From: Muricea muricata
Lineage: Eukaryota; Cnidaria; Anthozoa; Malacalcyonacea; Plexauridae
Assembly (NCBI GenBank): GCA_963855995.1
Contig: OY979723.1
Span: forward strand, 1,617,001-1,681,000
Reading direction: 5' to 3'
Length of the DNA: 64,000 nt
The notes under the pieces: model-generated
Databases searched by the model: none
What the model saw: the letters and a program-made list of their open reading frames with translations, nothing else
What the model was told of the DNA's origin: nothing
In this document: in pieces, positions 1 through 64,000 of the stretch
Position numbering within the stretch: the first letter of the stretch is position 1
Layout of the letters: each line of letters starts with the position of its first letter
Program-made: the position numbers and the translations under genes

Positions 1-3000
1 CCAAGTGTTGCTGCAGTAGATAAGCTATTTGAAACAAGATTTTGGCAAGCTAGCACGCCCGTTAGACCATTTAAATACACTGTAATTTTAACATTTAATA
101 GATCACATGGCAAGGGCTGCTTGCCTGACTGACTGACAGATTAGGCAGGCTAGCATGGTCTCCATATAGACAACCCTAACACAACAGCTATCAGCTTATT
201 TCTTTGAAAATGCAAATTTTGCGGCTAGAAATGTTCTCAGCATTCATTCAATAGACAACAGCAATTTCAGGGTCACAGAACCCATCGTTTCTCGAGCCTA
301 ACAGTGCACACATTACTGATTACCACCAGTTTACTGCATCTGATTTGAGAATACAAGTTACATCACTTTCATAGGCACTAATATAAGGCGAGATTCGATC
401 AGAGTTAATGCAAAATTCCTTCATAAAAGCAGCAAATTCTAGCTAAATCTACGCAGTAGGCTATCCCTACTCGACTTCAATAGCAAATACAAATAGTTTC
501 GAGCTTTATATGCACAACTAAAGCGATCAGAAAGCCCTCAAATTGTGAAATTCTAAAATGCAAGCTTCGCATGGCGCGGTCAAGCGAGCTGACGAAAGGG
601 CGACGTTTTTGCCACATCCGACGAAAATCCAAAGGCCAAAAACGTGCATTCGAAAAGTACAAACATTCAACAACGTTTTGCTGAAATAAAATCGATCTTA
701 CCTCGTGGAAAAGGCAAAGGAATATAACTTCATGATTTATTACATCAAGTATTGATCAACCACGTTTCTTCTTCAGAAAAATTTTTGACCGCCAAAAACG
801 ACCGCAAGGGATTATGGTTAACACTGATCACGGTATGATATAGCGAAACTGGAGTGGAGATTTTTTCGCGATTTTTTTCATTAAAAACTCTACAAATACT
901 AGAACCGTCACTGCCGTCTGCTGGAAAAAGCTATGGTGCTTATTGACCTCTAACATTAGAAATACAGAATAGCTAAGTAGTATGAGACACATTTTTGGGG
1001 CAAGATAATGGGAATAGACATTAGAGGTCCTTATGTCACGCCAGAGTTAAACAATGAATTGCAATGCAATGTGGGAAACATGTGGGAAAAATTTACCTTG
1101 TATTTATATGCGTTGAAAACCGCGTGACGTAAGCACTTCTAAGGTATATTGACGTTCAATTTAACAACCACAAATGTCGTGATCAGTTTAAATACCATTT
1201 TTTCACACCATATTTTCCCACCATATTTTCCCCTTTTTCACAAAGACTATATCGAAAACTAGGTTAGAAGTTTATAAAGCATAACTCTTTAAGTCAAAGT
1301 GAAAATAAGTCTCGGTACATTCCTGGTAAAATGGTGTCAACCGCGCGCAGACAAAAACAATGGAAAGGGACTGGTACTTAATGCAAGTTGATTGTGAAGA
1401 CTATAAGTCCACAAGTTTGATGCAAGTACATTGTGTTCTAGCACAGATTAGATATTGTACAAGATCTAACCTGTGGTTCCAGTCCCCATCTTGAGACTGG
1501 AACACAGGCTGGATACAAGATGTTTCAAGTTACATCAAGTCTGATTTTCACAGGCTTGATGCAACTTGATAAAGCCAACATGCATGCTTGATGTAACTTG
1601 ATGACGAACTTGCTTCAAGTCTGTCGCATTCCTTGTTGTGTAAAAAAGATCTAAAGAGAGAGAGGGGTATATTTGGGCGGAGCTAAAATTAGTGTGGGCA
1701 AAATTTTCCGTGGTATAGACAGCTTTGAACGTAGAGAGTAAAGTTTAATACTTCAATAAGCTTTCTCGAACGACGACTCAACTCTAAAGCAAGTCACACA
1801 ACATTGGTGTTGTCAGTTTTAATGAAATTTTAAAAAAATGATACTCAATTTTTAACTTTTAGACCGAAGTTGGGCATGGACGTCATGGCGACTGAAAGCC
1901 CGAGAAAGATCTTTTAACTCTTGACTAAAGCCAACTACTGACAATTACTTTTTTTCACATCCATTTTTCAACTATTGAGAAATTGTGCTTGTAAAAAATT
2001 GCTGTCCAAATGTGCATACCATCTCTGCGATGTAAATGTTGGCTACTAAGCTGAGTCACTATTATTTTTTTCAAAGTTTAATGATGCTTACAATTGCCTA
2101 ACTGGAGACACTGGAGGTATAACATACAAAAATAATTGTCAGTTTTTTTTTGTATCGCCCTTTGAAGTGCAATACTTGGGACATCTTAGAATTGAAATAA
2201 TATAAAAATCCACGAAAACTAAAGTTAGGGGCTGTTATACACTATGAAACTTGGATCAAAACGTCTTTATTTTAAGAGTTGGAGTTGCATCTGATGACAA
2301 ACTCGCATGAAGCTGTGTATCAGAATGTCCCAAGTACCACACCGTAACATAATTGTTTTCGAAGCCTTGCACTATATTTAGCAAGTCGGGCGAAAAATTC
2401 GTCATGAAATACCCAATGAATGTATCACAGAAAAACGTTTTAAACGCCAAATCACAAATTATCAACTTTGCAAATTGACGTTCAAAGCTCTGCGCAGCTT
2501 TAGGTAAATGTAATTAGCAACGAAATCCCGCTACAAAAACTAATTTCAATCCCTGCTTGACTAAAAGTTCCCAAGTAAGTATAAGCAAACAGTAAATATC
2601 TTTTGTAAATATTTCTAACTACTGACAAAGATTAAAATCAGTTCTTGTAGCAAAGTTACACTTCCAAAAACGCGAAAGTTGAACGCAACAAGTCCGCCGA
2701 CATTTCGCAAAACACTTGTTATCAACAAGCCGATATGCTTGATGGTACGTCGAATGGCTTGCGACAGCTTGTTGACGATACGGCTGTTACAAGTTATCAA
2801 CAGACTTGTTGCAAGTTGATTGTCAAAACTTGTTATCCATAGGCTTGCTGCAAGTTGTTTCAACAAGTTGGAAAACGCTTGATTTTAACACTGAATTGTA
2901 GCAACTTGAGGAAATAGGCAAGTTTGTTGCAACTTTTACTACTTAAATGTTCTTTCAGATTAACAAAAAGTTTAAATACTTCTGTCCAACGTTTCGATCT

Positions 3001-3400
3001 CCTCTACGGAAAGCATTATCAAAGATAATGAAACTAAAAGTTTTTTGACAATTTGCCCACAATTTGAAAGTAAAAACTGACAACTTGCAACGAGCCTCTT
3101 AAGGTTTTGGTTGCGTATACTAAATCTTTCTGAATTTTTACAAGCTGTTTACGTTCTTACACCAATAATTGGGTGCATTGAATAGCACAGTGTTCTACAT
3201 TATATTATCAGAATAGTGTACTACAAATCCTCTGCTCGTATCCTACATTGATTAATACTAACTTTTCTTCACTGCGTAAAGCCGCGTCCATTCTCGAGCT
3301 AGAAAGAGGTAGATTAGAAGTTAATTTGTCAAGGCGAAAAATGTTCGGCTACATAGGATTATGATCCTTCCACAGGCATTTAACAATTCGACTTCAATTT
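1..3400. other. Gene-free stretch at left edge
   Basis: No exon I can support. A minus-strand start with a good donor (MKLYSFAFFHE|GTAAGA, about 708..743) could be a first exon of an unseen gene, but nothing recognisable follows it. TTGCAACTTGAT-type repeats occupy 1,500..1,620 and 2,745..2,935. Confidence 0.5.
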
Positions 3401-3419
3401 TTTAAAGGGTAGTATACAA

Positions 3420-3550
3420 TTAATAATGAATGTTTATGAGTGCAATGGTAAGAATATTTTCATGAGGCGATAGCCGAGTTGAATGGAACAATCAATCTTT
3501 CACCGAATGAAAATACTCTTACTATTGCACGAATACAAACATTCATTATT
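3420..3550. mobile_element. Short fold-back element downstream of UBE2N
   Basis: AATAATGAATGTTTATGAGTG and AGAATATTTTCAT pair with ATGAAAATACTCTTACTATT and ACAAACATTCATTATT. Confidence 0.6.
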
Positions 3551-3588
3551 TGTTTTATATAATACCAGACTATTGTTTTTCAAACCAA

Positions 3589-3594
3589 TTTATT
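3589..3594 (-). terminator. Candidate polyadenylation signal of UBE2N
   Basis: The minus strand reads AATAAA here, about 275 bases past the UBE2N stop. It is the nearest canonical hexamer I found downstream of that stop. Position is the only support. Confidence 0.35.
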
Positions 3595-3866
3595 CGACAT
3601 TTAAAACAACACGTATTTGAGTCGTATTTTACTATTTGGATTATTTCGCATTCATCCCAAGACCGAAACCAGCCTAAAGTAAACTACGAAGAGCCTTTTG
3701 ACGGATGGGAATAGTGAGAGTGCAGTGGAACTTTTGTGAAAGTCATTAGTAATTCATGACGAAAACACATAAGGAATCATTAGCTTGAAGGGGGCTGAGT
3801 GACATACGCTTGGCTTTCACATCTTATATAAGATGTAATCCCAAAAAAAAACCCGGAAAGTTTCAT

Positions 3867-6202
3867 TTACAACATTGTGGGTATTTCAGGTGGGTAGTGT
3901 TTAATCAAAGCCTTACCAGTTTCAATTGCTTTGCTTTCATTCGTCTTCCATTGTTCTGCAACATCATTAGCTAACGGGTCATCAGGATTTGGGGCACTTA
4001 GTAAAGCTTGTATCGAAAGCAACACTGTGCGAATCTGTAGAGCTGGACTCCATTTATCTACAAGAGCAAAATGCTTTTTTATTACAATATTAGTTTTTTT
4101 ATGCCAAGTGAGGCTAGCTTGCCACAGTTTGCTTATGAAAAGTCAGTATCAAATTGTCAATAGACTTGTTGCAAGTTGATTGTCAAAACTTGTCATCCAC
4201 GGCTTGCTGCAAGTTGTTTCAACAAGTTGTAACAAGTCTGCAAATGACAAGTTGCAATAAGCCTGATTTTAACAGACTTCTTGCAACTTGATGAAATTGA
4301 CAAGTTTGTTGCAACTTGATGACAACTTTTGGCCGTGTAATAGCAGACAATTTACATGTCAAGTAAATAAAATGATAGAAATCACATGAAAATACCTTTT
4401 AAAATGTCTAAACAAATGCGGCCTAGTTTATCGATGTTTGGATGGTAGATCTTTGTATTAAAGCGAACTTTCGGTGGAGACATTGGATATTCTTCTGGCA
4501 GGAACAACTCCAATTTAAAACAGCCTTTTTCAAAGGGAGACTATGGCAAAGACAAAGATATAAAAACGTTATATTTGGTCATTCCTAGAAATCTGCACTT
4601 TATCTCCATTCTAGTAAGACACAGATTTTCATATTTTTTACTGGGGTGGTGCCATAAATTTTAGGAGGGGGTGGGGGGTGTTTTGTTTAGCTCACTAGAC
4701 TCCTTCTCACAGTTCTATAGAATATATGCAAAGAAGGCTTAATCTGGGCATGTTTTTCTTCTTTAGAAAGTTGATACAAATGAGAACCCCAAATGCTCAA
4801 AGCCAAAGATAGATTGAAAGATGGACACCAGTACTTGGATATTGGTCTATTTATTAAGCTGAAAAATAGGAGGGGTTAAAATATTTTTTGAGGGGGGGGC
4901 AACATTTTGTTTTGGGGAGGGGGGTTAACTAAAATTTGGGGGGTATTGCCTATATAAGAAAAAAGGAAATTAATTTTGAAAATCTGCTACTAAAACAAGA
5001 TGAGTTTAAATATATATAGAATTTTGAGATTGGAGACAACAATTAGTTACAAGCTGAAGTTACATAACAGGAAAGCAATGATTATCATCAATTTGAAACT
5101 CTGTACACTACAATGTGTTTTCATAGCCTAGTTTCTCAGCCTTTTGCTTCTGCCTAAAGGCCGGTTTCCACTCAGGAAAATAGTCCTCGGATCGGACCGG
5201 ATTGGAACAAAATTTAACCTGCTCATGTGCCTTTAAAGCCAATTTTGTGCCGGTTTGAGGTAGGCTGTTCACACGTATGGAATTGCTTCAAAGTGGGGAA
5301 AGAATTGGCACCAAAGGCGCATGTGCAGGTTAAATTTTGTTCCAGTCCGATCCGATCCCAGGATTATTTTCCTGAGAGGAAACCGGCCTTTACTATTTTA
5401 GGGCGTTACTTTGACAAGATTTGCAGGTTGACAGATTTCAAGCAGGCTGCAAAAAGGCTAGTGACAGGACTGATACTAGGGTCTTCTTCTAACTTCTTTT
5501 TTATGAGTTTTTAGTTTATTTTAAGTGTTTTGAAGACATCATGAGAAGGTGCCAAAACTGATCCAAGATACTATATTCCTGCTTATAGCTGCTTATTCCT
5601 TATGACGTTCCTTATTCAGCACCGAAATTCCTGACAGTCCTCAAAATGCTGGAGTGGATGGTATTGAGAAACTCAAGTGGGCAGGATGCATAAATCAGAG
5701 CTGTGTTTTACAGGGTGTCCATCCCACCCATATTACCAAACACTCTTGCCAACAACGAGCCTTCCAATTCAATATCTCGCTTTTGTAATAGTCCAAATTA
5801 GATATCAAACGGACTTCAACAACAAACACAAAAGTAAAAAACTTTATTTAACAACTAAAACAATCAATGATTATTTAGCCTTGTTGATAGTGCTGTATAT
5901 CTGCCGTAGAATCTGTACGTTTTCGTACGTTACCACACAAACAGAGACACAAAAAACAAACCTCTTTGGGGCCATCAACAAAGACATCGAAATATCGAGC
6001 GTTTTCTTCGTGCGGTGTCGCTTTTATTCCAATAACAGGTTCTGCAAGCAACCTTTGAGTTTCCTGCAAATTCAAGGAAAGAAAACAGCGCGTTAAATCG
6101 CCACCAAAGCCCGAATCCTCGCCGGATCTGAAGAAAAGATATTTTACTATTCGCTGGTTGTACTTATACCTTTATGATTCGCCTGGGAAGGCCGCCACTC
6201 AT
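3867..6202 (-). CDS. UBE2N: Ubiquitin-conjugating enzyme E2 N (Ubc13), 4 exons
   Basis: E2 enzyme that, with a UEV partner (UBE2V/Mms2), builds K63-linked ubiquitin chains in DNA-damage tolerance and immune signalling. Coding exons read on the minus strand: 6170..6202 (start, [11 protein letters not shown]), 5962..6063 ([14 protein letters not shown]), 4396..4540 (SPFEKG, LPEEYP, HPN at residues 78-80, catalytic Cys88 in GRICLDILK) and 3867..4057 ([15 protein letters not shown] to the stop). Phases agree at all three introns. The sum is 156 residues against 152 in human. The last 16 residues (GKALIKHY...) diverge from the usual C-terminal helix but still align with it. A donor-like GGTAAG sits at the divergence point, so a different last exon is possible. 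The family call is certain from the motifs; only the C-terminus is unsure. Confidence 0.93.
5156..5391. mobile_element. MITE in UBE2N intron 2
   Basis: AAAGGCCGGTTTCC at the left and GGAAACCGGCCTTT at the right, with further pairing through GGATCGGACCGGATTGGAAC and TTTAACCTGC.CATGTGC. About 236 bases, noncoding. Confidence 0.75.
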
Positions 6203-6497
6203 TTTAAAAACCTATTTCGTTTCGAAATTTCAAAAGTAAATTCGAAGTTCTTGCAGTTGTCCAACATACATTACCCGTGACGCATTGCGATCGCTAGAGA
6301 AACTTCCAGCTGGAAAAACATCAACGTTCCTCGCTGCAAAAATTTCCATGTGCACCGTCGTTTGCACCTGATGATAAACAGACGCAAACTCGTCGGTTTT
6401 GTCACGCAATAGACGTTTGTGCTTGTCTGGCACTTCAAGGATAGCCTGGCACACGGAGCTTTATCCTTTGTGGTTCATCCTTAACTCTTGTCTGTTA

Positions 6498-6755
6498 CAA
6501 TCATAGACGATCAAAGAAAAGGACTGGAAACACTGATACGCCTTACTTTGGAACTTTACTTTAAATACATTTCAGGACTTGTTATTTGCATGTAATATGT
6601 TAATATAATGCTTTATCGTTGGTTTTAAGTACACCCGAAAGAGGTTTCAAACATAGATAGTTCTATAGTTCGTGTTTAAAATTATGTAAATACAATGTCC
6701 TGAAATATATCTAAAGTGAAGTTACAGGGTTTCAAAGCAAAGCGTATCCGGCCGC
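6498..6755. mobile_element. MITE, ATGGACTGGAAACGC family, short copy
   Basis: ATCATAGACGATCAAAG...GGACTGGAAAC and ATACGCCTTACTTTGGAAC at the left pair with TGTCCTGAAATATATCTAAA and GCAAAGCGTAT at the right. It starts about 300 bases upstream of the UBE2N start codon. Confidence 0.6.
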
Positions 6756-7111
6756 ATCACGGGTGTCTGCAAGTTATTCGATTAATCATTAAGCCATACC
6801 TATTTACTTCACGAAATACCACTATACAAGTGTCAATTTTAATTATAAATTATTTCTTATTACGAATTTCTCTACTCTAATGCAATGAAATTTTAAAAAG
6901 TGTCGCTATCTTACGTATATTCCTATAGATTTGAACAAGTCACGTGCAAGTCAAGTGTTGTATATGTGCAATAATTTCGTATCTGCAGCTATACGCCAAA
7001 TCATATCCTAATCTCTACGCGTACGGCTATTGTCTAGATTACGGTTAGTGATAAATTAGAGATTAGATTAAGATTAGATTTCGTCTATTGCGAGCACGGA
7101 ATTATTACCAA

Positions 7112-7350
7112 GGACCGGTTATATCAAAGGCGTTTAGCTTAAACGGTGGATAAGTCAAAAATATAAAACAAGTTTGCATGCTGTATAAACAAAGCAGCTA
7201 AAGTTATTTGACCTGAGAAGAACAATTACATATAAAACTAAATATTCATTCTATTAAACACACAATTTCGGTTCCGTACTAGGTGTAAAAGTGATTTTTA
7301 AATTTATCGTATCCACCTTTTAGGCTAAACGCCTTTGATACAACCGGCCC
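7112..7350. mobile_element. MITE of about 240 bases
   Basis: Inverted ends GGACCGGTTATATCAAAGGC and GCCTTTGATACAACCGGCCC with paired AAACGGTGGATA / TATCCACCTTT. The interior is AT-rich. Confidence 0.7.
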
Positions 7351-8164
7351 CGTGATTGTTTACTGCGCTGCGTTCGCTTGTACGCAAGGTGATTAGCGAT
7401 ATCCACCGAATAGTGATTTTCTCAAAACATTCCAAACATGTTCAGTAACTGCAAAACCCCTACAAGCGTTCAGCATTTTCGAGTTGGAGTCGCTTTTTAT
7501 CTCCTGCGAGTTCAATATCCGTAGTGTCCATGCTTTTTATGCCTTTCTGCGACAGTTGAAAAAATCCCTGTTCGATGGACGGTGCTATCAACCTTTCGTA
7601 CATCCGGCCCTCGTTGGTTATTCTTTCGCTTTACACTCACAAACGTTTCGTCCCTTGATCGCAGTCCGAACTTCGTGCTCAGGTCGACGGCGGTACATTC
7701 GTCACTTGTAACACGAAAGAACAACCACGCTATTTCTCTTTTAGACGCTTTTCATGTGACTGTTTTCTCATATCTTGTGGTGAAAAGAGTTTCTGTTTGA
7801 GTTGAGATTATAGATGTGATATGAACAACAAACGTTCCTGAACGAAATACGAGGGACAGCCTGAAAGCCAGTCTAATGGGTTAAAAATGCAATAAACAAT
7901 CAAGTTGTATTGATTGTTTGAGTGTAAAAAATCGTTCCCTTTCGTCCAGTTGCATTCAGCATTGCAGTACCTTGACTTACGAACTTTCTCATGTGTCTTC
8001 AGACAAGTTTAAAAACTGGTTTCAGTGCATGTTATTTAGAATTGATTACGAATGTATTCCAACGCTTGGTTGCTTATCTTTGACGTATCTGTGAACGCTT
8101 TTCAACTTTTGAAATCGGCAATTCTGTTGCTCCTACGTAATACATACGTCAAAACGCACAAATT

Positions 8165-8510
8165 GTAGCGAGTCTGTCTGCCAAGTTGTAACAAGCTTGA
8201 CGAGAACATCAGACTTGTTACAAGGTTGTCCTAACAACTCTGATACAGACCTGTTGTAGCAAGATTGTCACAAAGTTCACAACGCAAGACTGCAACAATA
8301 TTGTTCTGTCATGACTGTATCAGTCTTGTTAGAACAACCTTGTAACAATCTCATGATGCCATCAAGCTTGTTACAAGTTGTTAACAGCTTGCTTCAAACT
8401 CATTCCAGCAACTTGGAATAGGCAGTTTGAATACAACTTGTCAACAGCCTGTGAACAGACTATAATTGTTACAAATTGTTTGGAGCTTGGTTACAACTTG
8501 TGCATTTTAG
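8165..8510. repeat. TTGTTACAAGTTGT repeat family, example array
   Basis: Imperfect, self-complementary runs of ACTTGTTACAAG, CAAGCTTGATG, TGATACAGTC and ACCTTGTAACAA. Other copies lie at about 2,745..2,935, 4,150..4,325, 9,390..9,735, 10,735..10,940, 14,930..15,055, 19,335..19,475, 24,300..24,430, 24,865..25,100, 25,100..25,460 and 27,365..27,545. Nearly all are in EEA1 introns or UBE2N flanks and introns. The arms pair around the GATATAACAATATTGTTA centre, so this is a fold-back family, not a simple satellite. Confidence 0.8.
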
Positions 8511-8976
8511 GCGGGTAGACTTTGAAGTTTGCTAAAACGTCGAAACAGCAGCTTGCATCGAAGGCTCTTGCGGTATCGTAACGGAGTCTTGTTTTGGCGT
8601 TTCTTAACGACGTAGGTTATAAATTCTATGGTACATGCACGGTGTACCCAAGAGAACGTTCAGTATTCTACTGCTTTGACGACACATCATGAAGAATTCG
8701 TTGAATTGAGTGAATACGACTAAAACAGGAAAAACATTGATTGCAGTTTATAACTAAATTGAAGAGGGAAGACACATGTAATATGGCCTACTCTTTCGGG
8801 TAAATACCAACCTAAAACGACCAGGCCTTGTTATTGGACTTTTGAAACAAAAGTCATCATTGTTTGTGATTCGTTCTTTAGACAACTAATTTGAATTTCT
8901 ATAGTTCATTACCTTTCATTGTTATAACCAACCACTCACAAAGCCTGTTAGTATCGGTTGGCGGTGACTCACTGTT

Positions 8977-9181
8977 TCACATAGTCATTCTACAGATTTT
9001 AGGCGGGCGGAGATGGGGATGGGGACTATAAACCTCAACTTGAACCTCTACCAACGACCTCAATATACTCACTCTAACGGGCACATTCAATTCATTATAG
9101 CATGGCTCACAGACTCGGGCAGGCTTCTTAGTGCCGGCTACAGTCGCTGTCTTTGAAGTACATTCGGCGCAGAATATCGAC
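8977..9181 (-). CDS. EEA1: EEA1 exon 40, second half of FYVE finger
   Basis: Reads SIFCAECTSKTA...KKPARVCEPCYNEL, supplying the last four zinc cysteines, so all eight FYVE cysteines are present. Family proteins end within a few residues of this point. Here the frame stays open about 35 more residues to a TGA at 8977..8979. A good donor (GTTAGA|GTGAGT, exon end at 9073) suggests that the true last coding exon or 3' UTR may be spliced further down. The end of the gene is therefore uncertain; the domain is not. Confidence 0.85.
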
Positions 9182-12100
9182 CTAGATGAAAAGAAATGTT
9201 GTCAGTAAGACTTCAATGACCAACAAAGGTAATTATTGCCGCTGAACAACAGGAACGTACGAGATAAGCTGGATACTAACCCGCAATTTCTGCAATGATG
9301 CTAAAATTGAAAAGGAAAATGGATTAACACTTGCAGTGATTTGATCAGTGTTTGCACAGCGAGGTTCCGAACACAAACGCAAAAAGTGTCAAGTTTTGTA
9401 GCAAGTCTGTCAAAAAACATTCAAGATTGGAACAACTTGCTGACAATTTGTAACGAGCTTGACGGGAATACCAAACTTGTCACAAGATCGTCTTAAAACA
9501 ACTCTGATACAGACCGGATGTATCAAGATTGTCGCAAAGCTTACAACAAAAGGCCGTAACAGTATTGTTACGATTGCATCAGTGTTGTTGAAACAACCTT
9601 GTAACATGTCAGAGACCCATCAAGCTTGTTACAAGTTGTCAACAGCTTGTTTCAAACGTGTTTCAACAACTGGGATCGAACAGCGCGAAAACAACTTGTC
9701 AAAGCTTGTGAACAGACCAGTAGCAAAGACAATTTGATCATGCTATGCAAATTTAAATCATTTTCACTGTTCATTTCTTTAGAAATTGACTCCTTATACG
9801 GTCTATAAACACTGAAAAATTTGCATTTGCATGACCAAATGTCGGGCTGGCTTTGCCACTGGAACAGACTTGCTACAACTTGTCTGCAGGTTTGTTAAAA
9901 CTTGTGTGCATAACTTGGGCTCAGTTGATACATGAAAAACGAAACACTACCTTCCGAATGCTAACAGAAAATTTCTTTGCACAACCATTACACTGGACGA
10001 CCTCGCTATCTTTCTCCCACTTGCGGCTGTTTCGCATATTTTGGACAACTTGTAGGTTTTGATTTTCCTGTCCCAGTTCAATCATGGCCGAATTTAATTC
10101 ATCGATATTGTTATTTAATTGTTCGATAGTCTTCTGGTATTTCTTGCAGTTATCCTCAGCCCCAATGCATCTGTAAAAAGAAAATACATCAATAAAGATA
10201 TTCTATAAGCACTACTTAAACACGAGTAGGAGTGTTTTATAGTAGGAGTGTTATATAGCGCATAAAATACGAACTACGAGTGTTTTAAATGGCTTAAAAA
10301 CTATCCATTTTTTACCCATCTTGTCAGTTTGTTTGCGAAAGAATTTTCAATATAGATGTTGTAGAGAAAATTGCCAAAAAATTGGGGCAAAAACTTTGTA
10401 AAAATCTACGTGTGTTTTATCACATATAAAGTCTCCTTCACGGCTATGATTTCCTTTGTGTTTTGATCCTGGATGAGTTTTTTAAGTACATATCTTAATC
10501 AAATTGAATATCGATGGACAAAAGAGTGATTGATCTTTCACGCTCATGATTTCGCAATGTAAATCATATCGTTACCTTTCCAATAGACTTCGTTTCTCGT
10601 CATGGTTGTTTTCAATGGTCGCTTCAAGTACTACAGTAAACACAAATTAATTTTCAAAACAAAATATGCAGCTGTAGCATTCTGTTAAATTACGATACCG
10701 CAAAGTCCTGAAACCCAAAAATCGCACATCTTGTTAACAGTCGGTGACCAAGTCGTCAACAAATTGTGTTGAAACTTCTTGATCCAAATTTTTTAAGAGT
10801 TTGGAGCAAGCTGTTTACAACTTGTAACAAGCTTGATGAGACTATCAGACTTGTTACAAGGTTGTCTCAACAAGACTGTTGCAGTCATGATATAACAATA
10901 TTGCTACAACCTTGTGTTGTCATCCTTGTAACATTTATGTTGTATTATTATATCTGTATCGTCATGTAGAATCCTGATTCCATCAACAAGGCCACAGACT
11001 TCTGAACAAATGCGAAACTGTGTATGTGATTTCTGCACTATAGCATAAACGCGTTCAGCTTAGCTGCATTTACCTGCCATTTCTCCCTTCAAATCATAAT
11101 GCAGTTTTTCTTTTTGTTCCAGTGAATCTTCAAGATCTTTCATTTTCTGCTCATACAAAGTGACGTCATTTCTAGCTGATATTAGATTCTCATTGGCTGC
11201 TGCAAGTTTTGTGTTCAGCCTTGATTCAGTGTCTTCGAGTTTCAATTTCAACTGCTCCCTAGATTCCTTCTCGCTTTTCTACCAAGGAAACGTAAACGCC
11301 CGGTTAAACCCTTATGAGAGTTGGGAAGCGAGAGTTTCTATGAGAGTTTTCTCAAATCCATTCTCGTGTCGTTTTCAAACGGGAACAAGAGCTGCATGAG
11401 TTTTGAGAAGCTAGAATTTGTATGAGGTTTCTTAACTCTCATGTCCTGGTCAAACGAGAACAAGAGTTGCATGAGAGTTGAGAAGCTAGAGTTTGTATGA
11501 AAGTTTTCTCAACTCTCATGTCCTGGTCAAACGAGAACAAGAGTTGTATGAAAGTTGGGAAATGAGAGTTTGTATGAGAGTTTCTTAACTCTCATGTCCT
11601 GATCAAACTAGAGAAAGAGTTGCATAACTCTCATCAACATTCACTCTCATTTGACAGACGATTAAGTTGGTCTGTTTAAAACCAAACAACGTCATTTCCT
11701 TACCAACTTTTCGGATAAATTGTCCATCTCGGTTTTGACGATATTTTGAGCTCGTTTAGCCGCTTCTTTATTGTCTTCTAAATCTTCCTTAGCCTTTAAC
11801 AAAATATACATATTAAAACAAGTCAAATTACCTCACAACTTACAAACATTCTCAAAAACATACATGTTACTGATACCCAGTGCCACGATGCCCAGTGCTA
11901 CACTATTTTTACCCAAAATCTCCCATATTCAATATGTGCATTGTAAATGCATTCAGTTACAATATACGAGTAATATTAATCACATTAAAGCTTCAACATG
12001 CAATACTACGCGGAGCTTTGTCACAATTTACCAAAATGTGAAATTTTGCCAACGTGAAATTCAAAACGACAATACAATCCAACACAATCCTCAGATAATC

Positions 12101-15100
12101 ATGACGACCAGTACTTCCGCACAAAGTTTTTGTATTTGTAATAACAAATTATGTGCTTGCAGACATTTTTTCAGTTTTGAGGAGAATTGCTAAACTTCAA
12201 TATGGATATAAACCTTGACCGGACGACAATTTAATAAAATACAAAAAAAAATATTCCGAAGAAATACATCTTGTCAACTCAATACTCGAGTTACAAACAA
12301 GAAACGGTTGAGACTATAACATTTCGGTTTTATTTCAAAACCATCATCGTGTCTGACGATGGTTTTAAAGTAAAACAGAAATATTACAGTCTCAGTCGTT
12401 TCTTGTTTTTAACTCGAGTATTGGGTTTACAAAATGTATTTTTTCGGAATATGTTTTTTGTACTTCAATGTGGATATATTCCACGACAAAGCACGATTTT
12501 CGAATGTTAAAGCAGCAAATTTAAACCTTAGCTAAGCTTGTTTCCAACGTTTCCACTTGTTTCTGAGCTTCGAGTTTTTGTGAAATCATCAACTGTTCTT
12601 TTTCGACCATTTCATCAACAACCTACATTAAAATTAAAAATCCTTGATTCTTTTGTGTTTTGGTGTCGTACTCAGGTGAAAATTGTGTTTGTAGTGTTAC
12701 TCTGAGTTTATATCCACGTCGGGCAAGCTGAAAAATATGACTGACCACGGTGGGAATCAAACCTGATTCTTATAGAATGTTTGATTTGGGCTGGCACCCA
12801 GGTTCGATTCCCACACAGCACCAGGTTCGATTTGTGGATATGAACTCAGAAAAACACCACAAACATCATTAAAAATTATTGTTAACGTACAAGAATTAAA
12901 TGTTTTAGGACTGTTCTACTTAATGGACAATTTGCATAATAGACTAAAGGTCGAACTAGGCAGGAAGAACGAAATCTTTTACTACAGTTAAAAACAGCAT
13001 CATAAAATTAGTAGAATTGCAAAGTTTGGTGGCGAAATGTTGTAAAATACGGAAAATATAGCCCTGCGAAGTTTGCAAATTTTGTATACATTTGTATTAC
13101 GCGCGGGAAAAGTTACCATTTTTGAGCTAAAATTGCCGCGAAAATGGTAACTTTTTCCGCGCGTAATACAAATATATACAAAATTTGCAAACTTCGCAGG
13201 GCTATATTTTCTATATTTTACAACATTTCGCCACCAAACTTTGCATTTCTACTAATTTTAGGATCCTCTTTCTAGCTGTAGTAAAATATTTTGTTCTTTT
13301 TGCCTAGGTCGAATGTTAGTCTATTATGCAAATTGTCCATTCAAATATACTGTATTCAAAATAATCATTTCGTAAAGAATTTAAGGATTTACAAACCATT
13401 TCCTTCTGCAATTTCTCATTCTCCACATCATTTTCCAATGATGAAATTTGAGCTTCAAGATTTGTTCTAGAAAAACGATAACGCCCAAGTTATTATTTTA
13501 TTAGCAATTTCTCAATCGCGAGACAAGGATTATATCTAATGCAAAGCAACAAGAAACTGTAAAAGTTAAAATTGAATCAAACAAGAAAACATAAAAGATG
13601 CCTCATTATTTTGGACTATTCGTTCCATGTCTCATGACTGTTGCTTTCTATCTCAATGTGCCTTTAAACAATCCATTAATTCCTGCTTTGCGATCTCGAT
13701 TAGAAAATGGCTATTTCCCATTGTCACTTACTAACTGGCTATTTCTCGTTAACCATACGTTTAACAGGGTAACTTCATGTTTCAAATCATTCTGGGATTA
13801 GAGTTCACAGCATTACGTTTCTAAACCTCTGGTCAATCCATTGAGCTATCTAGTCTAAGTGGATGAGTTGTGAAATACTTTTGCCAACATAACGCTGGTC
13901 AAACAGTGACCATAAACTATAACATCCAATTCATTGTTAATCACGCTTTTGACAATTATGACTTTAGATAATAATTTGCCTCGACAGACTACTGAACTTT
14001 GCTAAACTACCCGCTCCATGGTCGATAACAAATCATTTTTACATTTTACAACCGTTCATTCATTTTATAACTGTTGCTTTACACAAAGTAGTTGAACGAG
14101 AAAGAAGCTGATGGAAAACAGATAACAACAGGCATACTTAATTTGCTCCATTCGTTTCAAATCATTGTCTTTCAGCCTCAACTTTTCTTCCAAGCTTTCC
14201 TTAAAAACAAAACGTAATGTCTAACTCTATTCAACGCACACAAGTCAAGAGCCGGTTGTACGAATGGTAGACAGCGCTATCCATCGGATAGTGATTTTTT
14301 CAACTGTTGCAGAAAGGTATAGTAACCAATGATCCAAAGGATATTGAACTCGAAAATGCTGAACTTCAATATGAGTTTTACCAGTTGCAGAACATGTTAA
14401 AAAATCACTATCCAGTGAATAGCAGCAGTTACAAAATGAAGGAAACATCGGAATCACCAGGTTAACCAAAAATGCTGACAATAACTCCAAAACCATTTTG
14501 ATTACATTGGGTTCATTCTTATTTAGAAATTGTAAAAGCATGATTTTTGATGAGGTTTTCAAAAGACCATGCAAAACTAGCAGCAGTACGGTGAAATAAT
14601 TTAAATAATTTAAACCCGTTTGATCCAAGTATGCTCATTTGAGCTTAGAAACAATTTTGACACAATACGTTTCAAAACTTACATTTTCTTTTCGAACTTG
14701 TTTGTGTGCAGATTTTGCCTCTTCCAGTCTGTTATTACGTTCTGTGACTTCATTTTCCACGTCTGTTTTCTCCTGGAAAACGATTTACACAGTCTTTTAT
14801 TCATTATAGAAGAACATTCTCCTCGTTTTCAAAAAAGCACATATAGCATAAATGAGTACAACACGCCATCTAGATATGTTTGGACACACAAGAATTGCTG
14901 TAAAACGTTAAACGTCAAGAATTGTTTTAAAACAAGTTGCAAAACTTGTAGCAGGCTTGATGACATTGTTCTAATAAGTCTGATAATATCAGCAAGGTTG
15001 TTATAATCTGTTAACCACCGCTCGTTCCAAACTTGTTCACAACTTGGGACAACGGCATTGCAAACGAAATGATTACCTGCGAAATCCGATTGATTTCTTC

Positions 15101-18100
15101 ACGAATTTTTTCTCGAGCTTCTTGTGCATCGAGAGATAGCTTTTGCTTTTCTTCTTCGACTAATTCAATTTGTTTAGAAAGCCCCTACAAAGAGAAAAAA
15201 CTTGTCGAAACTCGAAGCCATTCACGGTTTAACTATTTGAACTCAACGCAAGAATATTACCACTGCTTTTTCTTCTGCAGCTTCTATTTCTTTCTGTTTT
15301 TCAGCCACAATTTGTTTCTCCTGGTTCAACAATTCTTGAGAGCGACATAATTTCTTATCGTAGTCCATACAGCTTTCGCATGGTTTCTTTAGCTGCTGTT
15401 CTTGAGCCTAAAATAAACGTAGTTTGTATGGGAACTGCATGAAGAAGATATCTCAAGCATGGTTCAGTGTAGGTAGCATTCCAGAAAAAGCTGTCGTGCT
15501 TTGTGTCTGAAATACCTGAAAAGATATGATCTCAAACGTGGTGGTCCAGTGTAGGTAGTATTCTAAAATAAGCTGTCGTGGTTTGTGTCTGAACTAACTG
15601 CAAAAGATATCTCAAACGTGGTGGTCCAGTGTAGGTAGTATTCTACAATATACTGTTATTGTCGTAAACGTTTACCTCAATTTTTTGGCGATGCTCCTGT
15701 AACTGTTCATCTTTTCTGTCCACCGAGTTTTGTAATTCCTGACACTCGGCTGCCTAATAAACAATACACAGTAACCTCAATGGTATGCTCGCTTAAGTAG
15801 GACAATTATTCCGGACTAAAGTTGCTTCAATATTTTGTCCATTAAGAATGTTCTGTTTAAAATAATATGTCAGACCATTCCTCTCTTACCTTCTCTTGAA
15901 TCCTGTTGTTACATTCTTGGAGTTTAGACTCATAATTGTTTATTTTCTCTTGGTTAACCTGTGTGAAAGATGTAACTTTATTGGATATAAAGTGGAAATA
16001 TAAACTAAACTAACTTTATTTATACTGGATAGCTCTATCAGTTCTAAACTGTTCTTCCTAGAGGACCAGTAAGGGCCATCTCTCATTGATGCAGCCTTAC
16101 TACAGGAGGAAGCCAAGTTTAATCATTCTGGACAGTGCTATTAGTTCTGACAAAACTGTTTGGTTATCAAATCCATGCAAAGGCTTAGACGGAGAACACT
16201 GAAATGATGGTAAGATATGAGGTACAGTTCAAAAGCAATCTCTGGCGTTACCTTTTCATCATTTGCTCTCTCTGCTTCCAATGCGGTCTTCTCTTGTTGT
16301 ACTTGATCCACCTTATGAAAGAAAAGATACAAATCGATATTTATGATACGAAGCAAATTGAGGAAAGCAACTTTAAAATGGTCAGTCTATTTTATTTTTA
16401 GGTACAGCAAATCAACCGAGAAGACGCTTCGTTCCATGCCACTTTTTAAGGACTGGGAACTGCCTAAAAGTCTACAGGATGCCTACCTGTGACTTAAGAT
16501 TGTCGATTTCTTTAGTTTGTTCTTCATTTTTCAACTAATAAAATAAAAGCAAAAAAACACATGGTGTGAGATTATACTCATATCTTGTGGCAACGGTTGC
16601 TAAACAGGTGTCTGTATCTGTGTTTAGTAGCTTGTTTTCATCAGTACAAGGGTTCGTCCTGTATATCTCGAAAATCTTACTGCATGTGCCTAAATGGGTG
16701 CTATTTTATTACAATTTACAGTAAGCACTCCACAAACGCAGAGCTCCAAACATTTTCAAGCATAAGCAAGATAACAAAGGACATATTTTCCTGAGAGGTT
16801 TACCAAGAAAAAGCGAAAAGAATTTTCTTTCGAATTTGCTTTTGTTCGACCATACCTTACTCTCGTAGTCTTGTGCTTGTGCTTATGTCGCGCACTTCAC
16901 TGCATTTCTTTGTTTTGCCTTTTGGTTTAGCTTGCGCTTGTGTTTATGCCACTAAGCTTCATTTTGCCAACAATTGCTCATCTCTTTACACAGGATATAC
17001 ACGTGTTACTCACCTCAGATGAGTTTAATTTCTCCTTAACAGATTTTAAACTCGACATCAAGTCCGACAGTTGAGTCTTCAGTTCCGTTTCCTTACCACT
17101 GGCTGCCGTTTGAAGCGACTCCTTAACAATACGAAAACAAATCTTGATTGGATGGATTATAGCAGAAATGGCAATACGTTTTCTTATGTTTATTTTCCTA
17201 AAAATATATTCAAGCTTAGTTTACAAGGGGGTTGATTTACAGCATTTATTTTACGTTATCCAGAACATTTTTACCAAATGGTGTACTTATTATTGACCTT
17301 GGTAACTTCAAATTCTTTTGATTTCTTCTCTATCTCTGAGGATCTTTCCTCCAATATCTATGTTAAAATACACAAAATGTGTCATTTTGCTTATCCGTTC
17401 CACGGCCAGTGCTCACAAACACCTCTGCACACCAGATACACCTATGCATTCAGCTTTACCTTCAAATTTGTGTCCAGTTTTTCTTGCAGCGCTCCTTTTT
17501 CTTCGGCAAGTTTTGTCAAATTGACTTGAACTACAGACAGTTCTTCTTCCTGAAAGACATAAGGGACAAATAAGCTCTGGTTTCTCCAGAGTTTCAATCC
17601 CATGAGCTCCATTTATTGTTATATTTTTATACGTATTATGGAGCTCACTAGATCATTTCTCTGGACCAGAATCTCTTAGATCATAGACAATCAAAAGAAT
17701 GGACTAGAAAGGCAGGCTAAAGGACTAAAAACATTCGTGTTACGGTCTGATACGCTGTACTTTGGAACCCTGTAACGTCGCCTCAAATATATACCAAGAC
17801 TTTGTTTTTACGCATTTTAAACATCGATTGTCAATGACCTACTACCAATAGAGACAAGAAACACGGCCACGATGGCGCAAAGGCAATTGTTTTGTTACCT
17901 TCTCCTTAATGTTTGTGGAAAGCGCGTTCAATTTAACTTCAAGTTGCAATTTGTCTTGCTCTAAACTTGTGATTTTGGCAGCATTTTCATTGAAGTTCTA
18001 AAAGCACAATCGATAAATAACAATAAATATTCCTCACAATGTGTTGATTTCTTGAGAGGAAGAAAAACTGGAGTACCCGGAGAGAAACCCTCGAAGCAAA

Positions 18101-21100
18101 CGCGCTAATAGCTTTGGGGACCCTAGCTTCCTGGCATGGCCAGCTGCTACTTCTTTTTTAGCTTTTACCACAAGGGCAGGGTCACCACAACAGCGTGAGC
18201 CAATTCCTTGTGGCCGCGTATTATCTATCCCACCCTGTCAACTTTGCCTGTGGGAGGAAACCAGAGTACCCGGAGAAAACCCACGACTTTCGGCAGAGTG
18301 TTGACTATATTCTTTTCACTTGAGGACTGGGTCCAAGTCCACCTTAACTGGGGACCGAACTCGGAACCTTAGAGGTGAAAGGCGAGTGGTCTGACCACTA
18401 CACCAACGAAGCCTCGTTAAAGTTACGGTGGTCAAGCTAATATGGCGGTCAAGCTTTTGTTGAAATGGACAATTTATTTACTGACAATTTCGTGTTTTTC
18501 TTTCATCGTGTTCATTTCTTCTACTTGAGACCGTATGGCAATCTCATGACTACCAACGAGATCATCTCTCTCTTTCTCTACCGCAGCCAGACTTGATGAC
18601 TACACAATGCAAGATGGAAAACACATTGTACTTAACGTAATCATGTTAAACTTTATTTCTACGTTTCGACTATTCTCTAGTCATCATGAGGAATGAAATG
18701 ATGATCTTATTACATACTACAGAATCTATACATACAGTGAAGAAACATGGTATACTGGTTAAATATTAAAATATGTTTGGAGGCTTTTGGCCCGTGATTC
18801 AAAGTAGGCTTGTGTTTGTTAATTGCCATTGATTCTAGATATAATAGCAATGACCAATGTCTAGATTTATCTATAATTTTAGTGAAGATTAGATCTGTTA
18901 GTGAACAATTAATGCTAGTATGATCATAAGGTGTTATAAGCTCGCTAATCTTTGGTTATATTTAAACGAATTCAAAGCCTGCAAATGGTTGCATTCACGA
19001 CTCAACGTTTTGACCCTGAGGGCCCTTTCATCAAACTCATTCTTATTATAAACGCTGCTCCGTACAGCAAATGACTTCATTCGTCAAGTAAATGTATAAA
19101 GAGAAGCGTCGCAACATCCGATCATCTGTGATGAAGACACCAGACCGGAATGTTGAAACGTTGGGTCGTGAATGCAAGTGGGATCAGGCTTTGTATCCAT
19201 TTAAGTAAGCGGAAGTTTGGTATAAGAAGATTGAGTTCAGATGAGGGAAGGATCCAGGCAGGTCTGCCAACGAGGGTGGTTGCGTTTGGGTTATCTTGAG
19301 TAGGTTAGGGTTGAAGTACGACTTTTAACCAAGCAATACAATATTGTTACAACCTTGTGTTGTCAACTTTGTGACAATCTTCTCACGACAGGTCTGTATC
19401 AGAGTTGCTAGGACAATATTCCCGTCAAGCTTGTTACGACTTCCAGTCAACAAATTGTTTCAATTGTACTTTCAAAATGGCTTGAAGAAGCTTCTAGGAT
19501 TTACAAAAGCTACGGAAACCATCGCAACAATTGAGTGGTGCTCACGACAACACAACACGTACCTTGCTAACAAGTTCAGTTTCAAGTTGAGTGCACTGTC
19601 TCGTTTTACTGTCGAGTTCATTTGTCAAGGACGAGACCTGTGACTGCAACGCTATTGTCTCTTCTCTGTAGGAACTGAGCTGTTCCTTTATCTAAATAAA
19701 GAAACTTGCATTAGAACTTTAGTATGACCTTAAAATCAGCATCAGTTTCTTAGAGAAACAAAATGGATGTCTACGACGCATCCAGTCAAAGGTGAAGCGA
19801 AGATTTAGTAAACTAACCAACGAGTGTTCCTGTTGTAATGCCGAATGTTCTGCAATTTTCTGTTGCAACGTTTCCTGCACAGATATTCGTTGTTCTTCAA
19901 GGACGCTCTTCTCTGTCACCATGGAAGCTTCAACAGCGACCAAAAGTTCACTCTTGACAAACATTAAAATTTTACATTTCAGTATTACACGCCAGAAATC
20001 GCAAATTTTAACGAACGCACGGTAATTCTTGTCAAGATAAACAACACTCTAACAGAAATTTTAGTCTATTCAAATTTACCACTATAGACCCTTTGCACAT
20101 GATGCCAAACTGCGCACCTGGAGGACAAATATACAGTATGTTTGTATACACTTTCACTAATGTAATTGTCACCTCGAAATCCTTTGTTTTACTAGTGACG
20201 ATTGACAAACTAATTAATCCGATGCATATACATTAGGTATGATTAGTAACTAATCGTACCTAATGTTTATGTCAAACACCTGCGCTTACTATTTATGCAA
20301 GACAGAAATGAGCACATTTATTCCATTTCACTTGTAGTTAAATCCCTCTAAAAGCGTTCCTATTGTCTCGGTGACAATAATATTACAAAGTAATGAAATG
20401 GCTTTGCGGTTGATTAGTGATTAAATGTCCCTCAAGCCTTTGTTTTGTCGTTTCAAGAACATATACCTTTCCTGTACTTTTGACTGCCCTGCCTACACTG
20501 AGAACGTTAGTTCAGAAGTTAAGATAAAAGGGAAATGCTGGAAAGTATACCAGTACCTTTTTTTGAAGTTCAGATTTTGTTTCCTCCAAGTTTCCGGAAA
20601 GATTTTCAAGTTCGTCCGACTTTTCTTTCAAGGAGACGGACAACTTGCTTTCATTCAGTTTGTATTTTTCCAACTCATCCGTTATCTTAAAAATATCGAG
20701 GATTTAAATATCATGTTATTTATTAATGTCTGAATACATTGCTACAAACATCAAACCGGCCATTCTAATCATTACAACTATTACTTAATTCACGTCAATC
20801 AACATCACTATGACAATACCAGATTGTGCAGGGAGTTGCTATACGACGTTGAAATTTGGTTGAAAAAAGGTTGATACGTCGACAACGTTATGCCAACGTT
20901 ACTCTGACGTTGTTTTACAAACGTTGGTTCAACATTCGAAAACAGACGTCGATATAACGTTCATTCAAGGTTGATTACATGATCTCAACGTTGTTTTACC
21001 GTCAATTCAACTTTGAAATTATAGTCGATGACATTGACAACGTAATTTCAACTTGTTTAATGTCATAAAAAGCAAAGTTGATCCAATTTGCATTTTTAAT

Positions 21101-24100
21101 CAGTTTTCAACAATGTTTTAACAAGGGCAAAAGTCTTAAATGTCATTTCTGGCGTTGTTTCAGCGTTTGACCAACGTAATCTTGCCCGCTGGAGAAACAT
21201 GCACCAGCAAAATGAATACCTCGTTGTTTTGTCTGTGCAATTCTTCAATTTTCTTCGCACTCTCTTTAGCTTGTATTTCTATCTGTTTTTCGCTATCTTG
21301 CAATCTTTCTTCCAACTGATCCTAGAAACAGTAGATGTTTTCAAAGACTTATTCTATCCCAACATGATCTAGTGCTATCACAACAGGAAACCTACGTAAA
21401 CTAAACTAACCGTACAGTACTTGTTGTACAGTAGATGCAGGTAGCTCTATCAGTTATTCCTAAGAGAACTGATGATAATTGATCCAGTTTAATACAGTAG
21501 GAAACCTATACTAAACTAACTTTAGTTATACTGGATAGCCCTATCAGTTCTAAACTGTTCTTCCTAGAGGTCAAGTAAAGATCATCTCTTACTGATTCAG
21601 TGTTACTACAGGAGGAAATCTAAACTAAACTAACTTTATTTATACTACATAGCTTCTTCCTAGAGGTACAGTCGGGCAAATTTTCTATTAAAGACAGTTA
21701 AGTAGAAACAATTTCTTTAAATTTGTGAATACAACACAATTTAGAGCAATACCTTTTCTTGATTCAACTGATTTATTGCAGTACTAATTCCTTCTCCAGC
21801 CTCGATCTAAATGTAGCAGAAAATCAAGCGAAGTATAAAACATCAGAAAGTAATATCGTATACTTTTCGTCATACATTCTATACTTTCGATAATCTTATG
21901 AAACGAACGACAACAAAAAAACAAAAATATAATGTAAACTTTAAGACCATTGCACCTTTTGAATCAACTCATTCCTTTCTTCTTCCATGCGCGAAATGTC
22001 TGCCTTCGTTTGAACCAGAGATTTTTCCAACTCAACAAGTTTGCTTTCTCTTGAAACGTTAAATTGGAAATGTAATCATGGTTTGTCTACTTACAGAAAA
22101 CATGGCTAGGAAACAGTGTTTCCTGGTTTGTCCACCTTCAGGAAACATGGCTAGGAAACAATGTTTCCTGGTTTGCCCACCTTCAGAAAACATGGTTAGG
22201 AAACAATGTTTCGTTTTGTTTTACCTTGTATTACTCTGCCGTTCTTGTTCTTCGGATAGATTTTGAAGTCGTCTGACTTCCTGTTTTGCTTCCTCTTTTG
22301 CATTAAGCTAAAGAAAACAAACTCAAAATTTACGAAACAGAAATAAATACAAGGTATTGAACAGAATTGATGGCAGTTTAGAAAAAAACGAATCGTTGTT
22401 TCTCTACAACTTCGCGACCCTTTCTCTCGTGTTTCCATAACAGATAACGTAAATGAAGAAACCATTTCCTATTTCTGAAATGATAAACTTCTTCGCTTAA
22501 ATCACACAGTACCTCGATTTGATAGTTGTCTTTCGTTTCTTCCAATTGTTTTTGTAAAAATTCCACGAACTGTTCCTTTTCCTTGACAGCAACTTTCGCC
22601 TGAGGCAATGCAATAAAATAATTATCAAGGAAAGTTTTCCTGGTATCAGAATTGTCTACATACATAAACACTTTTAACTGTCAGGAAGAGCTCGCAATGC
22701 GGCGAACCTCATCATCTTGTTAAAACAAAACGCCTGCCCAAACTTACTTGGTTTAACTCGTGTTGTATGGACAACACTAACTGTTGTTTCTCGCCTTGAT
22801 TTTCTTCAACTTGTTTCCGATAGTCTGAAGCAGCTTCAAGCGCGGTCTGTAAACTGAAGATGTAGAAATAGTACTATGCAGGTCAATGAAAGTAAGTGCA
22901 TGTGAATGTTTTTTTTTTCAAAATCATACAATGGACAATTTGGGTAACAGACCAGTCGAACTAGGCTGGGGGTCTTTTACTACAGCTGGAAAGAAGATCC
23001 TACGATTAGTAGAACTGCAAAGTTTAGCGGCGAAATGTTGTAAAATAACGGAAAATGTAGCCACGTGAAGTTTATAAATTTGGTATATAGTTGTACTGCG
23101 CGGAGTTGAAATTGTCACTTGGTAATATCTTTGCAATTCTACTAATCTCATTAGGAACCTGGAACCTTAATCTTGCCTGGATCCAAGACGAATCGATTAA
23201 GCAAATTGTTCATTCTTTGTGCGATGATTATCGCAGGGTAATTTATTCTTGAAAAACATGATCCTAAGGCGACAGCTTTATCGTTTGAAAACGTAGCCGT
23301 GAGGAGAAAACTGTCTAACTCAATGCTTCGATGTTATGACACGGAACATCAACATAGAAGCGTTTCAAAAATATTTGACCAATTCATTTTAAGCTACTCT
23401 ACTACCAACTCAAGTTTACGAGTTCCTCACATCAATTCCTAAAAACTTTGACGAAGTTCCTCAAAAGATTCACAACTTCCTGTTAATTGACCAACCAGAA
23501 TGCTACATCTTATTCGTGAGCATTCTGATTGGTCAATAAACAGGATGTTGTGAACATTTTAACGAACTTTACAAAATTTGAAAAATCGCGAGAGGAACTG
23601 ATCAGAGGAACTAATCAGAGGAACTGCTAAACTTGAGCAAATGAATTTGTCAAATATTTTCGGAACGCTTCTATTGGACTGTAAGTATAATAGTCCATCA
23701 ACTTAGCCAAGCCTCAAGTTCAACTTATCATATACCTTTGCAACTGTTCAACTTTAGAAGACTTTTCAATAACGAGTTCGTTCACCTTCGCTTCCAACCT
23801 ACAAATAAAAGATACCATGTGATTCAACAAATGAAATAATGAACACCATGTCGCCAGATTACACGACACGTGATTTATGTGATTACATAATAGAGATGTA
23901 CAATCATGACGTCATGCTACAACATCGCGTCGCTGTGACGTTACTGTATGTAGCTTACCTTTTACTGCTTTCAACTGCATTCTGAAATTTCTCGCTCAAC
24001 TCCGCTTTTTCGCTCTCCTTCTCGCGTTTCGTGGTTTTTAGCTGCTCCTCGAGAGAGTTTATGTGCGTCTGCAACGACGATACATGCTCAGCGGTTGGTC

Positions 24101-27100
24101 TAGGATGCAAAATTATCGTCATGTAAGAGCCACTCTAGTTCATCACTAAACCTTTGCGAAATAATATTCGCTAAACACAGACCTTTGTCCCAATTGTGCT
24201 TCTAGACCATCGATTGTTTTCGTTTTATCTTCCAACTCTCCCTGAACAACGAAACGTTGATGTTGAAGTTATACATTACACGTAAAAACTCATACGTACC
24301 CGCAAACAAGTGGTCAGGAATCTGCCTTAAAGCTGTCGACAAGTTGTGTTCGAACTGCTTGCTCCAAACTGTTGGAACAAGAGTAGGACAAGCTGCCAAC
24401 ATCTTGGAACAAGCTTGATGGGACTACCAGACTATTTGAATCCAGGTTAAAACATTTTACTATTTATTTGTTCTTCCAGATTAACAAAAAGTTTAAATAC
24501 TTTTGTCTAACGTTTCGGTCTCCTCTACCAAACACCAAATGAATTGGGAGGAAGCCGCTTGTTTGGATTTTGCAGCCAACTATCACGAAAGAATGTTTCT
24601 TGAGAGCTGGTATACTAAGAGTGACAATAACAGTATTAACATTTGCCGAGATATGCCAGGCGCGTATTATAGTTTAATAGTTAGTGAGCGTGTACGCGCG
24701 GACTCGCGTGAGCAAACTCGCGAACTTTCAGCTGACGCAAGTCAGTAACGGTAAACTTTTAGTTTCATAGTCTTTGATAATGGTTTCCGTAGAGGAGACC
24801 GAAACGTTAGACAAAAGTATTTAAACTTTTTGTTAATCTGGAAGAACAAATAAATAGTAAAAAGACTGATACAGTCATGATATAACAATATTGTTACAGC
24901 CTTGTGTTTTAAACTTTGTGACAATCTTTTTGCCACAGGTCTGTATATCAGAGTTGTTTGGACAGCCTTGTAACAAGTCTGATGTTCCCACCTGTTACAA
25001 CTTGTTCTAAACTTGTTGACAACTTGGGACAAGCAAAGCGAACACAACTTGTTGACAACTTGTTGACGGCTTGTTAACAGACTTGTTACAAGTCTTTACG
25101 TGCGAAGTTACAGTGTGTTCGCCTGCTTGTTACAAGTTGTTGTAACAAGTTCGTAACAAGCTGTTGACAGCGTGTAACAAGCTTGATAGGGGAAATCAGA
25201 CTTGTTACAAGGTTGTTCCAACAATACTGATACAGCCATGATATAACAAACAACAACACAAGGTAGGGACAATACTGTTATATCATGACTGTATTAGACT
25301 TGTTAGAACCTTGTAACAAGCCTGATGATATAACAAGGGTTGATACCAGCTCTTGACAGCTTTTTCCAAACGTGTATACACAAATTGGGACAAGCAGTGT
25401 GAACACAACTTGTCGATGGCTTGTGTTTAGACTTGCTTGAAGATGCGAGAGTACTGCAATTTCACATCGCAATTTAATCTTCCTTTTAAACGCTCAGAAT
25501 ACAATCAGCGCTAACCTTCATTCCTTCGCAAGATTTTTCGAGCGAAATTAGCTTCTGTTCTTCGTCCTTGAGTTTCGACTGTAAGGCGACGAGTTCCGAG
25601 TTCATTTCCGAAGATTTCTGAACAAGCGAGAGTTGTTCTTCTTGGCTTCCCGACTTCGCCTCCAACGCGTGGACTAAGTTTTGTTTTAGTTCGTTAATTT
25701 CTGGAAGAAAATGGAATCATCCTTGCATTTGAAAACGTCACTTTTGCCTACACTGTACAACGTTTGCTTACAACTGTCGCATGAAATTGTCCTAATCTTT
25801 TAAAGCATCCTTTCAAAAGGAAACAACTTTTCTCGTGTTCTATCCAAATGTCGCAGCTAGTTGTACAGTTAAACTATACTACAAAATTCCAGTTGTAAAC
25901 GAATTGCTGGCGACAGTTGTGAGAAAACGTTATGCAGTGGAAGTCGACTGCATATAATTAACAATTCGAAATTTTAATCCTAGCAATTTGCTCAGGCTTC
26001 CGACGTTGAAGACAAGACCCAATGATCATTTTTTGCATTGTGACAAGAGCAAAGACAACGCTTTTATTTCTTCAGGGACTTTAATCATTCACAGTCTTTC
26101 CAAATTAATTTTAACCCCCCCCCCCCGGCAATGTGTTACGAGTCGTCGTCGCATTGCCACCTTGAAGTCCTTATTATGACATGAACGGGGGGAGGATCGC
26201 TCCTTACCTGCGGTTTTTGTATCTTCAAACAACTTAAATTTTTCTTCATATTCCTTCGCACATTTGTGTTTTTCCTTCAGAGAAAAACGAAATTATTATT
26301 TAAAAAGACAATAATAGTGCTGGACAGCTCGTACGAAAAATGCGTTTCCCACTAGCTCATCAACAAAAAAGAGCATCCAAAGAGACAAATCTAGTTGATT
26401 GCTGTTGCAAGTTGAATGTGAAACATTGTGTGACACATTAAGAAAAAACATACTCCGAAGAACAACATCTTGTAAACTCAAGATAGTGAACAACCAGGCA
26501 ACAGTTTTGCGGTGACATTTTGACTCTATTTCAAAGTAATTGCCGTCAATGATTATTCTGGTTTGACAATGACTTTGAAATAGAGTCGAAATATCACCGC
26601 AAAACTGTTGTCTTGTTATTAAGAGCTCATATCTACAGATTACAAGATGTTGTTCTTCGGAGTATGTTTTTTCTTATATTTTATTAAATTGTCTGCTGGT
26701 AAAGGTGTGAAACATTGTCTACTAAGTATGAATGTACGGTTTAATTACATTAGGCGGTCGAAGAAGAGGCAGTACCCGAAAATGGCGGATAAACCAGGCG
26801 TGAGAGAAGCAACCACTTGTATACATTAACAAAATGCGTGGTTCTGTGTCGTTCGAGTGAAATATACTGCATGTGATGGCGTCGCATGTAATACGAGCGT
26901 TTTCTTCACACTTGCGTTCTGTAGCATGGTAGAATTTGGCTGGTCGCTACATGAAGGACAAGGCTATCGTTTTTTTCAAGAAAAGGATCTAGTTTTTTAT
27001 ATCTGAGGATGGTTCTGAAACTAAAATGCTAGTTCGACAAGATTTCTGGCATAAATTTGGTGGAACATAAACAGTGATACCTGTTCCATGTTCTGATATG

Positions 27101-30100
27101 CTTCGAGTCTTTCTTGTTTTTCGGATTCCAATTTATCAACCTCTTCTTTCAAGGCGCTACTGTACCACTTTTCTTCCTAAGAGAAAAAAACGCATGACAT
27201 TCCTAAGGATAATTAAAATACACGTTCTCTGACTAAGTATTTTACTATGATGGGTTAAGACAAAATAAACTATTTACAAGCTGTGTGTAGAAATGCGAAA
27301 CCGAATGCAGAAGGAAGCAATTCGTGATGTATTCCTAAGGATGATGCATGAATAGTAATGGTGAGTGTGACAATCTTGCTACAACAGTTCTGTATTAGGG
27401 TCGTTAGGTCAGCGTGGTAGCAAGTGTGATATTCCCCTCAAGTTGTTACAAGTTGTCAACAAGTTGTTCCAAACTTGTCGACAACTTTGGACAAGCAGTG
27501 CGGACACAACTTATTGACGTCTTCCTGACAGACTTGTTTCAAGTCGCGAGAAGACAGAATGAATGCATTCTACCAGGGCAGTTGTAGCAACTAAACATCC
27601 GCAGCCTTCAAGTTACCTTCAACGCAGCATTGATATCATTAATTTCACGCTGCAATGCAACAACTTCCGTTGATTTCTCCTCCAGATCCTTCAATGTCGT
27701 GTCGAGCAGCGACATGTCTTCAGAATTCGTTCCGCCGTGCGATTCCTCATCAAACGACAACAAGGAACCAGTTCGCTCGTTCCAAATTTTCGACGAATCT
27801 TGTCCATTCTTGATAACCGCTGATGTATTTTTTGCCTGAAAAAGGTGAAATTGAAACATAAACCTCAGTCTGAACACATACATTTAAAGGAATGGACTGG
27901 AAACGCGAGGTCAAGCGGTAATAACACCCCATAATATACTTTACTTTGGAACCCTGTAACTTCACTATAAATACGTGTATATTGAAACAAGAACAGCAAT
28001 GTCTATGGAATAATCAACTTTTCAAAACGTCTTGATGTAATGTAAAAAATGTAAAAAAGCTAAAAACCAACGCTGAATGTTTGCCTTCTTTTGAATGCCG
28101 AGAAATATCGTATGTCAAAAAAGTTTTACGAAAAAATTCAGTCGTGATTTCCAGCCTGTTTACTCCCCCCTCCCTCCCCCAGTAGCGAAGCTAGCCCGAC
28201 AATTTGGTCATGCTATCCAAATTTAAATCAGTAGCATTATTCATTTCTTGAGAAACTGATTCCTTATATGGTCTATAAACACAGAAAAATTTGCATGCCC
28301 AAATGTCGGGCTGACTTTGCCTCCCCCCCCCCCCCAACGAAAAAAGGTTAAAAGTATTGCTGTTCTACTTTAAAATGAATAAGTAAACACAATGTCCTGG
28401 GATATATTTAAATTTTAAAGCGAAGTTACAAAGTTCCAAAGTAAAGCGTATAAGGCTGTATCAGCCTAAGGATGCAGCATCGGTAACATTAGCGATTTAG
28501 CTCGCATTCGAGACCATTTTTTTAACTGTCTACGATTTGAATATAAAAAAACCTATGACTTGATTCATTACAACACTGCTTGTCTTTATGTACTGCACCT
28601 TCGAAGCTGCGTCTTCAGGTTTTGAGTCTCCATGTTCTTTCTCCCAATGTGCTTGGAGATCTTCGGCAGTTAGAAAGCCCCAGTAACATGTTGGACATAT
28701 GAAACCCTAAAAATAGATACAGAACGCGAGTTCCAGCAAAAGCCTTCTGAATCACTCTGCGCAAGCAAGTGTGGATATTATATAGCGTATATACTGCTGC
28801 TAGCGCATATCATTTCCTATCATGAATATGATGTTTTCTTTCCAAAATCAGCGGTCGTCGAGCGAGACATGTTCTCGCCGAAAAACAGCAACAGCGCCAG
28901 GGTTAGGCTTGTTTTATAGGTCGAATTTCAGTCGCGTCGAATGCAATTCAAACAACTGATGAGATGACTTTACTTGCTTAAACCGGGCTGAAATTTTAGC
29001 CCCTTAAAGTGCCTATGAAACGAAATTTTTACCACCTATTTTAAGATTACGTTGGGAAGATCACTTAAAATGAGAATATAATCTCTTTGCTAGAATTTTT
29101 CAACTGTCTTACCTGTCGAGATATTCAATTTTATTTGATATGATAATAACTTAACCAGTGACGTCATTATGCATAATGACTTTTTGAAAATCTTCATTGA
29201 TTTGAAAAGTAGTCAAAATATCGCACATACATTCCCAAGACTGAATGTTAATCCTCGCCTACTCATATGCAAGTCCAGTTTTAGTTTTTTTACATTATTG
29301 TATGTTGCAAAATAAGCAATTTAATTGACACTCATTATACAGGATGACGTCAGTGGTTGTGTTATTTGTACATTGAATAAATTTGAATATCTTGACAAGG
29401 AAGAGAGCTACAAAAATTTTACCAAAGAAGTTATATTGTCAATTTGAGTGATCTTTGAAATGCAATGAACAAAATATTAGAGCAAATTTCGTTTCATAAG
29501 CACTTTAATGCATTAAAGTGTGTATGAATATCAAAAGTATGTGAAGCTAAATGTATTAATTGTGTATTAAGATAGGATATACAACATACAAGCTAAAAGT
29601 GTCGCTTATAAATCGTAAACAATTAATCGTACGACTGTTCAGTCGTTGTAATGTATAATAATCTCGCCGGCCTAATAATAGAATGCGCTGTGATTGGTCA
29701 GTCGTTGAAAGATTAGACACTTCAAATTATCATTTCTGTTTCAAATTACGGTAGGATGGCGGCAGGTGCTCTTTCATTTCCCCCCCTTAAGCTCGAGAGC
29801 GCCTGCTTCGCAGGCTACTTGTGCATGAGTTACTCGTGTTCACTTGTGTGCCACTCGTGCTCAGTGTAGAATGAAACATTGAAAATTCTTTACTTTTAGT
29901 TGTTTATCTTCAATACTAAAGAGTTTTCCCACGACTAACACTGGTTAAAAAATGCGTACTGCAACTACTTTGGTGCTGTTAGCCCTAATGTGCATCACAG
30001 TTGAGGTGAACGGTTTAGTTTCCTCTCGTGAACAACAAACCAATGAAGACGGTGAGTATACAATGTGAACAACCTTACGTATATGGTAATATATTTCTTT

Positions 30101-33100
30101 TTCCGCTTGTCGATATTAAGAGCCTTAATTGTCAATTGGTTAAATCCTCAACGTCTTTTGTAGACATTTTACAGACAGTGTAACATCCCCCTTTGTCTTG
30201 TCTCGCAATATTTTGTGCAGCGAGGAATTGGGAAACAAGTCACATAAGTATATATAAAGTGTAACAACACTGATCAAGCAACTCTTTACTTGAAATAAAT
30301 CTCTTAATAGTGTAACAGCGTCCCATGCGTTTGGTCCCATTTTAATGGCTTTAATAATGCTTTTGCTTTTATTTCGTCAGTGACATGGGAGGTTTCAATG
30401 CCCAACGACGAGGATATTCCCGAAGATGAAGAGCTGTACGATACGAAGATTCTGAATAAGAGACGCCTTAGTGAGCTGAAGTTTCCAGGCGATTGCAAAG
30501 CCAAAACCCTTGTAGGTTTTGCGAAAAAATGCGGCCTCACGGTTGAAGCTGGAGGAAGCCATTGGGTGGTGAAAGACGGGAAGGAGTATGTGACCACCAT
30601 TCCTCATACTGTGAAGTCAAACTATACTTGCAAGAGTATAATTACCGTACTTAATGATCGCTGTGCCTGATTCAGGGGAATAGTCACTACCCGATCCTTT
30701 GTTAACTACAGTATATATGTTACATTGACGTAGTTATCACTGTAGTCTAGCCACTGAAATTAATAAACAAAGATTGATCGAGTTTAAATGTAATCCTCAT
30801 TCAATGCTAGTCAACGAATCCCTTCGTATATAGCTCTTAACTTGCGAAAGTTTATTTCTTTTCCCTCTAATATTATGAATTTTTTAAAATGGTCTGGCTT
30901 AAATATACAGGAAGTTCATACTTCCTGACAGCTAGTTCTAAGAATGGCGACAGACGTATTTACATTAGGCAAGCAGGGTTTTTAATTAATGACTTGGGGT
31001 CTTGTTCAGGGGTGAAGCCAGCCTGACATTTGGCGATGCAAATGCAAATTTTTCAGTGTTTATACTCCATATAAGGAATCATTTTAAAAAAAATGAATAA
31101 TAATGTTTTAAATTTGCATAAATTTGTGGTTTCGCTACTGGTCTTGTTCAATTTGTTAAAAAAAGCCTTATACATAAAAATATTCTCGTCTGTCAAAAAG
31201 TGACTGTAGATGTCCATGTTCTAAGGCTTCCTTATATTTCGTTCCAACGTTTAGCGATTACACCAAAGGGCCTGGTTGACCCAAGCAACAGGATACAGAA
31301 CGTGAGTTCCAGCAAAGGCCTTCTGAATCACTCTGAGCAAGTGTGGATATTCAAGCGTATATACTGCTGCTAGAGTGCTAGTGCATATTACTTCCTATCA
31401 TAAATGTGATGTTTTCTTTCCAAAATCAGCGGTCGTCGAGCGAGACATGTTCTCGCCGAAAAACAGCAAGAGCGCCAGGGTTAGGCAGGTTTTATAGGTC
31501 GAATTTCAGTCGCGTTAAACGCCATTCAAACAACTGATGAGATGACTTTACTCATTACTTTTGTTTAAATTGCATTCGATGCGACTGAAATGCGATGCAT
31601 AAACAGGCCTCAATTCGATCTCGTTTTCAATGGCGATGATATTTGGGGAATTTAGGCGAACGTGCAAATTACTTATGAAAAAGGAAAGAGTAGAAACGTA
31701 TAAGAACGCAGTTGGTTCATTTCTAGGTACTTGTCATAAATTAACAACGGCGGAGGGATGAACACATGGGGAGGGTGATAAACTTTTGAACCAAATATTC
31801 TTTCTAAAACCGCTGCCATATGGTCATAAACTTGAGAAAATATCAATATAAAACATGTATTTAGATTCCTAAACGCACATCTCAGTCTACACAAATGAAA
31901 ATAATATATTCTATTTTTACAATAACAGCCTGAATGTCAATCATCCTAAATTAGTTGCTTCCGTAGGAATGCTTAATGTTAGTACTTATGATTTGTAAAT
32001 GTCAACAACTATCGTAACAAATATAGCACTCTTTTTCTTTAATGCATTTGTTTTAAATATACCGTTTAACAAGTATATGAGCTCAAGTATAATTTTGAAT
32101 GATCCAGCCCATTCCTCCATTTGTAGAGTCTTTAAATTCACGACCCTCACCATGTTTCTATCCCTTCTCATCCGCTGTTAATTTCTGACAAGACTATTAG
32201 AAGGTTCTTCTTGATCTACCGCGGTCAATAAGTGCGATAGTGAGTTCGAAAAAATGATTCGTGAATAAATTTTGAAAAATCTTCCTTGAAAAATGGACTA
32301 AGTCAGATAGACACCTCGACAGTCGAGATTTATGTCATATGAAGCCCTACATAAGCCCTAATATAGAGCCCTTCATCTAACAAAACAGATTGATCCAAAG
32401 GCAAAATAATCTACTTGCATCGTATTGAAATAGCGTGACGGGAAGTCCGAAAAGACAATTATTTCAATATACTTTATTTGATGAATATGACATCTTAAAT
32501 GACACAGAATGTAAATAAAGGAAATTCCACTGTTTGACCAGGCCGCAGGTGTACAAATGTCTTGGTGAAGTTTTCTTGAAAACAATGATATTGCGACGTG
32601 AGTAATGCTAATTACATACTGACGTAATTTGTGTGGTTATAAAAAGTCACAGGGGTGCGCGAATTTGGCAGTGTGTTGATCTACGTAATCTAGAGAGGAC
32701 GAAACAGAGTAATTCGGTAAGTCTATATTCTGTACTGATGAAACCATGTTCTTTCAGGCAGGACAGTTTAGTGTTCTTTGAGACACGTGTACTTCTAAAT
32801 ATAAATTGTGAATTCGCAGAGTTTCCTTACACTTTACTGCGACAAGGATTTGAAAACAGGGAGTCACAACGCTTATAGCGATTAATCCAAGGCGTCTGGC
32901 TCACCCTAGCGATTTAAATCGATCCGAGATCGGTTAAGAGCCGTGGAGAGTCAAGAATGAGGTGGCACTGGTCCGTGTTGTATCTAAACTAGACCATCTC
33001 ATATCTAATTTTAAGATACACCTAAATTTTCAGCACTGCATATTTTTGAACAAACAATTGCCCAGTCAACGAGCTAAGTTAACGTTTCCTAAATTGCCTC

Positions 33101-36100
33101 TAGTTTACTGTACAGAATAATATTACATTTTTATTTTTATTTTTACAAGTTTACCATTAATAATTAGGTCAACTGTTACTAAATATAAACGAGATAAATT
33201 ACACATAATGGCTGGAATGACCACGCAGAGATAATTACATCCAGAAAGCATAGCATAAATTTACTCTAAAGCGTGACGGATATTTAGACACAATAATAAA
33301 CAGACAAACGAACTAACAGACCAAAAATTAGAACAAACGACGATGAAAAGACAAAATTACATATTCACATTCGGCGTTCTGTGTCCATAATTTAGAAGCC
33401 TGCTCCCAGATTAATAATTTAGTTGTCGAAGAACGAAAATCCGAACTTAAACGTATCGAAAGCTTCGCCATAAGAAACTTATGTAGTGTTTTCACGAAAA
33501 TTATTATTGTTCAGCATGCAAACCAACAAAGAACTTAATTCAGTTCTTTGTTACAAACATGTCAGTTATCTCTTCCGTTAGGGTCACAGTATAAGTAATG
33601 ATACTTGAACTGGTCAATGTTTAAAGGAAATCAAATTAGCATCTTGCAAAAACATGTCAGTTATCTCTTCCGTTAGCGTCACAGTATAAGTAACGATACT
33701 TGAACTGGTCAATGTTTGATACAAGGGAAATACTGTTTTGTTGTAAATCAGAAAATTTCAATGTAACTCAAGCTTTGTACTTACACGTGCACAGGTTTGG
33801 GGCTTTGCCGTCAATCATCTGTACCGGTATTTCGCGCGGCCAGGTAGTAAAGTGTTACGTCATAAAATGTAGTATTGTAAAATTGTAGGAAAGTAAAAGT
33901 AAAACATTGAAGTTAAGTTCATAGATATAGAGATATTAAGTTTTACCAAAGAAGTAAACGAAATAAGTTAAGTTTTGAACATTTTTTAAATCATATTGCC
34001 CGAGCATATAATTGACTAAGACAGTGCGACAACGCCTTAAACAAACAAAGGAAGAGAGCTGGCAGAGAGTTCAGAAGCCAACAACCTAACGCCTGATTGG
34101 TTTAGCTAACATCTGCCCACCTTTTCGTACACGTGCACAACGAATGTTACAACCGTTAGTATAAAAGGACCGCCACAGTTGAATTCCAGCAGTAGCTGCA
34201 GAGTAGCGAAAAGGAAGCGAAAACCCTACTCGAGAAGAGAAGACAAGACAAGACTACACAGGACAAGAGAAACGAAGAAGAAGAACTTGAGCTATAGAGA
34301 CTGTAGAATAAAATTGTAAAGATCTCCTACCTCGCGTAGAGATAAAAAAACCTATTATTACATCTTTTTGCTGTTTTCGTCATGTATATATATTTTTTAT
34401 CACTACACATTTGACATTTTACCATTACACATTTTGCTTTACTCGGCACAAATTGGTTATCAGTACACACTAAATTTGGGAATGTCTTAAGGGTGATCTC
34501 GAGGGGGGGGAAGGGGGGGGGGGGCGTTCGCACTAACGTCGTACAGTATTGTTGCAGGTTTATTGACCATTGGTGTGGCAACCTGACAAGCGGAATTTCA
34601 ATGTGACATAATGAGTGACAGTTTAATTTTACGGTGTAATGAGATGAACACGAAATTGTAATCGATTGTAAATATTGAATGCGAAGTTTATGTTGAAACA
34701 GGTTGCAAAGACCTAAGTAACAATTTACAAAATCCGTTAGGTCATCCTATTTAGATATTATTGTTCTAGTGATAACTTGTCAGTCAACCAAAGTGTATTC
34801 ATTTGGCTTGCGAGCTCATCATTGGGCGATTACAGAATCTAATATGGTGCTATAGAGGCCGATTACATGGAGAGTTTGAAGCCCAGGCTCAGATTTCCAC
34901 CCAGGCTGAGAAAATAATGTCTGGAAATTGAGCTATTTTGCCGTTCAAAATTCGCTCTAGCCCCTTAATGTATTAAAGTGTGTATGAATATCAAAAGTAT
35001 AAAAAGCTAAATGTGTTATGTGTGTATTGAGATAGGGTATACAACATATAAGCTAAATGTGTCGCTTATAAATCGTAAAAAAGTAACCGTACGACTGTTC
35101 AGTCGTTGTAAACTTGTGTGTCACTTGTGCGTGCGTTACTCGTGTTGACTTGTGTGCCACTCGTGCTCAGTGTAGATTGAAACATTGAAAATTCTTTCAC
35201 TTTTAGTTGTTTATCTTCAATACTAAAGAATTTTCCCACGACTAACACTGGTTAAAAAATGCGTACTGCAACTGCTTTGGTGCTGTTAGCCCTAATTATG
35301 TGTATCACAGTTGAGGTGAATGGTTTAGTTTCCTCTCATGAACAACAAACCAATGAAGACGGTGAGTATACAATGTGAATAACCTTAAACGTATATGGTA
35401 ATATATTTCTTTTTCCGCTTGTCGATATTAAGAGCCTTTGAGTGACGGCAATATCTGTAACACACTTAGTTTCTGAAATACTGAAGGACAAATGACACTA
35501 GCCGTCCACCATTTTGCTTTATAACAAGCTCTATTTTATTGGCGTCACAAGCAATGTAGACTGTATAAAACTACCTGTCAATTGGTTAAATCCCTCAACG
35601 TCTTTTGTAGACATTTTGCAGACAGTGTAACATCCCCCTTTGTCTTGTCTCGCAACATTTTATGCAGCGAAGAATTGGGAAACAAAGTCACAAGTATATA
35701 CAGTATATTATAGTGTAACAACACTGACCAAGCAACTCTTTTCTTAAAATAATAAAAATAGTGTAACAGCGTCTCAAAATGCGTTTTGTCCCATTTTAAT
35801 GGCTTTAATAATGCTTTTGCTTTTATGTCGTTAGTGACATGGGAGGTTTCAACGCCCAACGACGAGGATATTCTCGAAGATGAAGAGCTGTACGATACGA
35901 AGATTCTGAATAAGAGACGCCTTAAACAGCTGAAGTTTCCAGGCGATTGCAAAGCCAAAACCCTTGTAGGTTTTGCGAGAAAATGCGGCCTCACGGTTGA
36001 AGCTGGAGGAAGCCATTGGGTGGTGAAAGACGGGAAGAAATTTGTGACCACCATTCCTCACACTGTGAAGTCAAACGGCACTTGCAAGAGCATAATTAAA

Positions 36101-39100
36101 ACACTTAATCGTCACTGTGCCTAATTCAGGGGAATAGTCACTACCCGATTCTTTGTTAACTACAGTACATATGTTACATTGACGTAGTTATCACTGTAGT
36201 CTAGTCACTGAATTTAATAAACAAAGATTGATTGAGTTTAAATGTAATCCTCATTCAATGCTAGTCAACGATTCCCTTCGTATATAGCTCTTAACTTACG
36301 AAAGTCTATTCCTTTTCCCTCTAATATTAAGTAGTTTTTAAAATGGTCTGTCTTAAATAAAGGAAGTTCATACTTTCTTACAGCTAGATAAGAATGGCGA
36401 CAGACGTATTAACATTAGGCAGGGAGGGTTTTTAATTTATGACTTGGGTCTTGTTCAGGGGTGAAGCCAGCCCGACATTTGGCGATGCAAATGCAAATTT
36501 TTCAGTGTTTGTGCACCATATAAGGAATCAATTTTTAAAAAAATGAATAGTGTTTTAAATTTGCATAAATTTGTGGTTTCGCTACTGGTCTTGTTCAATT
36601 TGTTAAAAAAAGCCTTATACATAAAAATATTCTCATCTGTCAAAAAGTGACTGTAGATGTTCATGTTCTAAGGCTTCCTTATATTTCGTTCCAACGTTTA
36701 GCGATTACACCAAAGGGCCTGGTTGACCCAAGCAATTTAGATCGATCCGTAATCACTTCAGAGCCGCAGGGGGAAGTATGGACAGACAAAAACGAGTGAC
36801 ACGGATCCGAAATCGACCTAATCTCAACCAGCTCTAGTGATCTTGGGGGACGGGGGCGCGCGTTTATACTTAATACGCTTTGGTTCCATCTGATTTAGAT
36901 CGATCTCAAACCGATTCAAAGCTGTTTACTTGAACCAAGTGTCCATGCACGTTTGAACAAGAACGTCGTTGATTTCATTATATATAAATCTGAAAGCTGA
37001 ATATGGTAACTTTAATAAAAAAACGTCCATATTATACACTTATAGTGCCCCTATCGTAAGAGTTTGATCACAATAAGTATATATTTGAGGGAGACATGTA
37101 GTTGTCTTCACAAAAGAACCCGAATTTTGCAACGCTTTTCCGCACTAAAGAATAGAGAATTTTTACGAACAAGATAATTTCTTCTATCAAAGTAAAACGT
37201 AAAAAGGTATTACCTTAAAATTGATTAACAACGTGAAACAAAATTACTTGTGCAAGACGTCATTACAGCTTGACCTGCCATCAGGGCTTGATATTACAGT
37301 ATTTTCTCTCATGAATGTGACGCTCTTCTTTAAAAATCAGCAGCAGTAGAGCAAGACATGCAATTTTCTCCCCGAAGACTAAGAACGCTACGGTTAATTC
37401 GATCTCTTTTTCACTATGAGAATACAGCTAGCTCATTTTTAGGCGGGTTTTTTTATGTTCCAGGGTCAATAACTCCAATAGTGACCTTGAATAAATAATT
37501 AGATAAACTTGTGACGAAATCTCGAAAAAATTGGAAAATCCTCAAAAAATGAATGAAGTCTCAAAAGTCGAGATTTATGTCATAAGAAGTTCTATATATG
37601 ACATAAATCCCTTCTTCTTGTTTTCTATTTCTTACTTGGAAATTCCATGTAACAAAACACATTGATACAAAAGTTCATTCATGCGAAACAATGCACTTGC
37701 ATCCTTAACAAGGATTGGAAGCTTGAAAAGGCAATCTATTAAAATATAGGTCTTTTAATGAATATGACATTTTTAACGAGGCCTGATTTTGGTACAAAAA
37801 ATCCTGATGTTCAATGTGGTCGCAGTAAAGTGCAAAGGTTGATGGAGTTTTCTTCATAAAACTTACATCGCAACACGACTTGCTAAATATAGCATGACGT
37901 AATTTATCAGGTTATAAAAAGTCAACGAGGTGGGCGAATTTGGCATTGTGCAGGTTTGAAAATTGACACCGGACGAAGAATAATTCGGTAAGTTGATATT
38001 CCGTTTTTATGATAGATAAATAGATGGATAGATAGTTTAAAAAAGCTGGATTTCAAATGATTCACAATATGTAAAAGATAAAGCAGTCAGTTATAACATA
38101 TGAAATTATAGTCCATTAATTACGTTATTATAAAAACCTTAAAATTTAATATCTACATTTTTTTGTTCAAAATTATAACAGTACTTGAATTTTGACAGCT
38201 TGAATCGGTGTCAAGGAATTTTTAAAATGAACTGTCTTAATTAAACGAGGCTCATATTTTTGTACAGCTCCAAGGCTGTAGACAGAGGTATTCAGATTAG
38301 GCAGGAGGGTTCTTAATTTGTGACTTGGTTCTAGTTCAATTTGTTAAAAAAGCCTTATACATACTACATATTCTCGTCTGTCATAAAGTGATTTTAGATG
38401 TCCTTGTTTCAAAGTTTTCTTGTGTATCATACCAGGAAAATTTGTTTTCATTGCACGTCTTTGCATCCGTTCTAAATCGTTGGAAAGATACGTAGGAAGG
38501 TTCCAACGAAAAACTACAAGCAAATTCGACAAGGGATCTGATACGATGTTTTTTCTGGGAGGACAGTTAAGCATTCTTTGTGATGTGCTTATTCCTAAAC
38601 ATAAATTGCAGGTGACTTGAGTTTCCTAAAAAGACAACTACCAGAATATATATCAGACATGTTTACTGTAACAAACAACTCCACCTACAGTCTTAGAAGC
38701 AACGACCGTAAACTTCACTTAAATAAACCCAATATACTGATTTCATGAAAAAATCCTTCTCATACAGGGCAGCGTTTGCATGGAACAATTTACCTTGTGA
38801 TGTAGTTTCTGATTATGAGTCTCTCTCTATTGCAAGATTTAAAAATTTAATTAATATTTCAAGATTTTGGAAGATGGCAATTGAGAATATCTCAAGACAA
38901 TATTAGTCATTTCATGACACTTGTTTGACATTTGTGGAGTTGGGCTTGTGTATATGTCTTCATAAAACTTGCATAATTGTGCTGTCTGTGTATATTTTCT
39001 ATATTTCTTATAATTTTTATAGTATAATTCTAGATTTAATATTTTAGTAAATTGAAACGGCCTCTTGAAAATCAGACTTTGGCTGAAGAGCTACCGTTTT

Positions 39101-42100
39101 AAAATAATTGTAATAATAATAATAATAATAACAGGTAAACAAGTCCAAACACGCTTATCGATAAATCCAAAGGGCCTAATTCGCCCAAGCGATTTAGCTA
39201 GATCGATCCGAAATCGGTTCACATTGACCGGTTCGCGTTCGAATCGGAGACAACGATCCGAAATCGACCTAATGTAGACCACCTCCACAGGTGATCTCGC
39301 GAAGGTGGGCGTTTACACTTGGTAAACTTTGGTTCGATCTAATTTAGATCGCTCTCAAACAACGTCAAGAGTCCACGTTTCAACAAAAACTTTGATGATT
39401 TTGTCATAAAAGTTAAGAGGGGCGAGTGAAAAGAACTTTAGAGTAGCAAAGTTTGTGAAGTACCAGTCATGTCATAGAGTGGAACAATGTACTGTTACAG
39501 GTTTAATTGAAGGATCCATTGGAGCGCACCATTTTGACATATGGTGCTTGCGTTGTGGTAGCCGGTGGTTAAATTTAGTTAACTTTTCACAATAGCTGTT
39601 ACGTCATCCAGGCTAGATGTAGCCATAACGAAAAAAAAAAAGGAATTGAATTCATTAATAAACTACAAAATTCAATGCATCCATACATACATCTGGCTGA
39701 AACACATACACCTACCACTTGCAATTTGTATCAATTAAAAGGGTAATTAATGTATATCTATAATCAAAGATGCAGTTACTTTACATAAGAGGACAGAGTA
39801 TTTCTAGCGCATGCTTACAAATTACAATTGTACAATTATTTACACATAAGAAAGAAAAATATGTAACTAACAGGTTACTCACTAGTTATATACTATATAC
39901 CGAAACAGACAGAGGATGAAAGAATTTTTAAAACCATTGCTTTTACAGTTATAGGGACATGCATGAGTTGTAAGTTAAGGTTTTACAAGTTCAGAAACAA
40001 CAGTACTTTGTCGAAGAACCCTCCTTCTAAAAAAATTGAGCATAGTAGCTCACGCCTAGAATACAATTTTGATAGATTCTTTCTATTTCTTTGGATAGGT
40101 ATTCTGGTATATCATAATGTTAAACCTGGGTGCAATACTCCAAAATACGTCTTATACATGAAAATACACTATGTCAATATTTTAGTGTCACAACGTGAAC
40201 GTATGACGACTCGAAGCATGTAGAGACGTTTCGCGGACTTTTTCACTTTGTGATCCACATGAGCATTCCTCTTCGGGTCTTGAAAATTACGCCAAGTAGT
40301 TTAGCAGTTTCACCAATTCAATAAGCTGATCGTTAACAGTCATTGGAGACAAATTTGCGTTCTTTTTCCAAAAACAAACGAGGATTGCATTTGCGAGGAT
40401 TTTAATTCCATCTAAAATAGTTTGAAAATTCGAAACTTGTTTTCTAGAAAGGGCTTCAGAAACAGACGAATCGTCAACGTATCTCCATCAATTGGTCTGA
40501 CACCAACAAGTCGTTAATACTCATCATGAATAGAATAGGACCCAATGCAATGCCTTGCGGAGCCCCACCGGTAGCGATATTTGGCGTTTTCAATTTCCTT
40601 AACCTTATTTATTTTTTCACAAATAAGAATAACGTCTGCTTCTTCCCATGAGGCAGTAACGGCTCTCTCTTGGATTGACGCATTAAAAATATCAGCAACG
40701 GGTGTAGAAAGCTCCAGGGCAAACTCTTTTAATACCCACTTAGGTAGATTGTCAGATCCAGAGACTTTCGTGCGCTTGAAGTCAGAGAGATCCGTATGAA
40801 AATCTTCAGGAGAAATGTGGTATTTAGAGATAATTTCGTGCACAACAACAGGATCAGTTTGAACGTTTCCAGGACGATTGCTTGGGGGTGGAAATAGTTT
40901 GCAAATGTATTACTTGTGTATTAAGATAGTGTGTCACTGGTGTTCACTTGTGTGTCACTCGTGTAAACGTGTGTGTCACTTGTGTTAAATTGTGTGTCAC
41001 TCGTGTTCACTTGTGATAATTCCTTTCACTTTTAGTTGTTTTTCTAAAGAATTTTCCAAAGACTAAGACTTAAAAATGCGCACTACAACATTTTTGGTTC
41101 TGTTGGTCGTAATGATGTGCATAACATTTGAGGTGAATGGCTTTGTTTCCTCCCGTGAGCAACAAACCAACGAAGCCGGTAAGTATAAGATAAAACACCA
41201 GATGTATGTGCATGACCTTAAATGGATATTTTTGGCTTGTCGATAACAACCGTTGAAGAACTGTAATAGCCGTTGATTTTTTGGTAACGTTCATTCTTCC
41301 TGGATATTGAAGTAGAAATGAAACTAGCCGTTCGCATCTTGTTTTATAATAAGGTCAGAAGCAGATAAGACTGTGTAAAACTTGCTGTAAATTAGTTAAA
41401 TCCCAATGAAATTTTCTTGTACACTTCGCAATAAGAATATAGTATTACATACAAATACAGATGGATTTTACAAACATTAAACATGTTTGCTTATTGCCTC
41501 TTGAAATGAGGAATTTTCCCCATTGCGAGATCATGGAATTTTCTTTTGAACATCCACGATGTAGGATGGCGATGTCTTTGCCCTTCAATTCTTTAGAAAC
41601 TAAGCAGGTCATCAAAAATTTAACATTGCGCTTATGTATATAAAAATACAAATCAAAGTTATATCTCTTTAGCCGCTTAGCAAAGTTATAATTCGCGTTG
41701 CAATTACATATTGACAACCATTTTCTAACTTAAGGCGCTGTTATACACAACTTGTCATGCAACTTTTCCCTCAATTTGGTTGCTACACAACAAGCGAAAT
41801 TGCAATGTGTAACAAACATACCTTGCAATCATAAAGTCACGCAACATTTTTGATGCAAGAAACCTTGCACGAAGTAGAAAGAAATTCTTGTCCCGCAATA
41901 TTTGAAAATAACTCCAAGCCACAACTCCAACGTTACGCAGGATAGTCCAACGTCAAAACGACTGCGAGACAAGTTTCAAGAATCGTTGCACAGTGCCGCC
42001 CAGATAATTTTTGGGGACCCCGGGCAAAATTTTCAGTTTGGGACCCAACCTCTCCCCCAACGTACAGCATCAATGATATTATATTTTTTTGTTTCTATGG

Positions 42101-44644
42101 TGCTTTTGGGGGCCCTCACAAGCCTGGGGCCCGGGGCAAATTGCCCACCTTGCCCCCCCCCCTCCCCCATCTCCCCCGGGCAGCCCTGAACATCGCTGAT
42201 CACACATCTCTTATCCTTAAAATAAATTTCTTGCATAGTGCAACTTTTACATTCCTTAGTAGTGGCATTGCAGGTTTCAAAGCGTAATGACGAGGATATT
42301 CCCGAAGCTGAAAAGCTGTCCGATACGAAGGAGTACGTGTTGAGTAAGAGAATGATGGCCCGGCTGAGGTATCCACGCCATTGCAAAACCAAAAAACTTA
42401 AACGCTTCGCGATAAGCTGCAATTTAACAATTGAAGCTGGAGGAAATCATTTGGGGGTGTATGACGGGCGAACACGCGTTACTACCACTCCATTTGGCAA
42501 TCCGAAACCAAATACTTGCAGGAATATAATTAACGCACTTAATTATCACTGTACCTGATTAGGGGAATAGTCACTACTCCATCCTTTGCTGTCGACAGTA
42601 TATGTTACATCGACGTTCTCCAGTTTGTAGTGTAGTGATAATTTCAATGAACAACTGTATTGCAGTCACGGAATTTAATAAACAAAGGTTAATCGAGTCT
42701 ATGTAGTCCTAATTCAATGCTAATTAACGACTCCCTTTCTTTAGCTTTTAAATTGCAACAGTTTATGCCGTCAGTATTATGTGTAGTGCCGTTTTAACAC
42801 TCTTGTCTTCCAAGCTGGGTGGCTAGGGTTCAAGCCTTGCTTGGCTGGACCCTTACTCAAGGTCTGTCTTTGCATTGACATCAGTAAATGGTAAGCCTTC
42901 CACCCCCCCCCCCCCCCCCCCCATGCATGCTTTGCAGTCTCTATTAGAAAGTAATTTGGATAAGAGCTCTTTGCTCAACTCCCAATCATGCATCAGCCAG
43001 CTAGTTCCTAAAATAGCTGGGCTGTTGATCCACACATACATGTTAATAACTGAACAAATAATATTAAAAAAAATTAAAACATCTAGGTATCTGGCTGCAC
43101 ACACCACCAATACAAAAATCTACCTTCATTGTTGAGCACTATTTTGTATTATGTTCTGTTGGTAGTTTACTTTTAATTTGTCAGCTATATGTTGCTCCTG
43201 TTGCTCTTGTTAGATACTAATTCTGTCGTTCAACATCACACAAGTATATGTTCGATTCCTGCCAGAGGAACTATAGTTGATGGTGAATTTTTCTCAACTG
43301 TTCCCAATTTGAATTTTGACATATGTATGATTTCGACTCGAGATTAAGACACATTTACTTTTTAGAAATGATTCAACTTCTAGTGAAGCAACACATGTGT
43401 TCTCTTTATCCTATATTTATTGTCATTTGTCACATAAATTGTTAAATTGGTTTCCACAGTAGAAGGCAAGGCAGAAAGGCATGTTTTAATAAATGAGTGT
43501 CATTATGTTCCACACCCAAAGAAAGATTAGGGGCTTCCCTTAAAATGTCATATTCTGTTTCTATCATTTTAAGTGCTAAAAGAACAGAACTTTAATATCA
43601 ATAACACTCCTCAAGTCATCTATACTGGCACAGAGCATACAACTCCTCATTAATTATGCATACCCCTGGCTCAGCCAGTATGCTAAAAAGAGGCATTCTC
43701 CCCCTGAAAATACTCATCATTGCTATTAAAACTGGCCAGGGGGGGGGAGAAAGCTCTCCTTAGTGCACTGGCTAGTAAGCCATGAGAAGTTGAACCCCTG
43801 TATGCTCTGTGATACATGGCTTTATGTAATTTTCAAAGTTTACCATCAATATTAAGCAATTTAAAATATGCATATTGCATGGTTTAAGTTTTCTATCTAC
43901 AACTATTGGTATGTAGGTCTGCTGCAGCTCAAAATTTTCCTGTGAGCACCGCTTGCACGCTCATTTACCTTTCCAGCCCTGCATGCATAGATTGTTTGGA
44001 TGGACATTGCGATAGAGAGTGCAAGTCATGGGACATGAAACAAATAATGCAAACGACCTTTGAGGACTTTCCTTAGCGATAATGAGGCAACTTTCTGTTG
44101 TCCGTCCAAACATTGACAAACAATCCACAGATGTTTTGTGGTTGTCAATTGGGAGACAGCTTGATTTAAACAATCTGATTTGTACAGTTAAGCTTTTACA
44201 GACAAGGGAAGTCAACTACTCTAGTTTGTCATTATATAAACACCCTTTAGGGCATTCAAATGCCAATTACAACATAGAATGTTACAAATAACTGCAACCT
44301 ACAACTTCCGGACACAAATAAACAACCTGCGAGCTAGTAGTAACTATTTGCAAAAGCGATGTATTATTTGACACGAATAAAAAGAAACAACAGACTTACT
44401 GAATTTTCTTGTCCATCATCTTCGTCAACGCTGGGTTTTTCTGTCTTCGATCCAGCGTCCTTGAATGTTGAAAACGGAAAATGAGCAACGATCAAATTGA
44501 TCAAAGATGTTTACAAAAATTTGAATGATCAACTATGCAAGCTTAAGATATCACTAAAGCTGGAATCTTGCTAGTTCGAATGTTAAATGAGAATTTAAGA
44601 ACTGCAGAAGACATACATACCTTCTTCAGGAACCTTTTGAACAT
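8977..44644 (-). CDS. EEA1: Early endosome antigen 1, whole gene (about 40 coding exons)
   Basis: Rab5 effector that tethers early endosomes for fusion. The architecture is complete and in family order: short basic N-terminus (MFKRFLKK), C2H2 zinc finger (residues 30-53, binds Rab5-GTP in the family), a conserved EEKWYS stretch, about 1,100 residues of heptad-rich coiled coil (homodimer rod), and a FYVE zinc finger (about residues 1248-1312, binds PI3P). I read 40 coding exons whose junction phases all agree, giving 1,344 residues if the last exon reads through, against 1,411 in human. Intron 2 is 15.7 kb and holds three plus-strand genes; most other introns are 100-1,300 bases and repeat-rich. 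Exon coordinates are listed in the entries below. A skipped phase-0 exon is possible; the gene identity is not in doubt. Confidence 0.93.
9281..9300 (-). CDS. EEA1: EEA1 exon 39, 20-base microexon with the PI3P-binding motif
   Basis: Twenty bases encode HHCRNCG (the Gly is completed by the next exon), the core of the R/K-HHC-R/K-x-CG phosphoinositide motif. Flanking sites are TAG| and |GTTAGT. With its neighbours it rebuilds IRK-HHCRNCG-SIFCAEC in one frame. Confidence 0.92.
9951..10170 (-). CDS. EEA1: EEA1 exon 38, rod end and first half of FYVE finger
   Basis: Ends the coiled coil and opens the FYVE domain. The W-x-x-D signature is in KWEKD (Trp about residue 1248), followed by the first zinc pair CNGC and FSVSIRK. 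The exon stops exactly before the R/K-HHCR motif. Flanks are TTACAG| and |GTAGTG. Confidence 0.93.
10576..14772 (-). CDS. EEA1: EEA1 exons 31-37, coiled-coil rod, C-terminal part
   Basis: Exons in order: 14683..14772, 14138..14199, 13397..13466, 12527..12622, 11704..11793, 11074..11278, 10576..10630. All are heptad-rich. Split codons close correctly at 14138/13397 (AA|A Lys), 11074/10576 (G|TA Val) and 10576/9951 (AG|A Arg). The introns hold two fold-back elements and a hairpin-forming minisatellite, listed separately. Confidence 0.88.
11313..11650. repeat. Minisatellite of hairpin units, about 80-base period
   Basis: About four units, each GAGAGTT...GAGAAGCTAGAGTTTGTATG...TTCTCAACTCTCATGTCCTG.TCAAACGAGAACAAGAG. 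Within a unit the GAGAGTTGAGAA and TTCTCAACTCTC segments are complementary. In an EEA1 intron. Confidence 0.75.
12241..12461. mobile_element. MITE, ACATACTCCGAAGAA-type family, copy 1
   Basis: Inverted arms from ACAAAAAAAAATATTCCGAAG to TTTCGGAATATGTTTTTTGT, joined by paired AACTCGAGTATTG and ACCATCATCGTCTGACGATGG-like segments. About 220 bases, in an EEA1 intron. Confidence 0.7.
12922..13341. mobile_element. Fold-back element (GGACAATTTGCATAATAGAC family)
   Basis: 420 bases with arms of about 205. Both arms carry GCGAAATGTTGTAAAATA, TTTGCAAACTTCGCAGGGCT and CGCGCGTAATACAAAT. It lies in an EEA1 intron. A degenerate copy is at 22930..23214 and a scrap at about 46,240..46,270. Confidence 0.85.
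14244..14430. mobile_element. Fold-back element in EEA1 intron
   Basis: CTATCCATCGGATAGTGATT pairs with AATCACTATCCAGTGAATAG, and AACTGTTGCAGAA with TTGCAGAAC-type sequence. A related CACCGAATAGTGATTTTCTC lies at about 7,402. Confidence 0.5.
15077..19952 (-). CDS. EEA1: EEA1 exons 18-30, coiled-coil rod, middle
   Basis: Exons in order: 19818..19952, 19563..19691, 18486..18599, 17899..17997, 17460..17549, 17298..17357, 17014..17121, 16487..16534, 16252..16311, 15890..15958, 15676..15753, 15261..15407, 15077..15184. Every one is a multiple of three in phase 0, so any could be skipped without a frameshift. Exon 18486..18599 must use the weak donor ATT|GTCAGT, because the better-looking GTAAAT two bases on would break the frame. 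Exon 15261..15407 carries three cysteines (CESC and LC), unusual for a coiled-coil rod. Confidence 0.88.
15440..15660. repeat. Minisatellite GGTCCAGTGTAGGTAGTATT, array 1
   Basis: Three units of about 80 bases (GGTCCAGTGTAGGTAGTATT, AAGCTGTCGTGGTTTGTGTC, AAAAGATATCTCAAACGTGG). The same unit forms a second array at 47515..47815. Confidence 0.75.
18052..18415 (-). mobile_element. tRNA-derived SINE
   Basis: On the minus strand it opens with a tRNA-like head: box A-like TTGGTGTAGTGGTCAG and box B-like GAGTTCGGTCCC. The body carries GGGTTTTCTCCGGGTACTCT, a core motif spread widely in SINEs of marine invertebrates, and a second weaker copy near 18,070. It lies inside an EEA1 intron (between 17997 and 18486). 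Confidence 0.75.
20557..27176 (-). CDS. EEA1: EEA1 exons 5-17, coiled-coil rod, N-terminal half
   Basis: Thirteen exons in minus-strand order: 27081..27176, 26208..26274, 25516..25700, 24183..24241, 23959..24099, 23736..23798, 22748..22853, 22513..22599, 22225..22307, 21956..22049, 21753..21806, 21220..21321, 20557..20685. All encode Glu/Lys/Gln/Leu heptad sequence. Junction phases agree throughout, including the non-zero ones; for example 24183..24241 ends with two bases that complete Arg with the first base of 23959..24099 (GQR|PTAEHVSSLQ). For the 22748 exon the acceptor is fixed by phase at TTCAG|T and not at the next AG. Confidence 0.88.
20840..21190. repeat. CAACGTTGTTTTAC-type degenerate repeat
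   Basis: Repeated ACGTTG/CAACGT words with varied spacing (GACGTTGTTTTACAAACGTT, TCAACGTTGTTTTACCGTCA). Intronic; no unit length is clean. Confidence 0.5.
21375..21670. repeat. Tandem TACTGGATAGCTCTATCAGTTC repeat
   Basis: About three imperfect units (AAACTAAACTAACTTTATTTA, TATACTGGATAGC, CTAGAGG.C.AGTAA, TACAGGAGGAA). A single unit stands at about 16,005..16,125. Both lie in EEA1 introns. Confidence 0.65.
22082..22212. repeat. 45-base minisatellite, about 3 units
   Basis: TTTGTCCACCTTCAGGAAAC + ATGGCTAGGAAACAATGTTT + CCTGG repeats almost exactly three times. It is in an EEA1 intron; the 45-base period keeps a short ORF open but nothing indicates coding. Confidence 0.8.
22930..23214. mobile_element. 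Degenerate copy of the 12.9 kb fold-back element
   Basis: Shares ATGGACAATTTG, GGCGAAATGTTGTAAAATA and the closing CAAATTGTTCAT, with weaker pairing between arms. Also intronic in EEA1. Confidence 0.65.
24455..24862. mobile_element. MITE with about 76-base terminal inverted repeats
   Basis: Arms contain TTAACAAAAAGTTTAAATAC and CGTTTCGGTCTCCTCTAC. The loop of about 255 bases is unrelated to the arms and has no recognisable protein. One arm of the family also stands alone at about 2,942..3,035. Confidence 0.8.
25100..25460. repeat. TTGTTACAAGTTGT family, full fold-back copy
   Basis: The clearest member: TGTAACAAGCTTGATAGGG ... CAGCCATGATATAACA, then ACTGTTATATCATGACTG ... TTGTAACAAGCCTGATG, pairing about a centre near 25,255. 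Confidence 0.7.
26441..26674. mobile_element. MITE, same family, copy 2
   Basis: Outer ends AGAAAAAACATACTCCGAAG and its complement; inner arms pair through GACTCTATTTCAAAGT. Layout as in the copy at 12.24 kb. EEA1 intron. Confidence 0.75.
27617..27835 (-). CDS. EEA1: EEA1 exon 4, start of coiled coil
   Basis: Seventy-three codons between TTTCAG| and |GTAACT. The last part reads LQREINDINAALK and splices in phase to exon 5, which begins EEKWYSSALKEE. That junction aligns with the conserved post-finger segment of EEA1. An acidic, serine-rich stretch fills the first half. Confidence 0.92.
27885..28480. mobile_element. MITE, ATGGACTGGAAACGC family, copy interrupted by another element
   Basis: Left arm at 27,888 (GGAATGGACTGGAAACGCG), right arm ending near 28,480 (TTCCAAAGTAAAGCGTATAA). 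In between is a second repeat (about 28,190..28,325; TTTGGTCATGC...GCATGCCCAAATGTCGGGCT) whose relatives are at 9,715..9,850, 31,016..31,145 and 36,465..36,590. Confidence 0.55.
28599..28706 (-). CDS. EEA1: EEA1 exon 3, N-terminal C2H2 zinc finger
   Basis: Thirty-six codons starting GFICPTC. The pattern is C-x2-C-x12-H-x4-H, the same spacing as human EEA1 (FICPQC... H-x4-H). This finger is the N-terminal Rab5-binding site in the family. Flanks are TTTTTAG| and |GTGCAG. Confidence 0.93.
28725..28975 (+). repeat. Upstream duplicated block, copy 1
   Basis: Near-identical to 31305..31555 (GTTCCAGCAAA..., CGGTCGTCGAGCGAGACATG, CGCCAGGGTTAGG), with a diverged third copy at about 37285..37400. It marks the start of the repeated unit: this block, then promoter, then gene. 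Copy 1 is followed by a fold-back element and not by the TATA promoter. Confidence 0.65.
29004..29508. mobile_element. Fold-back element of about 505 bases
   Basis: Terminal inverted repeats: TTAAAGTGCCTATGAAACGA at the left and its complement (GTTTCATAAGCACTTTAA) at the right. No coding capacity. It sits between the duplicated block and paralogue 1. Confidence 0.6.
29605..29613 (+). promoter_or_regulatory. Proximal TATA-like element, paralogue 1
   Basis: CTTATAAAT lies about 345 bases upstream of the start codon and is conserved at 35065..35073 before paralogue 2. About 165 bases of extra DNA, ending in a GCCTGC...GCAGGC hairpin, separate it from the gene in copy 1 only. Paralogue 3 lacks the segment. 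Confidence 0.3.
29952..30670 (+). CDS. Secreted 4-cysteine protein with HicA-like domain, paralogue 1
   Basis: Two exons, 29952..30051 and 30381..30670, joined at a phase-1 intron (G|GTGAGT, GTCAG|). The 129-residue precursor has a signal peptide (1 to about 21), an acidic pro-region (NEDV... DEDIPEDEEL, 31-58), a KRR site (60-62) and a basic domain with Cys72, Cys84, Cys117 and Cys128. From about residue 75 the order is small helix, beta segment with GGSH (His94), DGK turn, TTIPH, then TCKSIITVL. That order is typical of bacterial HicA (dsRBD-like fold). I infer a secreted, processed, disulfide-bonded effector, perhaps antimicrobial. Function is not shown by the sequence, and the HicA relation needs a profile search. 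It lies inside EEA1 intron 2 on the other strand. Confidence 0.8.
30762..30767 (+). terminator. Polyadenylation signal, paralogue 1
   Basis: AATAAA about 92 bases after the stop. The hexamer and its surroundings (TTAATAAACAAAG) are conserved behind all three paralogues. Confidence 0.6.
32620..32716 (+). promoter_or_regulatory. TATA promoter and possible noncoding first exon, copy A
   Basis: A CRE-like TGACGTAA (32620) is followed by TTATAAAAA (32637..32645) and then a conserved stretch ending AATTCG|GTAAGT (donor after 32716). The same arrangement recurs at 37895..37987. The next acceptor in the right strand and context is CACTTTTAG| at 35206, just before the start codon of paralogue 2. I infer a spliced 5' UTR for that gene; no transcript data are available. 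Confidence 0.45.
33557..33722 (+). repeat. Two-copy tandem repeat, about 97-base period
   Basis: ACATGTCAGTTATCTCTTCC... through GAACTGGTCAATGTTT occurs at about 33,557 and again at about 33,654 with two or three mismatches. Confidence 0.7.
33853..34362 (+). mobile_element. Possible solo LTR-like promoter segment
   Basis: Begins TGTTACG and ends TATTACA, with GTATAAAAGG (about 34,160) and AATAAAA (about 34,308) in the order of an LTR (U3, TATA, R, polyadenylation). No partner LTR, no internal genes and no matching 5-base target duplication were seen. It could instead be an ordinary promoter of a noncoding transcript. Confidence 0.25.
35259..36124 (+). CDS. Secreted 4-cysteine protein with HicA-like domain, paralogue 2
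   Basis: Exons 35259..35361 and 35835..36124, same phase-1 intron, 130 residues. Nearly identical to paralogue 1 in signal peptide, acidic pro-region (DEDILEDEEL), KRR site and mature domain. The GGSH, TTIPH and TCKSII motifs and all four cysteines are kept. Differences concentrate in the mature part (for example LKQLKF, KKFVTT, NGTCKSIIKTLNRHC), which is slightly more basic than in paralogue 1. The copy sits in a segmental duplication of about 1.8 kb. N-x-T at the third cysteine is a potential N-glycosylation site. Confidence 0.8.
36216..36221 (+). terminator. Polyadenylation signal, paralogue 2
   Basis: AATAAA about 92 bases past the stop, in the same context as in paralogue 1. Confidence 0.6.
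37895..37987 (+). promoter_or_regulatory. TATA promoter and possible noncoding first exon, copy B
   Basis: TGACGTAA (37895), TTATAAAAA (37912..37920), GCGAATTTGGCA, and donor AATTCG|GTAAGT after 37987. The blocks and spacing follow copy A. The matching acceptor would be CACTTTTAG| at 41035 before paralogue 3, whose proximal TATA-containing segment is deleted. That makes this upstream promoter the better candidate for paralogue 3. Confidence 0.45.
38344..38574 (-). pseudogene. Non-LTR retrotransposon C-terminal relic (minus)
   Basis: Reads LPTYLSNDLERMQRRAMK...FPGM...LKSLYDRRE, the conserved region after the RT domain of CR1/RTE-like elements. Only this piece remains. Confidence 0.65.
38630..38900 (+). 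pseudogene. Non-LTR retrotransposon C-terminal relic (plus)
   Basis: Plus-strand frames read LPEYISDMFTVTNNSTYSLR and then, after a frameshift, MKKSFSYRAAFAWNNLPCDV...IARFKNLI, the usual last residues of such ORF2 proteins. It abuts a minus-strand relic of the same kind in opposite orientation. Confidence 0.65.
40215..40860 (-). pseudogene. Non-LTR retrotransposon reverse-transcriptase relic
   Basis: An open stretch (40514..40843) reads SGSDNLPKWVLKEFALELSTP... typical of CR1/jockey-type RT, then GGAPQGIALGP after a frameshift. The catalytic YVDD lies in another frame at 40470..40481, and RLYMLRV near 40,225. At least two frame breaks and a stop show it is dead. Its position among the paralogues makes it a candidate substrate for their duplication, but no breakpoint was traced. 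Confidence 0.75.
40905..41025 (+). repeat. 20-base minisatellite upstream of paralogue 3
   Basis: About five imperfect units of GTGTGTCACTYGTGTTMAMY. Shorter versions stand before paralogues 1 and 2 (two or three units). It replaces the proximal TATA segment of the other copies. Confidence 0.65.
41076..42558 (+). CDS. Secreted 4-cysteine protein with HicA-like domain, diverged paralogue 3
   Basis: Exons 41076..41178 and 42260..42558, 133 residues, phase-1 intron of 1,081 bases. The acceptor is TTCCTTAG| at 42259; the later GCAG| would put a stop in frame. The signal peptide and NEA/DEDIPEAE pro-region align with the other copies, and the cleavage site is SKR. Cysteines at 76, 88, 121 and 132 keep exactly the spacing of paralogue 1 (12, 33, 11) although most other mature residues differ. 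GGSH becomes GGNH, keeping the histidine (His98). The mature part is strongly basic. Same inferred role as its sisters; it is the oldest split of the three. Confidence 0.75.
42677..42682 (+). terminator. Polyadenylation signal, paralogue 3
   Basis: AATAAA about 119 bases after the stop, in a context matching the other two copies. Confidence 0.6.
42700..44390. other. Distal end of EEA1 intron 2
   Basis: After paralogue 3 there is a poly-C tract and AT-rich sequence. No fourth paralogue, promoter copy or exon was recognised. Confidence 0.5.
42901..42922. repeat. Poly-C tract
   Basis: Uninterrupted run of about 20 C. Other long homopolymer C/G tracts are at about 26,115, 28,322, 34,503, 42,154, 43,740 and 47,978. 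They are typical slippage and assembly-error sites. Confidence 0.8.
44400..44459 (-). CDS. EEA1: EEA1 coding exon 2 (acidic linker)
   Basis: Twenty codons, acidic and serine-rich (DAGSKTEKPSVDEDDG...), bounded by AAG| and |GTAAGT. It corresponds to the variable linker ahead of the zinc finger. The next exon lies 15.7 kb away. Confidence 0.82.
44621..44644 (-). CDS. EEA1: EEA1 coding exon 1 (start)
   Basis: Encodes MFKRFLKK and ends at a GTATG donor. The basic octapeptide matches the basic start of animal EEA1. The junction to exon 2 is phase 0. It is the only ATG found whose short frame splices cleanly into exon 2. Confidence 0.8.
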
Positions 44645-44731
44645 GATCCCTATTTTAAAATTGCTTTGAAATCCACCATAGTATGTCAGTGTAGCATTGA
44701 ATTGAACATCGAAGCTGGCGCTGATCTCTAA

Positions 44732-44741
44732 GACGCCATGT
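44732..44741 (-). promoter_or_regulatory. YY1-like motif upstream of EEA1
   Basis: The minus strand reads AACATGGCGT about 90 bases upstream of the EEA1 start codon. This matches the YY1-type AANATGGCG motif common near TATA-less animal promoters. No TATA box was seen here. Confidence 0.3.
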
Positions 44742-45476
44742 TGTCTGGACTGGCCGTGTTGACCCTGATCTCAAACAAGTAACTGGGTAAGTCAATTCCC
44801 CCGTAGTGAGATTTTAGTCAATTAAAAAAATAAAAAATACAGTACTGATATTTATATTTCTAATTTCACATTTTATGACTTTTGTTCGTCTATTTTATTT
44901 TTCATTTTATGTTTTTCACATTTACATTTACATTGCAACAGTAACGGACTAAAAACCTTTAAACTAATAGTTTATTGTTCTTGAAATTAATTGTAGCAAA
45001 ATAATTGTTGCCACTGAGCTCTACTTAAGATTGCAGCAAGCGTGAAATGGCGACCTGTCATTCATTGGCTAATGGAACCTTTGAATGGAACAGCCAGCCA
45101 TATAAGAAAATTCAAAATGGCCGCCAATAAAAGTTGTTTTTGATTCTTTCTCTTTTGACAAAATTAAACAAATTAAAGACGATAAATTACAAAAAAGCAC
45201 AAATATTACACCAGAGAACCTTGCTGAAGTATTTTAAGGTAACTTTGGTAAGATATTGTTTGCAACTAGGTAATTAGATAGCTTTTTCATGATTTAAAAC
45301 TCTGGAAAAACAACACACTTTGGGACAATTAAACAACAAAACTAAATGTCAAAAAGCAAATATAAGAGCAAATGTAAACTACGTATGAAAATGACTCAAT
45401 CAGTCAGAGGAAGAACACTAGGAAAGTAAGTTTGATTACTAGGAAATACAAATTTTGCAAAATCCTTATCAATCAC

Positions 45477-45608
45477 GCTTGCTCGGTCTGTATAGAGAAA
45501 AATCGGACGGATCGGTTTTTTTGTGCAGACCTCACCCTACAGACTCGGTGTGTGTAGTGTGCAAAAAAGAACTGGGTTGGATATTTCTCTGTACAGACCG
45601 TGCGAGCG
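45477..45608. mobile_element. Short fold-back element near the GPCR 3' end
   Basis: CGCTTGCTCGGTCTGTATAG at the left pairs with CTGTACAGACCGTGCGAGCG at the right. About 132 bases. Confidence 0.6.
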
Positions 45609-45872
45609 AAGTTAATAAGAAGTTATTAATTTCGTCTTCTGGCATCGATTTTCATCGGATTCTCTCCATCTCTATCGCAACAATGCAACCAACACGAGTG
45701 ACAGACTGCAACTGTCCTAAAAAATATAAAAAAAGAAGATATTGTGTGAAAGATTACAACCGGGTGTTATGGAGTTGATGATATAACACTACTCATATAT
45801 AAAAACGAAGTGAGATTTCTCAAAGACCTTCAAAGCCTTTCTTCAATGATGGTTTAATGATTTAAATATAGA

Positions 45873-47332
45873 CTATAGCTTACCTAAGTGTTTTTTAATT
45901 CTCTTTGGCATGAAACATTTCTTGAAACAATTGCAACGTCTGATCAGCTCATGCCTGCAATCCGGGCGAAAACAAAACGTCACAACAGGGTTGAAAAGCA
46001 AAGGAATTAAACTGATGCCAAACAAGACAGCTTTTGTTTTGTCTTCGAGCTGGTCTTTTTGTAGAAATGCCGACACAAACATGGCGACCTGTGGTAGAAA
46101 GTGTAACTTACGGTTAATTTGCATGGCAGGGAATTGACGATTCCCATCACAGATTAAATTTTGATCTGAGCAAGTAGAAAGAGTGACTTTATTGGCACAG
46201 CTATAGAAAGAGCATCTTAAAATCAGTGGCAAAATTTGCTTGAGAAATGTTGTAAAATACGGAAAATATGGAAAGAAAAAAATTTCAAAATAAAGCTCGA
46301 GACATCTTGCAATTCAACGTGTCAATAAAACAAGACAAGCAGATGACATTGTAAATTTTGAACTTCATTTCAAAGTCATCGCCAGAAAGAATTAAATGAC
46401 TTTGAAACAGTCTCAATTGACTGCATGCTTAGTATGTTATTCTGTCACATTTTGAGCTGGAAGATGTCTCAATTTAACCACAATACAGTGATTAAAAAAA
46501 AAGTATAATTAAGTATAATTGTGCAACTTGTCCATGCCGTTTGTCATCAAGCCTCAAGCCGAATCGCGTCTGGTGTGTGGGCATCCTAACGCAAGTAAAG
46601 TAAACTTACCAAATTTGGTGACCAGCACACTGCGAACAAACTAGACATTGTCAAAACAAATATTATGGTTTCGTTCTTATGACTTGTCGCAACTCTCATT
46701 TCACGACGTTTTTGAACTAGTTTTAACTTCTCTCGCAGATTTGCAAGCACGACGAAGACAATCAATGCCAGTAAGATAATATTAAACGCCAGTACCGTTT
46801 TAAACGCGCCATTTTGGTTCCATACTGGCAAGCAATTTGTGCAACTTGTTTTAGAAGCATATCCCCCTTGATTTGTCAGCGATAACACGGCTATAACAAT
46901 CCCATATGAAGCGCAACAAGTAAAAACAATGTATGGAACACTGCTTTTCCTTCTGGAATAAGCATGATAGGCGAACGGCTTTAGTAGACAATAAAGCTTG
47001 TCCAATTGTGAGACGAACACACCAACTGCAGCGAAGTGAAAGCACAATGTGCTAAAGAAACCCCAAATTTCGCAAGTTGCTGCCGAAATGCTACCGCCTT
47101 TTGCCAAACGCACCAATGATGTGATAGTTAAAGTCAGACCAACGAATGAATAGGCAACGTCGATTCCCAAAAGGTTGTAAGCGGCATGAAATTTCAGACC
47201 AAACTTCGACTTTTCACGATTGACTTTTCTTAGCCATACGATCACAGTTGCAAGTGTGTTACCAATTAAGGTGATTATGCCGAGAACCAGCCACAACGAG
47301 GTCACGAATTTCGGTTGTTCGCCAACATCCAT
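45873..47332 (-). CDS. Rhodopsin-family (class A) GPCR, orphan, 2 exons
   Basis: Exons 46610..47332 (241 codons, donor TTG|GTAAGT) and 45873..46088 (71 codons plus stop, acceptor CCACAG|), phase 0, 312 residues. Class A landmarks are GN in TM1 (Asn25), Asp58 in TM2, Cys87 at the top of TM3, cysteines 164/167 in loop 2, CWSP in TM6 (236-239, the last residues before the intron) and NPVVTF in place of NPxxY in TM7. The DRY motif is replaced by DKL (Asp111), which may alter G-protein coupling. The tail has a cysteine cluster (284-299) suited to palmitoylation. The ligand is unknown; I see no amine, opsin or peptide signature. A donor-like GGTAAG at the 3' end allows a longer tail. Confidence 0.85.
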
Positions 47333-47514
47333 GGGGAACCACAGAAATTATATTTTCAATTGAGACTGGTGTTAAAATAGATAGTTAAATTAAACTCTGA
47401 AATTTGTTCCGGCTTGTTTAACGTAAATAAGCGATTCTGTCTAGAGGAAGTTTGTCTTGAGTGTGTTGTTTGCAGCAATGAATTATCAGCTGTTCTTTCT
47501 CTAGGGTAGGTTAT

Positions 47515-47815
47515 ATTCTACAAAGTAGGTAAGTGGGTGGTGGAAGTAGTATTCTACAATAAGCAGTCTTGTTTCTTTATGTCTGATTATGAACTACCTG
47601 AAAAAGACATCTCAAATGTGATGGTCCATTGCAGGTAGTATTTTACAATACGGCTGTCGTGGTTTGTGTCTGAACGACCTGAACTGAAAAGATATTTCAA
47701 ACGTGATGGTCCAGTGTAGGTAGTATTCTGCAATAAGCTGTCGTGGTTTGTATCTGAACGACCTGAAAAGATATCCCAAGCCCAGCGTTGGTAGTGTTCT
47801 ACAATAAGCTGAATA
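47515..47815. repeat. Minisatellite GGTCCAGTGTAGGTAGTATT, array 2
   Basis: About four units of the family seen at 15.44 kb, upstream of the GPCR gene. Unit order and orientation are the same. Confidence 0.75.
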
Positions 47816-50800
47816 AAAACGGCGAGTTAAAAAATAAATACATATTACTTTAAGCAGATAGACAGATTTAATAAAAGACCTGTTTTTAGGCTATGGGAGG
47901 CTTATTAGAGAGAGAGAGGTCTTGATATTTTTCCTTTTAAAAAAGCGAGTCTTACTGGAGTCTCTGGACTTGAGAGGGGGGGGGGGGGGAGGCTGAATAG
48001 AGAAAACACAAACAAAGAAGAAACTTCTTAGTTCGACTTTTTGTTGATCTATCTTTTGTAGAAAGTCTAAAAACCTAAAAACTAAAACTTTGTGTTCTGT
48101 TAGCTAGTGACAAGAACAACGATTAGGGCATGTCACCACCAAACTTTGTACTCGAAACACACACCACAACACAAAAATTCCAGCCTTTAATTAACTATTA
48201 TTCATGAAAAAACAAACAACAGAATACATCTCATAGTAAAATAACAAATTACAACAAAATGCAACTGTAAAGTAAGGTGAAGAATATAGCAATTAAAGTG
48301 CAAAATAAAGATTAAAGAGATTCCTAGTCGGGCACTTGTCGGGTCCGGAATTGTTCGTCGGCGGTCGGAAATTTCCGAACTCGAAATTTTTTCTGGGCGG
48401 CTCGTTGAGGTATTATTTAAAAGCAAACTTTGAATTCGAAGATATTTGAGAATTTTTGAAACCATCCTGCCTTTATTTCAAGGTAATATACTTCATTTCC
48501 TACCAGTAGTTGCAGAAGAGTATCTAGTACTATGATATTGATAAGTTTTGTGGGCAATGAGGCTGAATTTAGCGAACAATGTGCACATACAAATTTCGGT
48601 CTTCGCTATATGAGCTAGTATGGCCGATTGCGAAAGTATTAAGAACCGCAGAAATTGCAGCAAAAAGTCCTGCAAAGTTTGAGCTGTTGTGTTACAAATT
48701 GAGCGCTATTATTTTCCATTCCCATTATATTCGACTTCAAAACATTGTCTTTAGGAGTCATTGCATGAAGAATTTTCAGCCCAGGCTAAGTTACAACCCA
48801 TGCTTAACCAAGCTGAAAGTGTTTCACGATTACATGCCAACATCAGCTGGGGCTGATTTAAAAGTCCAGTTCAAGTGCAGGCAGAAACAATGAAATCTAG
48901 AAATAGAGCTATCTTGCCTTATTTTGTCGCTTAAAATTTACCAGACTGAAATTGCTCTCTGTATTTTACTATGATTTGGCAAAACTCAGCCAGGCTGAAA
49001 ACCCTCCATGTAATCACCCCTTACTAAACCAAGTAACTCAACTTTATGTACCAGTCAAGTCCAATCACAATTAGGGTCAGGTGGTTTGGGAAAAAATTAA
49101 AACTGAATGAAAAAATTGACTTTTTGACACCCAACTAACCTACCCGTGAGTAAGAGGCCTGGAACTAGCTACAGAATAAAAATCCATTTTGCTGTTTTTA
49201 ATCACATATGTCTTTTAATTTCCTTTATGAAACTTGTTGAAACTTTGTAATCATGTTCAGTAAAGAAAATTATAAGTCACCAGAAATTTGGAACCAAAGT
49301 AAAGTATACTTAAAGAGAAATTTGGCTCGAAAAATGGATTTCTATTTGACAGCTAGTGCCAGTACTTTTCCATGTTTTCAGATCACCTAGGTAGGTTGAA
49401 AGTTAAAATCTGTGTAAATGTTTCGAAAACAGTTGTGTTGGTATATTTTATTTGTCATCCTCTTCGTTTGAAAATAGTCCAAAGTTTTCTCCATAAAGGT
49501 AAAACTGTCAAGTTAGCAACTCTTTTATGTAATGTCTCACAGTGCATTTAGCATTGCTAAACTTTGTTATTTTCTTGCATTAAGTTTTGCAAATATAAAA
49601 CTTTTTAGACTAGATTTTTTTTGGACAACCCTGTTCAATTTTGGGCACTAATTTGCTCCATTGCGCTTCAAAGTTAGTGAAGTTAAAATGTTTTGCTGGT
49701 TATTAGTGGCTTAGATCCTGAGTAGCAATGTGATTTGATTCCTTTCCTTCTCTCATGAAAAGAGGAATCAACTGGAGTTATTGCCCCCCCTCCCCCCACG
49801 AACTAATAACAAAATTTTGCACTTGAATATAATCTGCCATATGTCAGACAATCACACATGTTTAGCACTACATCCTCTGTAGCCAATTTTGTTCAGAGAG
49901 GTTACTAGTGCGTTGTGTGGGTCAGATGTGCATAGAATCTGATCTGAAATTTTGAGCAATAACACCTGTGGAATAATAGTTGATAATCTGGCACATATTG
50001 TTGATAATTTGGCAATGCTAAACTATCTCTTGACATTTGATCCATTGTAACTTAAAATCATTTTTAATATTTTTGGTACTTTCCAAGTCTGTTTTATTCA
50101 TATGACTGGCCGGAGCTAAAAAGATCTCCCAAATATTGAGTATTTTGTTTACAGTAGTGACTGCGATTGTGACATTAATTTTTCCTACGCTAAGATTCAT
50201 CTTGGACCGATTGTTGAAAGAAGGCCAATGGTTTCTAATTCTTTTTGAAATATACAATATGAAGTAGTGATGGATTGGACAGAAATTAATTATTTATAAT
50301 TCCTTTACCCAAGAGCCAATTGGGTGTTAAATAGGCTCAAATGTTGCTACTAGATAAACAGTTGTGGTGGTGGTAGTAGTAGTGATAATTGAGAGGTTTA
50401 GATTTGACTTCCTCTGCCACTACCTTATCCTGATTTTTTTATGAACCTAATTGGTTAATTGGTTAGGTCTGGCACAATGGATTGGCTAAAAGATAAATTA
50501 AGGTAGCAGTATAGGCACTGGAAATCAAATCTAAACCCATCTAATAACTGTGTTAGTACTACTAGTGCCAGCCTGGTAAGTAAAAAATTTGAATCTTAAA
50601 TTCAAAGTTGCATCCAATTAAAAACGAATTTTTTAGAAAGTTTGACATTTTTAAAGGTGGAAGATGTTAAATCGAATTCTAACCTTAAGGCAATTTTGCT
50701 GCTTAAAGTCTCACTGCAGAATCTTATGTGAGGTTGAGGTGTCTGCTCTGACTGTTTGCTTGTAATTGTCTGGTCAAATTTTAATTCAATGCTTTTTTTA

Positions 50801-51805
50801 TGTTTTGACATTTCTTAGATCTTCACCGTGCATTGAAGTTCCATGAAAGTTTATGTGGCTGATCTCTGATTAGAAAGTGAACACTATTGATGAAAAGTGA
50901 CCAGAAGGTATTAGTATTGTTGTTTTATTTCAATTTTATGTTTTTACAATTTTCCACAATAAGTGGCTATGTTTATATTGTAAGAGATATACAGTAATTC
51001 TTTTATCCATGACTAAAGATATGACATATGATATGAAAGACAATTTAAGATGTACATAAGTGTCAACATTGCGCTATAATTGTACTAAAATTGAAAAAGT
51101 ATCTTTTTGAAAGTGGCAATTTCATTATCCCCAGGTGGATTGTTATTTTGTGCATGACTTTTTATGGAAGGTCTCGTATGTGCTTGAAGTATTTAGTGTT
51201 AGAAAAAGCCAAATAATGATGAACTGTGTTTAACAAAATTTGAAATCTTGATTGGTAATTTTAATCAGCCTAATTAATGATCATATTTCCCAGTCTGTGG
51301 CAAATGTTTAATACACCCACTGTTCGTTTTGTACCTATTTTGTTCAACTCCAGCCGCTGTAGTCCATATAGTTAACAGTCAATAGTCTTCAAAAAGGTAT
51401 CCACCGAATAGGATAGAAATTCAGACATAAAAACGACGTCTAAGATGAAAAAAAGTAGTGTAATAAACAACTTTATGTTGCCAACAGATGTCAGTGGCGC
51501 CACGAAGAATTACAAATTGCTGCTTCAATAGCGACATTTTATGCATTAAATAACGTACGTATTTCGCTTAAATCGATATGGGTGTAACTTTGAAGATCTT
51601 TTCCCCGATAAGCTTAATAAACCATGTATTAATTGTGGTAGAGTCGAAAAATATTGTTATAGATAGACACAAGTGTTACACGTTCACTTTGTCGTTCATG
51701 TTTCTTTGTCGATTTCAGAATTCATAAAATTGACCAATCACAGCGAAGCACAAGAGTTCTAAACATTTGCCACAGACCAGTTTCTGTTTGGTCTAATTAT
51801 AATCT

Positions 51806-51905
51806 TGATATGAAAACACATGCATGTGATATGAAAACACATGCATGTGATATGAAAACACATGCATGTGATATGAAAACACATGCATGTGATATGAAAA
51901 CAAAT
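51806..51905. repeat. 21-base tandem repeat TGATATGAAAACACATGCATG
   Basis: Four exact units and a degenerate fifth. Each unit contains the palindrome CACATGCATGTG across its junction, so the array can form a row of small hairpins. Confidence 0.9.
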
Positions 51906-52712
51906 GTCATGTTATGTCACGTTTTGATGCACGTTTTATAATTTTTTATGAAACATACCAATTTCGTGGCGTAGAGGCTTGTTTAGGATTTCAAATGATA
52001 CAAAAGCGATAAAGTTGTAAATAATCGTTTCTTACACGTGAAACGGACTCAGTTTTGATCGTTTTAAACAGTAACTATTATAACGGCAAACATTGTGTTT
52101 CAAAGGGCAAACGTCACGTTACAAACGTAAAAAAACTCGCGAAAATGTTTGCACTTGGTGCTTGGGCGCAAATTGTTGTATATGATATTTGATAAGATCA
52201 ACTTGCTGTCAGGAAACGGGTACTTAGAGGGGGACAGTATGAATTAGAGAGACAACATATCAACTCATTAGATTGGTAATGTGACTGTTCCAGACATTTT
52301 ACCGTGGGACAAGAATATAGGAGCCCTCCTCCCACTCTTCTCTAAGTGTTTGTTTCGTGACAAACGACGTGCGACCATTTCTTCATATAAAGTGCTTGTT
52401 ACACCATACGATTGGTGGAACTGTAGTCCATTGTTAAAAAAACTGAAAATTACTGAAATGGATTTTACTTGAATCCAAATTGATGAATAAAATTACAGTA
52501 AGGGTAAATCATTGTGTAAATTAGAGTCCAAGCGAATACCAAGTAATCATATTTGTATTTGGCAAAAAAATGTATCTGTCACATTCAGTGACTAAAGAAA
52601 GGATTTTTAAGAATTAGCGAGCGTTTTCTTGATTGAATTTATCATTTACGCTATTAAAGACAAACAAAATCATGAATAAGTTCCTTGTATGTTTGCATGG
52701 TGGTTTTCAAAG

Positions 52713-52854
52713 TAAAATATAATTTTGTGGAAACACCACGTAAGTTTACTATCGCAGAGCTTTCGATCCGTAAGCTCGGATCTAATTTCGAGCTTACGGA
52801 TCAAAAGCTCTACGATAATAAACTTACGTGGTGTTTCCACAAAATTATATTTTA
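52713..52854. mobile_element. Near-perfect palindrome of 142 bases
   Basis: Arms read TAAAATATAATTTTGTGG, ACACCACGTAAGTTTACTAT and GATCCGTAAGCTC, then their complements, with a loop of about a dozen bases. Confidence 0.8.
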
Positions 52855-53448
52855 AAAATCATGAATATCAAAGCACTCTTGTGAAGATTTTTCCTGTTAT
52901 CTCGACAAACTATCATAATTTGTGCCGTAAGCTTCTGTATTTGTGCATATATCTAAAGGAATAAAAAGTCTGTTAGTTTCTAGTGTTTTTGCAAGAAACG
53001 GTTGTTTAAACTGTAAAAAGGGCAAGTATTTATCCAAGTAGAATTTCCAGGAGATTTCTTTCCGAAAAAATCTTGTTCTATATAATATCCTAAAACAATT
53101 CAGCTTTTCTAAGTATGTATTTTTTGTATTTTTGTGTAAAAAAAAGGAAGTCGGCAATACTCAACAATGTCAGGTTAAAAACACATGCAGAAATATATAT
53201 GACTGTTAACGTAATTGAATTTTTATACCTTTTTTAAAACTGATATTTCTTGAAAAAAGTAATAATTTCTTTTCGATTTTGCGGCGTTTGCAGGAATTTT
53301 CTTGAGACATCATGTGCTTCGTTACATTTCTCAAAGCCGTCAAAATTTGTGCTCATTTGTTCATCTATTTTGCATGAACTATAAAAACTGAATAAAATTG
53401 CATCCACTATCCATTTTACCTCTGCGACCTATTATATTTTGGCTCCGC

Positions 53449-53505
53449 CAAAAGTCGTGGGTTTTCTCCGGGTACTCCGGTTTCTTCCTACAGGGAAAGT
53501 TTTCA
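53449..53505 (+). mobile_element. SINE body fragment
   Basis: GGGTTTTCTCCGGGTACTCC followed by GGTTTCTTCCTACAG, the same core as the SINE at 18.05-18.4 kb, in the other orientation and without the tRNA head. Confidence 0.6.
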
Positions 53506-54704
53506 GAGTACAGTAGTTACAGCATTGTGAATGTGGCTAACTCTAATAAAACAAACTCTTACAAAGCTTTCTAATTAGACTTGATTCAGGATTGCCGTCC
53601 TCTTGCAAGAGATAAAATTAAAAAAATTAAAAAATAAGTGCGCGAACAAAATGTCTCTTCGTGTTAATCAGTTGCATGCTTGGAAGCCTGATGTATTTTC
53701 TTCATAATTGCAAAACAACTCTGTGTCCAAACAACTCGAAAAATGTATGTGAGGACTCCAGGTGTTTCATAATTAAGTACATTTTATGTGTTAACATTTA
53801 TCTTGAATAGACCAAGTTTTTTAACATCTATTTTCAATTGTGTTTATTCACTTGTGTTTGCGTTAAGGGCAATGCTACTTGTTATCATTCTCTGTTTTCT
53901 TTTATTGTTATTTGAATAAGGACAACGTGTGGTAGTTTGTCTCTTTTTCTTTTGTTTTCTAAGTTGTAATAGACAAATTTGGCTAACGTTTGTTTATACC
54001 CAATTCACATTTTAAGATCACTGACATGCCTAGGTACTATTATATTAGCTTGTGGCAGCGTAACGGAGAACAAAAGTAACTATGCATTTAGAAGTATGGA
54101 CACGAGTGAATAACTCGTATTCATCACTCGTATGCCTGGTTACTTTTGTCCTAATGTACTCTTCCGCAAACGAGAACAATGGTACCCAACCATGTGAATA
54201 ATCCAAAGTTGGGAAGTGGCAACAGGAAAAAAAATTGTTAACCAAATTTGTCTATCTCTTCAAATTCTTTTCAATAAATTGTTTACAATCTTTACACGTG
54301 CCCCTTTTAATCAAGAATTTAATTCCCATGGGAATTAAGTAATTGAGAATTATGGAAATTAAAAATTCCCCTACCTCCGCAAGGGGTACTTTACCAAAGT
54401 AGAAGAACCCTCTATTTACAGTGCAAATTTACAAACACTCTTTGGTGCTAATGAAAATTGCTAAGCGATCTTCTCCAGAGAGCAGCTGCGGCATACCTAA
54501 CAAACGCATCGCAGCGAAATGAGCATATGTATTTGTTTCGTCATTACACTGATTGAATTATTGTTTTTGAATAATGATCTTGAAGTGCGTTGTGTTTCGT
54601 TTCGATGCGGTTGCTTTTATATTATATATGTATAAAGTTATATGTATAAAGTTATATTGTATATATGTGTTCATGTAAATAGTGCATGACTAAATATTTA
54701 ATGT

Positions 54705-55220
54705 AATTTATCATAGACAATCAACAGAATGGACTGGAAACGCAAGCTAAAGTGTCAATGTTGCTGACGCGACATCCGTGATACGGCCTGATATGCTATA
54801 CTTTGGAACCCTGTAACTTCACTTTAAATATACTTCAGGACTGTCTATTTACATATTTTAAACAAGAACGGCAATCTCTATGGAACTATAGACTTTTAAA
54901 ATTCTTTATGGATATAACAAAACTAAAACCCAACGCTGAATGTTTGCATTCTTTTTGACTGTAGAAATGTCGCCATTGTTGTTGTTGAAAAAGGTTTACG
55001 GAAACATTAAATGGTGATTTTCCACCTCGTTTATCTCTCTGAAAAGTTTTAAAAGTCCATAGTTCCATTCACATTTCTGTTCTTGTTTGAAATATATAAA
55101 TACGAAGTCCTGAAATGTATTTAAAGTGAAGTTACAGGGTTCCAAAGTAAAGCGTATCACGGATGTCGCGTAAACTTTAGCTTGCGTTTCCAGTCCATTC
55201 CTTAGATTGTCTATGAATTT
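54705..55220. mobile_element. MITE, ATGGACTGGAAACGC family, full copy
   Basis: About 515 bases with long inverted arms (CATAGACAATC..., GGAATGGACTGGAAACGC, TTTGGAACCCTGTAACTTCA). Related pieces occur at about 6,498..6,750, 17,670..17,850 and 27,885..28,480, so this is the commonest fold-back family in the window. Confidence 0.75.
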
Positions 55221-55664
55221 ATGGAGTTGCAGGACCCCACTGAAAAACACTTCTGTGATGTGGGTATCCTGGGTAAATATGAAGTTAATAATAATAATAA
55301 TAATACATTAAAACAACAAACATTAGTGAGTACTTCGCATGACAAGTCCCCACCCGTGATCCTACCAACTGCCTATCTGCCTCATTTGTATGCTGTCTTT
55401 CTCAGCCCTAGGCTCCTGCATTTTATTTCATGTTGCTCCTGCATTTTTTTTCAGTTCCTCACCATCGCACAGACACTCACAGCTGGTAAACCTGCATCCA
55501 CCACCACCACGCCGACTGCCACCCAATATTAAATATAAAGGTCGATTGTAAAAACGTCAAAGATCGCGTATAAATACAGGTGAGAATTATACTAAAATGT
55601 ACTTGCAAATATAGGAAACGTGCTTCTTAGTTAGTATATAATAATAGACCACTTTACTTGCTGA

Positions 55665-55809
55665 CAGGGTTGCCAGATCACTGCATTTTTGAGGCCAAAT
55701 CTTCAACAATGCTCTTTGTTTTTCTTTGTACTTGGCTTTTGTTTTCTTTGTTTACTTGACTACACTAATGACGATTTGGCCTCAAAAATGCAGTGATCTG
55801 GCAACCCTG
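55665..55809. mobile_element. Perfect-arm MITE of 145 bases
   Basis: Arms of about 36 bases, CAGGGTTGCCAGATCACTGC and on, repeat exactly as the complement at the right end. The ends CAGGGTTGCC...GGCAACCCTG resemble those of hAT-type elements; no 8-base target duplication was verified. Confidence 0.7.
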
Positions 55810-57610
55810 CTCGCTGTTGATACTTACTCTTAGCTGTTTTCTCAGAAGTGAATATTTTGGGGTTTTTTGCATACTTTCAAAAATTTTAATTATTAAAGGT
55901 AATAAGCCTGACCCCATGCAACTTGCACACGGTGCATGACCTCGCAGTCCATACGTTGAGCCAATAAACTACGTTATAAGCAAAAAGGCAAAATCAAAGA
56001 TGAATTGCGTTATCTCTAGCCCATTGCCTAAACCCATTTAGACCAAGTATTTAATTGAGTTTTCAAGCGTATAACCTTAGCTGAAAGGCTGTGGGCTTTT
56101 CAGTAAACTGTTTATAAAATTTACAGTTGACCCCCTTTCAATTAAAAATTCAATTCCCATGGGAATTAGGAAATTGATTAAAAAATACCCGGTCAATTAT
56201 TGAACAGACACATTACTATCAAAACAAAGCAAGCTGTATTCCCATAGAAATTAAAATACGCTAAAATTATGAATCCTACTGATTTTCATACATGCTTGCA
56301 TAAAATTAACTAAGAAACAAAGATTTAGTATGTTTCCCTGAGAATTAGGGGTCGGTTACATCATAGTTAATGGAGCTAATTGGTTTAGGAACTTTTTAGA
56401 ACTACAATATAAGTCATTTCCATGTTTTTGTTCTGGTTTGTGCAGAAATAAGGTCCTCCGTCGTCTCGTGCGTATTTTATATTTACCTGACTAACCAAAA
56501 ACAACGTTTTAGGAAAGTTAGCCATCCGCGGCTTGAACAAAAGAGTAATTCAAGAATTCCTATTGGCGGATTTAGCAAAAACACAATACACACGTGACGA
56601 CGAAGAACTTTATTTTTGCATAAACGTTGACCAACATAGATGAATGAGTTATATTGTTATTCTAGAGTTTCCAAACCATTTACTCTATTAACTATGATTA
56701 CATAGAAAGTTTTCAGCCCGGATAGTTAGTATTTGTATCCGGACAATCGTACAGATACCGTTTGCGTTTACGCGGCACTACCCTATCCGGACAAATTTGA
56801 CCACCTATCCGCGCAAGTTTTTAGCCTGCTACGAAAGCGTACTAGTATTAGACAAATGTTTGTCCGGTACCGTGTGAACGCTAATCAGAGCAAGTATTCA
56901 TACGGATTCGTTTCAATATCCTCATTGAAAGCTTGGTTACTACGCCATTTCGAAGCAGCTTGTTTTTTTTCGGCCCTATTTTTGCAATGCGAAGCACATT
57001 GCTACAGAAATGTCAGACCATTGTGTCTAACCCAGGTGGCCAATTTGTAAACAAGGTGCCGAGCAATATCCGAGAAACTCCGTATTCTGCCGAACAAAGA
57101 CCAAAATTAAACCGTACCACAGGGCCAATGTAGCAAATATTTGCATCAGTACAAGAACTTATCCGAACAAAATTTTATCGAGTGCCGTGTAAACGGGGCC
57201 TTATTAAAATAAAAATTCAGTCCGGCCTAAATATAAAGTTCTATAATAAAGCTCATGAAGGGAATACACGGCAAGGCAAGCTCATGGAGCGATTACACGG
57301 GCTGAGAATCAGGTTGGGTTGAGATTTGGGCGGGTTGAGACTCAGCTCGGGCTGAAGTTCATACTAACTATCCGGGCCAAACTCATCCCATTTTGACGAA
57401 AAAAATGTAACTTGTGAGGCTGAGTTAACCTTTTTTGAGGCATTTTTGACAAAAAACCCGTACAGAGTTGACCTTTATTTTTTTGACGAAAAAACGTCAG
57501 GTGTTAACTAATAGAATAATATATAGTCTAGGTCCTATGTAGGGCTTTTTATTTTTTGCGTTTCATTTACCAAAGATAATCTCAATTGCTTTTGGGTAAA
57601 ATGAACATGG

Positions 57611-58328
57611 TGGTCAACTTGGCATATGTGCCGAAACCCAAATCTGGGACGAAAGTTTTTAAAATGACCCCGCTTTAAAGCGGCAGTGTCTATAAACTTC
57701 CGAAAAGCTAAAGCAACAACCTTTTGAAGTGTCCTTAGTGTTTAGAACGGTTGCTTGTAGGAGTGGTCATTAGAAGCGTCTTCGTTCGCGTCTTCACGTG
57801 ATAGCGCACGTGATTTTTGCTGTTATTTACAGGTGAATAACGCATTGTCTTCCCCTCGCGGTCATGCGAGGGAGACAGTTTAATTTCATGACTCTCACGT
57901 GATATGTTCTCGTCCAATGAAACGCATCGAAAGGAGAACTTTGGTATATATTAAAATGGCTCATATTTCAACAAAACATTGTCATTCCCGGTGAAATCTA
58001 CAACATAATAATTATTTTCAGTTGAACATAGTTTTTCATACTTTGATAATTTCTTTTAAAAACTTAATTTCTGCCATTGATTGGATAATTTCGTGCATGA
58101 TTGGCTACTGACCTGACATTGTGATTTTCTTGTAAATCTTCTTGCAATTTTTTATTCTAATAACTACCTCTATAAGCAAACCTTCTAAACACTAGGCACT
58201 GCAGCAATTCTGTTGTTCCTTTTGCTTTTCAGAAGTTAGAGCTATGTTGACACTGCCGTTTTAAAGGCGGGGTCATTTTGAGGACTTTCGTCCTAGATTC
58301 GGCTTTTGGCACATACGCCATGTTGACT
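57611..58328. mobile_element. Fold-back element of about 720 bases
   Basis: Terminal arms of about 80 bases: GGTCAACTTGGCATATGTGCC and GACCCCGCTTTAAAGCGGCA at the left, complements at 58,245..58,328. The interior of about 550 bases is unpaired and noncoding. Confidence 0.75.
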
Positions 58329-59320
58329 GCCATAATAGTATACAGCCAATTCAATTAAGGTTGACGTCGTCAGTAGTCAAATGCGCAGTATGCAGTGACA
58401 AAAAAAATGGCACTATCACAGTTTCACATGCAAATGTAAAAATATATCATACTAAATACTATATTTGTAATCCTGTAAGACCACCAATGTGCTGATTTTA
58501 TTTGAAACTGCATTTTCTCGATTTATCCTTGGTCGCTCATATTGCACATTTCACTATTGTCGATGTCAAACTTAATTGAACTAGCTGTAAATTTCCAGAT
58601 GATCATTTATTTTCCTGCGTTATGATGTGTCAAGATTGACTGATGGTCACTGGCCAGTGGCTATAGCTTTTTGCTTTTTCTATACAGTAATGAATTTAAA
58701 GTGGATTTTTATGAAGTTTGTTTATTTTTTGTGAACATCTGGAAATTTGTGCGAAAACAATTAGTCTTCCCAAGCTTAGTGATCACAAGCCTAAATAACA
58801 ATATAAGCTTGTAATCAGCTCGCCTTACGCGACTAATTTTTAAATAGTAACTATATGCACTAACTACACTTGATATAGGTGCTACCTAAATATACCTTAG
58901 TATAGTATGTAGACTATAGTCTATAATGCTAGTAAATATGTTTAATTTTCTATTTATTTTATGATAGTTGATCAGACTTGATATGAGTATGCTTGTTACC
59001 TACTGGACCGGTGTGATGTTCTGTGAAGACAGAATACCAACCAGAAAAAACTATACACAGCATAATAAAAGGAGACCAACTGAAGCCACGACAATCCAAA
59101 GATGAAGTGAAAGTAAGTTTGTTTGATTACAGTTTGTTTCGATTTTCTTAGTCAGCTTCCGTTTTTGACTGGGTGAAAAGTCGAATTTACACAAAGTTTG
59201 AACTGTGCAAACCTTGTTGCAAATATCAACTTTGGTAAGTTTTGTACACAGCCACCAGTCTCGCAATAGGTGCACTTAGTATTTGCAAAAAATACCAATG
59301 CAAAAACACACCAAACTGTA

Positions 59321-59790
59321 GGTGGTAAAATACAAAACAACGGTAACTCCGAAAATAAACATTTTAATAATCTAGCTTTCAACTATAAGTTTCAGTCATC
59401 ATCAGGAATGATGCTAGGTTACATTTCACAAGTATATATAGAAGATTAATAAGGTAATATGATATATATGTAGATATAGATAAGAGATAGAGTTAGTTGA
59501 ATATTATTAAGTCTTTAGAGGCCTTAGTTCCATGATTGAGTTCAGGTTTAAACTGAACTGAACTCAATCATGAAACTAAGGCCTCTAAAGACTTAATAAT
59601 ATTCAACTAACTCTATAATATATATCATCTCTTATCTATATGTACATATAATCATATTACCTTATTAATCTTCTATATATACTTGTGAAATGTAACCTAG
59701 CATCATTCCTGTTGATGACTAAAACTTAGTCGAAAGCTAGATTATTAAAATGTTTATTTTCGGAGTAACCGTTGTTTTGTATTTTGTAAA
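59321..59790. mobile_element. Fold-back element of about 470 bases
   Basis: Arms of about 230 bases run from TGGTAAAATACAAAACAACGG to its complement at 59,790, pairing through CTAAGGCCTCTAAAGACTTA near the centre (about 59,556). The loop is only a few bases. A TA-rich stretch within the arms differs slightly between them. Confidence 0.8.
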
Positions 59791-59927
59791 AATACTCAGT
59801 GGTTCACGAAACATAGGTGGTACATTATTATATTTCTACTCCGGTTTGTTATGTCGCGCATGTGATCTTGTTGCTATGTTCTTTCTACTATGCTTTGTTA
59901 TGTCATGTCATGCCTGGAACCTTAGTG

Positions 59928-60800
59928 CTATGTTTTACCAAAAAAAGGCCCTGGAGGGTACCTAATTAGAGTGGACCTAATTGGGTTTCCAGGTTCAATT
60001 CCTGGAGCCAGATACACATGTGCATGAGCTGATATACGTGGACTATACTTAGTATAGTTAGTGGAGGTAAGTATACTATATTTAAAATAGTAGTGGTTAG
60101 GTACTTACAGTTAGACGTAATCCCACTAACCACCCCCGACCATTTGAATTTCCACCCCTACCAGTTTTCGTAGCTTTATAGTTCTCACAATAATGTAGTT
60201 ATTACGGTTACCGTCAGGTAGGCAAGTCTATATGACATGCTCAGAAGGTACCTCTAGTCTACTGTAGTTAGTATACTAGAGTTACCTTAGTTGACTAAGG
60301 TGGCTCTAGTCTACCTTGGTGGTAGACTAGAGTTACGTTAGTTAACTAAGGTAGAGTCACGGTAACTTTACCTTAGTTAACTAACGTAACTCTAGTCTAC
60401 CACTAAGGTAGACTAGACCTACCTCAGTCAGCTAACTCTAGTATACTAACTATAGTAGATTAGAGTTACCTTCTGAGCATGTCATATAGACTTACCTACC
60501 TAACGGTAACCGTAATAACCAGACAACAATGAGAGCTATAAAGCTACGAAAACTGGTAGGGGTGGAAATTCAAATGGTCGGGGGTGGTTAGTGGGATTAC
60601 GTTTAACTGTAAGTACCTAACCTAGTACTATTTTAAATATAGTATGCTTACTTACCTCTACTAACTATACTAAGTATAGTTAGTGTATATCTGTTCGTGC
60701 ACATCTGTATATGGCTCCAGGAATTGAACCTGGAAACCTAATTAGGTCCACTCTAATTAGGTACCCTCCAGGGCCTTTTTTGTTAAAATTTAGTACCAAG
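59928..60800. mobile_element. Large palindrome with tRNA B-box-like arms
   Basis: Two arms of about 430 bases pair almost completely around a centre near 60,365. Outer ends are AAAAAAAGGCCCTGGAGGGT and its complement. Each arm contains GGTTCAATTCCTGG (59,992 plus; 60,717 minus), a good pol III B box / T-arm. The inner part is a nested set of TTAGTTAACTAA and CTCTAGTCTACC repeats. No coding capacity. Confidence 0.85.
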
Positions 60801-62034
60801 ATTTCAGTGGCATTGAAAACGAAACAAAATAAACAGTACAAACATAAAGTACAAACATAAAGTACAAACATTGCAATAAGGTTACATGCGTACTATGTTT
60901 TCCTGTGCTTTTGAATGCAACTACCAGCATTGAAACGAAAGCTGGACTGAACTAACGCCAACGTCATATTTGGATTGTTGTGGCCTCGGTTGGTCTTTTT
61001 CATTCTGTTTTTCTCATTCTTGTTGGCATTCTCTCTTAATCGAACATCATGCCTGCCCAGTAGGTATAAAGAAGCTCACACATATCCAGTCAACTATTAT
61101 ACAATAGGTAGAAAATGAATGTTACAAAATATTTCAAAATATAGGAAACTATAACGAAAATTTGTAAATCACTTTGACAAACCGTACACATTGTTACAGT
61201 ATTTGCTTCTTGACATCTTCTGATGGACACGGCTAGTGATTCACTTCTTAGGTCAATATCAATTCTTTCCCACCTTGTCCTGTTGGTTGTTGGTGTATTT
61301 ACTTGACATCCTTTAAAAAATAAACAATTGCGATGCCTAGAAAACAACTTTATAAGCATTAGAGAAAACTAATAATAGATAATAAGCCAGCCCAATGGCA
61401 TTTTTTCTTATCATTATCGTGTGTTAAAAGAGCGAGCAAGTATGACCAGACATTCTAATTCGCAGGGGAATGTACCATCTCTTGTTTCTTATACCTAACT
61501 TGATTCATACATGCATGAAAATCAGTAGGAACATTAGAGGGCGTACGAAAAAACCCCGCAAACTATTTGCAGGGTTTATTTTACGGTTTTTCCTTGGGTC
61601 TGAGTTTACATTGTCTGCAGAGGGCTCTGAAATGGGTGCTCTCGTTTATGTAGTTGAGACAGGGGGTATTATTTGAAATGAAAAGAGTGAGTCCTGGTCA
61701 ATGTATACAACTATCATTTTACTGTGTAGTTTCTTTTGGTTGCGAAATATATGACTTTCAGTGATTTTCCGTAATTCTTGTGCTCCAGCTGAAAAAAAGT
61801 CTGTCTGCAGCGAACTTAACTTAACTGTGCTGAACATTTTTGTGAGGAATCCCCCTTATTCATATAGTTAGGAAGGCAAACTATTAATTTTACAGTTATA
61901 ATTTCAATGGCTGGCACTAAGTTAAACCTACGAGTGCATTAATCATTGACAGGTAATAAGTATATAGATATGCATATCGAAGCGTTTTCGTAATGTCTCT
62001 GTTCATTGTGAGAATCATCAATCCCCTTTGATTA

Positions 62035-62420
62035 TTACAGTCAAATCAGGTGTTCTGTTCCCCACAATATTGCAACATTGCCGTCAATATTGTAATGTTC
62101 ATGCGCTAATTGCTCCGAGCAAGTTGCACCGGAACTTGCAATTACATACTTAAAACATTAAAGTCATAAAGCAAATACTTCTTACGGGTTTTGTGTATCT
62201 GCATCTCTCAAATTTACGGTAGATTTAATTCCTTAGCAGTATTTTTATCACAGAAAATATGCAATGAAAGTATTGAAATCAACAAATTTGTTTGAAATTG
62301 ACACCGTTGCATCTTGCAACTTTCGGAGCAACTTGCTCGGAGCAGTTACCACATCAACATTGCAATATTGACGACAATGTTGCAATATTGCGGGGAACAG
62401 AACATCTGATTTGACTGTAA
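62035..62420. mobile_element. MITE of about 385 bases
   Basis: Arms TTACAGTCAAATCAGGTGTT, ATATTGCAACATTG and CCGAGCAAGTTGC pair with complements ending in TTTGACTGTAA. Confidence 0.75.
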
Positions 62421-62663
62421 CATGCTGAGCAATTTTAGTGCTTTCAGATTTGTTTTTGGTAGGCGGGGATAATGGTAAATTATGTGATTGTTTGTGTGCA
62501 CTAGAGCACCTGCGATCAAAACAAAGCAAGCTGTATTCCCATGGGAATTGAAAATGCGTAAAAATACAATGTGTACAAAAAAGAAAACTATTGAAAACGA
62601 TCTATTGTTAGAATCTCAATGGTCTAGAATTTAGAATAGTATACTTTGCACTCTTTACCGATA

Positions 62664-63018
62664 TGCAGGGTGTACCAAAAAATCCGCAAAGTATTGAAAA
62701 TAATCTATTGCTAGAATTTCAATGGCCGAGCACTAATCTAAAGGTAAAGAGTGCAAAATATTGGGCAGGGTGCATATATTAAGTATTGACGTATTAAAAA
62801 ATTAAAAGATCTTTGTAATTTTCTGCCCTTGGGAATTTAAAGCAGCTCCGTAAATTCTAAAGGAGAATAATTTTGCAAAGATGACACCACTTCGTTATGC
62901 ATAATACTTACTTATGTCAATAATTTATGCACTTGTGGGTTTAACTTAGTGCTCGGCCATTGAAATTCTAACAATAGATTATTTTCAATAGTTTGCGGGT
63001 TTTTTGGTACACCCTGTA
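62664..63018. mobile_element. MITE, CAGGGTGTACCAAAAAA family
   Basis: Arms carry GCAGGGTGTACCAAAAAAT and AATCTATTGCTAGAATTTCA with matching complements at the right. A second, one-armed copy starts immediately after (about 63,018..63,215), and a short relative sits at about 61,543..61,590. Confidence 0.7.
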
Positions 63019-64000
63019 CAGTGCACCAAAAACCCTGCAAACTATTGAAAGTAATCTATTGTTAGAATGTCAATGGACGAGTACTAATCTAAAGGTGCAA
63101 AATATTGACAAGTGCATATGTTTAGTATTGACGTATCAAGAAATTAAAACATGTTCGTAATTTTCTCCCTTTAGGAATTTAAACAGCTTCGTAAATTCTA
63201 AAAGAGAATAATTTTCCTGCCTGAAACAGCACATAAACACGTGTTGGACGAATTCAATAATTGCCCTGCATAAAACTTGATTCCATTGGGTTTACGAACC
63301 ATTGATATGTATTGAAGCTGGATAGCGTATCTATTGTTGGGTTTTGAAGCCGGAAGTACGTCACATTTTTAGACTTGCGGCCATGTTGGAAGGCCCCACT
63401 TGAGCATTGAATGCTATAGATTTCTACTACCAGATGTTTTGCTTTCGTTTTGAAACAAAAGTTTCACGTTTTAAGGCAAAAGCTTCCTAAAAATCAGTTT
63501 TCTAAAAGAAACTACGTTGATTCAATCTTTGAGTGAGGCCATTCAACATGGCCGCCGTTATCAAAACATGACGTGTTTCCGGCTTGTACTACGATGCACT
63601 ATCCAGTCTTACTACATATCAATGTTATGAACCCATGGGTTTAGTTCGTTTTATATAATATCTCATTAAGTTCTGGTCGTCTAATTGGCTGTTTATGTTC
63701 ACATGATATAAAATAAAATGTCCCATTTCGAAATAGTTTTTTCCATTGCACTCTTAAAGGGAAATGGAAACAAAAATTTTCATCGTATTATTTGAAAGAG
63801 ACTTCAAAACAATATATAGAAGTCTATTACAGATTTTTATAACTGCGTTATTTGGTGAGATATTTTGACTTGAAATCTGTAGTTGTCCGCCATCTTGGAT
63901 ATTTGTAGATATGCATGATACGTCACAACTGGGGTCACGCAACTTAACTACACAATGATTAATCTTCTCCAATAGCCACACACATGGTAAGTGTTTCGGA

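What the first reader, a model, noticed from the sequence alone, without database searches (positions are those of the whole stretch)
29952..42558. A secreted, cysteine-bonded HicA-like gene family nested in an EEA1 intron
Three tandem genes encode a signal peptide, an acidic pro-region, a dibasic site and a basic domain of about 67 residues. The domain has four cysteines at invariant spacing (12, 33, 11). Its order of elements (helix, strand with G-[SN]-H, D-G turn, T-x-P strand, then [TN]C[KR]-x-I-I helix) is that of bacterial HicA mRNA interferases, including the histidine that is catalytic in HicA. If real, a toxin-antitoxin RNase/dsRBD fold has been turned into a secreted animal effector. 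Directly seen: the precursor layout and conserved residues. Inferred: HicA relationship and any defensive role.
Basis: partly seen in the sequence, partly recalled or inferred. Interest (0 to 1): 0.9.

Follow-up and report, generated by a model that had tools for sequence, protein, structure and literature searches.

The report
Secreted HicA-like genes in an anthozoan
An animal, probably a coral or sea-anemone relative, carries three neighbouring genes for small, apparently secreted proteins built on the fold of a bacterial RNA-cutting toxin called HicA; similar secreted proteins occur in bacteria, which suggests an old transfer from microbes to animals, but what the animal uses them for has not been tested.

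Summary
Three tandem two-exon genes (29952-42558, +) encode a signal peptide (by eye), an acidic pro-region ending in KR and a basic 68-residue domain with four cysteines at spacing 12/33/11. No other copies were found in the 453-Mb genome.

The HicA link holds, though under Pfam's cut-off. PF07927 is the only family hit (best 17.3 bits, cut-off 27; gene 3 none). A model of 26 HicA domains drawn without reference to this family scores genes 1 and 2 above all 3000 of their own shuffles; gene 3 fails. Profile search runs into PF07927 proteins at E 1e-9 and 1e-7. Predicted folds of a window and a bacterial-type member match HicA structures best. The window genes keep the histidine and glycine needed in Burkholderia HicA.

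New here: a probable bacterial sister family, signal peptide plus HicA-like domain with four cysteines (29 proteins), and a relative in Actinia tenebrosa. Cysteine 2 sits two residues apart in the two groups. Secretion probably predates the animal genes.

Function is inferred: a propeptide-masked RNase-like defence effector, about 0.5. The EEA1-intron claim is unproven.

The parts
29952..30051 (+). gene 1 exon 1: signal peptide and start of acidic pro-region
   Evidence: in-frame splice model, GT donor at 30052; aligns with N-terminus of P0008
30381..30670 (+). gene 1 exon 2: acidic pro-region, KR site, HicA-like domain, stop
   Evidence: same ORF as P0002; genome match
30464..30667 (+). gene 1 mature HicA-like domain, 68 aa, 4 Cys
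   Evidence: AF2 model mca04f60aebaf; Foldseek and VIA HicA matches
35259..35361 (+). gene 2 exon 1
35835..36124 (+). gene 2 exon 2
   Evidence: PF07927 E 0.0052, under the cut-off
35918..36121 (+). gene 2 mature HicA-like domain
   Evidence: 17.9 bits to independent HicA model, 0 of 3000 shuffles reach it
41076..41178 (+). gene 3 exon 1
42260..42558 (+). gene 3 exon 2 (acceptor AG at 42258-42259)
42352..42555 (+). gene 3 mature domain, divergent; keeps 4 Cys and G-N-H
   Evidence: no HicA hit alone but E 1.4e-20 to gene 1
29840..29859 (+). YCACTYGTG motifs about 100 bp before gene 1 ATG
   Evidence: 12 in window, 1.74 expected; 9 of 12 lie just upstream of the three genes
35121..35165 (+). 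same motifs before gene 2 ATG
40929..41015 (+). 21-bp tandem array of the same motif before gene 3 ATG
29499..31288 (+). tandem duplication unit, copy with gene 1 (mate 34959-36735)
   Evidence: self-BLAST, three pieces of 89.5-94.9% identity
34959..36735 (+). tandem duplication unit, copy with gene 2
28560..28706 (-). EEA1-like C2H2 exon of the neighbouring gene on the opposite strand
   Evidence: Pfam match under the cut-off; gene name recalled

Best explanation
The three genes encode precursors of a secreted HicA-fold protein. Sequence shows: hydrophobic N-terminus, acidic pro-region ending in KR, basic domain with four cysteines. Inferred: the signal peptide sends the precursor through the secretory pathway, a furin-type protease cuts after KR, and the acidic pro-region keeps the basic RNA-binding face masked until then, doing the job that HicB does for bacterial HicA. 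Two disulfides (predicted C1-C3 and C2-C4, tying the starts and the ends of the two helices) hold the small alpha-beta-beta-beta-alpha fold together outside the cell. The released domain keeps the G-x-H active-site motif and most likely binds and cleaves RNA as an extracellular host-defence effector against microbes or viruses. The gene reached an anthozoan ancestor from bacteria that already secreted such proteins (inferred direction), then duplicated in tandem, with surface charge changing fast. Confidence: HicA-fold relationship about 0.93; secreted precursor about 0.93; bacteria-to-animal transfer about 0.8; RNA-cleaving defence effector about 0.5.
Confidence: 0.5

Rival explanations
1. 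The HicA fold serves as a disulfide-bonded scaffold of a cationic antimicrobial or nucleic-acid-binding peptide that no longer cleaves RNA; killing or neutralising comes from charge.
For: Domain pI 9.2-10.2 against an acidic pro-region, the layout of many antimicrobial precursors (recalled); 7 of 10 replacements between g1 and g2 involve a charged residue or histidine, net charge +4.9 against +11.0.
Against: The active-site His is invariant in 32 of 32 rows, together with T and P of the third strand, which a charge-only role would not need.
Confidence: 0.25
2. A digestive or venom (nematocyst) ribonuclease that acts on prey, not a defence factor.
For: Signal peptide, pro-region and KR site also fit cnidarian venom and digestive precursors (recalled); fast change of the domain.
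Against: No expression data either way; three copies only, no large expansion; a bacterial sister family would not share an animal-prey role.
Confidence: 0.17
3. Convergent small alpha/beta cysteine-rich fold unrelated to HicA.
Against: Independent HicA model against shuffles for g1 and g2, continuous profile path into PF07927 proteins, same motif order and G-x-H, two separate models both best matched by HicA.
Confidence: 0.05
4. Decaying or silent copies, or bacterial contamination.
For: pN/pS near 1; g3 diverged.
Against: Introns; a contig of at least 1.68 Mb in a 74-contig assembly with EEA1-like exons nearby; open frames with all four Cys kept in three copies at pS up to 0.40; relatives in Actinia tenebrosa and in unnamed assemblies.
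Confidence: 0.03

Closest known systems
HicA toxin (PF07927, type II toxin-antitoxin mRNA interferase; structures 5yrz, 6g26, 6hpb, 4c26)
   Same: predicted alpha-beta-beta-beta-alpha fold, G-x-H motif, T-x-x-P strand, basic, size of about 60 residues
   Different: canonical HicA lies in the cytosol beside HicB; here signal peptide, pro-region, KR site, four cysteines, no PF15919 HicB found, eukaryotic introns
Bacterial-type secreted four-cysteine HicA-like proteins (P0006, P0009, P0075 and others; Lysobacterales MAG locus L001), not named in the papers searched
   Same: signal peptide (by eye), L-x-Y/F-P-x-D-C start, His of G-x-H, N-x-T-C and I-I of helix 2, terminal Cys; anthozoan-type domains are 41-56% identical to P0006
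   Different: no acidic pro-region with dibasic site seen; Cys 2 at +14 from Cys 1 in 29 of 29 rows, against +12 in 15 of 16 anthozoan-type rows
Actinia tenebrosa LOC116288423 (P0012)
   Same: signal peptide, pro-region, KR-type site and domain; 42% identical to gene 1 over 86% of it, four Cys at the same positions
   Different: annotated only as uncharacterized protein; longer pro-region
Vertebrate secreted RNase A family (recalled)
   Same: works-like comparison only: small, basic, disulfide-bonded, secreted, histidine-dependent
   Different: unrelated fold and motif; no acidic pro-region

Membership tests
HicA toxin family (PF07927) | sequence match at the curated Pfam cut-off | tested here: not met
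   g2 17.3, g1 13.7 bits, g3 exon 2 none, cut-off 27; sibling P0067 carries a precomputed PF07927
HicA toxin family (PF07927) | dsRBD-like alpha-beta-beta-beta-alpha fold | tested here: met
   predicted models only, g1 and P0009; g3 not modelled
HicA toxin family (PF07927) | G-x-H motif with the essential His | tested here: met
   importance from PMC3969222 passages
HicA toxin family (PF07927) | homology to unselected HicA beyond shuffles | tested here: met
   g1 and g2: 0 of 3000 shuffles each; g3: 579 of 3000, so g3 only through its kinship to g1
HicAB toxin-antitoxin system | HicB antitoxin gene beside it | tested here: not met
   PF15919 absent at E<=0.01 from own genome and from MAG G001; other HicB models not searched; DUF3841 follows the bacterial copy in L001
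HicAB toxin-antitoxin system | cytosolic, no signal peptide | tested here: not met
   signal peptide and pro-region read from sequence by eye; no predictor run
HicA toxin family (PF07927) | mRNA cleavage and growth arrest | not testable with these tools
   needs the protein

The most novel reading that the evidence does not exclude
There is a family of exported, disulfide-bonded HicA ribonucleases in bacteria, and an anthozoan ancestor captured one and turned it into an immune RNase whose acidic propeptide replaces the HicB antitoxin, cut away on secretion.
Probability: 0.35. Interest if true: 0.9.

Novelty: new variant of a known kind. Interest (0 to 1): 0.76.

Why it matters
HicA is known as a cytosolic toxin held in check by HicB. 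A secreted, cysteine-bonded form in both bacteria and animals would add a new export-based use of a toxin-antitoxin RNase fold, and would give animals a secreted RNase family of bacterial origin, independent of RNase A and RNase T2 (recalled). The histidine and the propeptide make the idea directly testable with a small protein.

Tried and rejected
Profiles A5 and A3 against PDB sequences found no HicA, only a 40-residue stretch of cathepsin K (best E 0.09 and 0.006) and, with A5, splicing factor 19 at E above 1; cathepsin kinship rejected because the match covers about half of a domain and no papain fold stands among the listed structure matches. NCBIfam gave no relevant family (two chance-level matches in 8 proteins, E 0.04 and 0.1). 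Plasmids and phages hold no match to P0009 at E<=0.01; viral contigs none by the pattern scan. The genome-contig scan gave one locus, L001. Scans of 398 genomes of the phylum and 369 of the class around that MAG found, at E<=1e-5, only the MAG itself, so the bacterial family looks rare among sequenced species. A direct PF07927 scan of the own genome gave two matches elsewhere at chance level (E 0.39, 0.65). One simple pattern search for EEA1 exon 1 found nothing. No Rfam family in 28000-44000. Species not determined: one GFP-like match that looks anthozoan (recalled motif). Paper searches with HicA plus coral, cnidaria, sea anemone, Nematostella, secreted/signal peptide, periplasm, antimicrobial peptide and toxin-antitoxin plus metazoa and coral: no listed title is about a secreted or animal HicA. 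These are titles and abstract starts; two searches listed 20 of 51 and 10 of 21 papers. One coral hit was checked by passages and is HiCAssembler (PMC11577847). Seen as passages only: PMC2701414, PMC10865869, PMC3969222, PMC11594946 and PMC3482391 (no HicA in the part held).

Rows dropped: the tree (76 rows) left out P0002 and P0007 (same as g1, g3), P0032, P0049, P0052, P0058, P0061, P0062. Cysteine count: 45 of 48 rows parsed; P0077-P0079 were read by eye; P0063 and L001 were not in the count. Independent HicA set: 26 of 30 loci kept, 4 scored 10 bits or less; the 11 seed translations used to find them were picked by eye from 15. For the g1-g2 prepro comparison one extra codon of g2 was left out to align them.

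Full report
Observation. Three genes on the + strand were rebuilt: g1 29952-30051 and 30381-30670, g2 35259-35361 and 35835-36124, g3 41076-41178 and 42260-42558. The introns are GT-AG and phase 1. Each product has a hydrophobic N-terminus ending in VNG (signal peptide by eye), a 40-43 residue acidic pro-region (pI 4.1-4.9) ending in KR, and a 68-residue basic domain (pI 9.2-10.2) with Cys at 11, 23, 56 and 67. A whole-genome search finds these three loci and no others (six matches, two per gene; six frames, exon by exon, 453 Mb). P0008, a 130-aa ORF from short ENA contigs, aligns continuously with exon 1 and exon 2, which supports the splice.

Locus. g1 and g2 lie in a tandem duplication (29499-31288 and 34959-36735, three pieces of 89.5-94.9% identity; introns 302 of 325 aligned bases identical); g3 is older. 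Each gene has YCACTYGTG motifs just upstream: 12 in the window against 1.74 expected, 9 of the 12 in the three upstream stretches; g3's are a 21-bp tandem array. Since g1 and g2 flanks are copies, these are not three independent cases. EEA1-like exons lie on the minus strand, with the C2H2 exon at 28632-28697 and the FYVE start at 9981-10019; their Pfam matches are under the cut-offs and the name EEA1 rests on recalled domain order. One simple pattern search found no EEA1 exon on the far side of the three genes, so 'nested in an intron' is open.

Is it HicA? By sequence: PF07927 is the only Pfam family at E<=10 for g1 (E 0.067) and g2 (E 0.0052), both under the cut-off; g3's exon 2 has none. 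Of 32 family members 23 match PF07927 at E<=0.1, best 1.5e-4. A profile of the family searched against 5.8 billion proteins returned 62 hits at E<=10. The first 32 are of the secreted type; of the remaining 30, 20 carry PF07927, 10 no Pfam domain and none another; best values 1.5e-9 and 1.8e-7, the latter named a HicA family toxin of Candidatus Nealsonbacteria. To avoid circularity I took HicA domains from 60 genomes drawn without regard to this family (23 of 60 had a match at E<=1e-5; 30 loci were given), kept 26 domains, and scored the window domains against 3000 shuffles each: g1 9.6 bits (its best shuffle 7.6), g2 17.9 (best 10.7), g3 -0.7 with 579 of 3000 shuffles as high. Profile-profile comparison with that set gives 62.6% probability (E 7e-5) for the anthozoan-type group and 89.4% (E 2e-6) for the bacterial group, with G-S-H on G-S-H; the two groups join each other at 99.9%.

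Active site. The His of G-x-H is invariant in 32 of 32 rows of A5, with T and P of the third strand. In B. pseudomallei HicA, G22C and H24A abolish toxicity while S23A does not (PMC3969222, passages). The window proteins have G-S-H, G-S-H and G-N-H; in some bacterial-type rows the glycine directly before x-H is replaced. P0063's first domain and the distant paralogue in L009 lack the His.

The bacterial sister family. Twenty-nine proteins have what reads as a signal peptide followed by the domain, directly or after a short linker (P0011, P0019, P0021, P0067), with four cysteines. Only one relative is placed in a named bacterium: L001, a Lysobacterales MAG contig with bacterial neighbours (DUF3841, cytochrome c, Ppx/GppA); that copy has Tyr in place of the last Cys. 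That the 29 are bacterial is inferred from their layout and their likeness to it. No PF15919 HicB was found in that MAG or in the window's genome. The family looks rare: only that MAG among 398 genomes of its phylum and 369 of its class. In the tree of 76 rows and 64 columns the secreted group is parted from canonical HicA with 99/95, the bacterial group (with three signal-less proteins and the two-domain P0063) has 97/89, and the anthozoan-type group 75/73 (few columns, g3 on a long branch). I read this as one entry into anthozoans from bacteria that already secreted the protein; the reverse direction is not excluded.

Cysteines. All 29 bacterial-type rows have Cys 2 at +14 from Cys 1, 15 of 16 anthozoan-type rows at +12, none both. 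P0064 lacks Cys 2 and Cys 4 but keeps 1 and 3; P0077-P0079, without signal peptides, keep 1 and 3 at these places (read by eye). This predicts pairs 1-3 and 2-4, which would fit two roughly parallel helices (recalled geometry; no coordinates were measured). P0005 lacks only Cys 3, and L001 only Cys 4, which do not fit neatly.

Evolution. In the mature domain pN is close to pS: 0.092 and 0.097 for g1-g2, 0.362 and 0.367 for g1-g3, 0.359 and 0.398 for g2-g3. Fisher tests show no difference (p 0.73-1.00), so neutrality averaged over sites cannot be told from diversification of the surface over a constrained core. Seven of ten g1-g2 replacements involve a charged residue or histidine, and net charge is +4.9 in g1 and +11.0 in g2.

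Mechanism. I commit to an extracellular RNase-like defence effector held inactive by its acidic pro-region, at about 0.5. Shown: layout, predicted fold, motif, family. Inferred: secretion, KR cleavage, masking, RNA cleavage, defence. Paper searches listed no title on a secreted or animal HicA; in the HicA survey PMC10865869 the words 'secret', 'signal peptide' and 'cysteine' do not occur, and in the HicAB review PMC11594946 'secreted', 'animal' and 'periplasm' do not.

Noticed in passing
P0063: A 190-aa protein with a long acidic pro-region and two tandem HicA-like domains with bacterial-type cysteine spacing; the first domain has lost the active-site His. It may be a separate eukaryotic acquisition.
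   Followed up: partly
P0077-P0079: Proteins without signal peptide that hold L-K-F-P-G-D-C and keep Cys 1 and Cys 3; possible cytosolic intermediates, two of the three on long contigs.
   Followed up: partly
L009 1369-1770: Second, divergent secreted-looking paralogue in the genome of the Lysobacterales MAG (E 7.9e-9), without the G-x-H histidine.
   Followed up: no
window 46586-47347, minus strand: Single-exon rhodopsin-type GPCR (7tm_1, E 1.3e-9, over the cut-off) on the EEA1 strand beyond the three genes.
   Followed up: partly
window 28716-28974 and 31292-31552: The stretch next to the EEA1-like C2H2 exon is repeated at 89.5% identity downstream of gene 1.
   Followed up: no
window 29840-29859, 35121-35165, 40929-41015: Shared YCACTYGTG motif cluster upstream of all three genes, a candidate common regulatory element.
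   Followed up: partly
window 40514-40909, minus strand: Open frame that reads like a LINE reverse-transcriptase fragment (by eye); no Pfam match.
   Followed up: no
P0033, P0034: The PF07927 proteins nearest to the family already carry cysteines at the anthozoan-type C1 and C2 positions, although they show no signal peptide.
   Followed up: no
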